64,000 nt of DNA from Alphaproteobacteria bacterium (GTDB lineage Bacteria > Pseudomonadota > Alphaproteobacteria > RF32 > CAG-239): assembly GCA_015062535.1 (NCBI GenBank), contig SUUK01000001.1, forward strand, positions 319,917 through 383,916. The letters run 5' to 3'. This document shows positions 1 to 64,000 of this stretch, one piece after another; within the stretch, counting starts at the first letter, position 1; each line of letters begins with the position of its first letter. The notes beneath the pieces are model-generated. The model saw nothing but the letters and a program-made list of their open reading frames with translations, searched no databases and was not told the DNA's origin. Both the position numbers and the translations under genes were made by a program.

Positions 1-30
1 TAAAATATTACAGCTAACTTGTTTATCCAT
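1..30 (-). CDS. start of an unidentified protein, cut by the window edge
   Basis: Ten codons of a minus-strand gene run off the left edge, beginning with ATG at 30-28 and reading MDKQVSCNIL. An AGGAGG ribosome binding site lies at 35-40, inside the last codons of the gene upstream, so the two genes are probably co-transcribed and translationally close. Too little is present to name it. Confidence 0.5.
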   Translation of the reverse strand, partial: MDKQVSCNIL

Positions 31-38
31 ATTTCCTC

Positions 39-434
39 CTATTTATATTTAGTATGATGCGTAGGACAACTTTCTCGTAGTGATTTACCCGCTTTTGCTC
101 CCATACGACCTCGTACATTTGCTCGTTGATCAACTAGTGATGTTTCAAGTGAATCTCCTTTAATGTTTCTATCAAGATATTCTCTCAAATTACTCAACTT
201 TTGGGCTGTTTTTTCACCATATTGTCCTCTAGATGTTGCTTCATAATTTGCTTTACAATGGAAAAATTTATCACTCATTTCTAAATCTTTTTTCAACATT
301 GTTGCATAATTTTTTGCAAAATCTATTACAGGTGCAGCTTTTCCAAAATAACTAGGCCATTCGGGAATTTTATAATCTTTTATATAATTATCAAGAGCTT
401 TGGCGGTTTTATCGCCATATTTTAATTTTGGCAT
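39..434 (-). CDS. serum amyloid A-like small protein
   Basis: A 131-residue protein without signal peptide or membrane segment. Residues 55-70 (DKFFHCKANYEATSRG) and 100-121 (ending GKSLRES) follow the pattern of vertebrate serum amyloid A: an aromatic-aromatic-His run, then NY(D/E)A..RG, a helical stretch with R84E, then S-L-x-D-Q-x-A-N and a Gly-Arg-rich end. The match is by eye; vertebrate SAA binds lipid and retinol, but no function follows for the bacterial protein. The N-terminal part has a second motif, LKYGDKTAKAL, echoed by QYGEKTAQKL at 71-80, suggesting an internal repeat. The start is supported by AAGGAG upstream. It is followed within 9 bases by another gene. The assignment is tentative. 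Confidence 0.55.
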   Translation of the reverse strand: MPKLKYGDKTAKALDNYIKDYKIPEWPSYFGKAAPVIDFAKNYATMLKKDLEMSDKFFHCKANYEATSRGQYGEKTAQKLSNLREYLDRNIKGDSLETSLVDQRANVRGRMGAKAGKSLRESCPTHHTKYK

Positions 435-488
435 TTTATTTTCTCCTTTTCTAAAACAAAATTACATCTTTAGTTCTAGTCCATACTT

Positions 489-517
489 CATATAGGAATT
501 ATAATATATGAAATCAA
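489..517 (-). promoter_or_regulatory. putative promoter of the SAA-like gene
   Basis: On the minus strand TTGATT (517-512) and TATATG (494-489) are separated by 17 bases, about 55 bases upstream of the ATG at 434. The -35 context ACTTGATT also occurs before the two repeat-protein genes at 11892 and 15252. Confidence 0.4.
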
Positions 518-642
518 GTGTATTTTAAATATTTTTCGATTTTTATGTCACTAACATACATATCAACCACATAAACCAAAAATTAAACATTCCTCCCCTA
601 CACTACTATCATTCAAACTATTTTTATTAAAAGGAGGACATT

Positions 643-1806
643 ATGACATCAAAACGTTTTATCTTAAACGAAACTAGTTATCATGGAAGCGGTGCAATCG
701 AAGCTATTGTTACAGAGGCAAAATCAAGAGCTTTCAAAAAAGCCTTAATCGTAACCGATAAAGACTTAGTAAAATTTAAAGTTGTTGAAAAAGTAACCAA
801 CCTTTTAGATAATGCAAAATTAAAATATGCAATCTTTGATGGAGTAAAAGCAAACCCAAGTGTTGATGTTGTAAAACAAGGCTTAAAAGCTTTCAAAAAA
901 GCTAAAGCTGATTACCTAATTGCCATCGGCGGTGGCTCTCCTCAAGATACAGCTAAAGCCATTGGTATCATTATAAACAACCCCGAATTTGAAGACGTAA
1001 CCTCACTTGAAGGTGTTGCCCCCACCAAAAATAAAGCCGTTCCGATGATTGCCGTTGCAACCACTGCCGGAACAGCAGCCGAAACCACAATCAACTATGT
1101 AATAACCGACGAAAAAAATCGCCGTAAATTCGTTTGTGTTGACCCTCACGATATTCCAGTTGTTGCCGTAGTTGACCCAGATATGATGTCATCAATGCCA
1201 AAATCCTTAACAGCTGCAACAGGTCTAGATGCTCTAACTCATGCCATAGAGGGCTATACTACACTTGGTGCTTGGGAACTAGCCGATACCCTAAACCTAA
1301 AAGCTATCGAAATAATCTCAAGAAGCCTCAAAAAAGCCTGCGATAATGACCCAAAAGGTAGAGAAGATATGGCTTTAGGGCAATATATGACCGGCATGGC
1401 ATTTTCAAACGTAGGTTTAGGTGTTGTTCATGGAATGGCTCACCCATTATCTGCTTTTTATGATACACCACATGGTATCGCAAACGCAGTATTACTTCCT
1501 TATGTTATGGAGTTTAATGCACCAAACACAGGCACAAAATATAAAGAAATTGCACGTGCTATGGGTGTAAAAAATGTTGATAGCATGAAACAAGCAGAAT
1601 ATCGAGAAGCTTGCATTAAAGCTGTAAAAAAACTCTCTAAAACTGTTGGCATTCCAAAAACCTTAAAAGAAATCGGCGTAAAAGAAAAAGACCTTGAAGC
1701 TCTAACAGATGCCGCAATGAAAGATGTTTGTACAGGTGGTAACCCTCGCCCATGCAATCATAAACTTGTTTTAGAAGTTTATAAAAAAGCCTACTATGGC
1801 AAATAA
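643..1806 (+). CDS. fucO: lactaldehyde reductase, iron-containing alcohol dehydrogenase
   Basis: The protein reduces L-lactaldehyde to 1,2-propanediol with NADH at the end of anaerobic fucose or rhamnose breakdown. It aligns along its whole 387 residues with what I recall of E. coli FucO, beginning with ILNET at 7-11. The nucleotide-binding GGGSPQD is at 96-102. The iron ligands known for FucO are all present: Asp196, His200, His263 and His277, within ATGLDALTHAIEGY and HGMAHPLSAFYDTPHG. AAAAGGAGG precedes the ATG. It stands alone with its own terminator; no other fucose gene is in the window. Related 1,2-propanediol or glycerol dehydrogenases of the same family are the main alternative. Confidence 0.9.
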   Translation: MTSKRFILNETSYHGSGAIEAIVTEAKSRAFKKALIVTDKDLVKFKVVEKVTNLLDNAKLKYAIFDGVKANPSVDVVKQGLKAFKKAKADYLIAIGGGSPQDTAKAIGIIINNPEFEDVTSLEGVAPTKNKAVPMIAVATTAGTAAETTINYVITDEKNRRKFVCVDPHDIPVVAVVDPDMMSSMPKSLTAATGLDALTHAIEGYTTLGAWELADTLNLKAIEIISRSLKKACDNDPKGREDMALGQYMTGMAFSNVGLGVVHGMAHPLSAFYDTPHGIANAVLLPYVMEFNAPNTGTKYKEIARAMGVKNVDSMKQAEYREACIKAVKKLSKTVGIPKTLKEIGVKEKDLEALTDAAMKDVCTGGNPRPCNHKLVLEVYKKAYYGK

Positions 1807-1823
1807 TCTTTTTGAAACAAAAC

Positions 1824-1859
1824 AAAAAAAAACTCCGGACCTTAAAATCCGGAGTTTTT
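1824..1859. terminator. bidirectional intrinsic terminator between fucO and the VIT-family gene
   Basis: AACTCCGGA and TCCGGAGTT form a 9-bp stem flanked by an A-run on the left and a T-run on the right, serving both convergent genes. Confidence 0.85.
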
Positions 1860-1875
1860 CTTTTAGCTTATAATA

Positions 1876-2763
1876 TCAAACCTCTATCCCAAAACAAAAT
1901 TTAGCAAGCAATCCAATCAAAAATGAAATACCCGCAACACTCAAACTAATCCCTGCCATCTCCAAAAATCTCGGCATCACCTTTTCACTCTTAACTGTTG
2001 CGATATAAAAGCTAAACATATAAATCAAACAAACAACAATCAAAATCATTGAAACCAATGCCACAACATACATCTCTTTAGGCGCAATTAAATATGGCAT
2101 AGTTAAAAATACCACAGTAATCAAATACGCAATCCCCGTATACACACTTGCTTTCAAAGCATTTTTATTACCTTCTGCCCGTTCAGCCAAATAGTTTGAT
2201 GCAGCCATTGATAAAGTAGCCGCAATACCTGTAATAACACCACTCATAGCAATAAGCTTTGTATTCATCAACACAAAAGTAAGCCCTGCAATAGCACCGG
2301 TTAATTCTACTAAAGCATCATTTAAGCCCAATACCATAGCCCCAGTATAATTCAGCCTTTCTTCATCAAGCATATCCGCTAAAGCATCTTCATGAGCTTT
2401 TTCTTGTGCAACAATATGCTCAATTTCCGGAAAAACTTCTTTTAAATTTTCCATAGAATTAATACCATTATACTCATCTTTTTCAAAAAATTTAATAACA
2501 AACGTATATCCCAAAAGAAAAGCAATTAATTTATAAAACATAACCTTAAATCTATTTGGCTTTATATCTTCTTTAGTATACTGCTTCCAAATAAGAGAAT
2601 GAGCTTTTTCTTCATAAGACATTTTAAGCATAATCTCTTTATTTTTTTCATCTTTCATTCCTTTTGCAATATATGCATAAAGCCTACTTGCCGTTGCTTC
2701 ATCTTTTTGAAAATTTCTAATTATTTCAAGATGTTCTTTAGATATATTAAACTCACTCATCAC
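1876..2763 (-). CDS. mbfA: ferritin-like/VIT1 iron transporter, MbfA type
   Basis: A two-domain membrane protein of 295 residues. Residues about 10-135 form a rubrerythrin-like helical domain with carboxylate and His ligands (Glu22, E51-E52-x2-H55, E121-x2-H124). Residues about 140-295 form a VIT1/CCC1 domain with several hydrophobic helices and the family's conserved segment around LGLNDALVELTGA. This fusion is known from alphaproteobacterial MbfA, which exports iron and protects against peroxide and iron stress; that role is inferred. The first two codons are both ATG, so the start is 2763 or 2760. It converges with fucO on a shared terminator. Confidence 0.8.
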   Translation of the reverse strand: MMSEFNISKEHLEIIRNFQKDEATASRLYAYIAKGMKDEKNKEIMLKMSYEEKAHSLIWKQYTKEDIKPNRFKVMFYKLIAFLLGYTFVIKFFEKDEYNGINSMENLKEVFPEIEHIVAQEKAHEDALADMLDEERLNYTGAMVLGLNDALVELTGAIAGLTFVLMNTKLIAMSGVITGIAATLSMAASNYLAERAEGNKNALKASVYTGIAYLITVVFLTMPYLIAPKEMYVVALVSMILIVVCLIYMFSFYIATVKSEKVMPRFLEMAGISLSVAGISFLIGLLAKFCFGIEV

Positions 2764-2879
2764 ATTTTCCTAAACCAATAAAAAAAAATCATTTGCCTTA
2801 ATATTTTTTACTTTATAAACTATATCACATTTATCAAGTATTTTTATCACTTTATAACAACTCTAAAAAAGGCTCCAAA

Positions 2880-3338
2880 ATGATTAAAGTTTTATTTGTA
2901 TGTTTAGGAAATATCTGTCGCTCACCAATGGCTCAGTTTGTGTTTAAGCAAATGGTAGAAGAACGTGGTTTAAGAGATAAGTTTGAAATAGATTCTGCTG
3001 CAACCGAAAGCTATAATGAAATGTGCCATGCCGGTATTCACTATGGCACAAGGGAAATACTAACCGCTATGCACGTTCCTTTTGAGGAACATTACTCTCG
3101 TCGTATTCGCCCACACGACTACGCTTACTATGATTATATCTTAGCGATGGATGACAGCAATATCGAAGACATTCAATCTATCACCGGTCCGGATACAGAA
3201 AACAAAATCCACCGTTTGCTTGATTTTGCAAACAAGCCCCGTAATATTAAAGACCCATGGTACACTGGAAACTTTGATGAAACCTATTGGGATATTTACG
3301 AGGGCTCAGATGCTTTTCTAAAACATCTAAATCTATAA
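2880..3338 (+). CDS. low molecular weight protein-tyrosine phosphatase
   Basis: A cytoplasmic phosphatase of 152 residues, the usual family length. The P-loop C8-LGNIC-R14-S15 matches the C-x5-R-S signature, and the general-acid Asp125 sits in DPWYTG near the end, with the family's closing pattern F-x-x-x-Y-x-x-I-x-x-G. In bacteria such enzymes act on tyrosine-phosphorylated exopolysaccharide kinases or small phosphoesters; no kinase partner is nearby, so the substrate is unknown. The start is supported by AAGG shortly upstream. Confidence 0.9.
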   Translation: MIKVLFVCLGNICRSPMAQFVFKQMVEERGLRDKFEIDSAATESYNEMCHAGIHYGTREILTAMHVPFEEHYSRRIRPHDYAYYDYILAMDDSNIEDIQSITGPDTENKIHRLLDFANKPRNIKDPWYTGNFDETYWDIYEGSDAFLKHLNL

Positions 3339-3347
3339 CAAAAAAAA

Positions 3348-3881
3348 CTACATAGTCCTTATCCAAACTCTTAATTCTTTTTTATCATCAAACAAAAAAG
3401 GCTCATCTTCTCTTCCGCCAAATTCTTTCATTACTTTTATCATTGTTTTATATGAGCCAACATTTAAAGCATTACAAGTAACTAAAACCTCTTTGAGCCC
3501 CAAAACCTCTTTTGCATATTTACAACATTTCTTTAAGCCTAAACTTGCCAACCCTTTCTTCCTACAAGATGGAATAATATAATACGCAACATTTCCGCCC
3601 TTTTTCTTTAATTCATCAGTTAAACTATGGCGAATATCAAAAGCTCCAACAAATTTATCACCTTCAATCAACCATAATCTTGACTGCCTAACATATCCTT
3701 CTTTTAAGCCAACACCTAAACGTTCATTTTCGCTATTTAGTTTAAAATCTGCAAAATTATCATATTTAAGCCCTACTTTAATCCCATTAGTATCAAAATC
3801 AGTTGGAAATTTCTTAAATTCCTCCACCCCTTCTAAAAATGACATCCAATATTTTTCTTCTGGTAAAATAAGCTTAAACAT
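3348..3881 (-). CDS. GNAT-family N-acetyltransferase
   Basis: A 177-residue acetyltransferase of the predicted-acetyltransferase type (the COG3981-like group). Motif A is seen at about 92-110, where a beta strand (NVAYYIIPSCRKKG) runs into the acetyl-CoA-binding loop and helix (LASLGLKKCC). A second strand, LKEVLVTCNALN, follows, and then the helix that closes the fold (SYKTMIKVMKEFGG). Substrate unknown. GAGGAG precedes the start. It ends 9 bases from the convergent phosphatase gene. Confidence 0.75.
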   Translation of the reverse strand: MFKLILPEEKYWMSFLEGVEEFKKFPTDFDTNGIKVGLKYDNFADFKLNSENERLGVGLKEGYVRQSRLWLIEGDKFVGAFDIRHSLTDELKKKGGNVAYYIIPSCRKKGLASLGLKKCCKYAKEVLGLKEVLVTCNALNVGSYKTMIKVMKEFGGREDEPFLFDDKKELRVWIRTM

Positions 3882-3944
3882 TTAAAACTCCTCAATATTT
3901 ATACTAAAACAATAAAAGCATATCTTCTAAAAGACAAACATGCA

Positions 3945-3985
3945 ACAAAAAAACAGCCCTAAGTTCTCACTTAAAGCTGTTTTTC
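3945..3985. terminator. intrinsic terminator after the acyl carrier protein gene
   Basis: AACAGC and GCTGTT enclose an inner ACTTA/TAAGT stem, with A- and T-runs on both sides. It serves the minus-strand ACP gene. Confidence 0.7.
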
Positions 3986-3990
3986 TATAT

Positions 3991-4263
3991 TTAAGGAATT
4001 AACCTGCAAACCGTATTAACAACGTCCTCAACAGTCTTCCAACTATCAACACAAACATCATTAATCTTAACCGAAAACTCCTTTTCCAGAGCCATAACAA
4101 GTTCTGTCAAATCAAGACTGTCAAACCCTAAATCTCCGAAAAGACGAGAGTTATACTCAACATCACTCCATCCTAAAAGACGAGAGTTATACTCCTCATC
4201 ACTCCATCCTAAATGTTTATACACAAACGCATGCACAAACTCAAAAACCTTTTGTCTTTTCAT
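3991..4263 (-). CDS. acyl carrier protein with a 12-residue internal duplication
   Basis: A 90-residue acyl carrier protein. The phosphopantetheine site is Ser49 in GFDSLD, followed by helix II (LTELVMALEKEF) and the usual acidic C-terminal helices. It carries acyl groups as thioesters for a synthase that is not in this window. The region before the site contains LGWSDEEYNSRL followed at once by LGWSDVEYNSRL, an in-frame 36-base tandem duplication that lengthens the loop between helix I and the active serine. I start at ATG 4263 (MKRQKVFEF) rather than 4317 because the extra 18 residues are hydrophobic and unlike ACPs. No Shine-Dalgarno site is evident. It is probably a specialised ACP rather than the fatty-acid AcpP. 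Confidence 0.75.
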   Translation of the reverse strand: MKRQKVFEFVHAFVYKHLGWSDEEYNSRLLGWSDVEYNSRLFGDLGFDSLDLTELVMALEKEFSVKINDVCVDSWKTVEDVVNTVCRLIP

Positions 4264-4500
4264 AATTATAAATTTAAATATAAGAAAATAATAAATAAGC
4301 TGACTTAACCATAACACACTTTTTTAAATTTTTCAATAAAAAAAAACACCTAAAAACCGCTTTTCTCCATATTTAAATAAAAAAAGAATTAGATACTAAA
4401 AAACAAACTTACGTAATTTTATTTGATTTTTTAAAAAAAAATTATTAATATTGCTTCGTTTAAGAAAAATAATTATGTAAAACTATTAAAATAATTTATT

Positions 4501-5247
4501 ATGGATGTTAGCAAAAAAGAAAAACTATTAAGAAATCTTTGGTATGTTGATGAAAATCTTAAACTTACCAATGACCCAACTAAAAGTGTGGGTTTTATTG
4601 ACCTTGTGCTAGTTAAAGATGCTTATGCGCCTTATTTCGTCATTACTTTTTTTGAGCGTATTGGTGTTGCTAAATCAAGCATCGAGGCAAGAAACCTCAT
4701 AGACCAATGGTTGAAGCGTAAATATGGTACACATCGTTTAGCAACAAGGAACACTACATTTGATCCCATAATTCCGCTTGCGTCATCTGTTGCATTTTGT
4801 AAAGAAAATTTTGCAAAGCACGGCAGAGAAATGGAATATTGTTGGGTGTTGGAACCATTTGAGTGTAAAATTCACATTGATGACATCAATTACAGAGTAG
4901 ATACAGCTTTTCCGATTAAAGATGCCAGAAAGTTTGAAGAAACTGAATGTGGCCAAATAGCATATTATCATGAGTTTGTCCATGATGTAAACGAGGCCTT
5001 CAACGTTTTTCCTGCGGTAATTATTGATTATAATGAATTTCTTGTTCATTGTCAGAGTCATGATTTATTAGATTGCAATCTTTACTCAAACACTCATTCG
5101 CTTCACTGTTGTAATGAAGGTATAATGAGAGAGTATGACTTCAGGCAAAGAACCACACCTATGTTCACAGTGCGTATTGAGGGTGGTTCTTGTAATACTC
5201 CAGGAGAAGTATGGGGAGCAATAGATGGTAATCTTAATAGTTTTTAA
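4501..5247 (+). CDS. hypothetical protein
   Basis: A 248-residue soluble protein without signal peptide, membrane segment or a motif I recognise. It is acidic with many aromatic residues and nine cysteines, several of them in the last third (CQSHDLLDCN, HSLHCCNEG). It is a standalone gene in an AT-rich stretch with no clear ribosome binding site, and is followed by its own terminator. Cysteine and histidine clustering could mean metal binding, but this is a guess. Confidence 0.55.
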   Translation: MDVSKKEKLLRNLWYVDENLKLTNDPTKSVGFIDLVLVKDAYAPYFVITFFERIGVAKSSIEARNLIDQWLKRKYGTHRLATRNTTFDPIIPLASSVAFCKENFAKHGREMEYCWVLEPFECKIHIDDINYRVDTAFPIKDARKFEETECGQIAYYHEFVHDVNEAFNVFPAVIIDYNEFLVHCQSHDLLDCNLYSNTHSLHCCNEGIMREYDFRQRTTPMFTVRIEGGSCNTPGEVWGAIDGNLNSF

Positions 5248-5250
5248 TCA

Positions 5251-5281
5251 AAAACGGAAGCTTTTTAGCTTCCGTTTTTTT
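5251..5281 (+). terminator. intrinsic terminator of the 4501-5247 gene
   Basis: ACGGAAGC and GCTTCCGT form an 8-bp stem followed by seven T, directly after the stop codon. Confidence 0.85.
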
Positions 5282-5310
5282 GTTGGTATCAATTAGATAT
5301 CCCCAAAAAA

Positions 5311-5515
5311 TCACTATTTAAAACAAAAAAGCCTCTTAACCAGAGAGGCTTCTTGAGTGGTGGATCTAACGGACTGAACTTCGCCTTTTGATAAAAGGCT
5401 TGTCCGCACTGGCGCTCATTCGCTAGCGCTCACCGGCGTTCTTTCGTCCTCCTTTCGCTTGTAGTCGAACCTACTCTCCGGTTCAAGTCCACAATTCACT
5501 ATTTAAAACAAAAAA
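5311..5515 (-). other. GC-rich structured island with tRNA-like ends, flanked by a 20-bp direct repeat
   Basis: The 20 bases at 5311-5330 recur exactly at 5496-5515. Each copy is followed by a small terminator hairpin (GCCTCT/AGAGGC and CACC/GGTG) and then by a tRNA 3' end read on the minus strand. The first 3' end (5359-5385) is degenerate; the second belongs to the intact tRNA at 5545-5621. Between them about 100 bases are far richer in G and C than the surroundings and contain strong hairpins, such as GCCTTTT/AAAAGGC and a GCGCTAGC-centred palindrome. It could be a decayed tRNA carrying a palindromic insertion, or an unrecognised structured RNA. I cannot assign it to a known RNA family. 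Confidence 0.45.
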
Positions 5516-5544
5516 ACACCACATAGGGTGTATTTTTGTTTTAA

Positions 5545-5621
5545 TGGTGGGTCCTGTAGGACTCGAACCTACGACCAGACCGTTATGAGCGGCCGGCTCT
5601 AACCAACTGAGCTAAGGACCC
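5545..5621 (-). tRNA. tRNA with CAT anticodon (tRNA-Ile2 or elongator tRNA-Met)
   Basis: A 77-base cloverleaf including encoded CCA. The acceptor stem is GGGTCCT/AGGACCC, the D-arm contains AGCTCAGTTGGTTAGAGC, the anticodon loop is CTCATAA (anticodon CAT) and the T-loop is GGTTCGAGTCC. It lacks the initiator features. The start GGGTCCTTAGCTCAG and the TGGTC variable region resemble the minor isoleucine tRNA that TilS modifies, so I favour Ile2 over Met without certainty. A small hairpin and T-run follow on the minus strand. Confidence 0.93.
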
Positions 5622-5782
5622 ATGTCTTAACGACAAAACGCACTTTATGATAAATATTTTGTAACGTCAATAGATTTTTTTAAATTTCTCCAAAATATTT
5701 TCACTTATCAACAATAAAAACTTGCAAACTCCAAAAAACAGTACTAAATTTCTTATTAAAATTCTATATTATGCTTATCATT

Positions 5783-6310
5783 ATGAAAAAAATTATTATC
5801 ACTATTGTCTTTATTCTAACCTGTTTTTCTTCGATTGCAGTTGCGCAAAACTTTGAAATAACAAATAATAACACATCAGCAAGACTAATCAAGAGCGGTG
5901 CTCCCCAAAGATTCCTCATTGATGATTTTGCTATTTGTTTGTATGATTCTATTGAATACATAGTCTACCATAACTGGATGGATTATAACAAACAAGGCAT
6001 TGTCCCTCATAGTTATTATAGACAATTCCAAAAATTAAACGATACAAACGTATCCGAAAAACAAGAAAGATGTAAGACGCTAAAGAACTCCAAGTATATC
6101 GCAATCGTCGAATTACCTGATAGTATACTAAAATTCAAACATACCTATATCAACGACACATTGCATATAACTTGCCAAAAAGGAAAATATTTAGAAAATA
6201 TTCTAGGAACAACTTCAATTAAAGCCACAACCAAAGGCTTAAAAATGTTTTTAGGATATGGAGGACTTGGTGGAAGGCAAAAGAACCCAGTCTTAATCCT
6301 TTACGAGTAA
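5783..6310 (+). CDS. hypothetical exported protein
   Basis: A protein of about 175 residues with a clear Sec signal peptide (MKKIIITIVFILTCFSSIAVA, cleavage after AVA) and no family I recognise. I start at ATG 5783, which gives a canonical signal peptide; ATG 5771 adds four hydrophobic residues. Two cysteines in the mature part (CLY, CKT) and one near the end (TCQKG) may pair. Placed between a tRNA and a convergent U32 gene, it is a single gene with its own terminator. Confidence 0.6.
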   Translation: MKKIIITIVFILTCFSSIAVAQNFEITNNNTSARLIKSGAPQRFLIDDFAICLYDSIEYIVYHNWMDYNKQGIVPHSYYRQFQKLNDTNVSEKQERCKTLKNSKYIAIVELPDSILKFKHTYINDTLHITCQKGKYLENILGTTSIKATTKGLKMFLGYGGLGGRQKNPVLILYE

Positions 6311-6340
6311 AAACGAGAGCCCAAACTCTCGTTTTTTCTT
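6311..6340. terminator. intrinsic terminator between the exported protein and U32 genes
   Basis: AACGAGAG and CTCTCGTT form a stem followed by six T; it serves the plus-strand gene and possibly the convergent one. Confidence 0.8.
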
Positions 6341-8398
6341 TTACTTTCTAAATACTTGAACTTGGCAATCCTTTGAAATGGCCTCATAAATCCGACCATC
6401 TTTTTTAAGCTCAAAACGCTTAATTCCACCTTTACAATTTTTGCAATCATTTTTCCTAATACAAACAGCCGAAGTAAACAATGGCACTCTGTACCCTACT
6501 TGCTCTTTTATCTCAATAGCTGAAGCTTTTTCTATTTTTAAAGTATTTTCTAAAGAACTTTCAATTGCAACAACGCCCCACTCTACACCGATTTCCTTAA
6601 GTTGCATTGTTGCATACTCATTCATGATATAAACAAAACTACCGCTACCAATCTTAATATCTTTATATTTTTTGAGTAACTCAAAGCCATAGTAATTTTC
6701 AACCAAAAAATTACGAGCTCCCAAATTATAATATTCATCAATAAGCTTTTCTAAAAGTTTTGTATTTCTACAAATTTGAGGCAAAACAACCCACAAAGAA
6801 GAAAAATCTTTATCTTTAAAATCAGATACTTTTTCTCCAATACTCAAGTAATACTTTTCATTTTCATTAATAACACTTTTCTTACTTAAAGGTCTAATTT
6901 CTGGTAAAACAATCTCTTTTTCTTCAACCTTTATATTGTCTAACAACTTTCTTCTTAAATCATTTGCAACCGATACCGGAACAAATCTTTCTTCACTATT
7001 GTTTACCTTAACACTATTTACCCTAAAAATTGTTCCACCAGTTTTCTTAAAAGCATTCTCAATTGCTTCTTCAACCTTTTTAACATCTTTTGCCTTATCA
7101 AAACAACCTTCAACAGATACAAAACATTCATCAGCCATTGCCCAAATTTTATCTTGGCAAACTTCAACAACCACATCTATATCATTTAAGTTCTTATATT
7201 CATTTGGTTTTGGCTTTTTATAATCATATTTACTCTTAACTTCTGTTGATGAAGAAAGATAAACTTCAGCCCCTTCTTTCAAAAAAGGATGTTCCAAAGG
7301 CAATTCAACTTCTACATAACTCCCCTTTTCTGCCTCAAACTGAGGTTTTGAATTAACAAACAAGGACTTTACACCAAAACCAAATGGCTTCTCATCACCT
7401 TCAACATCAATCTGCAATCCATCATAACGAGCAAGCTTATGATTAATCTTAAAACCAAGTCTTGATTTACTAACTTTTTCAACTTTACCAATCAACAAAC
7501 CTCTATGACCAACAAAGTTTTCATCAGTAATATCCCGACTTTTACCCTCAAAATGAAATTTACACCAAGGTCTTGAAAAAACTTGTTTAATATCATTAGC
7601 TTCACTTAGATTTTTTTTCTTTCCATCCAAAATATGCCTATAATAATTTACAACACTTGCAACATATAATGGAGATTTTTTTCTTCCCTCAATTTTTAAA
7701 GAAAGAGCTGGAATTTTATTAACTAATTCTTCTAAAGCCAAATCTTTCATAGAAAACAAATGACGTTTTAACAAAGTTCCATCTTCATCTTTAACAACAA
7801 ATTCACTTCTACAAGGATAAATACATCTTCCTCTATTCGCGCTTTTGCCATATTCTAATGCCGAAAACAAACATTGTCCGCTATAAGAATAACACAAAGC
7901 CCCATGGACAAACACCTCTAAATCAACATCTGGAACTTCTTTTGCAATATTTTCAATTTCACTCAAAGTAAGTTCGCGAGCCAAAACAACTCTTTTAAAT
8001 CCTAATGATTTCAAAAACTTAACACCTTCAGCATTATGAACAGCCATCTGTGTACTTGCATGAAGTTCAATATGAGGTATCAACCTTTTAGCTAAATAAA
8101 AAACACCTAAATCTTGAACAATCAAAGCATCAACTTTAGCCCTATCAACTGCCTTAAAAACCTCAGGCAACTCTTTTACTTCATCTACAGTCAAAATTGT
8201 ATTAATTGCCACAAATACTTTTCTATTAAGACTATGCGCATAAGCAGTAAACTCATCTAATTCGTCAAATGTAAAGTTTTCAGCCCCTGCTCTTGCCGAA
8301 AATTTATTTAATCCAAGATAAACAGCATCTGCACCATAATAAAGAGCTGCATATCCTGCCTCAATATTTCCAGCTGGAGCTAAAAGTTCGTGTTTCAT
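6341..8398 (-). CDS. U32-family protein, RlhA-like 23S rRNA hydroxylase candidate
   Basis: A 685-residue member of peptidase family U32. It opens with ELLAPAGNIEAGYAAL and GADAVYLGL, the TIM-barrel start of the family, and has the cysteine block CYSYSGQCLFSA...NRGRCIYPCR. A middle DUF3656-like domain and a C-terminal CIRKNDCKNCKGG cysteine cluster follow, which together fit the long RlhA group (23S rRNA C2501 hydroxylation, using prephenate and probably an iron-sulphur centre) better than short collagenase-type members. The function is from family knowledge. I start at ATG 8398, preceded by AAGGAC; the 16 extra upstream residues do not match the family. Confidence 0.75.
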   Translation of the reverse strand: MKHELLAPAGNIEAGYAALYYGADAVYLGLNKFSARAGAENFTFDELDEFTAYAHSLNRKVFVAINTILTVDEVKELPEVFKAVDRAKVDALIVQDLGVFYLAKRLIPHIELHASTQMAVHNAEGVKFLKSLGFKRVVLARELTLSEIENIAKEVPDVDLEVFVHGALCYSYSGQCLFSALEYGKSANRGRCIYPCRSEFVVKDEDGTLLKRHLFSMKDLALEELVNKIPALSLKIEGRKKSPLYVASVVNYYRHILDGKKKNLSEANDIKQVFSRPWCKFHFEGKSRDITDENFVGHRGLLIGKVEKVSKSRLGFKINHKLARYDGLQIDVEGDEKPFGFGVKSLFVNSKPQFEAEKGSYVEVELPLEHPFLKEGAEVYLSSSTEVKSKYDYKKPKPNEYKNLNDIDVVVEVCQDKIWAMADECFVSVEGCFDKAKDVKKVEEAIENAFKKTGGTIFRVNSVKVNNSEERFVPVSVANDLRRKLLDNIKVEEKEIVLPEIRPLSKKSVINENEKYYLSIGEKVSDFKDKDFSSLWVVLPQICRNTKLLEKLIDEYYNLGARNFLVENYYGFELLKKYKDIKIGSGSFVYIMNEYATMQLKEIGVEWGVVAIESSLENTLKIEKASAIEIKEQVGYRVPLFTSAVCIRKNDCKNCKGGIKRFELKKDGRIYEAISKDCQVQVFRK

Positions 8399-8552
8399 AA
8401 AAAAGTCCTTATAACAAATTACAACATGCCACAAGATATACAACAAACCAAAATTTTGTCAACCGCAATTTTCCTTAAAAGGACGCTCCTTCCTTGCTTT
8501 CTAGAATCATTTTCATTATTATAAATTAAAGACAAAACAAGTTAAAAAACTC

Positions 8553-8581
8553 TTGACATTTGACACTAAAAGTATTATATG
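8553..8581 (+). promoter_or_regulatory. promoter of rpoD
   Basis: TTGACA at 8553-8558, and TATATG at 8576-8581 after a 17-base spacer, lie about 75 bases upstream of the rpoD start. Confidence 0.6.
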
Positions 8582-8657
8582 ATTTCTCGTTTGCAAACTT
8601 TTACTTTATACTACGTATAAAAGCGTAGTAAAAATCGATTTATTTTTAAGGAACGAC

Positions 8658-10718
8658 ATGTCAGATTTAGATAATGAAGATTACAAAATTAATGATGCTC
8701 CTTTATTAGATTCTTTTGGTGGCGCATTAAAAAAATTAATTTCCAAAGGAAAAGAACAAGGTTACATCACAATTGAAGAACTAAATCAAGCCTTACCTTC
8801 AGAAAAAGAAACATCAGATCAAATAGAGGATATTATGGCAGCTATCTCCGATATGGAGATAAGCATCATTTCTGCTGATGAAACTGATGATTATGAAGAA
8901 GACGAAGTAGAAAACGAAGCTTCAACCGAAACCAGCTATGATGATGACGAACAAACAGGTAATTTCGACGCTAAAGATTTGATGCGCTCAGACGATCCTG
9001 TTAGAATGTACCTAAAAGAAATGGGTTGTGTTGAACTTTTATCTCGTGAAGGTGAAATTGCTATAGCAAAAAGAATCGAAGCAGGTAAAACTGTTATGAT
9101 TGGCGGTCTTTGTGAAAACCCAATGACCTTAAAAGCTATCTCAAAATGGCGTGATGAATTGATAGAAGGTACAACCCAACTAAGAAACATCATTGACCTT
9201 GAAATGATGTATGGTGTAGACTCAGAAGCCATTGTTTACGAAGACGATCAAACAACAGATGATGATCTATCTGATGTAACAAAAGATTTAGAAAATAAAA
9301 ATCTTGATGAAATAGATGATGACTTAGAAACAGATATCGAGTTTGATGGTGCTGTTGATGATGAGCCAGAAGAAGACAGCCATTCTGATGATGATTTAGA
9401 TGGTGAACATGAAGGTGAACTAGATGATGATGACGAAACATCTCATGCAGCCACATCAATTACCGCTATGGAACAAGCTTTATTCGAACCTGTACTTGAT
9501 ATTTTAACAAAAATATCCAGCTATTATGACGAATTAAGTCGCATACAATCTCAAAGAATGAAAGCAATTCTTGCCGGACGTAAAGCTCAAACATCTCTAG
9601 AGAAAAAATATCAAAACATCAAAAAAGAATTAATTGAGCTTATGAGTTCAATTCACTTAAATTCAGCTCGTGTTGAAGAGTTAGTTGAACAATTAAATGA
9701 ATTAAATCGTCGTTTAATGGGTGTAGAAGGAAAACTTATGCGTTTAGCATTAAACTCTAAAGTTAAACGCGAAGACTTCTTAAGTGCATATCAACACTCA
9801 GAGCTAGACCCTCATTGGGTTGAAAAGCTTGAAGAAACTAAAGATAAGCATTGGATTTCTTTTGTAAGAGATAATCGCAATGAAATTATTGAATTACGTA
9901 CTCTTCTTGCTGATATGAGTAAAGAATGTGGTTTACCTATTTCTGAATACAGAAAGATGGTAGACACAATCAAACGTGGTGAACGTGAAGCAGAACGTGC
10001 CAAAAAAGAAATGATAGAAGCAAACCTTCGTTTAGTTATATCAATTTCTAAAAAATATACCAATCGCGGCATGCAATTCTTAGATTTAATTCAAGAAGGA
10101 AACATCGGTTTAATGAAAGCCGTTGACAAATTTGAATATCGTCGTGGTTATAAATTTTCAACATATGCTACATGGTGGATACGTCAAGCAATTACTCGTT
10201 CCATTGCAGACCAAGCTCGCACAATCCGTATTCCTGTACATATGATTGAAACAATCAACAAATTAGTACGTACATCTCGTCAAATGACATTAGAAACAGG
10301 TCGTGAACCAATTCCTGAGGAATTAGCTAAACGTCTTTCAATGCCAGTAGATAAAATTCGTAAAGTTATGAAAATTGCTAAAGAGCCAGTTAGCTTAGAA
10401 GCTCCTGTTGGTGATGAAGAAGATTCATCTTTAGGTGATTTTATCGCAGACGAAAATGCATTACAACCTGTTGATTCTGCTATTCATACAAACCTAAAAG
10501 AAACTTGTACACGTATCCTATCTTCTCTAACTCCAAGAGAAGAACGTGTACTAAGAATGCGTTTTGGTATTGGTATGAATACTGACCACACATTAGAAGA
10601 AGTTGGTCAACAATTTAATGTTACACGTGAACGTATTCGTCAAATTGAAGCTAAAGCTTTAAGAAAATTAAAGCATCCTAGCCGTAGCAAACGATTACGT
10701 TCATTCTTAGACCAATAA
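8658..10718 (+). CDS. rpoD: RNA polymerase primary sigma factor (sigma-70)
   Basis: The vegetative sigma factor that directs RNA polymerase to -35/-10 promoters. The order is complete: region 1.1 (about 15-70), region 1.2 ([18 protein letters not shown] near 115), an acidic non-conserved insertion (about 195-275, rich in D and E), and region 2 with the -10 melting segment [17 protein letters not shown]. Region 3 and region 4 follow, the latter with the -35-binding helix-turn-helix [22 protein letters not shown]. The 686 residues are typical of proteobacterial RpoD. AAGGAACGAC precedes the ATG and a strong terminator follows. TTGACA-like promoters across this window match such a factor. Confidence 0.98.
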
Positions 10719-10752
10719 AAAAATCCCCTAGATACAAATCTAGGGGATTTTC
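10719..10752. terminator. intrinsic terminator between rpoD and the repeat-protein gene
   Basis: AAATCCCCTAGAT and ATCTAGGGGATTT form a 13-bp stem with a T-run, placed between convergent genes. Confidence 0.9.
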
Positions 10753-11892
10753 TTAACGATTAAAAGCGATTTCAAGACACTTTTCAAAAAGATTTTTGTC
10801 TAAGCGATAGAACAATGTTGCCCACGACTTCATTTTCAGATTACGCTTATTTTCTACATACGCTATAATCTGACTTTCAAGTCCATCATACATCAAATTA
10901 AGCTCATCACGATCAACCTCAAACTTGTGATAATCATAGTTGTTAAAACCATACTCTAACGCCTCATAATCATAAGGCTTAAGTCTCAACAACGTTTCCA
11001 TCGCAAAATAAACACCAGAAATCGAATTTTTCATAAAGAACAAACGATCAGATGTTCCACCTCTTTCTATATATTTACTAGAGGCTTTTGACGAAAGATA
11101 ATGATGCTTAATGATATAAAAGCGCACTTCTCTATCTGAACGCTTTTCAACTAGCGTTTCATGAGCATCTTCCCACAAACCGTGACGAGTGACATAGGCC
11201 TCAAATTCAGGAGATTTTGCAACTTCAAGCATTCTCTTTTGATACTTTACAGAAAACTCAGGACCATTGATGCACATATAGAACAAATCTAGGTTTTCGC
11301 CTTTTTCCATTCCATCAAACATCTCACCCAAAAGAGCTTCATGCATACCGTGCTTTGCAAGATGAAGAGCTATCTCATCTTTATTACCTCGAGCTAAGAG
11401 TTTACGTTGCTGTTCAAGCAACAAACCATGTCGCTCAAGATACCACATAATCTCGTCATGATTACCACGCTCCAAGATTACATCCTGACCTTTTGCGCCA
11501 AACCCATAGTACGAAACAAAGGTTGCAATCTCTACAGCGACACCTCGCTTAGCGATTAACTCCTGAACATTTTCGGGAATTACAGTAACTTTCCACTTAC
11601 CGTCATTACAAGCCGTACAACCACGAGGTGGTTCACTTGGAGGCAAAGCTCGACCAAACTGATGAATAAGATAAACAATCTCTTCTGCAACACCCCGATT
11701 AACGATCTCACAAAGTTCTTCAACCTTAGGAGCATCTACATGCCACTGCATACAATAGCCATAATCACACGAAACTTGCTGTTCCCAACCGCGGATTTTA
11801 CTAAGCTTGTCCATAACATCATCATGCGTCAAACGCTCACGCCATTCTTCAGATACCTGACCTGAAGATTTTTGTTCAAAATTATCTTCCAT
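10753..11892 (-). CDS. repeat protein with ~23-residue RGN-x-x-EI units (paralogue of 13888-15252)
   Basis: A 379-residue soluble protein built of degenerate helical repeats. The unit pattern is Q-x2-(L/I)-(L/I)-x-R-G-N-x-(D/E)-E-I-x2-(Y/H)-L-x-(R/K)-H-G. Clear copies begin at QDVILERGNHDEIMWYLERH and QRKLLARGNKDEIALHLAKH, and weaker ones flank them (VQELIAKRGVAVEIATF, LVEKRSDREVRFYIIKHH). Such short two-helix solenoids usually mediate protein binding. No signal peptide or enzyme motif is present. It has no evident ribosome binding site but a promoter like that of its paralogue. I do not recognise the family; function unknown. Confidence 0.65.
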   Translation of the reverse strand: MEDNFEQKSSGQVSEEWRERLTHDDVMDKLSKIRGWEQQVSCDYGYCMQWHVDAPKVEELCEIVNRGVAEEIVYLIHQFGRALPPSEPPRGCTACNDGKWKVTVIPENVQELIAKRGVAVEIATFVSYYGFGAKGQDVILERGNHDEIMWYLERHGLLLEQQRKLLARGNKDEIALHLAKHGMHEALLGEMFDGMEKGENLDLFYMCINGPEFSVKYQKRMLEVAKSPEFEAYVTRHGLWEDAHETLVEKRSDREVRFYIIKHHYLSSKASSKYIERGGTSDRLFFMKNSISGVYFAMETLLRLKPYDYEALEYGFNNYDYHKFEVDRDELNLMYDGLESQIIAYVENKRNLKMKSWATLFYRLDKNLFEKCLEIAFNR

Positions 11893-11940
11893 AATTGTAC
11901 TTGTTTTTATTTATACTTAATAATATTTACTCTAAATCCA

Positions 11941-11968
11941 TATATACAAACATTTTTTTTAAAATCAA
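11941..11968 (-). promoter_or_regulatory. putative promoter of the first repeat-protein gene
   Basis: Minus strand: TTGATT (11968-11963), 16 bases, TATATA (11946-11941). The same GTACTTGATT start and TATATATGG end occur at the paralogous gene's promoter (15326-15298). Confidence 0.5.
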
Positions 11969-11971
11969 GTA

Positions 11972-13765
11972 CTATTTTATTTTATATAAATCATACCCTC
12001 TTTCAGATAAGATAACTTTTGAAACAAATTCCATTTTTTCCATAATTTCTGGATTTTTTTCAATAAAACTAGGATTGCCCCAAAATATATCATCAGCATT
12101 TTGTTCCAAGACTAAAACATACATATCTTTTCCATATTTATCTATTTCTTTTACCAAATTTTCATCACTCAAGTCTGTCTGTAAATATACACTTTTAGCT
12201 TCTTTTAGATAATACCCTCTTTCCATAAACAATAAAGGTTCCCTTTCATGAGCAACAACAAAAACATATTTACCTTTGACATTTTTAACAAATTCATTCG
12301 TTTCATCTGTATTTTGAAATCTAAACACACTTTTTTTATGAAAATCTGTCATAAAACCATTAAAAAGAACAATACCAAGCAAAAATACATATAAATATTT
12401 GCCATTTATCTTAAAAGTGTTACCTATTTTTATCAATCCCAATATACTTAAAATAGCAACAAACGGCATTATAGCCATTATATATCTAGTTTCATAACTC
12501 CCCATATATGGCATAATTACACAAATAAATAATATACAAGGCATCACAACACCTAAAGACCACCTCAAAATATTTATAGATGTATCTTTTTCTATTTTTG
12601 CATCTTTATCTGTTTTTTGAATAATCAAAAAATTCTTTGCTTTTTCAAAAACAAACAATAAAAATAAAGCTCCAACTGGCCCTAAATATGCAAAAAGCAC
12701 AAAAAGAGCAAAACATAAATGGCATAAAACCTTAATTTTTTTATTATTAAATGTATATTTTCTAAACATAAACCATCTATATACAATAATAACAATGCTT
12801 ATTACAACAAAATTAACACTACTATTTAAGTTCCAAAAATCATACAAATAAATCTTTAGAAAACGATAAAATTCCATATCAAATATTAAAAGAGGATCTT
12901 TCAACATAGAAACACTATTATCCATTGCCTCTTTCGAACGCTCTGATTGTAACAATACATCACGTGCAGGTTCAAAAACTATAAATAGCATTAAAACACT
13001 TAACAACATCATCACTGAATATTTAACTAAAACACTATAATTTTTCCTATATAGCAAAACAATTCCTGTAGATGTAGCTATAAAAAATGAAAAAAAGATA
13101 GAATTATACTGAGTTAATATTCCAAGTGTAGAATAAAGAAAAATCAAAAATAAACCTTTATTTGTTGCTTTATTTTCTTTTATAATTTTTCCTGTTTCAT
13201 AAATAAGCATTGTTACAAAAAAAGTCTGTAAAGCATACATTCTAATATATAATATGGTAGAAATACCAATATTAGACAATGCCCACAAACAAAAGCAAAC
13301 AAGAGCATACCTCTCATCACCAATTATAAGTTTGCTTAACTTATAAATACCAAAAGCAATCAATAAATAACAAACTATATTAATGCTTAATCCAAACCAC
13401 TTACTAAACTCATCAGGATAAAAAGAAGAAACAGTATGAAGAATAACATAATACAAAGGTGGATGAACTCCTTTACTCAATTTTTCAACAATACTATTAT
13501 ACGAAAACCTATTTTCTTCTGAAACAAATAAATAGTCTTTATAAATACTTGCATCAATCCATTTATTAACTATTTTTTCAACCCCACCCAAATGATGATC
13601 TACATCTTTAAAAATATAAGCCCCTATTGAGCTATTCGAATGTCCATACGAAAATTGCTCATCAACATGCATTCCATCTCGTGCATTCATATAAAACAAT
13701 ATAGCAATTAAATTAACAAACACTGCAAAAACAAACACTAAAACTTGCTTATTAATTTTAAACAT
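11972..13765 (-). CDS. integral membrane glycosyltransferase, GT39/ArnT-like
   Basis: About 597 residues with a dozen hydrophobic helices. After the first helix comes ARDGMHVDEQFSYGHSN, carrying the Asp-Glu pair in the first periplasmic loop that is characteristic of polyprenyl-phosphate-sugar-dependent GT-C enzymes. It should transfer a sugar from a lipid carrier to a periplasmic acceptor such as lipid A, glycan or protein; the acceptor is unknown. I start at ATG 13765 (MFKINKQV), since the longer frame adds an unrelated hydrophobic stretch from a non-coding region. It is flanked by the two repeat-protein paralogues, all on the same strand but separated by their own signals. Confidence 0.7.
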   Translation of the reverse strand: MFKINKQVLVFVFAVFVNLIAILFYMNARDGMHVDEQFSYGHSNSSIGAYIFKDVDHHLGGVEKIVNKWIDASIYKDYLFVSEENRFSYNSIVEKLSKGVHPPLYYVILHTVSSFYPDEFSKWFGLSINIVCYLLIAFGIYKLSKLIIGDERYALVCFCLWALSNIGISTILYIRMYALQTFFVTMLIYETGKIIKENKATNKGLFLIFLYSTLGILTQYNSIFFSFFIATSTGIVLLYRKNYSVLVKYSVMMLLSVLMLFIVFEPARDVLLQSERSKEAMDNSVSMLKDPLLIFDMEFYRFLKIYLYDFWNLNSSVNFVVISIVIIVYRWFMFRKYTFNNKKIKVLCHLCFALFVLFAYLGPVGALFLLFVFEKAKNFLIIQKTDKDAKIEKDTSINILRWSLGVVMPCILFICVIMPYMGSYETRYIMAIMPFVAILSILGLIKIGNTFKINGKYLYVFLLGIVLFNGFMTDFHKKSVFRFQNTDETNEFVKNVKGKYVFVVAHEREPLLFMERGYYLKEAKSVYLQTDLSDENLVKEIDKYGKDMYVLVLEQNADDIFWGNPSFIEKNPEIMEKMEFVSKVILSERGYDLYKIK

Positions 13766-13851
13766 AAAAAACCTCAAATATAAATAATTATTCTTCTTAA
13801 GAAGCATAACATCACAAAAATAAATAACCACATAATAAAAAAATAACACAC

Positions 13852-13881
13852 AAAAAATCCCTCCTAGCATTGCTAGGAGGG
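13852..13881 (-). terminator. intrinsic terminator of the second repeat-protein gene
   Basis: CCCTCCTAGC and GCTAGGAGGG form a 10-bp stem, and the minus strand continues into a T-run. Confidence 0.9.
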
Positions 13882-13887
13882 ATAATA

Positions 13888-15252
13888 CTAAAACACAATT
13901 TTGTGCTCATCAACGTACTTCTCAAAAAGAGTAGAATCTCCAAGGAAAAACAAAGCAACTACCTCCCCATTAGAAAGTTCATCACCATTTTCAATTTTCA
14001 ATTCTACATCTTTAATGTCAATACTATCCAAAATGCCATCACAATTCAGATATTCCTGACAAGAAAGAACTGCTGCCGTCATTACTTCATAGTCAATTGG
14101 TCGAACCTCAAACAATGAATTCAAAACCTGTCCATCATTTCTGCTATTCGCATTGATATAGAACAACTTATCTTCTTTGCTTGCTGTTCTAAAGAATGAC
14201 TTTTCAGCATTAAACGAAAGCTTTCCGTGGTGTTCGATATAAAAGCGCACCTCTTTTTTAGTTCGCTTTTCTACCATTTCTTCATGAGCTTCAAAAGAAA
14301 TTGGATGACGTTTCACATACTCCTCAAACAATACCTCGCTATTTGGAGTATTTATCAAACGCTTCTCTGCATTTACTGGCATACCATGGTGCCAAAAATA
14401 GAAAAACAGCCTATCCGCACTTTCACCCTTATCAATCTTATCAAACATATTAAAGATAAGATTATCCGATATTGGGTAAAATTTAATGTAAAAATTGATT
14501 TCATCATTTACATTACGCGAAAAAAGAAGTTCTTCTGCTTGTTTGCAAAGAGGACCATCATGTTTCATGAGCATCTGAATAATCTCATCATGATTACCAC
14601 GTTCCAGAAGCTTAATCGTTGCCTGCTCAGAAAAATTTGCCTTTGCCAAATATTGCTCTATCTCCTCATGATATCCACGATTAATAAGAGCAACCTGTCC
14701 AACATCACTTAAGTTATGACGTTTAAGATACTCAGTTACATTAAGAGAGCTCCAGTTCTCCATAATAAACTTTTGTCCTTTATCAGCAAATCCATGATAA
14801 TTAATGTACCACAGCAAGTCAGCAATTGACCAAGTTTCCAAAATAACCATTTGAGCTTCATTGCAAAAACCATAATGCTTAATCAAGGCATTAACTTCCT
14901 CTTTATTATTACGTTTTGCAATAACCTCCTGCACACTTTCTGGCATATAAGCCACACAAGCAGTATGCTGATTTTTCAAAAACTTTGCATACTTCTCAAC
15001 CATGAAGACAATTTCTTCTGTATTACCACGATTAGCAATCTTAAGAAGTTCATCAGGTTGAGGACCCTTGTAGATCCATTCATCCCACGTAGCCGGAAGA
15101 TCAGACATCATTGCCCACTCTTCCTCTGTCGTATGATGAATCTTATGATCCACACACACATCTTCAAGCATTTTCATAACTTTCAAATGCTCTTCTTTTT
15201 CTCTCCAAGCCACAGCTCCTTGAGCCACAAACTCGTTATCAGATTTTTTCAT
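13888..15252 (-). CDS. repeat protein with RGN-x-x-EI units (paralogue of 10753-11892)
   Basis: A 454-residue paralogue of the protein at 10753-11892. It shares the opening arrangement (PDELLKIANRGNTEEIVFMV versus VEELCEIVNRGVAEEIVYLI), a WxIYKGPQP or QWHVDAP segment before it, and the same tail section (VEKRTKKEVRFYIEHHGKLS versus VEKRSDREVRFYIIKHHYLS). Repeats such as QVALINRGYHEEIEQYLAKA and TIKLLERGNHDEIIQMLMKH run through the middle. The conserved flanks show descent from one gene duplication, with repeat number changed since. No signal peptide and no ribosome binding site are seen. Function unknown; probably a protein-binding solenoid. Confidence 0.65.
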   Translation of the reverse strand: MKKSDNEFVAQGAVAWREKEEHLKVMKMLEDVCVDHKIHHTTEEEWAMMSDLPATWDEWIYKGPQPDELLKIANRGNTEEIVFMVEKYAKFLKNQHTACVAYMPESVQEVIAKRNNKEEVNALIKHYGFCNEAQMVILETWSIADLLWYINYHGFADKGQKFIMENWSSLNVTEYLKRHNLSDVGQVALINRGYHEEIEQYLAKANFSEQATIKLLERGNHDEIIQMLMKHDGPLCKQAEELLFSRNVNDEINFYIKFYPISDNLIFNMFDKIDKGESADRLFFYFWHHGMPVNAEKRLINTPNSEVLFEEYVKRHPISFEAHEEMVEKRTKKEVRFYIEHHGKLSFNAEKSFFRTASKEDKLFYINANSRNDGQVLNSLFEVRPIDYEVMTAAVLSCQEYLNCDGILDSIDIKDVELKIENGDELSNGEVVALFFLGDSTLFEKYVDEHKIVF

Positions 15253-15297
15253 ATATATAGGTATAATAAGGTTTAAATAATTTATTTACTATAACCA

Positions 15298-15326
15298 TAT
15301 ATATAAACCTAAATAAAAAGAATCAA
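15298..15326 (-). promoter_or_regulatory. putative promoter of the second repeat-protein gene
   Basis: Minus strand: TTGATT (15326-15321), 17 bases, TATATA (15303-15298), about 45 bases upstream of the ATG. Confidence 0.5.
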
Positions 15327-15351
15327 GTACAATTGCACTATTTTTATCACA

Positions 15352-15822
15352 TTATTTCCAAATTCCACTTTTTATTGCCATTGCATTTTTCCTAGCTCTA
15401 TTAGGCGTTTGCTTAGCATATAAAGATTTCAAACATGCTTCACTTGCCAAATCAAAATCCTTATTATCAATAGCTTTTTTCATAATTCTAAACTTTTTTA
15501 ATCCTTTAAATCCTAGCTGAAAACACATATCTAATAATGCAAACTGCCTTCCTTCTGATAATTTTTTATAATCCTTAAACAAAGAAGAAACTTCGCCATA
15601 ACACCTTATAATATCATTACGAAGCAGCATTTTAGCACCATTTTCAGTAATTCCATGCATATAATCCCCACAGGCCTTCTTTTCCTCAAAATTAAGAGGA
15701 TTATCCTCCAAATTCCTCCCTACTCCAATTGTTAATTTTCCCAAAGTACATCTATATGGTTTTAAACGCATACCTTCATTTTTTATAAGTTTTTTCATCC
15801 AAAGTTCCATATTAAATTCCAT
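15352..15822 (-). CDS. phage-type lysozyme, GH24, E-C-T catalytic variant
   Basis: A 156-residue T4-like muramidase that cleaves the glycan backbone of peptidoglycan. The catalytic pattern is Glu16-x8-Cys25-x5-Thr31 (NEGMRLKPYRCTLGKLTIG); T4 lysozyme has Asp at the second position, and Cys is a known functional alternative. The C-terminal helices end with PNRARKNAMAIKSG, as in the family. There is no signal peptide, so release needs a holin, particle delivery or another route. AGGAGG precedes the ATG. It is the last phage-like gene of the locus, 80 bases downstream of the SGNH gene, with a terminator between them. Confidence 0.88.
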   Translation of the reverse strand: MEFNMELWMKKLIKNEGMRLKPYRCTLGKLTIGVGRNLEDNPLNFEEKKACGDYMHGITENGAKMLLRNDIIRCYGEVSSLFKDYKKLSEGRQFALLDMCFQLGFKGLKKFRIMKKAIDNKDFDLASEACLKSLYAKQTPNRARKNAMAIKSGIWK

Positions 15823-15843
15823 ACTTACCTCCTATAATTATGC

Positions 15844-15871
15844 AAAAAAAATAACAAGCTTTCGCTTGTTA
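15844..15871 (-). terminator. intrinsic terminator 22 bases upstream of the lysozyme start
   Basis: TAACAAGC and GCTTGTTA form an 8-bp stem with a TTTC/GAAA loop; the minus strand runs into eight T and then the lysozyme ribosome binding site. Confidence 0.88.
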
Positions 15872-15901
15872 CAAAATTTAAAACGTCCTTATCAAAACCG
15901 C

Positions 15902-16462
15902 TTATAACTTCATAAATAAAGAAAGTTCTTCTTGACCAATCTTATTTAAGTGCACTGCATCAATATAAATACTTTCTAAATTCTTAGTACAAAATTTGGA
16001 ATATACATCTTTATATTGTACTTTAAGCTTATCACACAACAAACACAATCTTCTATTAAACTCTTTTATATCCAAATTATAACACCATTTATCATCATCA
16101 AGCCAATCTTGATTAGGAAACAATTCTTCCCTAACAGGCAATAAAGATTGCACAATAACCTTTTTTGATTTTATTAAAGCTATCTTTAATACTTCTTCAT
16201 ATTTCCTCATCAAAAAAGAAAAATCAATTTTACCACTTTCTAAAAAAGAAACTAATAAATCATTTACCCCAACTGCAACATATAAAACTTCATAACAATT
16301 ATTATCTAATTTTATTTTTTTTAAAACATCACAAATTGTTTCCCCATTTTGCGCAAGCTTTATTGCTTTACTTCCCAAAGAAACAATATCAAACCAACTT
16401 TGATTATTATTACCATAACCAAATGCAATACTATCCCCGTACACTCCAAATTTATAATTCAA
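15902..16462 (-). CDS. SGNH/GDSL-family hydrolase
   Basis: A 186-residue esterase-like protein with the SGNH blocks in order: GDS at 9-11 (nucleophile Ser11), the Asn-containing QNGET at 39-42, GVND at 65-68 and the catalytic pair D168-x2-H171 in DAVHLN. It has no signal peptide. Such enzymes deacylate lipids or deacetylate polysaccharides; in phage settings they can trim O-acetyl groups from surface glycans, but that role here is inferred only from its position beside the lysozyme. The start is TTG at 16462, chosen because GGAG lies 9 bases upstream. Confidence 0.75.
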   Translation of the reverse strand: MNYKFGVYGDSIAFGYGNNNQSWFDIVSLGSKAIKLAQNGETICDVLKKIKLDNNCYEVLYVAVGVNDLLVSFLESGKIDFSFLMRKYEEVLKIALIKSKKVIVQSLLPVREELFPNQDWLDDDKWCYNLDIKEFNRRLCLLCDKLKVQYKDVYSKFCTKNLESIYIDAVHLNKIGQEELSLFMKL

Positions 16463-16611
16463 AATTTATCTCCAAGATCAATAATTTATCATATCACAAA
16501 ATAAAACAATTCTTAAAAAAAACAACAAAATATAAAATTTCATACCAAAATAATATTATCTTTTACAAAAAACAGCGCCATAAAAGAGCACCACCTTTAA
16601 CACTTAAAAAT

Positions 16612-16655
16612 AAAAAAACAGCAGACCTTTTTAATCTGCTGTCTTTATTGGTGAT
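16612..16655 (-). repeat. copy of the tRNA-Glu trailer (terminator plus tRNA 3' end)
   Basis: The segment with CAGCAGACC/TCTGCTG and then TATTGGTGAT matches 17322-17364, the terminator and last bases of tRNA-Glu, with a few differences. On the minus strand it reads tRNA 3' end ATCACCA followed by a terminator. It also serves as terminator for the gene at 16678-17172. Confidence 0.6.
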
Positions 16656-16677
16656 GCTAACCTCACAACTTACAAGC

Positions 16678-17172
16678 TTATTCTACACTCATAACTTCAA
16701 CAGGAATTTCATTACCATTTTCATCTTCCATAGTAACCGACCAAGTCATCTTATATGAACAATATTCTTTATTAGATAAAATTTCTTGCATTCGCTTTGC
16801 TTCTGGTGACGATGTGCTTATATTTCCTTTTGCTATCTCTTGTATAGATTTAAGACCTAACTCTGCATATTCTTCCGCAATATCGAACGGAACAAAACAA
16901 TCATAATCCACATATTCAAAATGGCATAATTCATTTTCTTTTCCCAAAATATGAAGGTATTCACTTTCTGCAGGAGAGCAATTTTTCATATTTTCATAAA
17001 CCGATTGCAAATCCTCTGCTATTTTTTTTGCCTCATTACTTATATTGGCTCCCATAAAGTCTGCAACTTCTTTATCAGACATTACATTACCATTTTCATC
17101 AACCCAACCAATCTCTCCCCCTAAGCACATTTGAGGAAACAATATAAATAAAAATAAAATCAATTTACTCAT
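16678..17172 (-). CDS. hypothetical exported protein
   Basis: A 164-residue protein with an N-terminal hydrophobic signal (MSKLILFLFILFPQMCLGG) and an acidic mature part with four cysteines (NCS, LCHF, DCF, YCSY), consistent with disulphides in the periplasm. I recognise no family. It lies between tRNA-Glu and the SGNH/lysozyme pair, on the same strand as both. The position next to a lysozyme gene resembles the other lysin and exported-protein neighbours in this locus, but nothing in the sequence itself shows inhibition of lysozyme. Confidence 0.55.
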   Translation of the reverse strand: MSKLILFLFILFPQMCLGGEIGWVDENGNVMSDKEVADFMGANISNEAKKIAEDLQSVYENMKNCSPAESEYLHILGKENELCHFEYVDYDCFVPFDIAEEYAELGLKSIQEIAKGNISTSSPEAKRMQEILSNKEYCSYKMTWSVTMEDENGNEIPVEVMSVE

Positions 17173-17320
17173 TTATCACATCCTGTTTAATAGACTACAT
17201 ATTTTTTACTTCAATAATTTATAAAATGCAATAATTTAAAGCAAATCTGTAGCAAGTTCGTAAAATTTCCCAAATACGCATTTTTTTTAAATATAACATC
17301 CAAACTCGTATAAACTATAA

Positions 17321-17350
17321 AAAAAAAACAGCAGACCTTTTAGTCTGCTG
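17321..17350 (-). terminator. intrinsic terminator of tRNA-Glu
   Basis: CAGCAGAC and GTCTGCTG form a stem; the minus strand continues into nine T. It lies directly after the encoded CCA end. Confidence 0.85.
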
Positions 17351-17357
17351 TTTGTAT

Positions 17358-17432
17358 TGGTGATCCCAACGGGACTCGAACCCATGTTGCAAGAATGAAA
17401 ATCTTGAGTCCTAACCACTAGACGATGGGACC
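17358..17432 (-). tRNA. tRNA-Glu (TTC)
   Basis: A 75-base cloverleaf with encoded CCA. The acceptor stem is GGTCCCA/TGGGATC, the D-arm contains GTCTAGTGGTTAGGAC, the anticodon stem-loop is CAAGA-TTTTCAT-TCTTG (anticodon TTC) and the T-arm is GGGTTCGAGTCCC. These are standard bacterial glutamate tRNA features. It interrupts the phage-derived gene run. Confidence 0.97.
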
Positions 17433-17579
17433 ATGATCAGAACAAAATGGAATATATATACAAAAAATTTATAAGTCAACAATTTATTTTTATTTTTTTT
17501 GATATTTATTTTAGTTTTTTATTACATTTACAAACAAACTTAATAATTACAATATGTTAACCAATAAAAAACATCACAA

Positions 17580-18260
17580 TTATTCAGATTTACCAACAAT
17601 ATTTTTCATCATATCAATTGTTCCATCTACAGAATCACTTATATTTCCATCTATATTTTCTTCTTTACTTTCAAATACTTGTTCTTCTATTTCTTTAATA
17701 TTTAGCGATTCGTCAATTTTATCTTCTTTAACATCTTCTTTTTTTATTTCTTCCACCTTTTTTTCTTCTTTTTTTATTTCTTCAACTTTCTTAACTTCTT
17801 CAACCTTAACAATACCTTTTTCACTATCATATATTTCTAATTTACCATCTTCAAAAGGATTTACCTCCTTTTTTTCTTCTTTTATTTCTGGCTCTTGAAT
17901 AATCTTATCCAAAACCATTACTGGCTTTTCAATTTCTTGCAAATTGTTCTTAACTTCATCCATATAACCTAAAAACTCTTCCATAGCCTTAGAATTGTCT
18001 ATCTCTTCTACTTTTTCAGACTTATCTTTAATTTTATTTTCTTCTTTGATTACTTCTGTCTTTTCTTTTAATTCCCCCTCTTCTTTATTTATAGCATCTT
18101 TACTAACTGGTTTATAAACAACTACAATATTATCAAGCGGTAAATAAGAATTTTGATATTCCCAAATACCGCCCAACAATACAAAAAACACTAACAACAA
18201 TGTTAATACTTTTACTTTTTCCTTAGCTTTTATTTTCTCAATATCATTATTAGTATTCAT
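17580..18260 (-). CDS. single-span membrane protein with a long Glu/Lys-rich tail
   Basis: A 226-residue protein with one membrane helix at about 17-37 (VKVLTLLLVFFVLLGGIWEY) and a highly charged remainder dominated by K, E, I and V, with runs such as KVEEIKKEEKKVEEIKKE that should form coiled coil. It follows the gp16-like gene on the same strand with AGGAG before its ATG. The topology (short cytoplasmic end, one span, long charged periplasmic coil) is that of an inner-membrane spanin, but length and composition are not diagnostic, so this stays a hypothetical protein. Confidence 0.55.
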   Translation of the reverse strand: MNTNNDIEKIKAKEKVKVLTLLLVFFVLLGGIWEYQNSYLPLDNIVVVYKPVSKDAINKEEGELKEKTEVIKEENKIKDKSEKVEEIDNSKAMEEFLGYMDEVKNNLQEIEKPVMVLDKIIQEPEIKEEKKEVNPFEDGKLEIYDSEKGIVKVEEVKKVEEIKKEEKKVEEIKKEDVKEDKIDESLNIKEIEEQVFESKEENIDGNISDSVDGTIDMMKNIVGKSE

Positions 18261-18328
18261 AAAATAAACTCCTAAAACAATAACAATAAGCTAATTCATA
18301 AAGCAAAATAACATTATTTGCAACAATT

Positions 18329-21300
18329 TTATTTTTTCTTACCCCAAAGTGTCTTTTTAATTTTTTTACCACCTTCACTTAGCTCAGAATCTTTTATATC
18401 AAGAGCTCCCATCATAAATTTAAGCCACAATAAAAAGACATTACCAGCCTCAACCAGATCTTCATTATCAACTCTAATCATCGAGTTAGACTTATTTACT
18501 TCTTCGCCCTCAAGATATTCAAGTGGCCCACCTAACAATGCAATTCTAGCACTTGTAATATTAACAGGCTTTCCATCTAAAACTCTTAATAGCCTTTCAA
18601 CAAAAATTTCCTTAGAAACTGTATCAAGCAATTCCGACTTAGATGAAAAACTAAGAGGCATATCCTCCAAAACGCCCATTCCATCTTTATATGTAGCATA
18701 ATATTTTCCATTATAAAATTGAATTTTATAGTTCTTCAAAAACTCAATTTTTATATCACTAATCACATCATGAATATTATCTAATGCCATATTATTTTTA
18801 ATGTTATTTTTTTCTAAAAAATCATAAAAATAGTGGAATGTTTCGTGAATAATCGTTTCCTGATCAGCACCTTTAAACAAATGAATAATATTATTTTGAA
18901 AATCATAAGCGCCTTTGGCCGCCTCTTTCCCAATAAATTCAACAGCCTTTTCATCTCTATTATACTGCACTTCATCTTCAAAAATATTTCTCATCACATC
19001 ACCTTTATACTCCATTTTAAAACCATCACCAAGCCCACTAGATGTACTAAAAAATGGATCTCTTTCCAAATAATTTTGATGATCTCTATGTTTTAACAAA
19101 GCTCTATCGTCATTTTTTCCTTGTGTTACAAGTCCAGCCCAAGGAAGCCCAATATCAATATATCCGCTTTCAAGCCTTGCCTCATACAAAATACTTCTCA
19201 TATTATATTCCCTAAACCAATAAAAGTCAGAAAGTATCTGCCTCCTAATATAGTCTTCATGCACATCCAAACTCTTTGGAAATTTTTCATCAATTGCATT
19301 ATATAATTTTTCAAAATCAACTTCTCCAAACTTAATAACTTCTTCTTTTTTTGCATCCAAGTCAGCGCTCTCACTATTATATATATTAAGCAAAGATACT
19401 GGCATTTTGCTTTCTTTCCAATACTTTGAAACTTCTTTTTCATCTTTAATAAGACCTTTCCTAACTAAAAATCTCTCCAATTCATTCTTAGCGTCAATTT
19501 CAATATTCTTCTTCGCCCTATAAATAAATCTGTCCATATAATTTTTGCGTTGATTATCTGTAAGAGTATAGTCAAATCCCTCTTTTTGTTGAATAGCAAA
19601 GTTAGTACCTTTTAATAGCAATTCAACAAGCATAGACGTATCAAGTTGTTCTGCATCAATTTCAAAAACAAAGTCTTTACTATCATCTAAATAAAAATGA
19701 TATGGTTCATCTTTTTTAAGTCTTGTAAAACGAACCTTTGTATTCTTTAAATCAGGATAATTATCAAATAATGTTTTATGTTCTAAAACATCACCTAGTA
19801 AAAACTCTTTTCCATTACTAATAAGTAATCTCCTCTTATCAATATCTGTTTTAGCGCCATAATTTAAAGATTTATTAGCCCTAATATTAGTATCCTTTTC
19901 TGCATTTTTTGCAAAATTTAAATACCTTTCCAACCTATAATATCTTTCAATATTGTCCAAATAAGTTTCTAGTACTTTTTTAGTAACCTCATTATCAATA
20001 AAATCATATTGCGCTTGATTTAAAAACTTCTCACCCATAGTTGCCGGTCTATATGCTTCATGATAACTACTTGGACGATAATCTTTATTTGGTCTATCGC
20101 TTACAATATCTTTTCCCAACGCAAGATGAATTTTATAGGTTTCTTCCACATCTAAATCACGAAAAAATCTAGCACTATCTAAAATTCCGGACGCTTCAAT
20201 AGCCTCCTTACGCTCTGCTCTTTTTACCTTAAATTCCTCAGACAAATCTCTAAGTCTATTTAAAAATGCTTCATTTTCAACCCAAGAAGCATCTCCTTTC
20301 TTAATTTCATCCTTAATAGTGTCAATAGGATTTACTCCTCTAGTTTTCCAATATTTAGTTACAAATTCATCAAAACGTTTTTTCTCATTAACTCCTTGAA
20401 CAAAAAGCCCTCCTTCTTCATCAAAATCTCTTAAACCTTTTTCATAATCATCCCAAATACTAGATAAAAGCAATTCCTCATGTTCTCTCCTTAATTCAAT
20501 ACCTTCATCAATAACTTTCAACCATTGTGGCAAATTTATATAAGGATCATAAAAATCCCCATCTTTGTTAAAATCCTCAAACTGGCTATCATGATCTTTT
20601 AAATATTGATAAAAATCTTGATAAATTGTATTATGAACATTCCTTTTTTTCGGCTTTAAAAAATATGCAATCTGTGCTTGTAATAGTTCCAAATCATGAA
20701 TAAGCTCCCTTTGAAAAATAGATGCACTATCCTCATATTCATAATTTTCCCAAAGTTTTAATTTGGCATCTTCATCACTTATTTCAAAACGAAGTTTACC
20801 ATCTTTGCCACGAATAAAGCCAGTATGTTTCCATAAAGTTTGAGGATCAACATTATTTTGCTCTAAAAATTCAAATTCTGCAATTTTTTCAAAATCAATA
20901 TTCTTAGCCCCAACTCCAATAAATTGGAAATTAGAAGTTTTAGCCCCTTCATTTTTCACAAAATCCATAAAATCAGTTTTATCAATTTGAGGTAAATAAC
21001 CTTCCATCATCTTTAGATAATCAATATTTCCCCCCACTTGCTGAAAAAACAAAGCATTTGCTTGAAACATTCTAGCCATAGCTTTAGCTTGTCCTTCATT
21101 TTCTGTTACTTTTAACATTCTTTCATAAACTTCATCATAAATTTTAGGCAAATTACTCAAATCTTTTTTAACCAACTTCTTTTGCTCTCTATCATCAATA
21201 TTTTTTACAATTTCTCTCATATTTTGAGTTAAATTGTATTTTAATATCTTATCAAAAGCTTCTGGTTTTGATTTTATAAATTCCAACATACTTGTTTTAT

Positions 21301-22561
21301 AGAGTTCTAATTCTTCTTTGCTAACACCTTTTAGCATAATGCGTTTTTCAGCATCTCTATATACTTTATCCGCTAGATACAAACTACCACTAGTTCCACT
21401 AACAACAAAGCTACCAGCCATCCCACCAATCGCACTTTCTATCAATCCTTCAAACAACAATTGGGTATCATCAATTCCCACTTTTCTAACTAAATTTTCA
21501 GCCATAATTTGTTGTAAAGCTTCACTACCAGCTTCTCTTAAAGGTGCGCCAAGCATTTCTTTTGCTATTTTTGAAGCACTAACCTTAACTCCTTTATTTA
21601 AGTGCTCAGGAAGAGGATTAAACCATCTATCAATTGCATACGTTGCTCCAGCACTTGCCAAAGTTAATAAATTAGCCTTATTAACATCACCATCTTTTTC
21701 AATACTTTCATTAAAAACATCTCCGCTTCCACCAATAGCAAACAATCCGTATGTTGCCTTAGGACCAATAAATTTAGAAGCTCCTCCCATTGCTAAAACA
21801 GTACCACTTCCTTGCCCTACGATATTTGCCACACTCATCCAGTTAGGATCTTCTTTATACACATCTTCATCAGGCGCTAAAACATCCAAATTCTCAATAT
21901 TAATTGCATATTTTTCTAATAAATTACCTAAATCAATCAAAGCCTTTCCTGCATCTGGCAACACCAAACTTCCACCAAGAGTTGCCACAATCCCAAGTCC
22001 TGTATTTTCATTAATATTAGTACCAAGAAATTTAAGCATATTACTTGCAACAGACAAACTACTACTTCCAAAGCTTCTAGCCCCGGCTTTCAAAGTTTCC
22101 TTAGCAAATTTTCCACCATCAAACTCACCAAATTTACCTTCATCATATGCCCATTTATATCGTGCAACATCTTCACCAATTTTTTGAACTTCTCTTACAT
22201 ACTCATCAAACAAAATAACATCTTTAACCTGTTTACCAATTTCATGTAAACTTTCAAAAGGTCTATCCATATCAAGATTTTGTGAGTGAATACTTGGAAG
22301 ATTAAGATTACGCTCTGTTTCTATATATTTTATACCATTATCAAATTGCCCTTCTTTTTCCTCCAATACTTCACTAATCAATGCTGTTTGCGAGTATTTA
22401 TTTTTAGCTCCCAATTGAGCACTATTAATCTCTAATTTCATATTATCATCATAAGGCAATATTTGAGAATTATCTTTGGCTAAACTAGCCTCTTTAACTT
22501 CTAACAAACTCTTTCCAATACTAAAATTTTTACTTTTCTCATCATCAATAGTATCAAACAT
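18329..22561 (-). CDS. gp16-like internal virion/DNA-ejection protein with a C-terminal HExxH domain
   Basis: The 1410 residues and the last place in a gp13-14-15-16-like series identify this as the large ejection protein that, in T7-like phages, leaves the head and spans the cell envelope. Glycine/alanine-rich hydrophobic stretches lie at about 165-215, 245-310 and 360-400. T7 gp16 begins with a transglycosylase domain; none is visible here. Instead residues 1239-1243 read HETFH in NNIIHLF...IIHETFHYFYDF, a zincin-type metallopeptidase signature like those in large phage polyvalent proteins. AGGAG precedes the start. The full-length intact frame argues for continued function. Confidence 0.75.
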   Translation of the reverse strand: MFDTIDDEKSKNFSIGKSLLEVKEASLAKDNSQILPYDDNMKLEINSAQLGAKNKYSQTALISEVLEEKEGQFDNGIKYIETERNLNLPSIHSQNLDMDRPFESLHEIGKQVKDVILFDEYVREVQKIGEDVARYKWAYDEGKFGEFDGGKFAKETLKAGARSFGSSSLSVASNMLKFLGTNINENTGLGIVATLGGSLVLPDAGKALIDLGNLLEKYAINIENLDVLAPDEDVYKEDPNWMSVANIVGQGSGTVLAMGGASKFIGPKATYGLFAIGGSGDVFNESIEKDGDVNKANLLTLASAGATYAIDRWFNPLPEHLNKGVKVSASKIAKEMLGAPLREAGSEALQQIMAENLVRKVGIDDTQLLFEGLIESAIGGMAGSFVVSGTSGSLYLADKVYRDAEKRIMLKGVSKEELELYKTSMLEFIKSKPEAFDKILKYNLTQNMREIVKNIDDREQKKLVKKDLSNLPKIYDEVYERMLKVTENEGQAKAMARMFQANALFFQQVGGNIDYLKMMEGYLPQIDKTDFMDFVKNEGAKTSNFQFIGVGAKNIDFEKIAEFEFLEQNNVDPQTLWKHTGFIRGKDGKLRFEISDEDAKLKLWENYEYEDSASIFQRELIHDLELLQAQIAYFLKPKKRNVHNTIYQDFYQYLKDHDSQFEDFNKDGDFYDPYINLPQWLKVIDEGIELRREHEELLLSSIWDDYEKGLRDFDEEGGLFVQGVNEKKRFDEFVTKYWKTRGVNPIDTIKDEIKKGDASWVENEAFLNRLRDLSEEFKVKRAERKEAIEASGILDSARFFRDLDVEETYKIHLALGKDIVSDRPNKDYRPSSYHEAYRPATMGEKFLNQAQYDFIDNEVTKKVLETYLDNIERYYRLERYLNFAKNAEKDTNIRANKSLNYGAKTDIDKRRLLISNGKEFLLGDVLEHKTLFDNYPDLKNTKVRFTRLKKDEPYHFYLDDSKDFVFEIDAEQLDTSMLVELLLKGTNFAIQQKEGFDYTLTDNQRKNYMDRFIYRAKKNIEIDAKNELERFLVRKGLIKDEKEVSKYWKESKMPVSLLNIYNSESADLDAKKEEVIKFGEVDFEKLYNAIDEKFPKSLDVHEDYIRRQILSDFYWFREYNMRSILYEARLESGYIDIGLPWAGLVTQGKNDDRALLKHRDHQNYLERDPFFSTSSGLGDGFKMEYKGDVMRNIFEDEVQYNRDEKAVEFIGKEAAKGAYDFQNNIIHLFKGADQETIIHETFHYFYDFLEKNNIKNNMALDNIHDVISDIKIEFLKNYKIQFYNGKYYATYKDGMGVLEDMPLSFSSKSELLDTVSKEIFVERLLRVLDGKPVNITSARIALLGGPLEYLEGEEVNKSNSMIRVDNEDLVEAGNVFLLWLKFMMGALDIKDSELSEGGKKIKKTLWGKKK

Positions 22562-22597
22562 CTCTATTCTCCTAAAATAATCGACTAAAAATTCTAT

Positions 22598-24193
22598 TTA
22601 TCCTTTAACAGTAAGCCTTCCATTCAAATAAAATTTATCACCTGTATTAAGACTAGCTTCTTCTACTTCTCTTAAACTATTAAATTTGGGATAACCAAGT
22701 TCAATACGTTGTTGTTGTCTTGCAACATTTTTTAATACCTCTTTCTTATTATCACTAAACAATGCTTGCTTATAAAAATTCTCCCAAACTTCTTCTTCAT
22801 TGTTTCCGCTATAATATTGACGAAGTAATGGCTTTAACTCGGCAACACTAACCCCTAAACCAACATTTTCCTTATAACCCAATTCATTCTTAGTTTCTTC
22901 TAAAGCTTTTTTCCCTAAAACCTTTTCTGCTTGAGAATTTAAAATTCCCCCTTGATTTATAAAATCTTGAAACAAAGCCATTTTTTTACCATAATATGTT
23001 TCATAAATATCAAGTCCAAGCCTTGCTTTATCTTCCATAATTTTTTTAGAAACAAAATCTGTTGCCTCAATATCTTTTACAAAAACACTATCAACAAACT
23101 CTTCAATATCATTATCAAAAAATCTTTTGGCCAAATTCGAATCACCTTGAGCTTCAATAATTTTATTTTGTAAAGATGCCACTTGATCAAAGCCAATTTT
23201 ACCCTTTTTATATGCATTTATTAAACCATTTTCAGCATTTTTAATTTCATCATTACTTAGTTCATTTCCATTATTCATTTTTTTCAAAATTTTATATGCA
23301 TCAACCAAATCACCACTATTATTTTTCCCAAATATTTCATCATCATATTGAGAGCTCAAAACAAAAAATTCAGCATTTCCGATTTCTCCCCGTTCCTTTT
23401 GTTGCCATAAACTAGTTGCATCAGAAATTTGTTTTATAAATTTCTTTTTATTTTCAGCATTTAGTTTATTTTCTTCATCTAATTTACGAAACTTTGAAAT
23501 TTCACCAATTTTATTTACAAGCCCATCATCAACATCTGCCATATATTTTTTAGCTTGATTATATGCTTCATTTTCATCAGACAATGCCAAATTTAAAATG
23601 CCCATTGTTAAATATTCTTTTCTTAACTCATCACGTTCTTTATCATCCAAAAATTTTGTTTTATTAATTTCTTCAACACCTCTTGAAAGCAAAACATCAC
23701 CTTTTTTGCTCATAGCATTAACCAACATACTTTGGTTATTTGCAAGCATTGATTTTAAACTATTTTTACCAAAATCATATTCTTTTAAATTTCGAATTTT
23801 CTCGATATCTTTTCTATTTTCTTCCAATAATTTATTACCATACTTTTCAAAAAATATTTTTCCACCTTCATTTAAAGAAAAAACATTTTTTACATCTCCA
23901 TCAATACTTGTTGCTATACTATCAAATTCTTCAGGATTTTTAGCATTACTAAGAGCTAATTTATATTCATTTAAAACCGCATCAGCATATAATCTATTTT
24001 TCTCTTCTTCATACTTATTTCTCTCATTTGCCAACTGAGCTGTTTTTTTTAGCACATCAGAAACACCGCCCAACATTTCCCCACCAGCAGCATATCTCTT
24101 TAATCCCACAGGAAGCAAAACTCCATTTGCTTCATTTTTAAGCAAAGCCCCACCCTTTTGCATAGCAGGTACTGTTTGTTCATTTCTTCTCAT
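22598..24193 (-). CDS. gp15-like internal virion protein
   Basis: A 531-residue, mostly helical, charged protein without membrane segments. Its opening resembles internal virion proteins of T7-like podophages: VPAMQKGGALLK, then KRYAAGGEMLGGVSDVLKKTAQLANERN, then long coiled segments. Position between gp14-like and gp16-like genes, with gaps of 14 and 36 bases and good ribosome binding sites (AAGGAG), fits T7 gp15, which with gp14 and gp16 forms the DNA-ejection channel. The assignment rests on order, size and composition more than on a motif. Confidence 0.7.
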   Translation of the reverse strand: MRRNEQTVPAMQKGGALLKNEANGVLLPVGLKRYAAGGEMLGGVSDVLKKTAQLANERNKYEEEKNRLYADAVLNEYKLALSNAKNPEEFDSIATSIDGDVKNVFSLNEGGKIFFEKYGNKLLEENRKDIEKIRNLKEYDFGKNSLKSMLANNQSMLVNAMSKKGDVLLSRGVEEINKTKFLDDKERDELRKEYLTMGILNLALSDENEAYNQAKKYMADVDDGLVNKIGEISKFRKLDEENKLNAENKKKFIKQISDATSLWQQKERGEIGNAEFFVLSSQYDDEIFGKNNSGDLVDAYKILKKMNNGNELSNDEIKNAENGLINAYKKGKIGFDQVASLQNKIIEAQGDSNLAKRFFDNDIEEFVDSVFVKDIEATDFVSKKIMEDKARLGLDIYETYYGKKMALFQDFINQGGILNSQAEKVLGKKALEETKNELGYKENVGLGVSVAELKPLLRQYYSGNNEEEVWENFYKQALFSDNKKEVLKNVARQQQRIELGYPKFNSLREVEEASLNTGDKFYLNGRLTVKG

Positions 24194-24207
24194 CTAACCA
24201 CTCCTTA

Positions 24208-24654
24208 TTAAAAAATTCCCGCAACAGAGCTCAATAACGAACTCCCAAATGAATTATAATATTTTTTCTTAAGTTGCTCAGCATTACTTTCTGCAATTCT
24301 TGCTTGATACAAATAATTTTCAGCTTCACTTTCAATTCTAAATCTTTCATTTAAAACATTCTGTTCCAAAGCATTTGCACTTGTTGCAAGAGCACTCATA
24401 GTTGTAGGACTTTCGCTAATACCAGCCTCACCAGCAATCGCACTATTATTTGCGATATATGCTCTATTTTTCGAGCGAGCTATATCTTCATTCATAGCAC
24501 CAACAGCCCTAACCGAAAATGCATTTCTTTTTAAAATTTCCGCATTATTTAATTCTGTTTCAGCCATTGTTAAATATTGTTGTCTTTCTTGCTCAGACTT
24601 CAACATATTTGAAGCAAACTTTAATCCTGCAATAACTGCTATATTATAAGCCAT
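24208..24654 (-). CDS. gp14-like internal virion protein
   Basis: A 148-residue alanine-rich helical protein starting MAYNIAVIAGLKFASNM, then heptad-like helices (YLTMAETELNNAEILKRNA, then EQNVLNERFRIESEAENYLY) and a hydrophobic end SSLLSSVAGIF. T7 gp14 and relatives share this size and alanine-rich make-up and form the outer-membrane end of the ejection channel. I start at 24654, preceded by AAAGGAG; the longer frame overlaps the upstream gene. The previous gene's stop lies 5 bases upstream. Confidence 0.7.
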   Translation of the reverse strand: MAYNIAVIAGLKFASNMLKSEQERQQYLTMAETELNNAEILKRNAFSVRAVGAMNEDIARSKNRAYIANNSAIAGEAGISESPTTMSALATSANALEQNVLNERFRIESEAENYLYQARIAESNAEQLKKKYYNSFGSSLLSSVAGIF

Positions 24655-24658
24655 CTTT

Positions 24659-25069
24659 TCACTCCTTTCTTTCATACAATAAATAATTTTCGCCATTAAA
24701 AAAAAGTGGCAATTTTGCCACTTCGTAAAACCCTAAAATTTTTGCCATTTTTTTAGCATTATCAAAATTTTCTTTAACAGTAATTAAAACTCTATCAACT
24801 TTATTTTTACAAATTTCTGTTTTAATTTTTTGTCTTACAAACTTGATAAATTCATACATTTTACCTTTAATATTCTCACCTATCAAAGCGTAACAATACC
24901 CAATATTGTCCTTAATTTCAAAACCAAACACACCTAAAATTTCATCTTCATCAACAATACTATATGCAACAATTTCATCAAAAAATTGTGCATTAAATAT
25001 TGCCTCCTCTTTCTGCTGATTTTGAACCATAACTTTCAACGCATCACCTTTTTTATATCGTCTAATCAT
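24659..25069 (-). CDS. gp13-like internal virion protein with GNAT-like fold
   Basis: A 136-residue protein that reads like a degenerate acetyltransferase: MIRRYKKGDALKVMV, a strand EILGVFGFEI, and a terminal block of NFDNAKKMAKILGFYEVAKL and FFNGENYLLYERK. T7 gene 13 product has this size, fold type and position directly before gp14. Whether acetyl-CoA is bound is doubtful because the usual glycine-rich loop is not visible. The C-terminal codons contain a complete intrinsic terminator (24698-24723). The ribosome binding site is weak. Confidence 0.65.
   Translation of the reverse strand: MIRRYKKGDALKVMVQNQQKEEAIFNAQFFDEIVAYSIVDEDEILGVFGFEIKDNIGYCYALIGENIKGKMYEFIKFVRQKIKTEICKNKVDRVLITVKENFDNAKKMAKILGFYEVAKLPLFFNGENYLLYERKE
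24698..24723 (-). terminator. intrinsic terminator embedded in the gp13-like coding sequence
   Basis: AAGTGGC and GCCACTT form a 7-bp stem with a six-base loop, and the minus strand runs into eight T. It lies in codons for VAKLPLFFN, 44 bases upstream of the gp14-like start. Confidence 0.75.
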
Positions 25070-25083
25070 CTATTTTCTTTCAT

Positions 25084-25108
25084 AAAAAAGGAGGGGTTTA
25101 TCCCTCCT
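25084..25108 (-). terminator. intrinsic terminator 15 bases upstream of the gp13-like start
   Basis: AGGAGGG and CCCTCCT form a 7-bp stem, followed on the minus strand by a T-run and the next start codon. Confidence 0.88.
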
Positions 25109-25144
25109 ATAATTATTAAGCATAACAATTTTGTTCAAATAATA

Positions 25145-25333
25145 TTACCCACCTAATGTGGTCTTAGGGCTTTCATAACTATTATCTTTTGATAAAAGTT
25201 GCGATACAGCCCCCATTTTCTTTTTTCGTTTTTTTTCCATTTCAAAATATGTTTCAGACATATCAACAACTTCAGGCGTAACTTCCTTTGGTTCAACCTT
25301 AACAACTTTAGGAGATTTAAAAACAGAACTCAT
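25145..25333 (-). CDS. small conserved podophage structural protein
   Basis: A 62-residue protein of a type often found among tail genes of podoviruses: short, beginning MSSVFKSPK, with a charged middle (EMEKKRKKKMGAVSQLL) and the closing TTLGG typical of these proteins. Its role in the particle is not known. It lies 15 bases downstream of tail tubular protein A, with GAGGTG before its ATG, and is followed by a terminator. Confidence 0.6.
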   Translation of the reverse strand: MSSVFKSPKVVKVEPKEVTPEVVDMSETYFEMEKKRKKKMGAVSQLLSKDNSYESPKTTLGG

Positions 25334-25348
25334 AACACACCTCTTTTT

Positions 25349-25939
25349 TTACCAATTTTCTCTAACCAAAACCCAACTACTATCAGGAACAAGCTCAGTA
25401 TCTTTAATAATTTCATTATTAAGTTCAGCCTGCCTAATAAGGGTAATAAATTCACTATCAAGCATTTGCTTTAATGTAGTAGAATGCTTTATTCTCATAG
25501 ACAATTCCGATGCAATTTTTGCAGCCAAAGCTTCTCTAAACAGTGGCGAAAATTCCATATCATCATCAATATTTTTAACATATTCAGCCCTAACACCACT
25601 ATGAAGCAAACAAACAATTGCATTATTTACCACTTCATATGCTTGCAATTTATATTGCCTAATATCCGTCACATCTGTTTTTTCTGGTCCAAAAACATTA
25701 ATCAAAAGCAAACAATCCGTAGGCAATTTATACATATATCTATCACCATATTTTTCCTCTAATTTTGGTAAATATTTTATTTCAAGCGAAAATCTCCATG
25801 GATAAGACGAGAGCAACAATTCCTTAATATCATCATAGATAATTTCATAACTTTTACCAAAAACAGCATCATTCAAAGATGAAACCGGAGGTTCTCCAAG
25901 CTTCATCAACGCTCTATTTACTATATCAACTTTAGACAT
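25349..25939 (-). CDS. tail tubular protein A (T7 gp11-like)
   Basis: A 196-residue adaptor that in T7-like phages forms the ring between portal and nozzle. Family features are the opening DIVNRALMKLGEPPVSSLND, the segment IYDDIKELLLSSYPWRFS, the LPTDCLLLINVFG strand and FREALAAKIASELSMRI. GGAGG precedes the ATG. In T7 the nozzle gene follows directly; here it has been separated and lies 21 kb away at the other end of the locus. Confidence 0.88.
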   Translation of the reverse strand: MSKVDIVNRALMKLGEPPVSSLNDAVFGKSYEIIYDDIKELLLSSYPWRFSLEIKYLPKLEEKYGDRYMYKLPTDCLLLINVFGPEKTDVTDIRQYKLQAYEVVNNAIVCLLHSGVRAEYVKNIDDDMEFSPLFREALAAKIASELSMRIKHSTTLKQMLDSEFITLIRQAELNNEIIKDTELVPDSSWVLVRENW

Positions 25940-25961
25940 TCATATACCTCCAAATAAAAAT

Positions 25962-25987
25962 AAAAAAAGGAAGCCCTAAAAGCTTCC
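25962..25987 (-). terminator. intrinsic terminator 22 bases upstream of tail tubular protein A
   Basis: GGAAGC and GCTTCC enclose a seven-base loop, and the minus strand continues TTTTTTTATTTTTATTTGGAGG into the ribosome binding site. Confidence 0.88.
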
Positions 25988-26016
25988 TCTAAATTAAAAA
26001 AAAGATTTTATTTACC

Positions 26017-26097
26017 CTACATATTGGTAAACCAAAAATCCAAAACCTTTAAAAGTCTGCGTCCAACTTTCTTCATTATTTCTTTAAACTTAACCAT
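26017..26097 (-). CDS. possible 26-residue cationic peptide
   Basis: ATG at 26097 opens MVKFKEIMKKVGRRLLKVL and ends at TAG 26017. It is amphipathic and basic. AAGGAAAAG lies upstream and its start overlaps the stop of the small frame at 26090-26233. It sits in the 440-base gap between decoration and tail tubular A genes. Weakly supported. Confidence 0.3.
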   Translation of the reverse strand: MVKFKEIMKKVGRRLLKVLDFWFTNM

Positions 26098-26233
26098 TTA
26101 CTTTTCCTTTTATACAAACCTTTTTTACTTCATCAAAACTAAAATCCATATCCTTACAATTTTCTCTATCAAAATGCCATCTTAATTCATCATTCAAATT
26201 ACAAAAAACATTAATAAAAACAAAAAATGACAT
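26090..26233 (-). CDS. possible 47-residue small protein
   Basis: The frame starts MSFFVFINVF and continues with an acidic part (RENCKDMDFSFDEVKK). It lies in the gap between decoration and tail tubular A genes, overlapping the next small frame in an ATGGTTAA arrangement that would allow coupling. No strong ribosome binding site. The remaining gap, 26234-26324, shows nothing else. Confidence 0.3.
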   Translation of the reverse strand: MSFFVFINVFCNLNDELRWHFDRENCKDMDFSFDEVKKVCIKGKVNG

Positions 26234-26324
26234 AGTAATTCCAAACAACCATTTTTTATGCTATTGCCTTCACATATCTTCTAATATTATCTCAAATAAT
26301 ACACCTCAAATTTTAAATTGCAAC

Positions 26325-26367
26325 AAAAAAAGAACAAAGGGAGAACTTTTTTTTCATTTCTCCCTTT
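26325..26367 (-). terminator. intrinsic terminator after the decoration protein gene
   Basis: AAAGGGAGAA and TTCTCCCTTT form a 10-bp stem 12 bases past the stop; a T-run follows after GTTC on the minus strand. Confidence 0.85.
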
Positions 26368-26378
26368 GCAATCAAAAG

Positions 26379-26753
26379 CTATCTAGCTAAATATCCAAGA
26401 GTAACTCTTATACCACCACTATTAGCTTCATTACTAACAACATCAGCCACCATATACGCTTTAGCTTTTTCGCTAATTGTTGCAGATGCCATTAAATCAC
26501 CATCTTTAAAGCTTTTACCTGCCTCAAGAACAATTGTAAAAGCCTCTTTGAAACCACCGTCTTTAGTATCACCTTGCTTTACACTTATGCTAACTTCATT
26601 ACTCAATGTAACATCACCTTTAGCAAATACATTAACCACAAGTGCACCACTTGTCATACCAACATTAACAGGTTTTTGCCCACTAATTGAAGCGCTAGCC
26701 AAATCACCATTAGCCAAATCTTCATCATATACTTTTAAAATATTATTCATCAT
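26379..26753 (-). CDS. capsid decoration/cement protein, Bbp16-like
   Basis: A 124-residue beta-rich protein directly downstream of the capsid gene. Features such as DLANGDLASASISGQKPVNVG, VVNVFAKGDVTLSNEVSIS and the terminal GGIRVTLGYLAR resemble the Bbp16-type cement protein of Bordetella phage BPP-1 and relatives, which binds the capsid surface as trimers. The match is by pattern and position. AGGAG precedes ATG 26753; the next codon is also ATG. Confidence 0.65.
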   Translation of the reverse strand: MMNNILKVYDEDLANGDLASASISGQKPVNVGMTSGALVVNVFAKGDVTLSNEVSISVKQGDTKDGGFKEAFTIVLEAGKSFKDGDLMASATISEKAKAYMVADVVSNEANSGGIRVTLGYLAR

Positions 26754-26776
26754 AAAATATACTCCTAATCAAAAAA

Positions 26777-27676
26777 TTACGCTAACTCAAAAGCATCTTC
26801 TGTACCATTCTTAAAGTTATAAGAAGTGATAAATCTAATGCCATTCCAAGACATAAAGCTTCTATTTATATCAAACTCATAATTTGTTGCGTGCAAAACA
26901 TTACCCTTATATTGGTTAAGCATAGACAATACTTTAGGATGACAGAAAATATATGTAGAGGAAGGTGTAGCTTTTGCATCAACTAACATATTGTCAATTT
27001 GATCTGCTGTTGGAATATTATTTTGGTTAATATTAACAATTGCAGAAACCGCATCTTTATTTGCAAGTTGCATACCAATATAACCTTTAAGTCTCAAACC
27101 ATAACCAAGCACACCATCCGCATTCTTATACAAAGCACCGCCATTAATTGGTCTAGAATCTAAAAGTCCAAATTGGTTAATGTTAGTTTGAGAAAAAAGT
27201 CCAGTAACTTCGCCATCAACAAATCTAACAGCAACCATAGAATAACAATTTTCTTCAGCACCAGAACTTACTGCTTTACCATTACTAATTGCATAAGGAA
27301 GAAAGTTATCATAAATAATTTTCTTTTCAGCTGTTTGACCTGCATGTTTTAAAAGTACAGGAACTTTTTTACCAAAATATTCACTAATTCCAATAACAGA
27401 ACCTTTATCTTCAGGTAAGAATATTTCACCACCTAAAATAGATAAATCGATTTTTTTCAAATTAGAATCAACTTCCATCTCTGGTAAAGGTTGATTGATA
27501 TCAACAAAACCTGCTCCATTAATATGAGAAACTTCCTCATAAGCATTCCAAAGACCATGAGTAGAAGGTTCAAACTTCATATTATCAAGAATTGGAGACT
27601 CATCTGTTAAATTATTAACATAATGCTGTTGTTTTCTAGAAAGAGAAACAGCAATTTCTTTTAATGTACTAGCCAT
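26777..27676 (-). CDS. major capsid protein
   Basis: A 299-residue HK97-fold-type shell protein as found in Bbp17/podovirus groups. It opens SLSRKQQHYVNNLTDESPIL, contains the long middle strand region with GEIFLPEDKG, and ends with the P-domain pattern STYIFCHPKVLSMLNQYKGN, then ITSYNF at the C-terminus. Its position between scaffold (24 bases upstream) and decoration protein (23 bases downstream), with no terminators between, forms the tight assembly trio. No N-terminal protease or long delta domain is seen; a separate scaffold supplies that role. Confidence 0.88.
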   Translation of the reverse strand: MASTLKEIAVSLSRKQQHYVNNLTDESPILDNMKFEPSTHGLWNAYEEVSHINGAGFVDINQPLPEMEVDSNLKKIDLSILGGEIFLPEDKGSVIGISEYFGKKVPVLLKHAGQTAEKKIIYDNFLPYAISNGKAVSSGAEENCYSMVAVRFVDGEVTGLFSQTNINQFGLLDSRPINGGALYKNADGVLGYGLRLKGYIGMQLANKDAVSAIVNINQNNIPTADQIDNMLVDAKATPSSTYIFCHPKVLSMLNQYKGNVLHATNYEFDINRSFMSWNGIRFITSYNFKNGTEDAFELA

Positions 27677-27700
27677 TATATTTTCCTTTCAAAATTAAAA

Positions 27701-28426
27701 TCAATAATCATTAAACATTTCTCTAAAATACTCTACCGGAGACCACTCATCATCAGCATTACTCCTTTTACCAAATGAAACAGGATTATCTTCAGACAAA
27801 GCTTCTCCCAAACGACAAAACGTTTCCATCATTTGCCTTGTTCCCATAGCACGTTCCATATTTTCGATTACATCTTCATCTTTAGAAACAAGTCGAATTC
27901 CACGTTTCATCAGTTCCATATTCTGCTTTGCTTTATTACCCCACTCTTTTTCAACGTCTTTCATTTCTCTAAAAGAATTTTCAGCCCAATCTTGAGCAAA
28001 TTTTCCTTCAGCATCAGTTCTAGATTTTGTAAACCAATCATAAAGAGCCTGAGCTGATTGAGGTAGAATATTATTTTCAAGACAGACTTGTTTGAATTGC
28101 CCACCAAGTTCTCTATCTTCTTCTTGGAACTCAATATCAAACCCATCTAAATCTTGAGGCATTCCCAATTTGGAATAAAGTTTGTCAAAGCCTTCTTTAT
28201 CGCCGTCTTTTGGAATACTTATTTTAGAAGAATAAGCTCTTTCTAATTCACGATATGATTTCAATAAATCAGCAGGAGTTTTAAAACCCTTATTGCTAAT
28301 ATATGAAAAATCCTCATCGCTAACCGTACTCCATCCAGATTGTGCACGCAAAAAGTCTTTTTCCAATTCAGACTTAAGAAAGTTATCGGAGGTAGTCTGC
28401 CCCTCCGGCTTATCAAAATTTTCCAT
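27701..28426 (-). CDS. capsid scaffolding protein
   Basis: A 241-residue acidic, helical protein directly before the capsid gene. The segment SIPKDGDKEGFDKLYSKLGM is a frequent signature of podovirus scaffolds, as is the preceding TPADLLKSYRELERAYSSKI. The scaffold guides shell assembly and leaves before or during packaging. GAGG lies before the ATG. It is the first gene after promoter P2 and its three leader terminators. Confidence 0.85.
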   Translation of the reverse strand: MENFDKPEGQTTSDNFLKSELEKDFLRAQSGWSTVSDEDFSYISNKGFKTPADLLKSYRELERAYSSKISIPKDGDKEGFDKLYSKLGMPQDLDGFDIEFQEEDRELGGQFKQVCLENNILPQSAQALYDWFTKSRTDAEGKFAQDWAENSFREMKDVEKEWGNKAKQNMELMKRGIRLVSKDEDVIENMERAMGTRQMMETFCRLGEALSEDNPVSFGKRSNADDEWSPVEYFREMFNDY

Positions 28427-28457
28427 ATTTTCCTCACATAAAATATTAAATTAAAAC

Positions 28458-28483
28458 AAAAAAAGGATTGCTATTCGCAACCC
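28458..28483 (-). terminator. leader terminator 3 of the P2 operon
   Basis: RNA GGGUUGC-GAAUA-GCAAUCC followed by a U-run, 31 bases upstream of the scaffold start. Confidence 0.8.
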
Positions 28484-28573
28484 CTAAATAAAAAACGACC
28501 TACAATATTAACCAACTTTTTAAACTATTTTATTTTCATAAACAAAAATCAACTAAACAACTAATTATAACAT

Positions 28574-28601
28574 AAAAAAAGCCACATTATCAAATGTAGC
28601 T
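28574..28601 (-). terminator. leader terminator 2 of the P2 operon
   Basis: AGCCACATT and AATGTAGCT form a 9-bp stem with one G-U pair, and a T-run follows on the minus strand. Confidence 0.85.
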
Positions 28602-28618
28602 CTTCCGATATATTTCAC

Positions 28619-28645
28619 AAAAAAAAAGACATCCTCCACGATGCC
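28619..28645 (-). terminator. leader terminator 1 of the P2 operon
   Basis: RNA GGCAUC-GUGGAG-GAUGUC followed by nine U, about 20 bases downstream of the P2 -10 box. Confidence 0.82.
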
Positions 28646-28665
28646 TCTTCATCCATTATGGCATA

Positions 28666-28694
28666 ACTATAAACCAACAATGTCACAATGTCAA
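28666..28694 (-). promoter_or_regulatory. late promoter P2 (scaffold-capsid-tail block)
   Basis: Minus strand: TTGACA (28694-28689), 17 bases, TATAGT (28671-28666), a near-consensus sigma-70 promoter. The spacer contains TTGTGACA, and the sequence before the -35 is AAAAGTA; both are shared with P1 at 49968-49996. A near-palindrome TTATGCCATAA overlaps the expected start of transcription and could be an operator. Confidence 0.6.
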
Positions 28695-28741
28695 TACTTT
28701 TTGCCTTATCTATTATAATTTTTTTGCATCCTAAAATTTAC

Positions 28742-28770
28742 TTGACTTTATCTTTCAAATTCCTTTATAT
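28742..28770 (+). promoter_or_regulatory. cassette-type promoter before the 28835 gene
   Basis: TTGACT at 28742-28747 with TTATAT at 28765-28770 (17-base spacer). TTGACTTTATCTT resembles the promoter of 35914 (TTGACTTTTATCTTA). Confidence 0.4.
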
Positions 28771-28834
28771 TTCCTCCGTAAAAAAATTATTAATCCTATA
28801 AATTATATCCTATGAAATTATTAGATTTTGTATT

Positions 28835-29566
28835 TTGGGGCTCAATCAAACAGAAGCTCAAAATCAAACGTGTGAAATTGGCTATAAAAAAATGCAATCT
28901 AAAAATGATAAAGCATTAAAGGAGTATCAAGACAAAAAAGCTTACTATGAAAAGAACTATCCAAAAAATAGTATGTCTGCTATAAAACCTATGCTTTATG
29001 CAGTCTGTACTAACTATCAAGACCTATTCTTGTCAAAACAAGACTGCCTAGAAGCCTTAAAATATCTTGGATACAAAAATCCAACTTTTTTAGGCATCTA
29101 CATAAAAAAAGAACAGATAATAATAGATAGAAATACTTGTTCAAGAGCTTTTTTCAAATTCCAATTAACACCAGAACTCAACGCTTTAATTCCAATCGCA
29201 AACGAACTTATTTTCATCATAGAAAACAAATATGATGATACTGTTGTTAATTACACCATTCAAGACACATCTTGCGATGCAACAGAATTTAATACAATTT
29301 TTATCTGTAAAAAAGATAGACTAACAAAAAATTATGAAGGGGTTCAACTCAAGTTTGAAATCACATATCCAAACATTGTTTTGCAATCACTTAATAGTTC
29401 GTTTTCTCCCTCATATCCTTGGGATCCTGAAAAAAATTATTCTTTCTTCCCTAGAGAAGATGAAAATAAAATCAAAAACCTACTATATGCATACTATCAC
29501 GCATATTATAGCAAAGAATATGATTTAGTTCAAGATCTTCCAAACTACTACTCAATTGAAGCGTAA
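28835..29566 (+). CDS. hypothetical protein, possible orphan partner of a lysin; start uncertain
   Basis: A frame of 243 residues with no family I recognise; it is charged and aromatic and contains scattered cysteines (QTCEIG, AVCTN, DCLEA). The only start in frame is TTG 28835. An ATG at 28812 in another frame begins MKLLDFVFWG, which looks like the first residues of a signal peptide, so the gene may have lost its export signal by a one-base shift near the TTTTGGGG run. It runs against the virion genes, has a promoter like the exported-protein genes at 30144 and 35914, and ends in its own terminator. Confidence 0.5.
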   Translation: MGLNQTEAQNQTCEIGYKKMQSKNDKALKEYQDKKAYYEKNYPKNSMSAIKPMLYAVCTNYQDLFLSKQDCLEALKYLGYKNPTFLGIYIKKEQIIIDRNTCSRAFFKFQLTPELNALIPIANELIFIIENKYDDTVVNYTIQDTSCDATEFNTIFICKKDRLTKNYEGVQLKFEITYPNIVLQSLNSSFSPSYPWDPEKNYSFFPREDENKIKNLLYAYYHAYYSKEYDLVQDLPNYYSIEA

Positions 29567-29572
29567 CATCTA

Positions 29573-29607
29573 AAAAAACACCGCCATTATTTGACGGTGT
29601 TTTTTAT
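29573..29607. terminator. bidirectional terminator between 28835 and Bbp19-like genes
   Basis: AACACCG and CGGTGTT stem with A- and T-runs on either side, between convergent genes. Confidence 0.85.
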
Positions 29608-29624
29608 TTACTAACAAACCTTAA

Positions 29625-29966
29625 TTATACATTTAATTCATCTAAAAAATCTTCATCTTTTTTCTTAGCTACTCCTTGGAGCTTAAATACCTCTCTTTCA
29701 TCTAACGATAAATATTTAACCATTAAATCAAACATTCTCCTTTTCCCTAAAAGAAAAGCTCCAGCATTCACATCAAACCTATTTTCATTATCATAAAAAT
29801 AAGGCACCCCATTAGAACTACCAAGTTCACCTCTTGCTCCCGCTTCATCACGAAGAAAAGCCATTACAACTTTAGCATCATCTTTAAGTTCTCCTTTTTC
29901 ATTTAAAAATAATCCTTGAAAAGCCTTAACTAAAACAAGTTCTTTTTTTGCCTTTTTAAATAACAT
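29625..29966 (-). CDS. Bbp19-like phage structural protein
   Basis: A 113-residue protein resembling the Bbp19 family found near portal, scaffold or capsid genes of podoviruses. The pattern is a helix with DDAKVVMAFLRDEAG, a central NRFDVNAGAFLLGKRRMFDLMVKYL, and a charged end. Family members recur in virion gene runs but their role is unclear. AAGGAAG precedes ATG 29966. A terminator lies just upstream, and host-strand gene 30144 starts 178 bases before it. Confidence 0.65.
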   Translation of the reverse strand: MLFKKAKKELVLVKAFQGLFLNEKGELKDDAKVVMAFLRDEAGARGELGSSNGVPYFYDNENRFDVNAGAFLLGKRRMFDLMVKYLSLDEREVFKLQGVAKKKDEDFLDELNV

Positions 29967-29991
29967 ATTTTCTTCCTTTCAAAAAAATTAC

Positions 29992-30023
29992 AAAAAAAAA
30001 GACATTTACTAAAAGCAAATGCC
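29992..30023 (-). terminator. intrinsic terminator 26 bases upstream of the Bbp19-like gene
   Basis: RNA GGCAUUU-GCUUUUAGU-AAAUGUC followed by eight U. The stem has one G-U pair. Confidence 0.78.
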
Positions 30024-30089
30024 CAAACCAAAGTCCAAAAAACTTTCTATCAATCACATCATTTCTAAAAATCCCTCATCTCTTTCCTA

Positions 30090-30117
30090 TTGACTTTTCC
30101 CCTAAAACTCATATCAT
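30090..30117 (+). promoter_or_regulatory. cassette-type promoter of the 30144 gene
   Basis: TTGACT (30090-30095), 16 bases, TATCAT (30112-30117). The promoter and 5' end are duplicated at 36543-36630. Confidence 0.5.
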
Positions 30118-30143
30118 AACCTAATCACTATAAGGAGCCTCAA

Positions 30144-30614
30144 ATGAAAAAGTTTTTATTTTGCATTATGTGTATTTTTTATACAAACAATGCTTTAGCT
30201 GATTTTTCAGATCTCCCTGATAATGAATATAAAAAACAAGCTAAAGTATATATAGATGAATGCATTCAAAAGTATTATCCAAATGATGAAAATTATACAA
30301 TAATTTTCAAGCCATTATTTCATGATACAAAAACAATTTCAGGTCTTGATAACTATAATAATTGTCTAAAAGAAAAAATTATAGAATTATTACAAATCAA
30401 TCCAGTCAAAGAAAATATTGAAAAATTAATATCATCTCTTAATGTAATAGAAGATGGGGTCTTAGACTTTTATGGCACACTATATCATCAGATAGATACA
30501 GGACTAATAGGTCAAAGAGTTAATTTTGATGTAGTAGGACGTCAATACGAAAGAATTCTATACGACGTCCTTTTATATCAAGATATTTACGGAATTAACG
30601 ATATAACAGAATAG
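30144..30614 (+). CDS. small exported protein, candidate immunity partner of the VgrG3-like lysin
   Basis: A 156-residue protein with a signal peptide (MKKFLFCIMCIFYTNNALA, cleavage before DFSD) and an acidic helical mature part with paired cysteines (DECIQK, NNCLKE). No known family recognised. Its stop lies 5 bases from the stop of the convergent lysin gene, so the two genes form a pair. Periplasmic location next to a muramidase gene suggests that it protects the producer, by analogy with lysozyme inhibitors and T6SS muramidase immunity proteins; this is inference. A partly deleted copy lies at 36543-36739. AAGGAG precedes the ATG. Confidence 0.6.
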   Translation: MKKFLFCIMCIFYTNNALADFSDLPDNEYKKQAKVYIDECIQKYYPNDENYTIIFKPLFHDTKTISGLDNYNNCLKEKIIELLQINPVKENIEKLISSLNVIEDGVLDFYGTLYHQIDTGLIGQRVNFDVVGRQYERILYDVLLYQDIYGINDITE

Positions 30615-30619
30615 TTATG

Positions 30620-31783
30620 TTACTTATTTAATAGTTTTAAAATGGTAGCTCTTTCGTTAGGTAACCGTTTCTCCTTAATATTTTTTCTTTTGTCTTTCTC
30701 AATACGAGAAAAATACTGATCAACTTTACTCCTTTCATCATATACTTTATTAACCAATTCCTCATCACTCATATTTGTAATATCCATCCCTATTGCATTT
30801 CGTAAAAGGTCTGCACTTCCTTTGTTTCCATGTTGAGTTGCTAAAGAGTATAACATTTCCTTTATCGCAGGATGTCTTTTTTCTACATTAAAACCTTTAA
30901 TTTTATTTGTAAAATTAATAAGAGGCTTTAATTTTTTATCTAAAAGAAACTGATACTGTGATTTATCAAAATTTTCATCTTCGGATAATTTATCCCAGGC
31001 ATTCTTAAAAGTTTTAGTTCTTTCTTTAGCACCCTTATATCCACCTGCATTATTTAAAATATTAGCATATTCTCTGTATTCAGGTTTTGTTTTTAGATAT
31101 TTTATATAATCTAGCATTGTGCCATGTTTTGTTTCTATTTGATATTTTCCATAACTATATCCACCTCCATTATCATACCCTACAGCCTTGGGATTATTGT
31201 TTGATTCATATTTAGCGCTTATACTACCAATTTCCTCTTTCTCAACTTCTGCATCACTCTTTGTTCCGGCGTATTCATTATCCGCAACTTTTATCTCCCG
31301 ATTTGCCTTATCAACCTTTTCTCTTAAAACATCAAGCTCACTTTTAGATGCTTCTGAATTTTCCTTCTTAGGCTTTGGTTTCTTAACTCCTTGTTGTTCT
31401 CGAAGCGCCCTAATTACCGCTAACTGATTTGTCATATCAAGCCTATCAATTGTCCTCCTTTGCTCATCAGAAAGCCTTAATCCCTCCAAAGAAAAATCCT
31501 CATCATCCGGAAGCAATGAATTAGACTTCTTCACATTTGTTTTTATTTCATCATCACTAGAAGATTGTGGCTCTCTATACCCTAATTTCCTTTCTTCTAA
31601 CACTTCATCTAAAGCGCCGTCAATTCTTGCAAAATCAAGCTCAAAATTATCTCTCAAATCACCACTTCGCTCAATCTCTTCCACACTTCCATACTTATCT
31701 AAAAGTTTATGAAGTTTTTTCTTGTTTTCTCTTTTAGTTGCCATTTTGCTATCGCCTACTAAGTCCATTAAATTATATGTCAT
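30620..31783 (-). CDS. modular lysin: shared N-module plus VgrG3-like muramidase domain
   Basis: A 387-residue protein in two parts. Residues 1-185 are nearly the same as in the lysin at 39410-40786: a basic start (ATKRENKKKLHKLLDKYG), an acidic, serine-rich middle and a coiled stretch ending ANREIKVADNE. Residues 186-387 hold the catalytic domain: SISAKYES with probable catalytic Glu193, then GGGYSYGKYQ at 206-215, the pattern of the VgrG3 C-terminal peptidoglycan hydrolase of Vibrio and related phage proteins. There is no signal peptide, so it is probably carried in the particle or released on lysis. Its stop nearly touches that of exported protein 30144. Confidence 0.8.
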   Translation of the reverse strand: MTYNLMDLVGDSKMATKRENKKKLHKLLDKYGSVEEIERSGDLRDNFELDFARIDGALDEVLEERKLGYREPQSSSDDEIKTNVKKSNSLLPDDEDFSLEGLRLSDEQRRTIDRLDMTNQLAVIRALREQQGVKKPKPKKENSEASKSELDVLREKVDKANREIKVADNEYAGTKSDAEVEKEEIGSISAKYESNNNPKAVGYDNGGGYSYGKYQIETKHGTMLDYIKYLKTKPEYREYANILNNAGGYKGAKERTKTFKNAWDKLSEDENFDKSQYQFLLDKKLKPLINFTNKIKGFNVEKRHPAIKEMLYSLATQHGNKGSADLLRNAIGMDITNMSDEELVNKVYDERSKVDQYFSRIEKDKRKNIKEKRLPNERATILKLLNK

Positions 31784-31801
31784 AATCTTATCCTTTCATA
31801 T

Positions 31802-31835
31802 AAAAAAAGAGCTATAACCTTTCAGTCATAACTCT
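31802..31835 (-). terminator. intrinsic terminator 19 bases upstream of the VgrG3-like lysin
   Basis: RNA AGAGUUAUGAC-UGAAAG-GUUAUAGCUCU, an 11-bp stem with two G-U pairs, then seven U and the lysin ribosome binding site. Confidence 0.85.
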
Positions 31836-31844
31836 TTGGCTATT

Positions 31845-31870
31845 AAAAAAAGCTCCAATTAAGGAGCTCT
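31845..31870 (-). terminator. intrinsic terminator of malQ
   Basis: AGCTCC and GGAGCT stem with a T-run on the minus strand, 36 bases past the malQ stop. With the next hairpin it makes a tandem terminator between malQ and the lysin. Confidence 0.85.
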
Positions 31871-31905
31871 ATAAAGTTTTATATTAAATAACAATATAAA
31901 AGCAT

Positions 31906-34044
31906 CTATTTTTTACGATACATTTTTATATCATTCATAACATTTTCAAAGTTTTCACTTTCTTTAATCATCTTAATATCATGACTAAGTTTAATTCTCC
32001 AGTTAGTATATTCATCAATAGTACCAGGGGCATTATCTAAAACTCTTTGAGAGAAAATATCACATAACCTAACCAAATAAAGAGCGCTATTAGTTTTAGC
32101 ACCAAACAAATTAACAGCTCTTTCAATTCCTTGTGGAACCATACATCCATTTTGAGCGGTCTGTTCCATAGAAATTTTCAAAACTTCATTCAAAATTCCC
32201 TCTTTAGCAAAGGCTTTTATCATATTAAACCTATCATTTTTGCGTCCATCAAGATTAGATATATATTGCTCATGGTTTACATACAAACCACATTGCTTAA
32301 ACACTTCAATATCTTCATTTCCCCAAAAACCAACAGATGTTGCTTGGTCATGAGTGGATGATTGAGCCAAAGACATATAGTCATATTTATTAGGCTCAAT
32401 AAAACTACCATCTTTTTCCTTTTGCCTAAAGAAAACTTTATAAGACAAAAGCCCATGCTCTGCCATATATTCTCTAAATCCTTCAGGAACAGTACCCAAA
32501 TCTTCACCAATAATTAAACACTTAGCTCTATTACTTTCAATTGCTAAAATTGCAGTCAAAGCTTTCATATCATAATAAACATAAGCACCTTGAACAACAG
32601 GATTTCCCTCTTCAAAAAATCCCCAAAACAGCCTCAAAAGTCCCATAGCATGGTCAATTCTAAGAGCTCCAGAATTAATCATATTTTCACGAGCAAGTTT
32701 AATAAATGGAGCATATTTTTGTTTTCTTAAAACTTGAGGATGATAAGGAGTAAATCCCCAACTTTGCCCTCTAGGTCTCATTGGGTCAGCAGGCGCACCA
32801 ATTCCCGCATCCAAAACATAAGCTTTAGGATTTTCCCAAACTTCAACACCATTAGATGCAGCACCAATAGGCATATCCGTATAAAGCCCCACCTTCATGC
32901 CAAGTTCAACACAAAGGTCTTGAAGCTTTCTTAATTGCCTATCAGCAATCCAATGACAATATGCAAACATTTCAATACGTTTATCATTTTTATTTGCAAA
33001 ATCTCTTACTTTTTCAGAATTTATGTCATCTGTACCATCAATCCAAAAACGCCAAAAAGGAACAACTTTATTTTTCTCAAGTAATGCTTCAAACAAACAA
33101 AGATTATAAAGCTCACTACCTTTCATACTCTTATAGTTATTAAAGTCCTCTTTTCTCTCAACACTACCAGACTTTAAGAACTCATCAAACATCATAGATA
33201 AAAGTCTAAGTTTCAAATGTAAAACTGGAGTATATAAAACTTTATCACTATCATTTAAGCGCTTTATTTCATTAACAACAACATTATCACTCATAAAGTT
33301 CTTAACTTCTTCAGAAGCACTAAAGTCTTCAACAGCCCTCAAATTAATATATGCATAGTTTAAAAACAGTCTGCTTAAAGTTCTATAAGGTGACACATCT
33401 CCCTTAAACAAATTTAGCATAGATTGAGGCAAAGTAAACGGACTCATTGCTCCCAATGGACTAAGTCCAACAACATCACCGCCATTTTTAGCTGTAAGCT
33501 TAATAATTTCTTCTAAATCACCAAAGTCACCAATACCAATGCTATTTTCAGACCTTAAAGCATACATCATCAAAGAAACACCATATATGTGCTCTTTATT
33601 TTTAAGAAATTCCGGCATATAGCAGTATTTAGGCGCATATATTAGAAAACTATTGGCTTTTTCTTCACCTTTTTCATTCTTTATAATAAGATTATAATAT
33701 CCAAGCTCCAATCCTGTAATCGCAAAAGCTTCTTTTCCTTTAGCTTTAAGATTTTTAACAACCTTATTTTCCTCATCAATTACATCAACATCAAAACTTC
33801 CATCACTATCAATAGTAATCTCAATCTTTTCATCATCATAAAAGGCAACTACATCATCAATAATACCTTTTTTAGACACATTTTCTAAGGATTCTTCAAT
33901 CTCTGCACTGGTATACGTATTATACCCCATAGATTTTAAGAAAAATTTACGAACATCATCAGTTGTTTCATGTTTATTTCCCACCTTATCAATATAAGAA
34001 GAAGAAATACCAGCCTTTTCAGCCAAATTAGTTAAAATATCCAT
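31906..34044 (-). CDS. malQ: 4-alpha-glucanotransferase (amylomaltase)
   Basis: A 712-residue GH77 enzyme that transfers maltodextrin chains in the cytoplasm during maltose or glycogen use. It has the long bacterial form: an N-terminal extension of about 140 residues, then YGVSLMMYALRSENSIGIGDFGDL, LSPLGAMSP, and the catalytic region with LRIDHAMGL and the acid IIGEDLGTVP, followed by SSTHDQATSVGFW. I start at ATG 34044 because GGAG lies just before it, inside the longer frame. It is divergent from the maltokinase-like gene, with which it shares a pathway and an upstream region. Host gene lying inside the phage-derived run. Confidence 0.93.
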   Translation of the reverse strand: MDILTNLAEKAGISSSYIDKVGNKHETTDDVRKFFLKSMGYNTYTSAEIEESLENVSKKGIIDDVVAFYDDEKIEITIDSDGSFDVDVIDEENKVVKNLKAKGKEAFAITGLELGYYNLIIKNEKGEEKANSFLIYAPKYCYMPEFLKNKEHIYGVSLMMYALRSENSIGIGDFGDLEEIIKLTAKNGGDVVGLSPLGAMSPFTLPQSMLNLFKGDVSPYRTLSRLFLNYAYINLRAVEDFSASEEVKNFMSDNVVVNEIKRLNDSDKVLYTPVLHLKLRLLSMMFDEFLKSGSVERKEDFNNYKSMKGSELYNLCLFEALLEKNKVVPFWRFWIDGTDDINSEKVRDFANKNDKRIEMFAYCHWIADRQLRKLQDLCVELGMKVGLYTDMPIGAASNGVEVWENPKAYVLDAGIGAPADPMRPRGQSWGFTPYHPQVLRKQKYAPFIKLARENMINSGALRIDHAMGLLRLFWGFFEEGNPVVQGAYVYYDMKALTAILAIESNRAKCLIIGEDLGTVPEGFREYMAEHGLLSYKVFFRQKEKDGSFIEPNKYDYMSLAQSSTHDQATSVGFWGNEDIEVFKQCGLYVNHEQYISNLDGRKNDRFNMIKAFAKEGILNEVLKISMEQTAQNGCMVPQGIERAVNLFGAKTNSALYLVRLCDIFSQRVLDNAPGTIDEYTNWRIKLSHDIKMIKESENFENVMNDIKMYRKK

Positions 34045-34086
34045 ACTTATCTCCATTTTTTTTTACCATAAAAATAAAAAGAACCT

Positions 34087-34115
34087 TTGACAAGTATTTT
34101 TTAGTATTATATACA
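34087..34115 (+). promoter_or_regulatory. promoter of the maltokinase-like gene
   Basis: TTGACA (34087-34092), 17 bases, TATACA (34110-34115). On the opposite strand a TATAAT-like box overlaps the region and may drive malQ, giving a compact divergent control region. Confidence 0.6.
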
Positions 34116-34151
34116 CCAATTATAAGAAAAACAAAAATCTAGGAAAAAACA

Positions 34152-35690
34152 ATGAATACTAAAAAAATCATTCAATATGTACACCAATGTCGTTGGTGTG
34201 ATTTCAAAGAAGAAATCGAAAAAAGTCAAGTATCCCGTTTAGAATTAACAGCCCTACCCTTTGATGACAATAAAAAAGCATTTGTTGTTGGCACTGTTAA
34301 GTTTCATGATGATAGAGCAAATAAATTTTTCTCAATGCCTCTTGCCATCAAAGAAACAGCCCCATCTGAAAACATTTCTTTCATTGAAGATAATGGCAAA
34401 TTCTATACAGATGCTCTTATTGAGCCAGACTTTTGGCAATCATTTAGCAAATTCTTAAACCAAAACAATGGACAAATTGTATTTCCAAATGGATTAATCC
34501 TTGAAAATACAACATTTGGCGCTACCAATATGTTTGAAGAGTTGGCTACCGAAGAATCCAAAGCTCTCGGAGTAGAACAAAGCAATACCACCCTAAAAAT
34601 TGGTAATGGCAAACTAGCATTCAAGCTTGAACGTATGTTAGACTTCATGCCTGAAATAAATTCAGAATTAGAAGTAAACGAAAAACTCATGAGAGAAAAT
34701 GCAACATTTATGCCTAAATCATTTGGTGGCTTAGTATGGCGCACTCAAGATGGCAGACAATCAGCTGGTGGAATTGTTCAAGAATTTGTAACCAACAAAG
34801 GCGATATGTGGAATTATCTTCAATCGCTCATACAAAACAAATTAGAGCAAAACTATTTATCTCAAAAAGATTTAACACCACAAAACAATCCTGAGATAAT
34901 GTCTTTAATCTCAACTCTTCATAAACGCACCTCAGAAATGGGGGAAGTTTTATCAAGACCAGATGAAAACCCTAGTTTTTCACCAGAAGCTGTTGATACA
35001 ACATTTATCCGCAACTATGAATTCAATTTATCAGTGCTTTTAAATCAAACTAAAAACACAATTGAAGAAAATCTCAACAAGCTTCCTTTAGATATAAGAA
35101 GAACTACTGAAAATATGTTAAATAATTGGGATGAATTAACATCTAATTTTGTAAATCCTAAATTAGAAAAGATAAAATCTCTAGAAGATAAAGGCACAAT
35201 CAATCGTGTTCACGGGGATTATCACTTAGGACAAGTTATGGTAACCCCTGAAAACGACATAAAAGTTATCGATTTTGGTGGCGAACCAGGACTTCCAATT
35301 AAAGAACGTAAACAAAAATATATTTCTATCAGAGATATCGCTGGCATGTATCGTTCAATAAAAGGATACCTTGGAGCAGTTGCTGTAGAAGACTTCGCTA
35401 AAAAAGCAACAACTCCAGAAGCCGTAAGTGCTCGTAAATCTTGGGGACAAAAGGCTATAAAACCATTAATCAAAGAAGCAACATCAACTTTCCTTGGAGA
35501 GCATAAAGTTTCAGATCCTTGGTTAAGTCTAGAAATTTTACGTAAAAATCTTTATGAAGTAAAATATGAAGTTGCAGAACGTCCAGAAATGGCTTATGTT
35601 CCAATTCAAGGTTTAACAGAATTGTTTGCACAAACTCAACCACAGCATGCAAACGAAAATATCAAATCATCATTTGATAAAGCTGAATAA
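34152..35690 (+). CDS. maltokinase-like phosphotransferase
   Basis: A 512-residue kinase of the aminoglycoside-phosphotransferase fold. The catalytic segment at 354-380 reads HGDYHLGQ (Asp356) and VIDFGGEP (the metal-binding Asp), followed by ERKQKYISIRDIAGMYRS, the pattern of maltokinases (Pep2/Mak type) that make maltose-1-phosphate from ATP. The N-terminal cap begins with an HQCRWCDFK-like segment as in trehalose synthase fused maltokinases. Neighbouring malQ, transcribed divergently, supports an alpha-glucan role. AGGA lies upstream of the ATG. GlgE, the usual user of maltose-1-phosphate, is not in the window. Confidence 0.8.
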   Translation: MNTKKIIQYVHQCRWCDFKEEIEKSQVSRLELTALPFDDNKKAFVVGTVKFHDDRANKFFSMPLAIKETAPSENISFIEDNGKFYTDALIEPDFWQSFSKFLNQNNGQIVFPNGLILENTTFGATNMFEELATEESKALGVEQSNTTLKIGNGKLAFKLERMLDFMPEINSELEVNEKLMRENATFMPKSFGGLVWRTQDGRQSAGGIVQEFVTNKGDMWNYLQSLIQNKLEQNYLSQKDLTPQNNPEIMSLISTLHKRTSEMGEVLSRPDENPSFSPEAVDTTFIRNYEFNLSVLLNQTKNTIEENLNKLPLDIRRTTENMLNNWDELTSNFVNPKLEKIKSLEDKGTINRVHGDYHLGQVMVTPENDIKVIDFGGEPGLPIKERKQKYISIRDIAGMYRSIKGYLGAVAVEDFAKKATTPEAVSARKSWGQKAIKPLIKEATSTFLGEHKVSDPWLSLEILRKNLYEVKYEVAERPEMAYVPIQGLTELFAQTQPQHANENIKSSFDKAE

Positions 35691-35696
35691 AAAAAC

Positions 35697-35726
35697 AAAG
35701 TGCTAGCCTAAAAACTAGCACTTTTT
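35697..35726 (+). terminator. intrinsic terminator of the maltokinase-like gene
   Basis: AAGTGCTAG and CTAGCACTT form a 9-bp stem followed by a T-run, directly after the stop. Confidence 0.9.
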
Positions 35727-35737
35727 AATTGTATACA

Positions 35738-35821
35738 TACCTTCGCATCGCTCTTCATTCCACTATATTCATTCTCTGCCACTTTTATCTCACAATTTTT
35801 CTTATCTCCCCTTTCTTGCAA
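35738..35821 (-). pseudogene. relic of a third lysin N-module
   Basis: Translating the minus strand from 35821 gives LQERGDKKNCEIKVAENEYS and then GMKSDAKV. The intact lysin reads LREKVDKANREIKVADNEYA then GTKSDAEV over the same stretch (17 of 28 residues identical). No start codon or catalytic end remains; the frame runs into the maltokinase terminator. It shows that another lysin gene once lay here. Confidence 0.75.
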
Positions 35822-35855
35822 AAAACTCTCTCTTATTTTTTGCCTTACTTTCTTA

Positions 35856-35883
35856 TTGACTTTTATCTTATTCCCCCTATCTT
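35856..35883 (+). promoter_or_regulatory. cassette-type promoter of the 35914 lipoprotein gene
   Basis: TTGACT (35856-35861), 16 bases, TATCTT (35878-35883), built like those of the 30144 gene and its deleted copy. Confidence 0.45.
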
Positions 35884-35913
35884 GTATCTATACATCCCAA
35901 AGGAGCTCAAAAA

Positions 35914-36324
35914 ATGAAAAAAGTTATCGTAATACTTGCCATTCTTGTTGCATCTTGCACAACCTTAAAAAAAGACAAATTTGTAAACCCTATTTTTTAT
36001 AAAACAATGCACCCAATATCAAAAATGGTAGGCGAAACACAAATCACCCCTACATCTTATAGAAGCGATTATAACGGATATATAACAACAGGAAACTGTA
36101 TTTTATTAGAAAATGAACAGAACTACATCAAACTAAAATGTGAAATATTATATTCTGGAGAAACCGAACTTCAAACAAAAATTATAAAATATGAACTTTC
36201 AACAGATGTGAGTCCCTATCTTTATAATGAAAACGAACAAAGAATAAAAGAAACCATACATGCTGATGATACTAGTGAGAAGTTTTTTGCTAAATTCACC
36301 CTATACGTAGATCTTTTAGAATAA
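35914..36324 (+). CDS. small lipoprotein, possible orphan immunity protein
   Basis: A 136-residue protein with a lipoprotein signal: MKKVIVILAILVASC, lipobox LVASC with Cys15 as the lipidated residue. The mature part is beta-rich (YIKLKCEILYSGETELQTK) with no family I recognise. AAAGGAG precedes the ATG. It lies between two lysin relics (35738-35821 and 36393-36541), runs opposite to them, and shares promoter style with the exported protein at 30144. An outer-membrane-anchored periplasmic protector against a lost lysin is possible but unproven. Confidence 0.6.
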   Translation: MKKVIVILAILVASCTTLKKDKFVNPIFYKTMHPISKMVGETQITPTSYRSDYNGYITTGNCILLENEQNYIKLKCEILYSGETELQTKIIKYELSTDVSPYLYNENEQRIKETIHADDTSEKFFAKFTLYVDLLE

Positions 36325-36350
36325 GGATGATTACAAAATCATCCTTATTC
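36320..36350 (+). terminator. intrinsic terminator of the lipoprotein gene
   Basis: AATAAGGATGAT and ATCATCCTTATT form a 12-bp stem that overlaps the stop codon. Confidence 0.8.
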
Positions 36351-36392
36351 TTAAGTCTATTTAACTATATAAAAAAACATAATATATATTTT

Positions 36393-36541
36393 TTAATATC
36401 TTACATTTTTAAGTTTTCTTAACATATCTTGAATTGCTTTATTACGTTTAGGCAATCCATCTCTAGCACATTCTTTTATCATAGATGTTAAATCTCTGTT
36501 AGCAACTGCATCCCAAAAACGTGGATAACCTCTTTTCTTTC
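36393..36541 (-). pseudogene. relic of a lysin C-terminus
   Basis: The minus-strand frame ends with YPRFWDAVANRDLTSMIKEC then ARDGLPKRNKAIQDMLRKLK. The spacing of aromatic, R-D and R-N elements resembles the C-terminal helices of phage lysozymes. No catalytic part is present. The open frame continues to 36584, but those first codons are the reverse of the duplicated promoter region of a plus-strand gene and so are not original coding sequence. It is probably an orphan lysin end. Confidence 0.5.
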
Positions 36542-36542
36542 C

Positions 36543-36739
36543 ATCCCTCATCTCTTTCCTATTGACTTTTCCCCTAAAACTCATATCATAACCTAATCAC
36601 TATAAGGAGCCTCAAATGAAAAAGTTTTTAGATAGATACAGGATTAATAGGTCAAAGAGTTAATTTTAATGTAGTAGGACGTCAATACGAAAGAATTCTA
36701 TACGACGTCCTTTTATATCAAGATATTTACGGAATTAAC
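36543..36739 (+). pseudogene. internally deleted copy of exported-protein gene 30144
   Basis: Bases 36543-36630 equal 30071-30158 (promoter, ribosome binding site and first codons). Bases 36631-36739 match 30491-30599 with two differences I can see. The 332 bases between are missing, which breaks the frame: from ATG 36616 only MKKFLDRYRINRSKS is read. The copy therefore records a duplication of the lysin-partner gene followed by deletion. Confidence 0.9.
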
Positions 36740-36755
36740 AAAGGAGAGTACTAAA

Positions 36756-38477
36756 ATGAAAAAACAATTTTTATTTTTCGTTACACTAATCATTTTAGCA
36801 TCAACATCTGCCATTGTCTATACTCGTCCTATTTCTAAAGACAAATTTTTAACTAAACATAATTTATACCAAGATTATCAATCTGTAATCAAACAAGTAA
36901 AAGAAAAAAAGATTTGGAATAAAGAATTACCCGCTTTTGATACAACTATAGAAGCCATTATAAACAGCCCATTTAATACAAAATATAAAATTGCCAATCT
37001 AAAAGAAACTTTTGAACAAAGTCCATATAACTGGTACGCAGTCAATAAAGAATTTGTTCCTCAATTAGCCGTTTTTTATGACTATCCTCGTGCCATAAAA
37101 TATCTTGAGCATAAAGAAAATAAAACATTAAGCGACGCTTTTCAACTAATGATTTTATATCACACCTACAAACCCAATAAAATAAAAACAAAAACCTACA
37201 ACAATTTAATTCAATTTGCTCATCAAGAAATTCAAGAATATTTCAAACAAAAAAAGTTCCAATCATCATGGCGTTCAGAAGAATATAATTATATAACCAA
37301 AGGTAATTATGAACAATGTTACAAAGACACAAAATGCCTATTAGATATCATACCATATTGGATGTCTAATGAAGATATTGATATCATCATTCCATGTAAA
37401 ATAGCACAAAAATATAATAAAGTTGCATATTTTGATGAAGCTTTTGGCGGACATGGCTCTCAATCATTTATAACTTCAGATTGCCCTCTTTACCCACAAT
37501 ACCAATATCCCAAAGACTTAGAAAAATATTCAAGTATGCTTTTTTATGAAAATCTTCCTTATTCCGATGGAAGTATCAGATTTTTTTATTATGCTCGTTC
37601 TACATATAAAGATTTAATAGACTGGTATTATCCCAAATTTGACCACCCAAAACAAAAAGATTGGAAAGATTTTCCATATACCGATTGGTCTACTTTGTCA
37701 TATTATAACTTCAAAAAATACAATGAAGTTTTAAATTATGGTATAGGCTACCAAAAAGCTTTAGAAGAATTAACACAACATTATATCAAAAACTTTAATG
37801 TATCCTTTGAAAAAGCATACAACACAGCTCTATACACATTAAAGATCCCCTCCATGGAAGATTGGGATATAATATCAAAAGATAACTTAAATTATATGCT
37901 TTTAACTGGACAAGATTTTGAAACAATACAAACCATGCATAAAGATTTGAATAATTACCACCAATATCTACACTTAAGTATCGCCCATCCTAAAAATCTT
38001 CAAAAACTCATCTCTTTAGGACAAAAAGAAGAAAGCTTTGATATTGATTATCCTAATTGGTTTGGCAAAACACCTTTAATGGTTGCTTCACAATATGGCT
38101 ATCTAGAAAGTGTAAAATTATTACTAGAAAACAAAGCTAACATAAACAAACAAACTAATGAAGGAAATTGTTGGAGCGAAAATGCATATGAGTGTATATA
38201 TAATGGTAAACGAACCCCTTTAATGTATGCTCTTCAAGAAGGACAATTTGAAGTTGCTAAATATTTGATAGAAAATAACGCAGACATATCAATAAAAGAC
38301 GATAAAAATAATCTAGCCATAGACTATATGCTAGGAAAAGCACCTTATAGGTCAACCCAAAGCTTTAATATATCTGGAGGAATAGCAACTTACCAACACA
38401 ACAAAGAAAGCCCATTCACTAAAGAACAGCAAGAAATTCTAATTCCCAAACTAACAATTTCTTCTGCACAAAAATAA
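36756..38477 (+). CDS. exported ankyrin-repeat protein
   Basis: A 573-residue protein with an N-terminal signal or anchor (KKQFLFFVTLIILASTSAIV), a long helical, aromatic-rich region (about 30-430), and ankyrin repeats near the end: FGKTPLMVASQYGYLESVKLLLENKANINKQ at about 435-465 and RTPLMYALQEGQFEVAKYLIENNADISIKDD at about 487-517. Ankyrin proteins are frequent immunity partners in polymorphic toxin loci, and this one lies among lysin relics directly behind the deleted copy of an exported-protein gene, whose promoter it may use. AAAGGAG precedes the ATG. Role inferred only from context. Confidence 0.7.
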   Translation: MKKQFLFFVTLIILASTSAIVYTRPISKDKFLTKHNLYQDYQSVIKQVKEKKIWNKELPAFDTTIEAIINSPFNTKYKIANLKETFEQSPYNWYAVNKEFVPQLAVFYDYPRAIKYLEHKENKTLSDAFQLMILYHTYKPNKIKTKTYNNLIQFAHQEIQEYFKQKKFQSSWRSEEYNYITKGNYEQCYKDTKCLLDIIPYWMSNEDIDIIIPCKIAQKYNKVAYFDEAFGGHGSQSFITSDCPLYPQYQYPKDLEKYSSMLFYENLPYSDGSIRFFYYARSTYKDLIDWYYPKFDHPKQKDWKDFPYTDWSTLSYYNFKKYNEVLNYGIGYQKALEELTQHYIKNFNVSFEKAYNTALYTLKIPSMEDWDIISKDNLNYMLLTGQDFETIQTMHKDLNNYHQYLHLSIAHPKNLQKLISLGQKEESFDIDYPNWFGKTPLMVASQYGYLESVKLLLENKANINKQTNEGNCWSENAYECIYNGKRTPLMYALQEGQFEVAKYLIENNADISIKDDKNNLAIDYMLGKAPYRSTQSFNISGGIATYQHNKESPFTKEQQEILIPKLTISSAQK

Positions 38478-38478
38478 C

Positions 38479-38520
38479 TTGCACGCACCTCATCAAATAA
38501 ATAAGGTGCATGCAATTTTA
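38479..38520 (+). terminator. intrinsic terminator of the ankyrin gene
   Basis: TTGCACGCACCT and AGGTGCATGCAA form a near-perfect stem followed by a T-rich run. Confidence 0.8.
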
Positions 38521-38526
38521 ATCATC

Positions 38527-38685
38527 TTACCACTTTTCTTTAATAGAAAGTATTTTATCTCTTGCCCATTTATTTCTTTCTGCTGATACATCCTTTCTAC
38601 TAACATTATCAGCAATAAGAGATAAATTTTTAGTCCTTATCCCCTCTCTAAGTTTCGGCCAATTTAAATTATAATTACTTAATTA
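38527..38685 (-). pseudogene. relic of a second lysin C-terminus
   Basis: Minus strand, ending at TAA 38527: NLNWPKLREGIRTKNLSLIA then DNVSRKDVSAERNKWARDKI. It has no start codon and a stop just upstream in the same frame. Its W-P-x-L, R-x-K-N and E-R-N elements align with the relic at 36393-36541 (YPRFW, NRDL, KRN). It lies directly behind the exported partner of the GH108 lysin, where displaced toxin ends are expected in polymorphic loci. Confidence 0.5.
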
Positions 38686-39413
38686 TGATATTCATCAAAA
38701 TAATCTTTTACTTCTTTCTTAACAAATTCTTTTACATCTGCAGCTATTGACGTCCCTACACTAATAGGAGGCATATAATCATCTTGAATATAATACATAT
38801 TTTTTCTAACAATCCTATATTTTTCAATCATATCATCAAACGACTTTTTATAATCATAAGAATTTGACGGATGAACAGCATCAAAAAATTCAAATAAAGC
38901 ACTTTTATAACATTCAGTTTTTTTCTCAATAGAGTTAACTAAATCATCATATTCATTTATTTTTTCATCCGCGCTAAATCTTTTTATATCACATTGGTTG
39001 AGTTTTTCTTCTGCAGTTTTAACAGAATGTTTCGCTTCTACTACTCTATCCTCTCCGATATCCATTACATCAAAAGAAGACATAAATTCACAACCAATAA
39101 ACAATCCCAAATTTAAATACTTTGTATTCTCTGCTAATCTCACAAACAAATAATTTGCTCCATATTCCTTATCTTCTATTATAAATTTACGATATTCATC
39201 ATTTTCTAAAAATTTTTCATTAAATATAATATCCTCAAATTTTACAATTTTAGCTTTAGGATAAGAAAGAAGCACAATTTCTTGCGCTTCTTTCAGTACA
39301 GATTTTGCTTTTTCCATTTCTTCATTTGTTATATTATCACAACCTAACTCATCTGCGAAACAATGAGTTCCCATAACACAACAAATAAACAATAGAAAAA
39401 ACTTTTTCATCAT
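38679..39413 (-). CDS. exported protein, candidate immunity partner of the GH108 lysin
   Basis: A 244-residue protein with a signal peptide (MMKKFFLLFICCVMGTHCFA, cleavage before DELG) and a helical, acidic mature part. Its start overlaps the lysin stop by four bases (ATGA), so the two are translationally coupled and made together. No known family seen. Co-production of a periplasmic protein with a muramidase is the best positional evidence in the window for an effector-immunity pair; inhibition is not shown by the sequence. Confidence 0.62.
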   Translation of the reverse strand: MMKKFFLLFICCVMGTHCFADELGCDNITNEEMEKAKSVLKEAQEIVLLSYPKAKIVKFEDIIFNEKFLENDEYRKFIIEDKEYGANYLFVRLAENTKYLNLGLFIGCEFMSSFDVMDIGEDRVVEAKHSVKTAEEKLNQCDIKRFSADEKINEYDDLVNSIEKKTECYKSALFEFFDAVHPSNSYDYKKSFDDMIEKYRIVRKNMYYIQDDYMPPISVGTSIAADVKEFVKKEVKDYFDEYHN

Positions 39414-40786
39414 TTTAATAATCCCTTTTTACGTTTTTGATGTCTTTGATAAGGTATTCTATCTAAATAATCTTCATATTTAGTTAAAAAATCGTTTCTT
39501 TTTTTAAGAAATAACTCATCAAAAACTTTTCCGTCAGAAAATAAGCTTCGAGCCCTTTCATACCATCCCTCTAAATTATTTATTTGATCGTGTTTCTTTA
39601 TTATAAAGTTAAAATGATGCCTCATTCTTGCTTTCAATAAATTATCAGCTATTTCAGTTTTTTGTTTCTCTGATAAACTTGATGTTATTCTAGCTATATC
39701 TAAAGGTATTACTGTATTTATTTTCTCTTGATTGTTTTCGTCATTTTTATCATCAATAACCTCATATAACTTTTTTTCTGTTACTCTTAAAATTTCCTCC
39801 GTAAAAAATTTATTCATTTTAGGTCCTGCTAACACACAAGAATCAAACGTTATTCTTGCTAATTTTTCATCAGGAATATAATTAATATTATAAGGCCTAA
39901 AAAACATTTCATTTAATATAACCATTGCTTGATTTTTTGTTAAATCTTTGACATTATCTGGCATACTTACATCACTTTTATAAGAAGATTTATATACATA
40001 TTTATAAGCATCTAAAGTATTTTGAGTAACCCCCATATTGGTTGGCCCACCCACATCTTTTTTATAATTAACATATCCTCCTTCCACTCGTTCAGTTGCA
40101 TTTTGAACTAATTTTCCATTATTATATTTCGCATGATAAATATCATGAAAACTAACCCCACCATTCCTTCTTACATTTAAATCAGCTAACGCCTTTTTCA
40201 TTTTTTTATCATTATTATCTTCTTTTTCATTATTACTTTCCTCACCTTTCTCCACTCTCACATCACTCTTTGTTCTTTCATGTTCATTATCAGCAACTTT
40301 TATCTCCCGATTTGCCTTATCAACCTTTTCTCTTAAAACATCATGCTCGCTTTTCTCTGAATTTTCCCTCTTAGGCTTTGGTTTCTCAACACCTTGTTGT
40401 TCTCTTAAAGCTCGAATAACAGTAAGCTGAGTATTCATATCAAGCCTATCAATTGCCCTCCTTTGCTCATCAGAAAGCTTTAATCCCTCCAAAGAAAAAT
40501 CCTCATCATCCGGAAGTAAAGAATTTGATTTCTTCACATTTGTTTTTATTTCATCATCACTAGAAGATTGTGGCGCTCTATACCCCAATCTCCTTTCTTC
40601 CAACACTTCATCTAAAGCACCATCAATTCTTGCAAAATCAAGCTCAAAATTATCTCTCAAATCTCCACTTTGCTCAATCTCTTCCACACTTCCATACTTA
40701 TCCAAAAGTTTATGAAGTTTTTTCTTATTTTCTCTTTTTGTAGCAATTTTACTCTCACCAACCAAGTCCAATAAATTAAAAGTCAT
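39410..40786 (-). CDS. modular lysin: shared N-module plus GH108 muramidase domain
   Basis: A 458-residue protein. Residues 1-183 repeat the N-module of the lysin at 30620-31783 with few changes (MTFNLLDLVGESKIATKREN versus MTYNLMDLVGDSKMATKREN). A charged linker follows, then a GH108 domain with the signature VEGGYVN (catalytic Glu235), KKDVGGPTNMGVTQNTLDAY and DNVKDLTKNQAMVILNEMFF. GH108 enzymes cleave between N-acetylmuramic acid and N-acetylglucosamine. There is no signal peptide. It lies downstream of the portal gene with a terminator between, and overlaps its exported neighbour by four bases. Confidence 0.83.
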   Translation of the reverse strand: MTFNLLDLVGESKIATKRENKKKLHKLLDKYGSVEEIEQSGDLRDNFELDFARIDGALDEVLEERRLGYRAPQSSSDDEIKTNVKKSNSLLPDDEDFSLEGLKLSDEQRRAIDRLDMNTQLTVIRALREQQGVEKPKPKRENSEKSEHDVLREKVDKANREIKVADNEHERTKSDVRVEKGEESNNEKEDNNDKKMKKALADLNVRRNGGVSFHDIYHAKYNNGKLVQNATERVEGGYVNYKKDVGGPTNMGVTQNTLDAYKYVYKSSYKSDVSMPDNVKDLTKNQAMVILNEMFFRPYNINYIPDEKLARITFDSCVLAGPKMNKFFTEEILRVTEKKLYEVIDDKNDENNQEKINTVIPLDIARITSSLSEKQKTEIADNLLKARMRHHFNFIIKKHDQINNLEGWYERARSLFSDGKVFDELFLKKRNDFLTKYEDYLDRIPYQRHQKRKKGLLK

Positions 40787-40800
40787 ATCTTTTCTCCATA

Positions 40801-40827
40801 AAAAAAAGCTTACATTAATGTAAGCTT
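40801..40827 (-). terminator. intrinsic terminator 15 bases upstream of the GH108 lysin
   Basis: AAGCTTACATTAATGTAAGCTT is a perfect palindrome; the minus strand then has eight T and ATGGAG leading into the lysin start. Confidence 0.9.
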
Positions 40828-40840
40828 TATATTAAAACAC

Positions 40841-42457
40841 TTATTTTAACCCCTTCATCGCACCCAATAACGGATTAGATGCAACTCCCATTAATGCCTG
40901 AGCATTTTCAATAGAAGACCTATATTTCAACATCATAACATCATCTTTTGTTCTAACAATATCACTTTCAACACCATGATAATCTGCAATTTTGCGCAAA
41001 GCATTTTCCATATCAAAAATATCAAGCACCTGTGGATTTGTTTGAGATAATGTAATCGCAGCCTCAACTGTTTTATATAATCCCATTATAGAATTTGCAT
41101 CTTGCATTCTAACTGATGGACTTTCAAATTCAATTGCAATAGACCCTTCATACATCAATTCATCAGGAACCCCTTCTAACATACCATAATTTGTTAAAAT
41201 ATCTAATTCTCTCTCAATATTTCCAGTCAACCACTCAGATGCAATTCTTTCAGCCATCGGAGCCAAAAGCATAGATTTTTCCATCTCTCTTTTCTCAACT
41301 TCTGTTGCTGTCATTTGCTTTGATTGTGTTAAAGATTGAAACAATGGTACCAAAAATGCTCTTTCAATAGAAGCTCTAACCTCTCGTTGCATTTCAACCG
41401 TAATAGCAAGATTATTTCCATACTGCATCGAAACCGCCTGAGGTTTACCTTGGTTATCAAGTCCGCCTCTAATCACCGCCCCTGCACTACCTAATTTATT
41501 AGTATCAATTAATCCCATATTTGTTAAAATTGGAGGATTAGCCTGTAATTGTCCTGTACGTAAAATTGTTTTCGCCATTTCATTTGCTGTTAGCATATCA
41601 TAAAATGCTTGTAGCGCTGGACTATCTCCATATGAACTTCCCGCAATACCCAAAAATCTAGGCGCCATATATGGATTAGATCTATATCCACTTTCTTGGA
41701 CAATTCTTTTTCCTAAAACCTCTAAATGAACACTAGCATATTTCATACCACCTTTATCTTTTTTGCCTATATCATAGTTTTCTTTTTCAAAAACAGCATG
41801 AATAAATTTAAACATACGCTGAGGAGTATCACTTAAAGCTCTTTTAATTTCGTTAGATACTTTATCACCAAATTTTTCAAAAGCATCTTGTGCACTAAGT
41901 TCATATTCCCTAATAACAGTATCCAAACATCCTTTATCATTACGTTTAATATATGCTTCATTAACAGGAATTGTTTTATATACAATACCATTGCCAATAT
42001 CATCATCAACCATCCAAAGCGCATGCCCATACACACCAAGCTGATTAAACAATAAATCACTTTCACTAGCAAAATTAGATTTTGCCGAATACCTGCATCT
42101 AAAAAGTAAATCCGTTGCACGCTCAAGATATTTCTTAACCTCTTCATTATCATCTAATTTAGGATCAACAGCTTTAAGTCTATGCCACCTAGATGTTGTT
42201 GGGACAATCACAGATTTCATACTAGCAGCAAAACAAGTAAGCGCATTACGAGCAGTGCTATCAAAAACATTTTGCTTATGACGTCCTTTTTCATCTTTAC
42301 TAAAAAGATTAGAATTTATAGCACACATTTCAGCCGCCTTATTCCACATAGGCTCCCACTCTTTGCGCTCTTTTTTCATCGCTTCAAGTTTTTTTAATAC
42401 AACTTCTGCTGTAATTTTAGATTTCTTTTCAGTTTTCTTTTTCAAAATTTCTTTCAT
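40841..42457 (-). CDS. portal (head-tail connecting) protein
   Basis: A 538-residue podovirus-type portal, the dodecameric ring through which DNA enters and leaves the head. Family features are KEWEPMWNKAAEMCAINSN, NVFDSTARNALTCFAASMKS followed by VPTTSRWHRLKAVDP, the middle RFLGIAGSSYGDSPALQAFY, and LTQSKQMTATEVEKREMEKS before the C-terminal barrel. I start at ATG 42457 because GGAGG lies inside the longer frame just before it. It follows the large terminase, separated only by a terminator. Confidence 0.92.
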   Translation of the reverse strand: MKEILKKKTEKKSKITAEVVLKKLEAMKKERKEWEPMWNKAAEMCAINSNLFSKDEKGRHKQNVFDSTARNALTCFAASMKSVIVPTTSRWHRLKAVDPKLDDNEEVKKYLERATDLLFRCRYSAKSNFASESDLLFNQLGVYGHALWMVDDDIGNGIVYKTIPVNEAYIKRNDKGCLDTVIREYELSAQDAFEKFGDKVSNEIKRALSDTPQRMFKFIHAVFEKENYDIGKKDKGGMKYASVHLEVLGKRIVQESGYRSNPYMAPRFLGIAGSSYGDSPALQAFYDMLTANEMAKTILRTGQLQANPPILTNMGLIDTNKLGSAGAVIRGGLDNQGKPQAVSMQYGNNLAITVEMQREVRASIERAFLVPLFQSLTQSKQMTATEVEKREMEKSMLLAPMAERIASEWLTGNIERELDILTNYGMLEGVPDELMYEGSIAIEFESPSVRMQDANSIMGLYKTVEAAITLSQTNPQVLDIFDMENALRKIADYHGVESDIVRTKDDVMMLKYRSSIENAQALMGVASNPLLGAMKGLK

Positions 42458-42473
42458 AAATACCTCCATAAAT

Positions 42474-42496
42474 AAAAAAAGGAGAGCAAGCTCTCC
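42474..42496 (-). terminator. intrinsic terminator 16 bases upstream of the portal start
   Basis: GGAGAGC and GCTCTCC form a 7-bp stem with a 2-base turn, then seven T and TTTATGGAGG on the minus strand. There is no room for a promoter between it and the portal gene. Confidence 0.9.
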
Positions 42497-42515
42497 ATAT
42501 TAAAATTTTAAATAA

Positions 42516-43808
42516 TTACCAATAAACATTATCGTCAACAAAACTCTCTTTCTTATTTAATGTCCTTGCCAAAAATTCAACATTTTTAATAGCAAAAGTC
42601 AACGCCAAGGCATCACCAATATCTGTAGAATGCCCTATACGTTTTTTTATTTCAGACTTTGCCTCAAGTTGTAATCGACCAATAGCATCATACATCTTTA
42701 ACGGCGCTGTTAAATCTTCAACAATTCCCTCAACTTTGGGTAATTTAACCCCAACACTAGATTGCAACCATTCCCTAATCCTATCCCACATCTCAGCTCT
42801 ACGATTAACATATCTTTCAGGATTTTCAGCCTTTTCACCAAAATTAACCGCAACAACTTCATTAATAAACCCATTATTAATCAATACATCATACACCCCC
42901 GCTCCACATCCACCAACGTCAATACACACCCTACTTGGATGATACTCTGCAATAATCCCCGACACCTGATGAGCAACTTGTACAACATCAAGTTTTTCAA
43001 AACTTAAAAAATTCTCAACCACACGTCCCCTTCTAAAACAAATAGCTGTTTTATCATCACCAAAACGAGCTACATCAACCCCTATCACAAGAGGTACATA
43101 ATTATTTATATTATCAGCTTTTCTATCCATAGCCTTATAAACATCTTCTCTACCAATAAGATGATTACCAGCAAGTCTTCTTGGCTCACCTTCCCACACA
43201 TGAAGATACTCTTCATAATTTTCATTCTTCATTTTCAATGCAAGCTTTTTCATATTAAGAGGACAATAAGGATTATCATAATAATTTACTTTTTTTAATA
43301 TAACATCATTATCCGGCTTTAAAGCTAAAGCTTTCCAAACAGGGTCATTTTCTTCCTCTCTATTAAGTGATAACCAAATTTCCGCTCCATTTTTTCTAAT
43401 TGTAGGGTCTAAAACTTCCCATGCTCTAAGCGATATTTTTTGAGCTTCTTCGCACCAACAAATATCCACCCCTTCCAAAGATTTTATATTAGATGCATTA
43501 TGTTCAAGCATACCTTTGAAAATAAATTTTGACTTATTCTTTAAGTTTACAATTTTATCTTCATAGATTTTATACTCACTTAGTCCATAAAAATTAATCC
43601 TATCAACAATTAGCTTATAAACAGAATCTTTAATAGAATTTTGCACTTCTCTAACACAAGCAATCAACATTTTTTTACTTGTCGCCTTTATCAATAATGC
43701 ATCCGCAAAAGCAAAAGATTTTCCTCCTGCTCTTCCTCCATAATACATTTTATATCTAGCATTACTTGTCAATAAATCCTGAAATGCTCTAGGTAATTCA
43801 ACTTTCAT
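42516..43808 (-). CDS. terminase large subunit
   Basis: A 430-residue packaging motor. The ATPase half has Walker A GGRAGGKS at 24-31 and Walker B-like VDICWCEEAQ near 115-124. The nuclease half starts VIGVDVARFGDDKTAICFRR near 240 and continues with VCIDVGGCGAGVYD and the final STDIGDALALTFA Asp. Both halves look intact, so packaging is possible. In a gene transfer agent this enzyme would cut host DNA by headful; the sequence cannot show which mode applies. It starts 14 bases after the small subunit. Confidence 0.95.
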   Translation of the reverse strand: MKVELPRAFQDLLTSNARYKMYYGGRAGGKSFAFADALLIKATSKKMLIACVREVQNSIKDSVYKLIVDRINFYGLSEYKIYEDKIVNLKNKSKFIFKGMLEHNASNIKSLEGVDICWCEEAQKISLRAWEVLDPTIRKNGAEIWLSLNREEENDPVWKALALKPDNDVILKKVNYYDNPYCPLNMKKLALKMKNENYEEYLHVWEGEPRRLAGNHLIGREDVYKAMDRKADNINNYVPLVIGVDVARFGDDKTAICFRRGRVVENFLSFEKLDVVQVAHQVSGIIAEYHPSRVCIDVGGCGAGVYDVLINNGFINEVVAVNFGEKAENPERYVNRRAEMWDRIREWLQSSVGVKLPKVEGIVEDLTAPLKMYDAIGRLQLEAKSEIKKRIGHSTDIGDALALTFAIKNVEFLARTLNKKESFVDDNVYW

Positions 43809-43822
43809 AATTTTTCACCAAA

Positions 43823-44197
43823 TCAAATAAATTTAACCATTATCTCTTTAACATCACTAGCATTATCGTCATTAAGATTAATCTCACCAAGATCACTATT
43901 AGATTTACTAATAAGCCACTTCATCGTTTCAATTAAAAGCTTTGCCGTAGAATTATCAATTTCACCTTTTTTTAACTCTTCCACAATCTGGCGAATATCA
44001 TCCGTACACTTATCAGCATAATCAGAAAGCGCAAGCAAATACTTCTCTTTAAATATTTCATTTTTTGCCAAAACATCATAAAATTCCTTTGTTGAAAGAT
44101 TAACTTCTAAACATGCCATATAAAGAGATTTTCCTATTCTTATCATATCCAAAATCTGATTTATAGCACACTCCTTTTTAGATACATATTTTCTCAA
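43823..44197 (-). CDS. terminase small subunit
   Basis: A 124-residue helical protein directly before the large terminase. The N-terminal part carries a helix-turn-helix (ECAINQILDMIRIGKSLYMACLEVNLSTKEFYDVL), followed by an acidic oligomerisation region (YADKCTDDIRQIVEELKKGE) and STAKLLIETMKWLISK, as in terminase small subunits that recognise DNA for packaging. The start is TTG at 44197, supported by AGGAGGGAG just upstream and the lack of a better ATG. Confidence 0.85.
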   Translation of the reverse strand: MRKYVSKKECAINQILDMIRIGKSLYMACLEVNLSTKEFYDVLAKNEIFKEKYLLALSDYADKCTDDIRQIVEELKKGEIDNSTAKLLIETMKWLISKSNSDLGEINLNDDNASDVKEIMVKFI

Positions 44198-44208
44198 AAC
44201 TCCCTCCT

Positions 44209-44234
44209 AAAAAAAGTGGAGCATAAAGCCCCAC
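44209..44234 (-). terminator. intrinsic terminator 12 bases upstream of the small terminase
   Basis: RNA GUGGGGC-UUUAU-GCUCCAC with one G-U pair, then seven U, which run into AGGAGGGAG before the TTG start. Confidence 0.82.
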
Positions 44235-44237
44235 CAT

Positions 44238-45302
44238 TTACACTATTTCATTATCAGGAAAATAGGATGGATTCTTGTCAACTACTTTCATTGGACTATA
44301 TACTTCATCACCTATTTTCCAATAACAATCGCCTAAATATAATTTGCCTAAAAGTGGCTCGATATAAGAACTTCCGCTATACCAAGCTCCAGCAACCATA
44401 ATATCTAAACCGCTAAGTAAAAGACTTGTTGAATTATATACAATATCATCAATGTAAGTTTCGCCATCAAGAGAATAGCTTAACACATATTTTGAACCAT
44501 CAAAACTAGCTTTCACCCAATAAGTTGTATTCGGTTGTATCGTGTATGTTCCTGTTGTATTAAGCATCCAAGAATATCCAGAAGCTAAAGTAAGATTAAA
44601 TTTGCTTCCTTGCATACGTATAATCAAACCATATCTACCATTACTAGTTAAATCATTATGAAAATGATATATACCTTGCAAATTTGGAAAACTATCTGTT
44701 GTTGTAAATTTAGCAACCACTTCCCAAGTATTGCTACCAACTTCAAAAGATTTATCAAAAGATATATAATTACTTCCACTAAAACCAGAATAACTACCAT
44801 CAGCATTCATTGTTACATTGCCAACCATATTGAAATCTGGTTTATAAAGAGGTTTATAAGTAAACGAAGGCAAAGAGTATTGCCCTGCCCAAGTATATCC
44901 TTCTTTATCAATATCTTTATTATCTAATAAAATCTCATTATCTTTAACAAAAGCAGACAATGTCGTACTAATATAAGGTGATATTGTTACATTTTCAGCT
45001 AAACAACCTCTAACTGTAACAAAACTTGTTTCATCTTTTTTCACAAAATATTCTTCACCATCATTAGGAATTAAAAAACCTTCAAAATCAGAAGAAGTTG
45101 TGCCATTCCAAAGCTTTTTACCCTTAAAACTTATTAACCCACCAGCAAAATCATACTCAAGCCCTTCAAACTTTGTTAAACTAATGCCTTTTTCAGTACT
45201 TTCATTAAATTTTTCTATAATATCTTGATAATAGTAACGAGGTTTACGAACTTTAATTCCCACTGGTAAACCCTTAACAACTTTCTTATTAAATATTGTC
45301 AT
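44238..45302 (-). CDS. putative tail fibre/adhesin with a LamG-like domain
   Basis: A 354-residue beta-rich protein. Residues about 160-300 form a concanavalin/LamG-like lectin domain: YISFDKSFEVGSNTWEVVAK, RYGLIIRMQGSKFNLTLASG, TYWVKASFDGSKYVLSYSLD. Such domains bind surface glycans in many phage tail proteins. Its start shares one base with the stop of the upstream gene (TAATG), so the two are coupled. No hypervariable repeat or reverse transcriptase was seen nearby. Receptor unknown. Confidence 0.65.
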   Translation of the reverse strand: MTIFNKKVVKGLPVGIKVRKPRYYYQDIIEKFNESTEKGISLTKFEGLEYDFAGGLISFKGKKLWNGTTSSDFEGFLIPNDGEEYFVKKDETSFVTVRGCLAENVTISPYISTTLSAFVKDNEILLDNKDIDKEGYTWAGQYSLPSFTYKPLYKPDFNMVGNVTMNADGSYSGFSGSNYISFDKSFEVGSNTWEVVAKFTTTDSFPNLQGIYHFHNDLTSNGRYGLIIRMQGSKFNLTLASGYSWMLNTTGTYTIQPNTTYWVKASFDGSKYVLSYSLDGETYIDDIVYNSTSLLLSGLDIMVAGAWYSGSSYIEPLLGKLYLGDCYWKIGDEVYSPMKVVDKNPSYFPDNEIV

Positions 45303-46642
45303 TACAATACTCCCTCAAAAATAATCTCATCTTCTGTGACATTAACATCTGTTACAACTTTCAAATCAAGTTTCTCTGGCAACGTCATCTCAACTTCATA
45401 TCGACCTAAATCATCTACATTACCAGTTGCAATACCTGTAAATGAATTAGATGAGTTATAATTAAAGTGTTGATTACTTACAATTTCCCATCCTGCTTTT
45501 CCTAATATAAAAAGACTAACATCCATTGTACTACGAGTATGTCTAAGTGTTATAATTGCTTTACTCATATCAGGAGAAAATGCCAAACGATAACAATAGT
45601 TTTGATTAGTATTATCAATAAGTCTAAAAGTATATAGCAATTCTTCAAAAACCATTCTATTTCTATTAAACTTATAAGCATACACATTATCACGAGTACC
45701 GACTGTAAGTATATCATTTCTCATATCAAATTGCACTAAACAATCTTCTAATTGAAATAATTTAAACTCATCTTCAACAAACATTAAACTTTTTTTACCA
45801 TCTCCATTATCTACAATTTTATAGACAATTAACGAGCTTTTTTCTGCACTATTTGCAGTCCCATTTGATGCATACTTGTTACTATAATTAGTTGCAAAGA
45901 ACATATAATCACCAACTCTAGTTCCAGTAAAAGTTGTTAATCTAAAATCACTTACAACATTTAATGTTATCTCATTATTAACTTGAAATGCACCATTGTC
46001 ATCAATATAAAAGAATGTTATTATTTGATTATTTGATATAGAAAAACCTTCTCCAGTTTCTTCATCTAAATAACATAAACCACAATAAGAACCAGTAAAT
46101 TTAGTTAAAATTGTAGTACCAACTGTATTGTTTATAAAGTCATAATCATAAACTTGGTGAGAGTCTCTATAAATAACATAATCTTTTCCTTTATATCTCC
46201 CTAAATAAAGATGTTTAGAAGGAATCGGAGTTGTCATACTACTATATAAGAAACATCTTTTATAATCTGAATAACTTGCACTTAAATGTATTGTTCCATT
46301 AGGAAAGAAAACAAATCCACCATTATTTGGTTTAGTCCAATTATTAACATTTGTTGAAGTCCATTTATTATTAAGATAGGTATATTTAGTCCAAATATTA
46401 TTATAAAGTATAAAAGCATTGTCATTATCAGAAAAACAACATCCCCAATCTTGAAAATCACTAGTATTATTAGCTATATTAAATCCACTACCCAATACTT
46501 TCGGACTAACACCTGCAGTAACTAAAACTTTATCACCACTGTTTATATCACTACCAGTAGAGTTCTCAACAAATATTTTATCTCCACCGCCAGAGCCACC
46601 ACTATTTAATAAAATTAACGCATTAACTTTTCCCTTAGTCAT
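45302..46642 (-). CDS. putative tail fibre/propeller-like receptor-binding protein
   Basis: A 446-residue protein. It opens with a glycine/serine-rich turn (LILLNSGGSGGGDKIFVENS), then SGDKVLVTAGVSPKVLGSG, and continues with repeated beta-strand blocks of about 45-50 residues ending in aromatic turns (YLGRYKGKDYVIYRDSHQ, MFFATNYSNKYASNG, AYKFNRNRMVFEELLYTF), which suggest a beta-propeller. It lies between nozzle and fibre genes with GGAGG before its ATG. Named by position and fold impression only. Confidence 0.55.
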   Translation of the reverse strand: MTKGKVNALILLNSGGSGGGDKIFVENSTGSDINSGDKVLVTAGVSPKVLGSGFNIANNTSDFQDWGCCFSDNDNAFILYNNIWTKYTYLNNKWTSTNVNNWTKPNNGGFVFFPNGTIHLSASYSDYKRCFLYSSMTTPIPSKHLYLGRYKGKDYVIYRDSHQVYDYDFINNTVGTTILTKFTGSYCGLCYLDEETGEGFSISNNQIITFFYIDDNGAFQVNNEITLNVVSDFRLTTFTGTRVGDYMFFATNYSNKYASNGTANSAEKSSLIVYKIVDNGDGKKSLMFVEDEFKLFQLEDCLVQFDMRNDILTVGTRDNVYAYKFNRNRMVFEELLYTFRLIDNTNQNYCYRLAFSPDMSKAIITLRHTRSTMDVSLFILGKAGWEIVSNQHFNYNSSNSFTGIATGNVDDLGRYEVEMTLPEKLDLKVVTDVNVTEDEIIFEGVL

Positions 46643-46662
46643 TAAGTCCTCCTTTCATAAAA

Positions 46663-48792
46663 TTAATTAACATCCATATATGGAATAATCGCCAATATAT
46701 TCATAGGCAAAGGGCTATCATTTTCTATTAAAATTTGCGCCCCTTTTTCATTAATATTCGTCATTCCATTAAATAAAATTTCTTTATGTCCTGAAAATAA
46801 TTCCTGAGATTTATTCATAATCTCATCTACATTTCGATAATAAATATCTTGCAACATTTTTTCATTTTGACCAATCTTGCCACCGCCAGACATATATAAA
46901 ACTAGCAATACATGGTTTATTTTCTGTCTTTGCCCTATTCCACTTCCCATTTCATTGCCTATAAAAACATATTGCGGAATAAATTGGCTTTTAATAGGAA
47001 GTCCAACAACAACATGTGCATTGTTTTTAGAAATTTTTACCTTTCCATCAATAACAACTTGTTCATCACAAATAGCCCCGTCAGCAAAAATTTTAACCTT
47101 TTCACCTTCCAAATGCTCTAAGCCATTTATAACATCAGTATCGTCCCCAACTTTCCTATCAAAAATCACTGCCCCGTCAAGATAAAGTGCTTGGTGTTTT
47201 ATATACTCTCCTTCCAAACTTAAACGCTCATCAATATTTTCTGCTCCATAAACACTATCAGGCAAAAACTGCGGAAATCCGTGCTCCATTTTTTCAATTG
47301 TTCTAATATTTTTAGAACAAATATTTCGCTTTACCTCAATCCAAATATCATCATGACAATCATCTAAATTTGGAACTATTGCCATACTTTCAACTTTACC
47401 ACCAAAATCATGCCTAGAAAAAGCAACAACCTCCTGCTCACTAGAAAACGTCATACCAATTAATTGCCCATCATTCATTAAACACCATAATATCTTATCT
47501 GGAACTTCTTGATAACTCATCGCAACCAATCTCGAAGCAAACAAATGTTTTCCAAATATAGAAATATCTGTTTGATCATAGCCCTCGTTATAATAATCAT
47601 ACATTAAATCTCTCAAAGAAAGCCCGTATCTGTCAGAAAAAAACACATGCTTACCAACACAAACTGGCATAATAGCTTTACTTCCCACATGAGATATTTG
47701 CGATATTTTTACATTATCCGATGCCATCGCCGCCGAAGGCGTCATAGAATCAATATAAAATTCACTAGCACCCGTACCAACAAACAAAACATCTTTTGCA
47801 TAAAGCCATTTTCCTTCATTAAATTCATTATTAAGAACAGGAACCGTAATCGCTGTTTCAGCCGTTGCCTCCCCAACATCAAGATCCGAAAAATTATTAT
47901 AATCACCAGACATAGACAAACAAACATTAGGCCCTGTTTCAGTATTTAAAAGAAAACAAAATCTGTTCCTAAAAAAAGCACCCGATATAGGGTGCTTAAC
48001 TCCTTTATAAAGCATTCCTAATTCCCAATATTTCGTTCCTTTTTCAATACTATCAGGAAGTCTTGTAATAACCTTTGCTTTAACATTCTTGCTATCCACA
48101 AACTCAATAATTTTTACAAGCCCTATTCCATCGTGAATAAACTTCCATCTAACACCACCATCAGATTTAACCCCAATACTATGAACTGGCTTAATAGCAC
48201 CACTTGTTGCCTCATTAACTGAAACATAATATTTATTATCCGAAAAACAAATCTCTCCAATCTCATATTCTTTTCCGCTTACCCAACAATTTGTATCGTC
48301 ATCATAGTTACGAAGCCTAAGAAGTCGTCCCTCATCATTTGTTGTAAATAAATCTTCAGATGCGCTCAAATTAACATCACCCTCAAAAGCATCACTACTA
48401 ATCATACAATCACTAGTATTCATCGCTAAAAAAGGACCATTTTTTATCTCAAGTTCTTCTAATCGCCAATCAATATTTGAATATCTTTTAAGCATTGTTA
48501 TTGGATGATTTTCATTAAAAATATAAAGCACATCAGAATGTTGTATAGTTTGCAATCCAAAACATTTTTCATCATCATTCCATAAATCTTCATATCCATA
48601 TGGACTATCAATTACAAGTTCAGGATATTGATTAGCTAATAAATTTTCATCATCTGATAAAACTTCAACACCCCCTTCAGTTACAATCTGATTTTTTGCA
48701 AACAATCTTATTTTTTTATGACTAAATTCCACCACATAAGCTACTTTATGACTATACTTAAATGGCACTAAAAAACTTCTCTTATATCCCAT
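46663..48792 (-). CDS. tail nozzle (tubular protein B), C-terminal part of a split gene
   Basis: A 709-residue protein that carries the body of the podovirus nozzle. It opens KRSFLVPFKYSHKVAYVVEF then SHKKIRLFAKN, and has SPYGYEDLWNDDE, HSDVLYIFNENHP, the FRNRFCFLLNTETGPNVCLS block followed by SGDYNNFSDLD, KDVLFVGTGASEFYID, and the late VPDKILWCLMNDGQLIGMTF motif. In relatives the same chain begins with the FNGGELSP segment, which here is in the separate gene just upstream. I start at ATG 48792, two bases after that gene's stop, with AGGGAG upstream; the longer frame overlaps it. Confidence 0.85.
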   Translation of the reverse strand: MGYKRSFLVPFKYSHKVAYVVEFSHKKIRLFAKNQIVTEGGVEVLSDDENLLANQYPELVIDSPYGYEDLWNDDEKCFGLQTIQHSDVLYIFNENHPITMLKRYSNIDWRLEELEIKNGPFLAMNTSDCMISSDAFEGDVNLSASEDLFTTNDEGRLLRLRNYDDDTNCWVSGKEYEIGEICFSDNKYYVSVNEATSGAIKPVHSIGVKSDGGVRWKFIHDGIGLVKIIEFVDSKNVKAKVITRLPDSIEKGTKYWELGMLYKGVKHPISGAFFRNRFCFLLNTETGPNVCLSMSGDYNNFSDLDVGEATAETAITVPVLNNEFNEGKWLYAKDVLFVGTGASEFYIDSMTPSAAMASDNVKISQISHVGSKAIMPVCVGKHVFFSDRYGLSLRDLMYDYYNEGYDQTDISIFGKHLFASRLVAMSYQEVPDKILWCLMNDGQLIGMTFSSEQEVVAFSRHDFGGKVESMAIVPNLDDCHDDIWIEVKRNICSKNIRTIEKMEHGFPQFLPDSVYGAENIDERLSLEGEYIKHQALYLDGAVIFDRKVGDDTDVINGLEHLEGEKVKIFADGAICDEQVVIDGKVKISKNNAHVVVGLPIKSQFIPQYVFIGNEMGSGIGQRQKINHVLLVLYMSGGGKIGQNEKMLQDIYYRNVDEIMNKSQELFSGHKEILFNGMTNINEKGAQILIENDSPLPMNILAIIPYMDVN

Positions 48793-48794
48793 AA

Positions 48795-49838
48795 TTAATC
48801 TCTCCCTTCTATTGTCCAAACTAGCTCACCCTTATAATATATCTTAAAGACATTTCCTGATAAACTTCCATCATACAATTCATAAAATAAAGCATATTTA
48901 CCATTTTCATCTGTTTGCCAACCAACAGCTTTTTGAGTTCCGCTATCAATAGCCCAAACCAAATTTTGCTCCTTATCTCTATAATAAAGAGCATTTGCTC
49001 CACGAGATACAATACATAATTGATACTCTCCGTTTACTTTCGCAACGCCATTATACCCATCATATGTATCATAAATAAAAATATACCTATTAATTTCCTC
49101 AGGCACCACCAACTCAGCATCAAAAACAATTGGCAAATATCCTTTTTCAAATTTAAGCAAAATACATTTTCTTTGCTTCTCAATACTACCTAAAGCAGTA
49201 CAATTAACAAAACCAACAGGAGCGCCCCAATCTTCATAAATAGGTTCATTTTCTTCAACCTCATCTTCAACCAGATCTACATAAATAGTCATATCTTCTG
49301 TAAGCTTAACTGTTGCAGATTGCATAACATACCCATCTTTATAGACCATATAAAAGACATCTAAATTTTTATAAAATTCAGCAGAGCTTCTTTCATATCC
49401 CTCAATTTTTATTATCGCATCAGAAGGTGTCGCAACAATATTGATTTTGCACATCTCAACCATAGAAACTAAATCAACCTTAATTTCCATATCATCATTT
49501 ACATAACATTCGCCAAATTTAGAAGCATATCCTTCAGCCTTAACTTCATAACTAACTTTATCACCTCTTGCAACACAAATGCTATTTCTTTCCTGCCCAT
49601 CAATAATCACCACTGCATCAACTGGATTGGCAATAATTTTAAGCATCACCTCTTGTTCATCAAGCGTAAAGCTAACAAACCTAGTTCCTCCTCGCCTACG
49701 CAAACACCCTTCTGCAAGAGGAATAAAATTTCTGCACAATTTTGCAGTTTTATCATATTTAGCAATATCAGTCCTCCCCTCAAGCCAAGGACTAAGCTCA
49801 CCTCCATTAAATTGTACTTTTTCTGGCTTAATACTCAT
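48795..49838 (-). CDS. tail nozzle N-terminal part carrying inserted PEGA-like domains
   Basis: A 347-residue protein. Residues 1-55 are the classic nozzle start (QFNGGELSPWLEGRTDIAKY at 9-28, then CRNFIPLAEGCLRRRGGTRFV at 35-55). Two PEGA-like beta domains follow at about 65-124 (IIANPVDAVVIIDG) and 131-191 (IVATPSDAIIKIEG), then a further beta-rich region to the end. In relatives the nozzle chain simply continues after RRxGTRFV; here it stops and restarts in the next gene. The two pieces may assemble together. I start at ATG 49838, with GGAG upstream. It is the first gene after promoter P1. Confidence 0.8.
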   Translation of the reverse strand: MSIKPEKVQFNGGELSPWLEGRTDIAKYDKTAKLCRNFIPLAEGCLRRRGGTRFVSFTLDEQEVMLKIIANPVDAVVIIDGQERNSICVARGDKVSYEVKAEGYASKFGECYVNDDMEIKVDLVSMVEMCKINIVATPSDAIIKIEGYERSSAEFYKNLDVFYMVYKDGYVMQSATVKLTEDMTIYVDLVEDEVEENEPIYEDWGAPVGFVNCTALGSIEKQRKCILLKFEKGYLPIVFDAELVVPEEINRYIFIYDTYDGYNGVAKVNGEYQLCIVSRGANALYYRDKEQNLVWAIDSGTQKAVGWQTDENGKYALFYELYDGSLSGNVFKIYYKGELVWTIEGRD

Positions 49839-49854
49839 AAATTTTCTCCATAAA

Positions 49855-49881
49855 CAAAAAAGGTGCCCAATTAGACACCTT
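49855..49881 (-). terminator. leader terminator 2 of the P1 operon
   Basis: AAGGTG and CACCTT stem followed on the minus strand by a T-run and TTTATGGAG, 17 bases upstream of the first virion gene. Confidence 0.82.
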
Positions 49882-49891
49882 AAATTACAAC

Positions 49892-49922
49892 AAAAAATAG
49901 CGCTTTCCGAAGAAAACGCTAT
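49892..49922 (-). terminator. leader terminator 1 of the P1 operon
   Basis: ATAGCG and CGCTAT close a stem with inner TTT/AAA pairs and a TTCG-like turn, followed by six T on the minus strand. No gene lies between it and P1. Confidence 0.75.
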
Positions 49923-49967
49923 CAAAATGACATTCAATAAAGAACAAACTCCACCACGATAACAACA

Positions 49968-49996
49968 TTAATACCTCATTGTGTCACAAAAGTCAA
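49968..49996 (-). promoter_or_regulatory. late promoter P1 (nozzle-fibre-terminase-portal block)
   Basis: Minus strand: TTGACT (49996-49991), 17 bases, TATTAA (49973-49968). The spacer contains the perfect palindrome TTGTGACACAA (49989-49979). AAAAGTATTGAC and TTGTGACA are shared with P2 at 28666-28694, so one regulator may act on both. Confidence 0.6.
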
Positions 49997-50113
49997 TACT
50001 TTTAAGCTTTTCTATTTTAAAAAATTATCTTTTATTTTCAAACCATTAAAACTAATTGTGCATATTTAACTACCATTATTGACTAATCCTTTGCAAAATA
50101 TTAGCCTAAAACC

Positions 50114-51709
50114 ATGATAAATATGATAGAAAAAATCTTAAATTTTAACCTAAAAAGCCACATATCTTCACTGATAAAAAAGGCTAATACCCCATTTTTT
50201 CTTTCTTTCATAACCACATTTGTTTTATTAAACATCATATTTTTATACCATGGTACACACTTTTTATTTGGCGACCATGACTGGAGATATCTAAAATCAG
50301 GCATTCCCCTAAATGCAGGCTTATTTGAAGGAAGATTTGCCCAATTTATCCTCGTAAACCTACTTAGTAATTCAGAAATCTACCCCATTATAAATAATTT
50401 CCTTGGATTTCTATGCTTTTCATTAGGTCTATCTTTACTTGCTAAATATTGGCAAATCCCAAACACTAAAGCCTCATACATAACCTTTAGCCTATTTATC
50501 GGCATTACTCCATATATATTATCATTTATGTACTTTGCCTTTTTAGTAATCCCTTGCCTAAGTTGGAATACTTTTATAATTGGAGCGTTACTATTATCTT
50601 CAAAAGAAAAAACTTTTTGCCTAAAAATAACCTTGTCCTCAATTTTGCTATTTACTTTAGCCCTTGGAGGATATCCCCCTGTTATAAATTTGTTTTTAAC
50701 AGCACTTACAACTAAAATCTTCTTAGACCTATTTTATAAGTCTGCAACACTTAAAACCTTAATCAAAGATTATCGCTACACAATTATCAATTTTATACTC
50801 TCTGCTATTTTATATAAATTAATCTTACAATATTTCATAAAAACAGGCGATATAAACTCAAGTTACTATAACCTACAAACAATCCCTTTTAGCCAATACC
50901 CATCAAAGTTTATTCTTATAACTAAAGACTTGTTCAAGCAGTTTTTAACAACCCTACCATTCATCACCTTTTCTTATAAGTCCTCTACTTTTGCAATCGT
51001 TATATTGGCAACCATTCATACCATATATAACATATGCAAAACCAATCAAAAACTATTAAAATCACTTGCCTACATTGCTATTTTCTACTCTGCTCTTGTT
51101 ACGTTATTTTTATCACCTTCCCTAAAAGAAACAGAGTTTTCACCAAGAATAGACTTCTTTGGTTTGCTATATGTTTATGGTGCAACTTTTGCGATCTGCT
51201 TAAAATCAAATAAAAAATACCTAAAAAATCTATCAATTCTATTTAGCATCTTTACCATACTTATTAGCACAAACTCCCTATTTGATGCGCAAAAAGTTTG
51301 GAAACTAGGTTTTGATACAGAACTAAACTTATATAAACGTATAGAAAAGCGCTTAAATTCCAATTCAACATTTAACAAATACGGCCACTACATAATCGTT
51401 CAAGGAGGTTCACCATCTTTTCGTAGTCGCTTTTATCACGAGCCACATATGATAAAAAGTGATGATTTACTTGATGTATCCTATGTTCCAGGCATGAACT
51501 CCGGCGTTATGCTCAATTACTATACAAACGAAGAATATGCAGATACAACCTCATTTGTTTACACATTTAGACCAGACACAAAAGCAAAAGAGTTTTTATC
51601 AATAGCCAAACCATGGCCATCAACAGAAAGTATCTCTGTTGGTAATTACTGGATAATGCTAATATTAAATAAATCAGGACTAAACGATTTGCGCTCTCGC
51701 TATCTCTAA
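50114..51709 (+). CDS. GtrII-like membrane glucosyltransferase
   Basis: A 531-residue protein with about ten hydrophobic helices. The first loop after the opening helix has FLFGDHDWRYLKSGIPLNAG then LFEGRF, close to the GtrII (O-antigen glucosyl transferase) family, in which a lipid-linked glucose is added to O-antigen outside the inner membrane. GtrII genes are known from phages that change the host receptor. Here it starts 120 bases from late promoter P1, in the opposite direction. The gtrA/gtrB partners are absent. Start at ATG 50114 or 50123; no clear ribosome binding site. Confidence 0.7.
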   Translation: MINMIEKILNFNLKSHISSLIKKANTPFFLSFITTFVLLNIIFLYHGTHFLFGDHDWRYLKSGIPLNAGLFEGRFAQFILVNLLSNSEIYPIINNFLGFLCFSLGLSLLAKYWQIPNTKASYITFSLFIGITPYILSFMYFAFLVIPCLSWNTFIIGALLLSSKEKTFCLKITLSSILLFTLALGGYPPVINLFLTALTTKIFLDLFYKSATLKTLIKDYRYTIINFILSAILYKLILQYFIKTGDINSSYYNLQTIPFSQYPSKFILITKDLFKQFLTTLPFITFSYKSSTFAIVILATIHTIYNICKTNQKLLKSLAYIAIFYSALVTLFLSPSLKETEFSPRIDFFGLLYVYGATFAICLKSNKKYLKNLSILFSIFTILISTNSLFDAQKVWKLGFDTELNLYKRIEKRLNSNSTFNKYGHYIIVQGGSPSFRSRFYHEPHMIKSDDLLDVSYVPGMNSGVMLNYYTNEEYADTTSFVYTFRPDTKAKEFLSIAKPWPSTESISVGNYWIMLILNKSGLNDLRSRYL

Positions 51710-51720
51710 AAACATAATTT

Positions 51721-52722
51721 TTAAGAATTATCTTCTAAAAATCCCGCAATTACACCATCTACCTCTGCAGTATCTTGTTTTTTAGAAAGTCTTTTATGAC
51801 AAGCTCTTCCCATTTTATCTTTCTTATCATCAGAACTTTTTTCAATAGCTTTAATCTCATTTTCAGAAATAGCAGTCAATTGTGATATATCTGCCTTAAA
51901 TGCTTTATCTAAAATATCGTTAGCACTAAGACCTGATGCAAGCAATTTTTCCGCAGTCTTTTCAGCAACAGATTGCACCAATGTTTTACGAAACTCCAAA
52001 TCAAGTGCTTCACTTTTTCTCATTTCCTTTTTAGAACGTTCTTCTGCCATTTTTCTCTGAAAACGTGAAAATTCAGCCGCAATCGGACCACCTCTTTTAT
52101 AATCTGGTATAGTAACAAGATTATTTTTAATATCCATCAAAGTCCTAATACCATTATTATCAAAAGCTTTATAAATCATCCAGTCAGTAACCACTTCTTC
52201 ATTCATCGCCGCATTAATTGCATCAGAAGGAACTTTAAAAAACTTGATTATAGCTTGACCTTTAGGTCCTTTATCAACAAATATATTATTTTCAAAAAAT
52301 TCTCTAGACCAACTATATGGTGCAGAAGGTGTCACAAGCCTATATGTCACCATAATCCCCACTAAAGCTGTCTTAATTTCACTTAATGCATGAAAGCCTA
52401 AAATAAAAGGATTGCGCTTAACTTCTGGATAATGAATAGCTTGCTGGCAAGAAAACAAATATAATCTATAAAATTGTCTATAAGCTTCATCAGAAATAGC
52501 AGGTGTAATCTCCATAGGAATACTAATGGCCTTATTAACAAAGTCAGCAAAAAACATTTTTCTTCTTTTGTTTTGTACTGAAGGTAGATGACCTCCCTCT
52601 TCGTCTTCACGAGCTTCTGCGTCAAGCCTCATCTGTTTCCAAATAGTAACAGATAAGCTATTATCCATCTCTTCTAATTTATCTACCAATAAGACTTCTG
52701 GTACAATCAAATCATTAGCCAT
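51721..52722 (-). CDS. hypothetical protein
   Basis: A 333-residue soluble protein with no signal peptide. The N-terminal part has FADFVNKAISIPMEITPAIS and hydrophobic helices around LGFHALSEIKTALVGIMVTY. The last 130 residues are charged and helical (RKMAEERSKKEMRKSEALDL), ending with a Lys/Asp-rich tail. I recognise no family. It ends 11 bases from the convergent GtrII gene and has its own promoter; it does not resemble a known virion protein. Confidence 0.55.
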   Translation of the reverse strand: MANDLIVPEVLLVDKLEEMDNSLSVTIWKQMRLDAEAREDEEGGHLPSVQNKRRKMFFADFVNKAISIPMEITPAISDEAYRQFYRLYLFSCQQAIHYPEVKRNPFILGFHALSEIKTALVGIMVTYRLVTPSAPYSWSREFFENNIFVDKGPKGQAIIKFFKVPSDAINAAMNEEVVTDWMIYKAFDNNGIRTLMDIKNNLVTIPDYKRGGPIAAEFSRFQRKMAEERSKKEMRKSEALDLEFRKTLVQSVAEKTAEKLLASGLSANDILDKAFKADISQLTAISENEIKAIEKSSDDKKDKMGRACHKRLSKKQDTAEVDGVIAGFLEDNS

Positions 52723-52773
52723 AAACCTTAAACCCTCTTAACTCATATATTTATAATTCTTTCTTAACTTAAA

Positions 52774-52802
52774 TTCTTATCATAAAACCCATTTCTTGTC
52801 AA
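52774..52802 (-). promoter_or_regulatory. promoter of the 51721-52722 gene
   Basis: Minus strand: TTGACA (52802-52797), 17 bases, TAAGAA (52779-52774), about 50 bases before the start codon. Confidence 0.55.
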
Positions 52803-52846
52803 TATTATTTATCATTTTTATATCTTTAAAACCTTGCTTTAGATAC

Positions 52847-52886
52847 TAAAAAAATATTCCAACAGCACATCATTCTATTGGAATAT
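52847..52886 (-). terminator. intrinsic terminator after tmk
   Basis: ATATTCCAA and TTGGAATAT form a 9-bp stem with a 15-base loop and a T-run on the minus strand. Confidence 0.7.
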
Positions 52887-52913
52887 AAAACTAAAAAAAT
52901 TTTTAGCCTAAAA

Positions 52914-53552
52914 TCAAATACGTTCTTTAGTTTTTTCAATCAATTCATTAAATACTTCATCAATACTTTTACTAGCATCAACTACAACAAAGCGTTCTTC
53001 ATCTTTTTTAGCCATATCAAGATACCCTTTGCGCAATCTTTCATGAAAAGAAACATCAACACATTCAAATCTAAGCTCTTTGTTCACCATCTCTTGAGAT
53101 TTCTTAAAACTTCTCTCTAAACCAATTTTTACATCAACATCTAACAAAACTGTCATATCCGGCTTAAAATCACCTGCCACAATTTGATAAAGCATATCCA
53201 TAATCTTCGTATCACTAAATTTATTAGACCCATAAAATTGATATGCAATGGTAGAATCATTAAATCTGTCCGATAGCACATACTTGCCTTCTTCAAGAGC
53301 CGGTTTTATAAGTTTTTCAAGATGAATACGTCTATCCGCATAAAAGAGTAAAATCTCAGTTATTTCATCAAACTTATCTTTATCACCTTCAACCAAAAGT
53401 CGCCTAATCTCCTTACCAACTTCAGTTCCGCCTGGCTCACGAGTTAAAACAACTTCAATTCCTTTAGCTTCCAAATACTCCGCAAACTTTTTCATTTGCA
53501 AAGATTTTCCAGCCCCATCACCACCTTCAAAGGTAATAAATTTTCCCTTCAT
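52914..53552 (-). CDS. tmk: thymidylate kinase
   Basis: A 212-residue dTMP kinase making dTDP for DNA synthesis. The P-loop is at 9-17 (EGGDGAGKS), the substrate segment TREPGGTEVGKEIRRLL follows, then the family DRFNDSTIAYQ motif. It lies three bases downstream of dacA, forming rlpA-dacA-tmk. This linkage is common in Alphaproteobacteria, where holB often follows; here holB lies upstream on the other strand. GGAG precedes the ATG. Confidence 0.95.
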   Translation of the reverse strand: MKGKFITFEGGDGAGKSLQMKKFAEYLEAKGIEVVLTREPGGTEVGKEIRRLLVEGDKDKFDEITEILLFYADRRIHLEKLIKPALEEGKYVLSDRFNDSTIAYQFYGSNKFSDTKIMDMLYQIVAGDFKPDMTVLLDVDVKIGLERSFKKSQEMVNKELRFECVDVSFHERLRKGYLDMAKKDEERFVVVDASKSIDEVFNELIEKTKERI

Positions 53553-53555
53553 AAC

Positions 53556-54701
53556 TTACTCCGCACTAAAAAGGAAATATTTTATATTTTCAACAAACCT
53601 GCTAAATGCCCCCATTTTCGCAACGCTATCTTTTGCAACCAATGGATACTTATCAACTACTTTATCTTTATAGCTAATAATCACTTCACCAATCTTATCA
53701 CCCTTATAAACTGGCGCTTTTAGAGGAGTATTATAAATAACTTTAGCTGTATATTTATTGCGTTTGCTTTTCTTTAGAGTTTTTACAACGTCTTTTTCAA
53801 CAACTGCATCAACATTCTTTGTAGCTCCATACCAAACAGGAACTTCTGCTAATATTTGATTTCTATTAAAGAATTTGTAATTATCATAATTTGCAAATCC
53901 CCAAGTCATCAAACTTTCAGTTTCTTCAAAACGTTCTTTATTGCTTTCCAATCCAGCCACAACTTGGATTAAACGTCTATCACCTCTCACAACAGAACCT
54001 GTTAAGCAATATCCAGCCTCAGAAGTATGACCTGTTTTTAATCCATCAGCGCCTTTAAGTGTGTATAACAAAGGATTTCTATTACCTTGTTTAATTCCAT
54101 TATAAGTAAATTCTTTTTGCTTAAAGAAGTGATAAAAATCAGGAAAATCTTTTATAATATGGCGAGCAAGCTTAGCTAAATCTTCAACAGAGATTTTATG
54201 TTCGGGATGAGGAAGACCTGTTGCATTTTCAAAATGTGCATTTTCTAATCCCAATTTTTCAGCTGTCTCATTTAATAGTTCTGCAAATTCCTCTTCACTT
54301 CCTGCAATATTTTCAGCCACCACAATACAAGCATCATTACCAGATTGAATAACAATACCTTTAATCAAATCCTCAACGCTAACTTCTTGACCAATTTTCA
54401 AAAACATTGTAGAACCGCCACTAGCAGCTCCACCTTTACGCCAAGCTTTTTCACTAACTAAAAATTTATCATCAAGCGAAATTTCACCCTCATTTATTTT
54501 AGATAACAACACATAAACTGTCATCAATTTACTCATAGAAGCAGGAGCAATCATTTCTTCATGATTTTTTGTAAAAAGATACTCTCCAGTATCAAAATCC
54601 ATCAAAATTGCATTATCTGCTTTTGTTTCAAATGCATTAGCAGAACTAATAGCCATAAAAGAAATTCCACAAGCCATCAAAAAGAGTTTATTTAATTTCA
54701 T
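53556..54701 (-). CDS. dacA: D-alanyl-D-alanine carboxypeptidase (PBP5/6 type)
   Basis: A 381-residue periplasmic enzyme that removes the terminal D-Ala from peptidoglycan pentapeptides. It has a signal peptide ending ISSANA, then the active-site motifs S55-MS-K58, S120-G-N122 and K222-T-G. A C-terminal beta domain and a hydrophobic or amphipathic end (FSRFVENIKYFLFSAE) for membrane attachment follow, as in PBP5 and PBP6. AGGAG precedes the ATG. It is the middle gene of rlpA-dacA-tmk. Confidence 0.95.
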   Translation of the reverse strand: MKLNKLFLMACGISFMAISSANAFETKADNAILMDFDTGEYLFTKNHEEMIAPASMSKLMTVYVLLSKINEGEISLDDKFLVSEKAWRKGGAASGGSTMFLKIGQEVSVEDLIKGIVIQSGNDACIVVAENIAGSEEEFAELLNETAEKLGLENAHFENATGLPHPEHKISVEDLAKLARHIIKDFPDFYHFFKQKEFTYNGIKQGNRNPLLYTLKGADGLKTGHTSEAGYCLTGSVVRGDRRLIQVVAGLESNKERFEETESLMTWGFANYDNYKFFNRNQILAEVPVWYGATKNVDAVVEKDVVKTLKKSKRNKYTAKVIYNTPLKAPVYKGDKIGEVIISYKDKVVDKYPLVAKDSVAKMGAFSRFVENIKYFLFSAE

Positions 54702-54712
54702 CTGTTTTACTC

Positions 54713-55618
54713 CTAACCTTTTACAATAGAAACATCCGCATGTCCATAATCCAACACACGATCTAAAATTTTCTCAGCTTCGCTACGACTATGGTATGCA
54801 CCAAGTCTTACACGATAAACACCATCTTTACTCAAAAATGCCTCAAAAATTGAAACATTACCAAATCTTTTCATGCTATTTGCCATTTCTTTTGCCTTTG
54901 CATAATCAGAAAAAGCACCAACCTGAACAAAGAACATTCCTTTTTCATCAACTTTAGTCTCATTACTATTTACACTAGAAGCAACTTTAGCCTCTTCATT
55001 AACAACCAAAGGTGCTCTTTTAGGCTTATTTTCAGCAACACTCATCTCATACTTAATAGCATCATTAAATATCTTAGATTTATTATCTTTAGAAAGCATA
55101 GCCTCTTTTATTGCTCTACTTTCTTTTTCCAAAATCTCAACTCTAACTTTTGCCGTACCTTTATTACGGTATCCCAAAAGCTCAGCCCCTTTTTGAGACA
55201 CATCAATAATACGATTCTTTACATAAGGACCTCTATCATTAACTCTAGCAACAATAGAACGTCCATTTTCTAAATTAGTTACCTTAACAATAGATGGCAA
55301 AGGAAGTGTTCTATGAGCCGCAGTAATAGCTCTCATATCATAAGTTTCACCATTTGCTGTACGTTTATTATGAAAATCATCACCATACCAAGAAGCAATA
55401 CCAACTTCAGAATAACTATAATCCTCTTTTGGAGTATAATATTGTCCTAATATTTTATAAGGATTACCAACTTTATAATATCCCCCATCAGCTTTAATAG
55501 CTTCAACTTCCTCACTTAAATTTTCATATTGAAAGTCCCTTGGTTCATGCGCGCAACCACTAAGCATCACAATTAATGCCAAAACCAATACTTTCAATTT
55601 AATTCTCATAATATTCAT
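54713..55618 (-). CDS. rlpA: septal lytic transglycosylase/lipoprotein RlpA
   Basis: A 301-residue lipoprotein with lipobox LSGC (Cys22). The double-psi beta-barrel domain contains ASWYGDDFHNKRTANGETYD, AAHRTLPLPS and VRVNDRGP-like VARVNDRGPYVKNRIIDVS, the known signature. Residues about 225-301 form a SPOR domain (GMFFVQVGAFSDYAKAKEMA) that binds denuded glycan at the septum. First gene of the rlpA-dacA-tmk run, 11 bases before dacA. ATG 55609 is an alternative start. Confidence 0.93.
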   Translation of the reverse strand: MNIMRIKLKVLVLALIVMLSGCAHEPRDFQYENLSEEVEAIKADGGYYKVGNPYKILGQYYTPKEDYSYSEVGIASWYGDDFHNKRTANGETYDMRAITAAHRTLPLPSIVKVTNLENGRSIVARVNDRGPYVKNRIIDVSQKGAELLGYRNKGTAKVRVEILEKESRAIKEAMLSKDNKSKIFNDAIKYEMSVAENKPKRAPLVVNEEAKVASSVNSNETKVDEKGMFFVQVGAFSDYAKAKEMANSMKRFGNVSIFEAFLSKDGVYRVRLGAYHSRSEAEKILDRVLDYGHADVSIVKG

Positions 55619-55729
55619 AGTCTCATTACCCTATTAAAAAACTTTCCTAAAGCTTAGTACATCAAATAATTTTGTAAAGAGCTTTTATTAAGTTATTGTA
55701 CACCACTTTTATCTTTACAAAATTTCTTT

Positions 55730-55758
55730 TTGACAATTATAAAGTTCTTTTCTATTAT
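55730..55758 (+). promoter_or_regulatory. promoter of the 55797 gene
   Basis: TTGACA (55730-55735), 17 bases, TATTAT (55753-55758), about 38 bases before the ATG. Confidence 0.6.
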
Positions 55759-55796
55759 ACCCCTATATTTCTTAACAATTTTATAAGAGGGAAGAT

Positions 55797-56516
55797 ATGT
55801 TAAAGAAACCAAACCTATATTTTAGTATGTTTTTATTTGCTATAGTTTTAAATAGCGCCAATACTTACGCATATGATACAATCAAACAAGAAGATGAAAA
55901 ACTATTAAAAGATGTTTTATCAACAGATAAAGTAAATCAAATCCATATTAAAGCAACAGATACTGAAATTGAGGTTTCACCTGCAATTGTTTCTAAAAAA
56001 GAAAATCAAAAAGCACCTTACATCTACCCTTCCAAAGAAAATATCGCATCTTCAAGACAAGAACAAAAAGAATGGTTTATTCCAAGAACTCAAGAAATAA
56101 AAACTATGCCATCAGCACCTAAAGACCCTCTTATAGAAGAAATAAAAGAACAGATTCATAACTGCATGGCAAATAAATCAGACCAGCTTGAATTAGAAAA
56201 ATCTGTATTAAAAGAAGGTAATTTCTACAACAATGCCGCATATCTTTCTCAAACTTTTGAAGATATAAACACTTGTTATGAAAACATTGGATATGACATC
56301 ATATCCCTTTATTATGCTAACAATCAAAGAGTTCTATACAATTTTGAAAACAAGAAAAAATCTTTCTATGTTACAGGTACAGCCCCATCATATAAGCCAA
56401 CTCACTGCAAAGAAGATTGCTCATTTGATGCTGTTGTAGAAACTCAGCTTGATAAATTTAAAGAATTTAGAACCTATCTATCAGAATTACTTGCCAATCG
56501 TCCAGAAAGTAAATAA
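55797..56516 (+). CDS. hypothetical exported protein
   Basis: A 239-residue protein with a signal peptide (LYFSMFLFAIVLNSANTYA, cleavage before YDTI), a polar, low-complexity middle, and a C-terminal helical domain with cysteines in pairs (HNCMAN, NTCYEN, HCKEDCS). No family recognised. Its stop lies two bases before holB on the same strand, so both are likely on one transcript from the TTGACA promoter at 55730. Confidence 0.6.
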   Translation: MLKKPNLYFSMFLFAIVLNSANTYAYDTIKQEDEKLLKDVLSTDKVNQIHIKATDTEIEVSPAIVSKKENQKAPYIYPSKENIASSRQEQKEWFIPRTQEIKTMPSAPKDPLIEEIKEQIHNCMANKSDQLELEKSVLKEGNFYNNAAYLSQTFEDINTCYENIGYDIISLYYANNQRVLYNFENKKKSFYVTGTAPSYKPTHCKEDCSFDAVVETQLDKFKEFRTYLSELLANRPESK

Positions 56517-56518
56517 GA

Positions 56519-57559
56519 ATGCCAAATGAGATAATAAATCCAAACAAAAATACACATCTCATAGGCCATGATGAGGCTATAAAATTATTTCTAACTGCAT
56601 ATAATTCAGGTTCACTGCATCATGGTTGGTTAATAACCGGCCCTGAAGGTATTGGTAAAGCAACCCTTGCTTACAAAATCGCCAGATTCCTCCTAACAGC
56701 AGAAGAAAACAAAACCTATAACTCTCTTGATATTTCACCAACACATCCCATATTTGGTCAAATAGTTCAAAAATCTCATCCAGATTTTAAAGTTCTAGAA
56801 AGAGACTACACCGAAACAGATAAGAAAAAACTAATCAAAGCCATAAATTCCGGTGACACTATTGATGAAGAGCTTAAGCAATCGCTTAAACGTTCATCTG
56901 TTATCAAGGTTGAAGATGTAAGAGATGTAGTATCATTTTTATCCAAAAAATCTTTTAACAATAATTGGCGAGTAGTAATTGTCGATAGTGCAGATGAACT
57001 AAATACTTCAAGTGCAAATGCCCTCTTAAAGATTTTAGAAGAACCTCCTCTAAAAAGCATTTTATTATTACTATCACACAATCCAGGAAAGCTACTTCCG
57101 ACCATTCGCTCACGTTGTGCCAAACTAGCACTTCAACCACTAAAAGAAGATAATGTTGCATCACTAATAAGACGCTACCTTCCAGACCTTGATGAACAAT
57201 CAGTTAAAGGTCTTGCCAAAATCTCAAAAGGTAGTATTGGACGAGCTATAAATTATGCAAGCAATAATGCATTAAGCATTTATGAAGACATAAAAAAAAT
57301 ATGTTATTCAGGCACAAAATCTGATGGCACTTTATTACTAGAGCTTGCAAATTTTGCGGCATCAGATGAAGACTGTTGGGATTTATTTAGCGAACTAATC
57401 TGCCGTTTTATCAGAGATAACATGGCAGACACTCAAAACAAAGCAAAGCTATATGAAGCCTATGAGGCTATCCTTAAAATCTTAAATGAAGTTAATAACT
57501 TAAACATGGATAAAAAGCAGTCAGCCTTACAAATTCTTAGCCTTCTTGCAGAAGTTTAA
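56519..57559 (+). CDS. holB: DNA polymerase III subunit delta'
   Basis: A 346-residue clamp-loader subunit. It has an AAA+ fold with GWLITGPEGIGKATLAYKIA (Walker A-like), a middle VIVDSADELNTSSANALLKI then LEEPP, and the SRC motif in TIRSRCAKLAL. These are typical of alphaproteobacterial HolB. The residue after the P-loop lysine is Ala instead of Ser or Thr, so ATP use may be weak, as known for delta'. It follows the exported-protein gene by two bases. Confidence 0.88.
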   Translation: MPNEIINPNKNTHLIGHDEAIKLFLTAYNSGSLHHGWLITGPEGIGKATLAYKIARFLLTAEENKTYNSLDISPTHPIFGQIVQKSHPDFKVLERDYTETDKKKLIKAINSGDTIDEELKQSLKRSSVIKVEDVRDVVSFLSKKSFNNNWRVVIVDSADELNTSSANALLKILEEPPLKSILLLLSHNPGKLLPTIRSRCAKLALQPLKEDNVASLIRRYLPDLDEQSVKGLAKISKGSIGRAINYASNNALSIYEDIKKICYSGTKSDGTLLLELANFAASDEDCWDLFSELICRFIRDNMADTQNKAKLYEAYEAILKILNEVNNLNMDKKQSALQILSLLAEV

Positions 57560-57675
57560 TATACTATCCACAACACATACCTAAATATTAAACATTTCTC
57601 ATTTCTTCCTTGCATATTTTTTTATAAGTTCATATCATACAAAAAATACCACTCAATACCAATAGGAGAGTACAG

Positions 57676-58440
57676 ATGAAAAAAGTTTTAGTAACATCAA
57701 TCAGTGTTGTAGCACTAGTAGCATTAGCAGGAACAACTTATTACTTAAACCAAGAAAAAGTATACCAAACCAAAGATATCAAATGTGATTTTGATGCTGG
57801 TATATGTTACGACCTAAAAGGAAAACCTATAACAGGACGAATCAAAAATTATGATAAAGAAGTTCTAATTTCTGATATAGAATATAAAGATGGTAAAGAA
57901 AATGGTGAATTAAAAATATACCGAAATGATGGTAAATTATTCTTAGAAGGCACCTACAAAGATGGCAAACCAAATGGTGTTATTAAAGAATACAATGAAG
58001 ATGGCTCACTTTTGTCTTATGATGAATTTAAAGATGGTCTTTTACATGGCCGTTCAATCATCTACTTTGCCCCAAATAAAATCTTAAAAGAGTGGAACTA
58101 TAATATGGGGAAAGAAACTGGCACCGGTAAAGTTTATTATCAAAATGGCAACCCTCAACTCGAAATAAATTTCACATCAGGTGAATTAAAATATTTCTAT
58201 GAAGAAGGTTCTATTCAAACTTTTGCTCATTTTGATGACACTGGTTACAATGGTCTTTGGACAATCTACCAAAAAGATGGCACAATAAAAGCAGAACTAA
58301 CATATGACAAAGGCGTTGGTACAACTGGATATTGCTTAAAAGAAGATGGTTCCAAACATGAGTTTACTAAAGAAGACTTTACTTCTTTTGCTCAAACCAA
58401 CCTAACACCTTGTGACACACCTCAAACAATTAGTGAATAA
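57676..58440 (+). CDS. exported MORN-like (YwqK-type) repeat protein
   Basis: A 254-residue protein with an N-terminal anchor or signal (LVTSISVVALVALAGTTYYL) and a run of beta-hairpin repeats of about 22 residues with the pattern Y-x-(D/N)-G-K-x2-G-x-x-x-x-Y: EYKDGKENGELKIYRNDGK, TYKDGKPNGVIKEYNEDGS, EFKDGLLHGRSIIYF, TYDKGV. These match MORN_2 repeats of the YwqK antitoxin-like family, which usually bind partners or membranes. A 116-base gap separates it from holB, and AGGAG precedes its start. Partner unknown. Confidence 0.75.
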   Translation: MKKVLVTSISVVALVALAGTTYYLNQEKVYQTKDIKCDFDAGICYDLKGKPITGRIKNYDKEVLISDIEYKDGKENGELKIYRNDGKLFLEGTYKDGKPNGVIKEYNEDGSLLSYDEFKDGLLHGRSIIYFAPNKILKEWNYNMGKETGTGKVYYQNGNPQLEINFTSGELKYFYEEGSIQTFAHFDDTGYNGLWTIYQKDGTIKAELTYDKGVGTTGYCLKEDGSKHEFTKEDFTSFAQTNLTPCDTPQTISE

Positions 58441-58508
58441 CCCCGTCTATTCTACTTGATTGTGATAAAAAAAATATTATGTTACAAACATAACATTAAG
58501 AGGAAAAA

Positions 58509-59144
58509 ATGATTAACTTAAACAAAAAAACATTAACATCAGCGTTGCTTATAGCTCTTTGCTCATATAGCACAAGTTCTTTTTCAGCAACCAAAGATGA
58601 AGATACCATAAAAGTAGAAAACTATCTTAACTCAATCAAAACAATGCGTGCAAATTTCATTCAAATTGCAAGCAATGGTGAAAAGGTTGAAGGTCGCATC
58701 TACATAGAAAAACCCAATAAAATCAGAATGGAATATAATGCTCCGTCAGATATCCTAATTGTCGGCAATGGCGACTATATTGTATATTATGATAAAGAGC
58801 TAGATCAAATTACCAACATTGATTATGAAGATATTCCAGCTGCCATGATTTTAGCAAACACTGTCAATATAGATGGTAAAGAACTTCAAGTAACTGATTT
58901 CTATCAAGACCCAGGAGTTACCAAAGTAAGCCTAGAATATTCAAAAGATGAATTAGGTCCATTCACGTTAGTGTTCTCAAACACTCCATTTGAGCTAAAA
59001 CAATGGAAGGTAATAACCCCACAATCTATGGAAGTTTCTTTATCTTTATATGATACAGTAACAGATGGCAAACTAGATGATAAGCTCTTTGAGTTCCGTA
59101 AAAACGACGAAACTAGAAAATCTTCATCATCAAGACGTAAATAA
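58509..59144 (+). CDS. lolA: outer-membrane lipoprotein carrier LolA
   Basis: A 211-residue periplasmic chaperone that takes lipoproteins from LolCDE to the outer membrane. It has a signal peptide ending SSFSA, then the family start YLNSIKTMRANFIQIASNG, GRIYIEKPNKIRMEYNAPS, and GNGDYIVYYDKELDQITNID, strands of the half-barrel. The RlpA and lipoprotein candidates in this window are among its expected clients. AGAGGA precedes the ATG and a terminator follows. Confidence 0.93.
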   Translation: MINLNKKTLTSALLIALCSYSTSSFSATKDEDTIKVENYLNSIKTMRANFIQIASNGEKVEGRIYIEKPNKIRMEYNAPSDILIVGNGDYIVYYDKELDQITNIDYEDIPAAMILANTVNIDGKELQVTDFYQDPGVTKVSLEYSKDELGPFTLVFSNTPFELKQWKVITPQSMEVSLSLYDTVTDGKLDDKLFEFRKNDETRKSSSSRRK

Positions 59145-59149
59145 AAAAA

Positions 59150-59178
59150 GGGGGAACTTTTCCCCCTCTTCTTTTTTT
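59150..59178. terminator. intrinsic terminator between lolA and amiC
   Basis: AAAAGGGGGAA and TTCCCCCTCTT stem with T-runs, shared by convergent genes. Confidence 0.85.
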
Positions 59179-59190
59179 ATCTACTACATA

Positions 59191-60354
59191 TTATATAGAA
59201 ACTTCCGGATCCTTAAAATATCTATCAACAGCCTTTACCATATGCTCAGCTATTCTTTTTCTATACCAAGGTTGTCTTAATTGCTTTTCTTCAGTATAGT
59301 TAGATAAATATCCCAATTCCAACAAAACAGATGGCACATCAGGAGCTTTAAGCACAGCAAAGCCCGCAAACTTATGCGCATTATTAACCATCTTCACATT
59401 ACGTTTCACTTCATTAACAACATAAGTTGCAAACTTAGAAGACTTATTTCTACTATCATTTTGAGAAAGTGAAATCAAAACATCATTAATCTCTGGCGAA
59501 TTATCAGAGAAATCCATTCCATCAATAATATCAGCTTTATTTTCTCTTTCAGCTAAAGCTTCTGCCTCTTTGTCAGATGCAGTTTCAGAAAGAGTATAAA
59601 TAGAAAAACCTTGAGCCTTGCGGTTAACTGTACTATCAGCATGAATACTAATAAATAAATCAGCATGATGTCCTCTTGCAATTTGCACTCTTCTTCTTAA
59701 TGGAATAAATATATCAGTAGAACGTGTCAAATATACCTTATACCCTTTAGCCTCAAGCATGCGTTTCAATTCTTTCCCCATAGAAAGAGTAATATTTTTT
59801 TCATATGTTCTATAGGATCTACCAATTGCACCAGGGTCTTTACCACCATGACCAGGGTCAAGCACTACAACTTTCTTAGCTTTTACTCTAGGACCATTAT
59901 TATTAGCAGTAGAAGTTGTCACAATACCGCTACTTGTGGTATTAAGGTCAATAACCAATCTCCAATTTTTTTGATTAGCATTAGGCTCTAAAATAAATTT
60001 TTTCTTTATATTCGCATTACCATTTAGAACAAAAACGATTCGCTTACCTTTTACATTATTAAGCTCTCCAAACCTAACTTCACTAACCAATTTATTTTTC
60101 GCAATTTTAGGTTTACCTTTAAGAGTTGCATTCTTAACATCAATAACTAATCTATTAGGGTTATCCAACAAAAATGCATCATAGTCAAACTTTGAACTAC
60201 CATCAATTACAAGTCTAACACCATCTGGCTGTTGTCCTGTTCTAATATCTTTAATAACATTATTTGCTAAAGCAACATTTGTGCTAAACACAAAGCACAA
60301 AAGCATTACCCATATTTTTCTAACAATTTTATTATAAAACAAGTCCATCATCAT
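59191..60354 (-). CDS. amiC: N-acetylmuramoyl-L-alanine amidase (AmiC/AmiA type)
   Basis: A 387-residue periplasmic zinc amidase that splits septal peptidoglycan. It has a signal peptide (residues about 10-30, ending NVALA), an AMIN domain (about 35-140) and an Amidase_3 domain starting VVLDPGHGGKDPGA, with zinc ligands in DPGHGG, a following Glu, and SIHADS, and the late LELGYLSN Glu. RRRVQIARGHHADLFISIHA is typical. The start is within a run of three ATG codons. Confidence 0.92.
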   Translation of the reverse strand: MMMDLFYNKIVRKIWVMLLCFVFSTNVALANNVIKDIRTGQQPDGVRLVIDGSSKFDYDAFLLDNPNRLVIDVKNATLKGKPKIAKNKLVSEVRFGELNNVKGKRIVFVLNGNANIKKKFILEPNANQKNWRLVIDLNTTSSGIVTTSTANNNGPRVKAKKVVVLDPGHGGKDPGAIGRSYRTYEKNITLSMGKELKRMLEAKGYKVYLTRSTDIFIPLRRRVQIARGHHADLFISIHADSTVNRKAQGFSIYTLSETASDKEAEALAERENKADIIDGMDFSDNSPEINDVLISLSQNDSRNKSSKFATYVVNEVKRNVKMVNNAHKFAGFAVLKAPDVPSVLLELGYLSNYTEEKQLRQPWYRKRIAEHMVKAVDRYFKDPEVSI

Positions 60355-60519
60355 AATGTTATAATTAACCTTATACTTTAACGCTTACAACATATTTAAT
60401 AAACTAACTCACAATTTCTTAAAAACCATTTAAAAGCTTTATCAATAATTAGTTTTATATTTTAACTTTTTTTTCATTTAATTATTTTAAAATACAAAAA
60501 AAACAAAAGGAGATACATC

Positions 60520-60864
60520 ATGTCATTTAGTAAAAAAATGGGAAAAATTGCTGAAAAAATGTTAGATTTAACAAATACAGCAGTAAAAAAACTCGAAGAC
60601 TACGGCGCAAAATCTGCCAAAGAAAATCAAAATGAAAATGCCAAAAAATTAGAAGAAGCAATGAAAAAGCTATCTCAAAAAATCGAAACAAATAAAGAAG
60701 CATATATCACAGCCGTAGAAAAAAATGCAACCGAACTTGAAGGTGCAATAAAAGACTTTTGTAAAGATATAAAAACAAGAACTACAACTGCTCAAGAAAA
60801 AGCCAATAAAGACACGCAAGAAGAAAAAGCTGATAAAAAATCATCTAAAAAAACAAAAAAATAA
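60520..60864 (+). CDS. small helical Lys/Glu-rich protein, phasin-like in character
   Basis: A 114-residue, highly charged protein with one long amphipathic helical region (MLDLTNTAVKKLEDYGAKSA, then LEEAMKKLSQKIETNKEAYI) and a lysine-rich tail KADKKSSKKTKK. There is no signal peptide. The composition recalls phasins, apolipoprotein-like helices or nucleoid proteins with basic tails, but no family-specific motif is visible. AAAGGAG precedes the ATG; a terminator follows. Confidence 0.6.
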   Translation: MSFSKKMGKIAEKMLDLTNTAVKKLEDYGAKSAKENQNENAKKLEEAMKKLSQKIETNKEAYITAVEKNATELEGAIKDFCKDIKTRTTTAQEKANKDTQEEKADKKSSKKTKK

Positions 60865-60870
60865 TACCAT

Positions 60871-60900
60871 AAAGCCCCATTCTCATGGGGCTTTAATTTA
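60871..60900. terminator. intrinsic terminator after the small helical protein gene
   Basis: AAAGCCCCAT and ATGGGGCTTT form a 10-bp stem with a T-rich flank; shared with the convergent pepF gene. Confidence 0.85.
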
Positions 60901-60911
60901 ACAATAAACTT

Positions 60912-62672
60912 TTAAATAAGTTTTTCTAATTCATCAATATAATATCCGATAAGATTTAAACCACCCTGCCAAAAATCTTTATCTTTTGGATTTAACCCAA
61001 ATGGTTTAAATATATCATCATAGCTACCAATTGCTGTCTTAGATAATAATTCCAAATATTTATCTTCAAAATTATCAACCTTATCTTGCATTTTAAGCCA
61101 ATATAAAGAATTTACCACACAATCAGCAAAAGAATATGCATATACATAAAATGGCAAGAAAAAGAAGTGACCAATAGAACCCCATAAATAATCAACACTA
61201 TCATCAATTACAACATCAGGTCCTAAGCTTTCTTTCATCTCTTCTACCCAAATTTCAGACAATCTCTCAGCAGAAACCTCACCTTGTTTTCTCTCATCAT
61301 GCGCCCTTTTTTCAAAAAAGTGAAAAGCGATCTGACGAATAGCCGTATTAATCATATCATTAATCTTCATAACAAGTAGAGATATTTTCTCATCATTTGT
61401 TTTAGCTTTCTTTAGCATTGATTGAAAAACAAGCATTTCACCAAACACACTAGCAACCTCTTCAGTTGTCATGCGAGAACGTTCATTAAGCACACCATTT
61501 TTTCTTCTTAACTGATGATGGCAACCATGTCCCAATTCATGAGCCAAGGTTAAAACATCTCTTTTTTGCCCAACATAATTAAGCATCAAGAAAGGATGTC
61601 CTTCAACAAGAGGAGAAGAACAAAATGCACCACTTCTCTTTCCTTTTTTAGGTGCAACATCAATCCAGTCATTTTCAAAAAAGTCTTTTGCCACATTATA
61701 AAGTTTAGGAGAAAACTCCTTATAAGCATCTAAAACAATCTTAACACTATCTTTCCACTTATATTCTTTATCATCTTCAATATTAAGAGGAGCATTTCTA
61801 TCCCAATAATGGATTTTCTTTTTTCCCATAAGTTTTGCTTTAATTTTATAAAATCTCCAAGCAATATTCTTATAGTTATCTCTAACTGTATTTGCTAAAC
61901 ACTCAACAGTTTCATCACTAACTTCTTCAGCAAGATTCCTGGAGCTCATAGGAAGTTTAAAGCCTCTCTTATCATCATCAATTGCTTTGTCTTTCATAAT
62001 CATATTATAGCAATAAGAAATCATAAAAGCATTTTCTTTTACAACTCTATTTACTTCCCTACCTGCTTTATGCCTTATTTTTTCATCTTTAGAAGTACAA
62101 AGTTTAGAAATTTCAGCATCATTATATTTTTTACCATCAACTTCATATTCAAGTCTTGCCATACTTTCTTCATAAAATCTAACCCAAGCAGAACCAGAAG
62201 TAATATCTTTTTGCAATAAAATTTGCTCAACTTCTTCAGAAAGTTCATATTTTTTATATTTTTTAACTCTATTCAAATAAGGTGCATATTTAGGCAAAGC
62301 TTTAATGAGCTCATCTTGCTTTTTTGCACTTAATTTATTATATTCTAAACTCCAAAATACCAAATTTGTAGCAGCCTCGCTAATACATTCTTCAACCTTT
62401 TGATACAAAGCTGTTGCTTTTTCATTTAACATATCTGTTGTAGAATTAAGATAAGCAAAACCACCAAGCTTAGAAGAAATGTTTCTTAATTTTTCCATAC
62501 ACTTAAATGCTTCCAAAAACTCTTTTGTTTCAAGCTTTGCAACATTCCCTTTATACTTTTTATTAAACTCAACAGCCAATTTTTGATATTTTTTTATATC
62601 TTTTTCAATATTAGGGTCATCAACCCCTTTATAATATTCACTTAAATCCCACACTGGCATTTTTTTACTCAT
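60912..62672 (-). CDS. pepF: oligoendopeptidase F (M3 family)
   Basis: A 586-residue cytoplasmic zinc peptidase. The site HELGHGCHHQ (about 375-385) with the downstream Glu in MTTEEVASVFGEMLVF is the M3B signature. The N-terminal region (PVWDLSEYYKGVDDP) and the closing FYVYAYSFADCVV match PepF-type enzymes that degrade oligopeptides. AAGGAGAG precedes the ATG, which overlaps the stop of the upstream gene by 8 bases (ATGAGTAA), so the three genes 63827-60912 form one operon. Confidence 0.93.
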   Translation of the reverse strand: MSKKMPVWDLSEYYKGVDDPNIEKDIKKYQKLAVEFNKKYKGNVAKLETKEFLEAFKCMEKLRNISSKLGGFAYLNSTTDMLNEKATALYQKVEECISEAATNLVFWSLEYNKLSAKKQDELIKALPKYAPYLNRVKKYKKYELSEEVEQILLQKDITSGSAWVRFYEESMARLEYEVDGKKYNDAEISKLCTSKDEKIRHKAGREVNRVVKENAFMISYCYNMIMKDKAIDDDKRGFKLPMSSRNLAEEVSDETVECLANTVRDNYKNIAWRFYKIKAKLMGKKKIHYWDRNAPLNIEDDKEYKWKDSVKIVLDAYKEFSPKLYNVAKDFFENDWIDVAPKKGKRSGAFCSSPLVEGHPFLMLNYVGQKRDVLTLAHELGHGCHHQLRRKNGVLNERSRMTTEEVASVFGEMLVFQSMLKKAKTNDEKISLLVMKINDMINTAIRQIAFHFFEKRAHDERKQGEVSAERLSEIWVEEMKESLGPDVVIDDSVDYLWGSIGHFFFLPFYVYAYSFADCVVNSLYWLKMQDKVDNFEDKYLELLSKTAIGSYDDIFKPFGLNPKDKDFWQGGLNLIGYYIDELEKLI

Positions 62673-63099
62673 CTATACTCTCCTTAATAGAAAAATCAAA
62701 AACTCTACCTTCTTCATCATTAAGCTTATTTGCTTTTAATAAATCTTCACTAATTGGCTCTACGTCTTCATCTTCAAATTCAGTAAAATCAACTTGTTCA
62801 AACAAATAATTCTCCCAAGGTGTTTTTTGCTCTCCTTTACTCCACAAAGAAAGCCCCTCAAACATAACGCCGACATAACAAACATAGCTTTCAACAATAG
62901 CTTGAACAACACCCAAAATATCTTTTTTTGCACTATAAACACTTAGCTCATTTGCCATACCATAAGTACAAACAGAAAAACCTTTCATTTCTTTATCATT
63001 ATGTGGTGCAATAGATACAACAAGCACCACACCCAACACAAACAAAGAAAAAACTGAAAGTATACAACCAAACCAGTATTTTTTTATAAATTCTACCAA
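62665..63099 (-). CDS. hypothetical single-span membrane protein
   Basis: A 144-residue protein with one membrane segment (FGCILSVFSLFVLGVVLVVS, about 10-29) and an acidic C-terminal part (FTEFEDEDVEPISEDLLKAN). The start is TTG at 63099, overlapping the stop of the uridylyltransferase gene (TTGGTAG), and its own stop overlaps pepF. This tight coupling implies a shared transcript; function unknown. It is not the missing acetyltransferase half of GlmU, since it has no hexapeptide repeats. Confidence 0.6.
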   Translation of the reverse strand: MVEFIKKYWFGCILSVFSLFVLGVVLVVSIAPHNDKEMKGFSVCTYGMANELSVYSAKKDILGVVQAIVESYVCYVGVMFEGLSLWSKGEQKTPWENYLFEQVDFTEFEDEDVEPISEDLLKANKLNDEEGRVFDFSIKESIDE

Positions 63100-63827
63100 T
63101 TTTTTATATCCTCATAAAATTTTTCAAGCATTTCTAATTCTTCTCTAGTATTAGCACTTGCTACTTCCTTATAGTTACCTTCAATTGCTGTACACTTAAG
63201 CCCCATATTTCTAGCAACTTCAACAGCATCAGTTAGATAATACTCTTTAGCTGCATTCTGATTGCCGATTCTATCTAAAATATCAAACAAATATTTTCCA
63301 TCAAATCCCATGCATCCAGAATTACAAAAACCAATACTTTTTTCTTCATCTGTTGCATCCTTAAATTCTACAATAGATTTAAGCTCATCACCCTCCATTT
63401 TCAAGCGACCATACCTTGCAGGATCTTCCGGTCTAAAACCAAGCACAACAACACTAAATCCCTTTTCAATCATATTAACAGTATTTAAAAAAGTTTTCTT
63501 TGTTATAAGAGGAGTATCGCCAAAAATCACAAGCACAGGCCCATCAAATTTGCCTAAAGCATCTTTTGCACATTTAACCGCATGTCCTGTTCCTAATTGT
63601 TCTTCTTGAACTGCAGTTTTATATGGTTTTACTTCATTTTTTACAAGCTCACCATCTTTAGAAATAATAGTAACAATTTCTGTTAACCCCATATCTTCCA
63701 AAGTATTAATAATATGCTTAATCATAGGCTTTTTATGAACTTCCATCATAACTTTTGGAAGGTCAGATTTCATTCTTGTACCTTTACCTGCCCCTAAAAT
63801 AATCGCCGCAATATTCTTGTTTTCCAT
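63093..63827 (-). CDS. stand-alone GlmU-type N-acetylglucosamine-1-phosphate uridylyltransferase
   Basis: A 244-residue nucleotidyltransferase. The signature ILGAGKGTRMKSDLPKVM is at about 6-23 and is followed by EEQLGTGHAVKCA, VIFGDTPLI and FCNSGCMGFDG, then KEYYLTDAVEVARN, all as in the first half of GlmU. The left-handed beta-helix acetyltransferase domain is absent and not encoded next door. It would make UDP-GlcNAc from GlcNAc-1-phosphate, so acetylation must be done by another protein, or the substrate differs. I start at ATG 63827, with AGAGG upstream. Confidence 0.82.
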   Translation of the reverse strand: MENKNIAAIILGAGKGTRMKSDLPKVMMEVHKKPMIKHIINTLEDMGLTEIVTIISKDGELVKNEVKPYKTAVQEEQLGTGHAVKCAKDALGKFDGPVLVIFGDTPLITKKTFLNTVNMIEKGFSVVVLGFRPEDPARYGRLKMEGDELKSIVEFKDATDEEKSIGFCNSGCMGFDGKYLFDILDRIGNQNAAKEYYLTDAVEVARNMGLKCTAIEGNYKEVASANTREELEMLEKFYEDIKNW

Positions 63828-63929
63828 AGTTATCCTCTTAATCAAATTAAATTCTTGTGTTTAAAACCAAATCATAATATAAACCACATATACTAAATAC
63901 TCTAATCTCGCAACCCCAAAGGAGAAGAT

Positions 63930-64000
63930 ATGAAGAAGTTTTTTATTTGTTTAGTTGCTATTTTTTTATTTTTTTCACAAACTCCAGCTTTTTCAGGCAT
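63930..64000 (+). CDS. start of an exported protein, cut by the window edge
   Basis: ATG at 63930 after AAAGGAGA opens MKKFFICLVAIFLFFSQTPA and then FSG, a standard signal peptide. The rest is outside the window. Confidence 0.6.
   Translation, partial: MKKFFICLVAIFLFFSQTPAFSG

Follow-up and report, generated by a model that had tools for sequence, protein, structure and literature searches.

In short-tailed phages, the nozzle acts as the gate that holds and releases the DNA, and it is described as a single chain. Podophage nozzles with the fold of T7 gp12 and SU10 gp17, represented here by the tail protein family phrog_376 (712 positions) and the solved structures 8ck1 and 9efk, are accordingly encoded by one gene as one chain. 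In T7 gp12, the 45-residue N-terminus supplies three strands of the C-terminal platform barrel (PMC6702177); in SU10, the chain enters blade 1 of the propeller from the N-terminal part of the platform, and the loop that docks the short fibre sits on the same blade (PMC9509320). The open-access literature searched yielded no description of a split nozzle.

In the window, by which we mean the whole 64,000-nucleotide stretch of DNA analysed, the nozzle sequence is divided between two open reading frames on the minus strand, N1 (48795..49838; 347 aa) and N2 (46663..48792; 709 aa), which lie 2 nt apart as a preliminary description of the locus had reported. Profile searches aligned N1 residues 1-61 with phrog_376 positions 2-62 (E 6e-16) and N2 residues 4-709 with positions 64-710 (E 6e-142), so that N2, the nozzle body, runs from nozzle position 64 to the end of the profile. 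The two matches are complementary and gap-free; the cut is therefore precise and no nozzle sequence was lost, confirming that the break falls exactly at the end of the nozzle segment. N1 and N2 together cover the full length of phrog_376, but as two cistrons in all sampled cluster members instead of one polypeptide, and we therefore class the pair apart from ordinary phrog_376 nozzles. The solved nozzle 8ck1 matched N2 (E 2e-57) and N1 residues 9-55, and a second solved nozzle, 9efk, also matched the N1 anchor. The earlier assignment to a podovirus nozzle thus holds through phrog_376 and 8ck1, but its appeal to T7 gp12 does so for the fold only, as our searches detected no sequence match between T7 gp12 and N1 or N2. 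The AlphaFold model of N2 was of poor quality (pLDDT 47). We consider it probable, at roughly 0.77, that the pair forms a two-chain nozzle in which N1 supplies the missing part of the N2 platform as a separate chain and bears a receptor-binding arm.

N1 consists of an anchor, a stalk and a tip, all on the minus strand. Residues 1-55 constitute the nozzle anchor MSIKPEKVQFNGGELSPWLEGRTDIAKYDKTAKLCRNFIPLAEGCLRRRGGTRFV (49674..49838), the part matched by phrog_376 positions 2-62, 8ck1 and 9efk, and it is followed by two head-fiber-dimer-like (PF25641) domains at residues 60-125 (49464..49661) and 126-190 (49269..49463). The Pfam family PF25641 (Head_fiber_dimeric) matched N1 in two stretches (E 8e-20; 70.8 bits against a curated cut-off of 30), and the crAss001 head fiber dimer gp29 (7qof) matched the stalk; the two stalk domains belong to the same family as gp29, which builds head fibres in crAss001, whereas the N1 copies are fused to a nozzle N-terminus. 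Two PEGA-like domains and a further domain had been described here: the two domains and the tip are present, but PEGA was rejected as the domain name, its match being sub-threshold (E 0.002) and that to PF25641 far stronger. When N1 was modelled alone, the stalk and tip were predicted confidently and the anchor was disordered (pLDDT < 50 for residues 1-59), and Foldseek comparison of N1 with the PDB gave nothing informative, the matches being uniformly weak (TM-scores about 0.2 or less).

The tip domain (residues 200-347; 48798..49241) is beta-rich, with a pLDDT of about 90, and had no match in family profile searches. A glycine-rich tip takes its place in the genome G003, in the locus L102 and in the viral contig L201, and by sequence comparison the tips are swapped between lineages; such variability and replacement fit, as expected, a receptor-binding end. 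Separately, we observed that two lipoprotein-like host proteins of 569 and 1114 aa (L073:3846-5555 and L074:1717-5061, in G000:C14 and G000:C3, respectively), with lipoprotein-like N-termini and similar proteins across the genus, have at their C-termini a domain that is homologous with the tip of N1 and may possibly be a shared adhesin domain.

Among the 18 genomes sampled from the genus, the window counted, N1 was present in 15 and N2 in 14, the gaps including partial genomes and contig ends. The nozzle is cut at one and the same point, and the frames are open, in all 13 genus loci (cluster or prophage) whose sequence covers the two sides of the junction (the window, G001, G003, G005-G010, G012, G014, G016 and G017), and likewise in G145 (L102/L186), from another genus of the family, and in the IMG/VR viral contig L201. 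None of these genus loci contains an unsplit nozzle, and unsplit genes occur in other lineages only, so that the same-locus unsplit relatives which, with an error here, would have spoken against the preliminary description did not appear. N1 of G015 is uninformative, as the contig end was reached and one stop was reported. A single N1 sequence used as query against viral sequences gave no match; alignment queries did.

Head and tail genes are under purifying selection, with dN/dS of 0.02-0.2 for most structural genes, although pairings for the GNAT and 531-aa genes were unreliable. Between closely related species, dN/dS was 0.02-0.05 for the large terminase (TerL), portal and putative major capsid protein (MCP), 0.06-0.08 for N2 and 0.16-0.19 for the whole of N1. 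Within N1, the anchor, which retains the most conserved nozzle motifs, had a dN of 0 in four species pairs (dS 0.34-0.79), which overlap in species and are non-independent comparisons, the stalk had ratios of 0.13-0.14, and the tip, at 0.20-0.31, was the fastest-evolving part. Collectively, the split looks like an intact and conserved working variant of a known tail part rather than a broken gene. The preference of the preliminary description for a two-chain nozzle accordingly gains support from the conserved split, the intact frames and purifying selection, with association of the chains as the inferred element.

The gene pair is part of a phage cluster that occurs throughout the genus, is apparently domesticated and lies dispersed across the window, a context absent from the earlier account. 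On the minus strand, N2 is followed by two candidate tail accessory genes, encoding a 446-aa protein (45302..46642; no significant family match) and a 354-aa protein (44238..45302; no family match), and then by genes for the Sf6-type small terminase (TerS; 43823..44197), TerL (42516..43808; found in 16 of the 18 genus genomes), the portal (Head-tail_con; 40841..42469) and a GH108 lysin (39410..40786). The 446-aa homologue occupies the same position in G007 and lies between the adaptor and GNAT genes in G011, with the 354-aa homologue adjoining it in both. Further along the same strand are the putative MCP (26777..27676; weak match to phrog_212, E 0.003; dN/dS 0.02), which is mostly 76-80% identical and in the same place across the genus, the adaptor or tail tubular A-like gene (25349..25939), which directly precedes N1 in most relatives, and genes for internal-virion-type proteins (GNAT-like, 162 aa, 531 aa and 1410 aa; 18329..25069), which directly follow N2 in most relatives. 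A GtrII-type glucosyltransferase gene flanks the element on the plus strand (50114..51709), and in about 12 genomes of the genus its orthologue adjoins the element; each genome encodes many paralogues of this family. Temperate phages are known to modify O-antigen by means of GtrII proteins.

The commonest order in the genus is GtrII, TerS, TerL, portal, scaffold, MCP, adaptor, N1, N2, GNAT and internal proteins, and the cluster lies near rpoD or lolA in several genomes. The nozzle gene order, from adaptor through N1, N2 and GNAT to the internal proteins, is kept in most relatives and displaced in the window and G007, where a block of N1, N2 and the 446-aa and 354-aa genes sits between GtrII and TerS instead. 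In the window, the structural genes form two blocks (15352-31783 and 38679-49838) with host genes between them that separate the portal from the capsid genes; these include one that we take, from its sequence and without a family search, to be malQ, and host genes are also present at this place in G011. As a minor observation, two lysin-like genes of the window (30620-31783 and 39410-40786) share near-identical N-terminal regions and have unrelated ends (VgrG3-C-like and GH108, respectively).

Because it is genus-wide and syntenic, is under purifying selection and has no recognised integrase or repressor, the cluster is probably a domesticated element of podovirus origin, resembling a gene transfer agent (GTA), in a genus of uncultured animal-gut Alphaproteobacteria. 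Structural and packaging genes are found genus-wide at a fixed locus and show vertical inheritance: the main groupings of the TerL tree agree with those of RpoD except for G003, several branches being weakly supported, and TerL went undetected only in G001, whose contig ends inside the cluster, and G004, which is 65% complete. Integrase, repressor and replication genes were not detected in Pfam scans of the window genes covering both blocks, nor among the cluster ORFs of G005, G016 and G012, which were judged by eye and from their homology to genes of the window. A more specific proposal, in which a genus-fixed, podovirus-derived GTA uses the arm of a two-chain nozzle, with a tip shared with host lipoproteins, to target sister cells, is tentative and in our estimate falls short of an even chance.

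Somewhat less likely still is that a working two-chain nozzle, which this alternative leaves intact, belongs to an ordinary temperate phage without domestication. Such an origin would suit L201, which is a viral contig, and G003, which has a divergent split-nozzle prophage at another locus; it fits less well with a resident, syntenic cluster in 16 of 18 genus genomes that lacks a recognisable integrase or repressor and, in the window and in G011, has host genes interspersed among its own. The divergent G003 prophage (L047/L048; G003:C3:26001-66000) has a split nozzle with a glycine-rich tip and what we take, by eye, to be HTH, HNH and methyltransferase-like genes. RpoD of G003 groups with that of G016, and a second, resident TerL was not found in the G003 genome (91% complete). 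If the domesticated reading is correct, the cluster would be the second podovirus-type GTA-like system after FpGTA of Faecalibacterium, the sole such report that we found (PMC12946183). FpGTA, likewise genus-wide and from a gut host, also has its podovirus-type structural genes divided over more than one block, but it belongs to a different phylum (PMC12946183), and the present cluster, described here from its genes, has a split nozzle.

We analysed residue coupling in 112 unsplit nozzles (mean-field DCA with a reduced alphabet; Neff 88; 714 columns). The three strongest anchor-body couplings reach the C-terminal 15% of the protein (z 11.0, 9.6 and 8.0), two of them ranking among the top three of the whole protein, and they link anchor columns 3-5 with columns 621 and 706-708; alignment depth is modest and enrichment is weak past the top few pairs. 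An earlier run with 66 sequences had also pointed to the C-terminus but was dominated by hubs. Taken with the topologies of T7 gp12 and SU10, which are carried over by similarity of fold, coupling to the C-terminal region suggests that the split most likely lies where the chain crosses from platform to propeller, near the place at which fibres attach in other podophages.

We therefore return to the two-chain nozzle, for which we propose the following arrangement. The nozzle would consist of two polypeptides from neighbouring cistrons, with N1 residues 1-55 as its own N-terminal segment, folding only jointly with N2 and contributing part of the adaptor-facing platform that is otherwise built by the N2 C-terminal region. 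The rest of N1 would leave the nozzle where an unsplit chain crosses from the platform to the beta-propeller, and would extend outwards as two Ig-like stalk domains ending in a tip for attachment to the surface of the recipient cell. Association of N1 and N2 in trans, with six copies of each per nozzle if it is a hexamer, and receptor binding by the tip are the inferred parts of this arrangement.

It could also be that N2 alone is the nozzle and that N1 is a fibre in its own right, using its nozzle-like start merely as a docking tag on the outside. Many phage fibres do attach through a short conserved N-terminus, and the disorder of the anchor in the isolated N1 model would suit such a tag. 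We nevertheless regard this as improbable: in all split lineages N2 starts exactly where the anchor ends and none has its own copy of the anchor segment, the anchor carries the most conserved nozzle motifs with a dN of 0, and its strongest couplings in unsplit relatives are with the C-terminal region of the body.

At the junction, the N2 ATG lies at 48792, 2 nt past the N1 stop, with an alternative in-frame TTG start at 48819. The Shine-Dalgarno-like AGGGAGA (48801..48807, minus strand), located within the end of N1 ahead of this ATG, bears out the good ribosome binding site described earlier. The overlap of stop and start signals is 8 nt in most relatives, 4 nt in G003 and 1 nt in L201, compared with the 2-nt gap of the window, and the junctions show several frame relations, differing stop codons and a Shine-Dalgarno-like sequence ahead of N2. 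Translation of the two genes is likely coupled by re-initiation, and overlapping or adjacent signals of this kind would yield similar amounts of N1 and N2. The overlap of the cistrons in most species could instead hint at frameshifting or readthrough that yields some fused full-length nozzle, but we give this little credence, as the varied frame relations make conserved recoding unlikely, stop codons also vary, N2 has its own Shine-Dalgarno-like sequence, and no conserved slippery site was noticed at the junctions by inspection rather than systematic search. Decay, frameshift or mis-assembly, the broken-gene option of the preliminary description, is the least credible explanation. The scattering of the cluster among host genes resembles prophage decay, but the relatives contradict this option: the identical split recurs with intact frames in independent assemblies of many species, full-length copies lack internal stops, structural-gene dN/dS is mostly 0.02-0.2, and the break replaces no nozzle sequence.

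The same site is reused for inserts in other nozzles. In an IMG/VR survey seeded with the anchor motifs, and thus biased towards query-like anchors, 135 of 142 distinct classifiable nozzles among the matches listed were plain single chains in which a few residues join the anchor to the body, five (L085-L088 and L167) had an insert at the split site, of 315-320 aa in L085-L088 and about 85 aa in L167, and two (L201 and L173) were split. In L173 (IMGVR_UViG_3300048767_000001; 5635-7916), a fibre gene stands between the halves: a short anchor ORF is followed by a PF23140 (podophage GP4 fiber I) gene (E 7e-29) and then by the body, which has about 190 additional N-terminal residues. On this one short contig, the split looks independent of that in the genus. 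Fiber I (PF23140, gp80) is part of the podophage GP4 tail, and a gp80-type gene inside the L173 nozzle marks the same site as an entry point for fibres; the window differs from the GP4 tail in that no gp80 homologue was detected among its scanned genes. A split that is conserved and coincides with a site where other phages insert domains or even a fibre gene would mark where a receptor-binding arm can enter the gate protein, and N1 and N2 may offer a natural split protein for probing how binding opens the channel. Finally, the viral contigs L085-L089 encode a single-chain nozzle of ~1150 aa with a 315-320-aa insert, without a Pfam match, at the split site.
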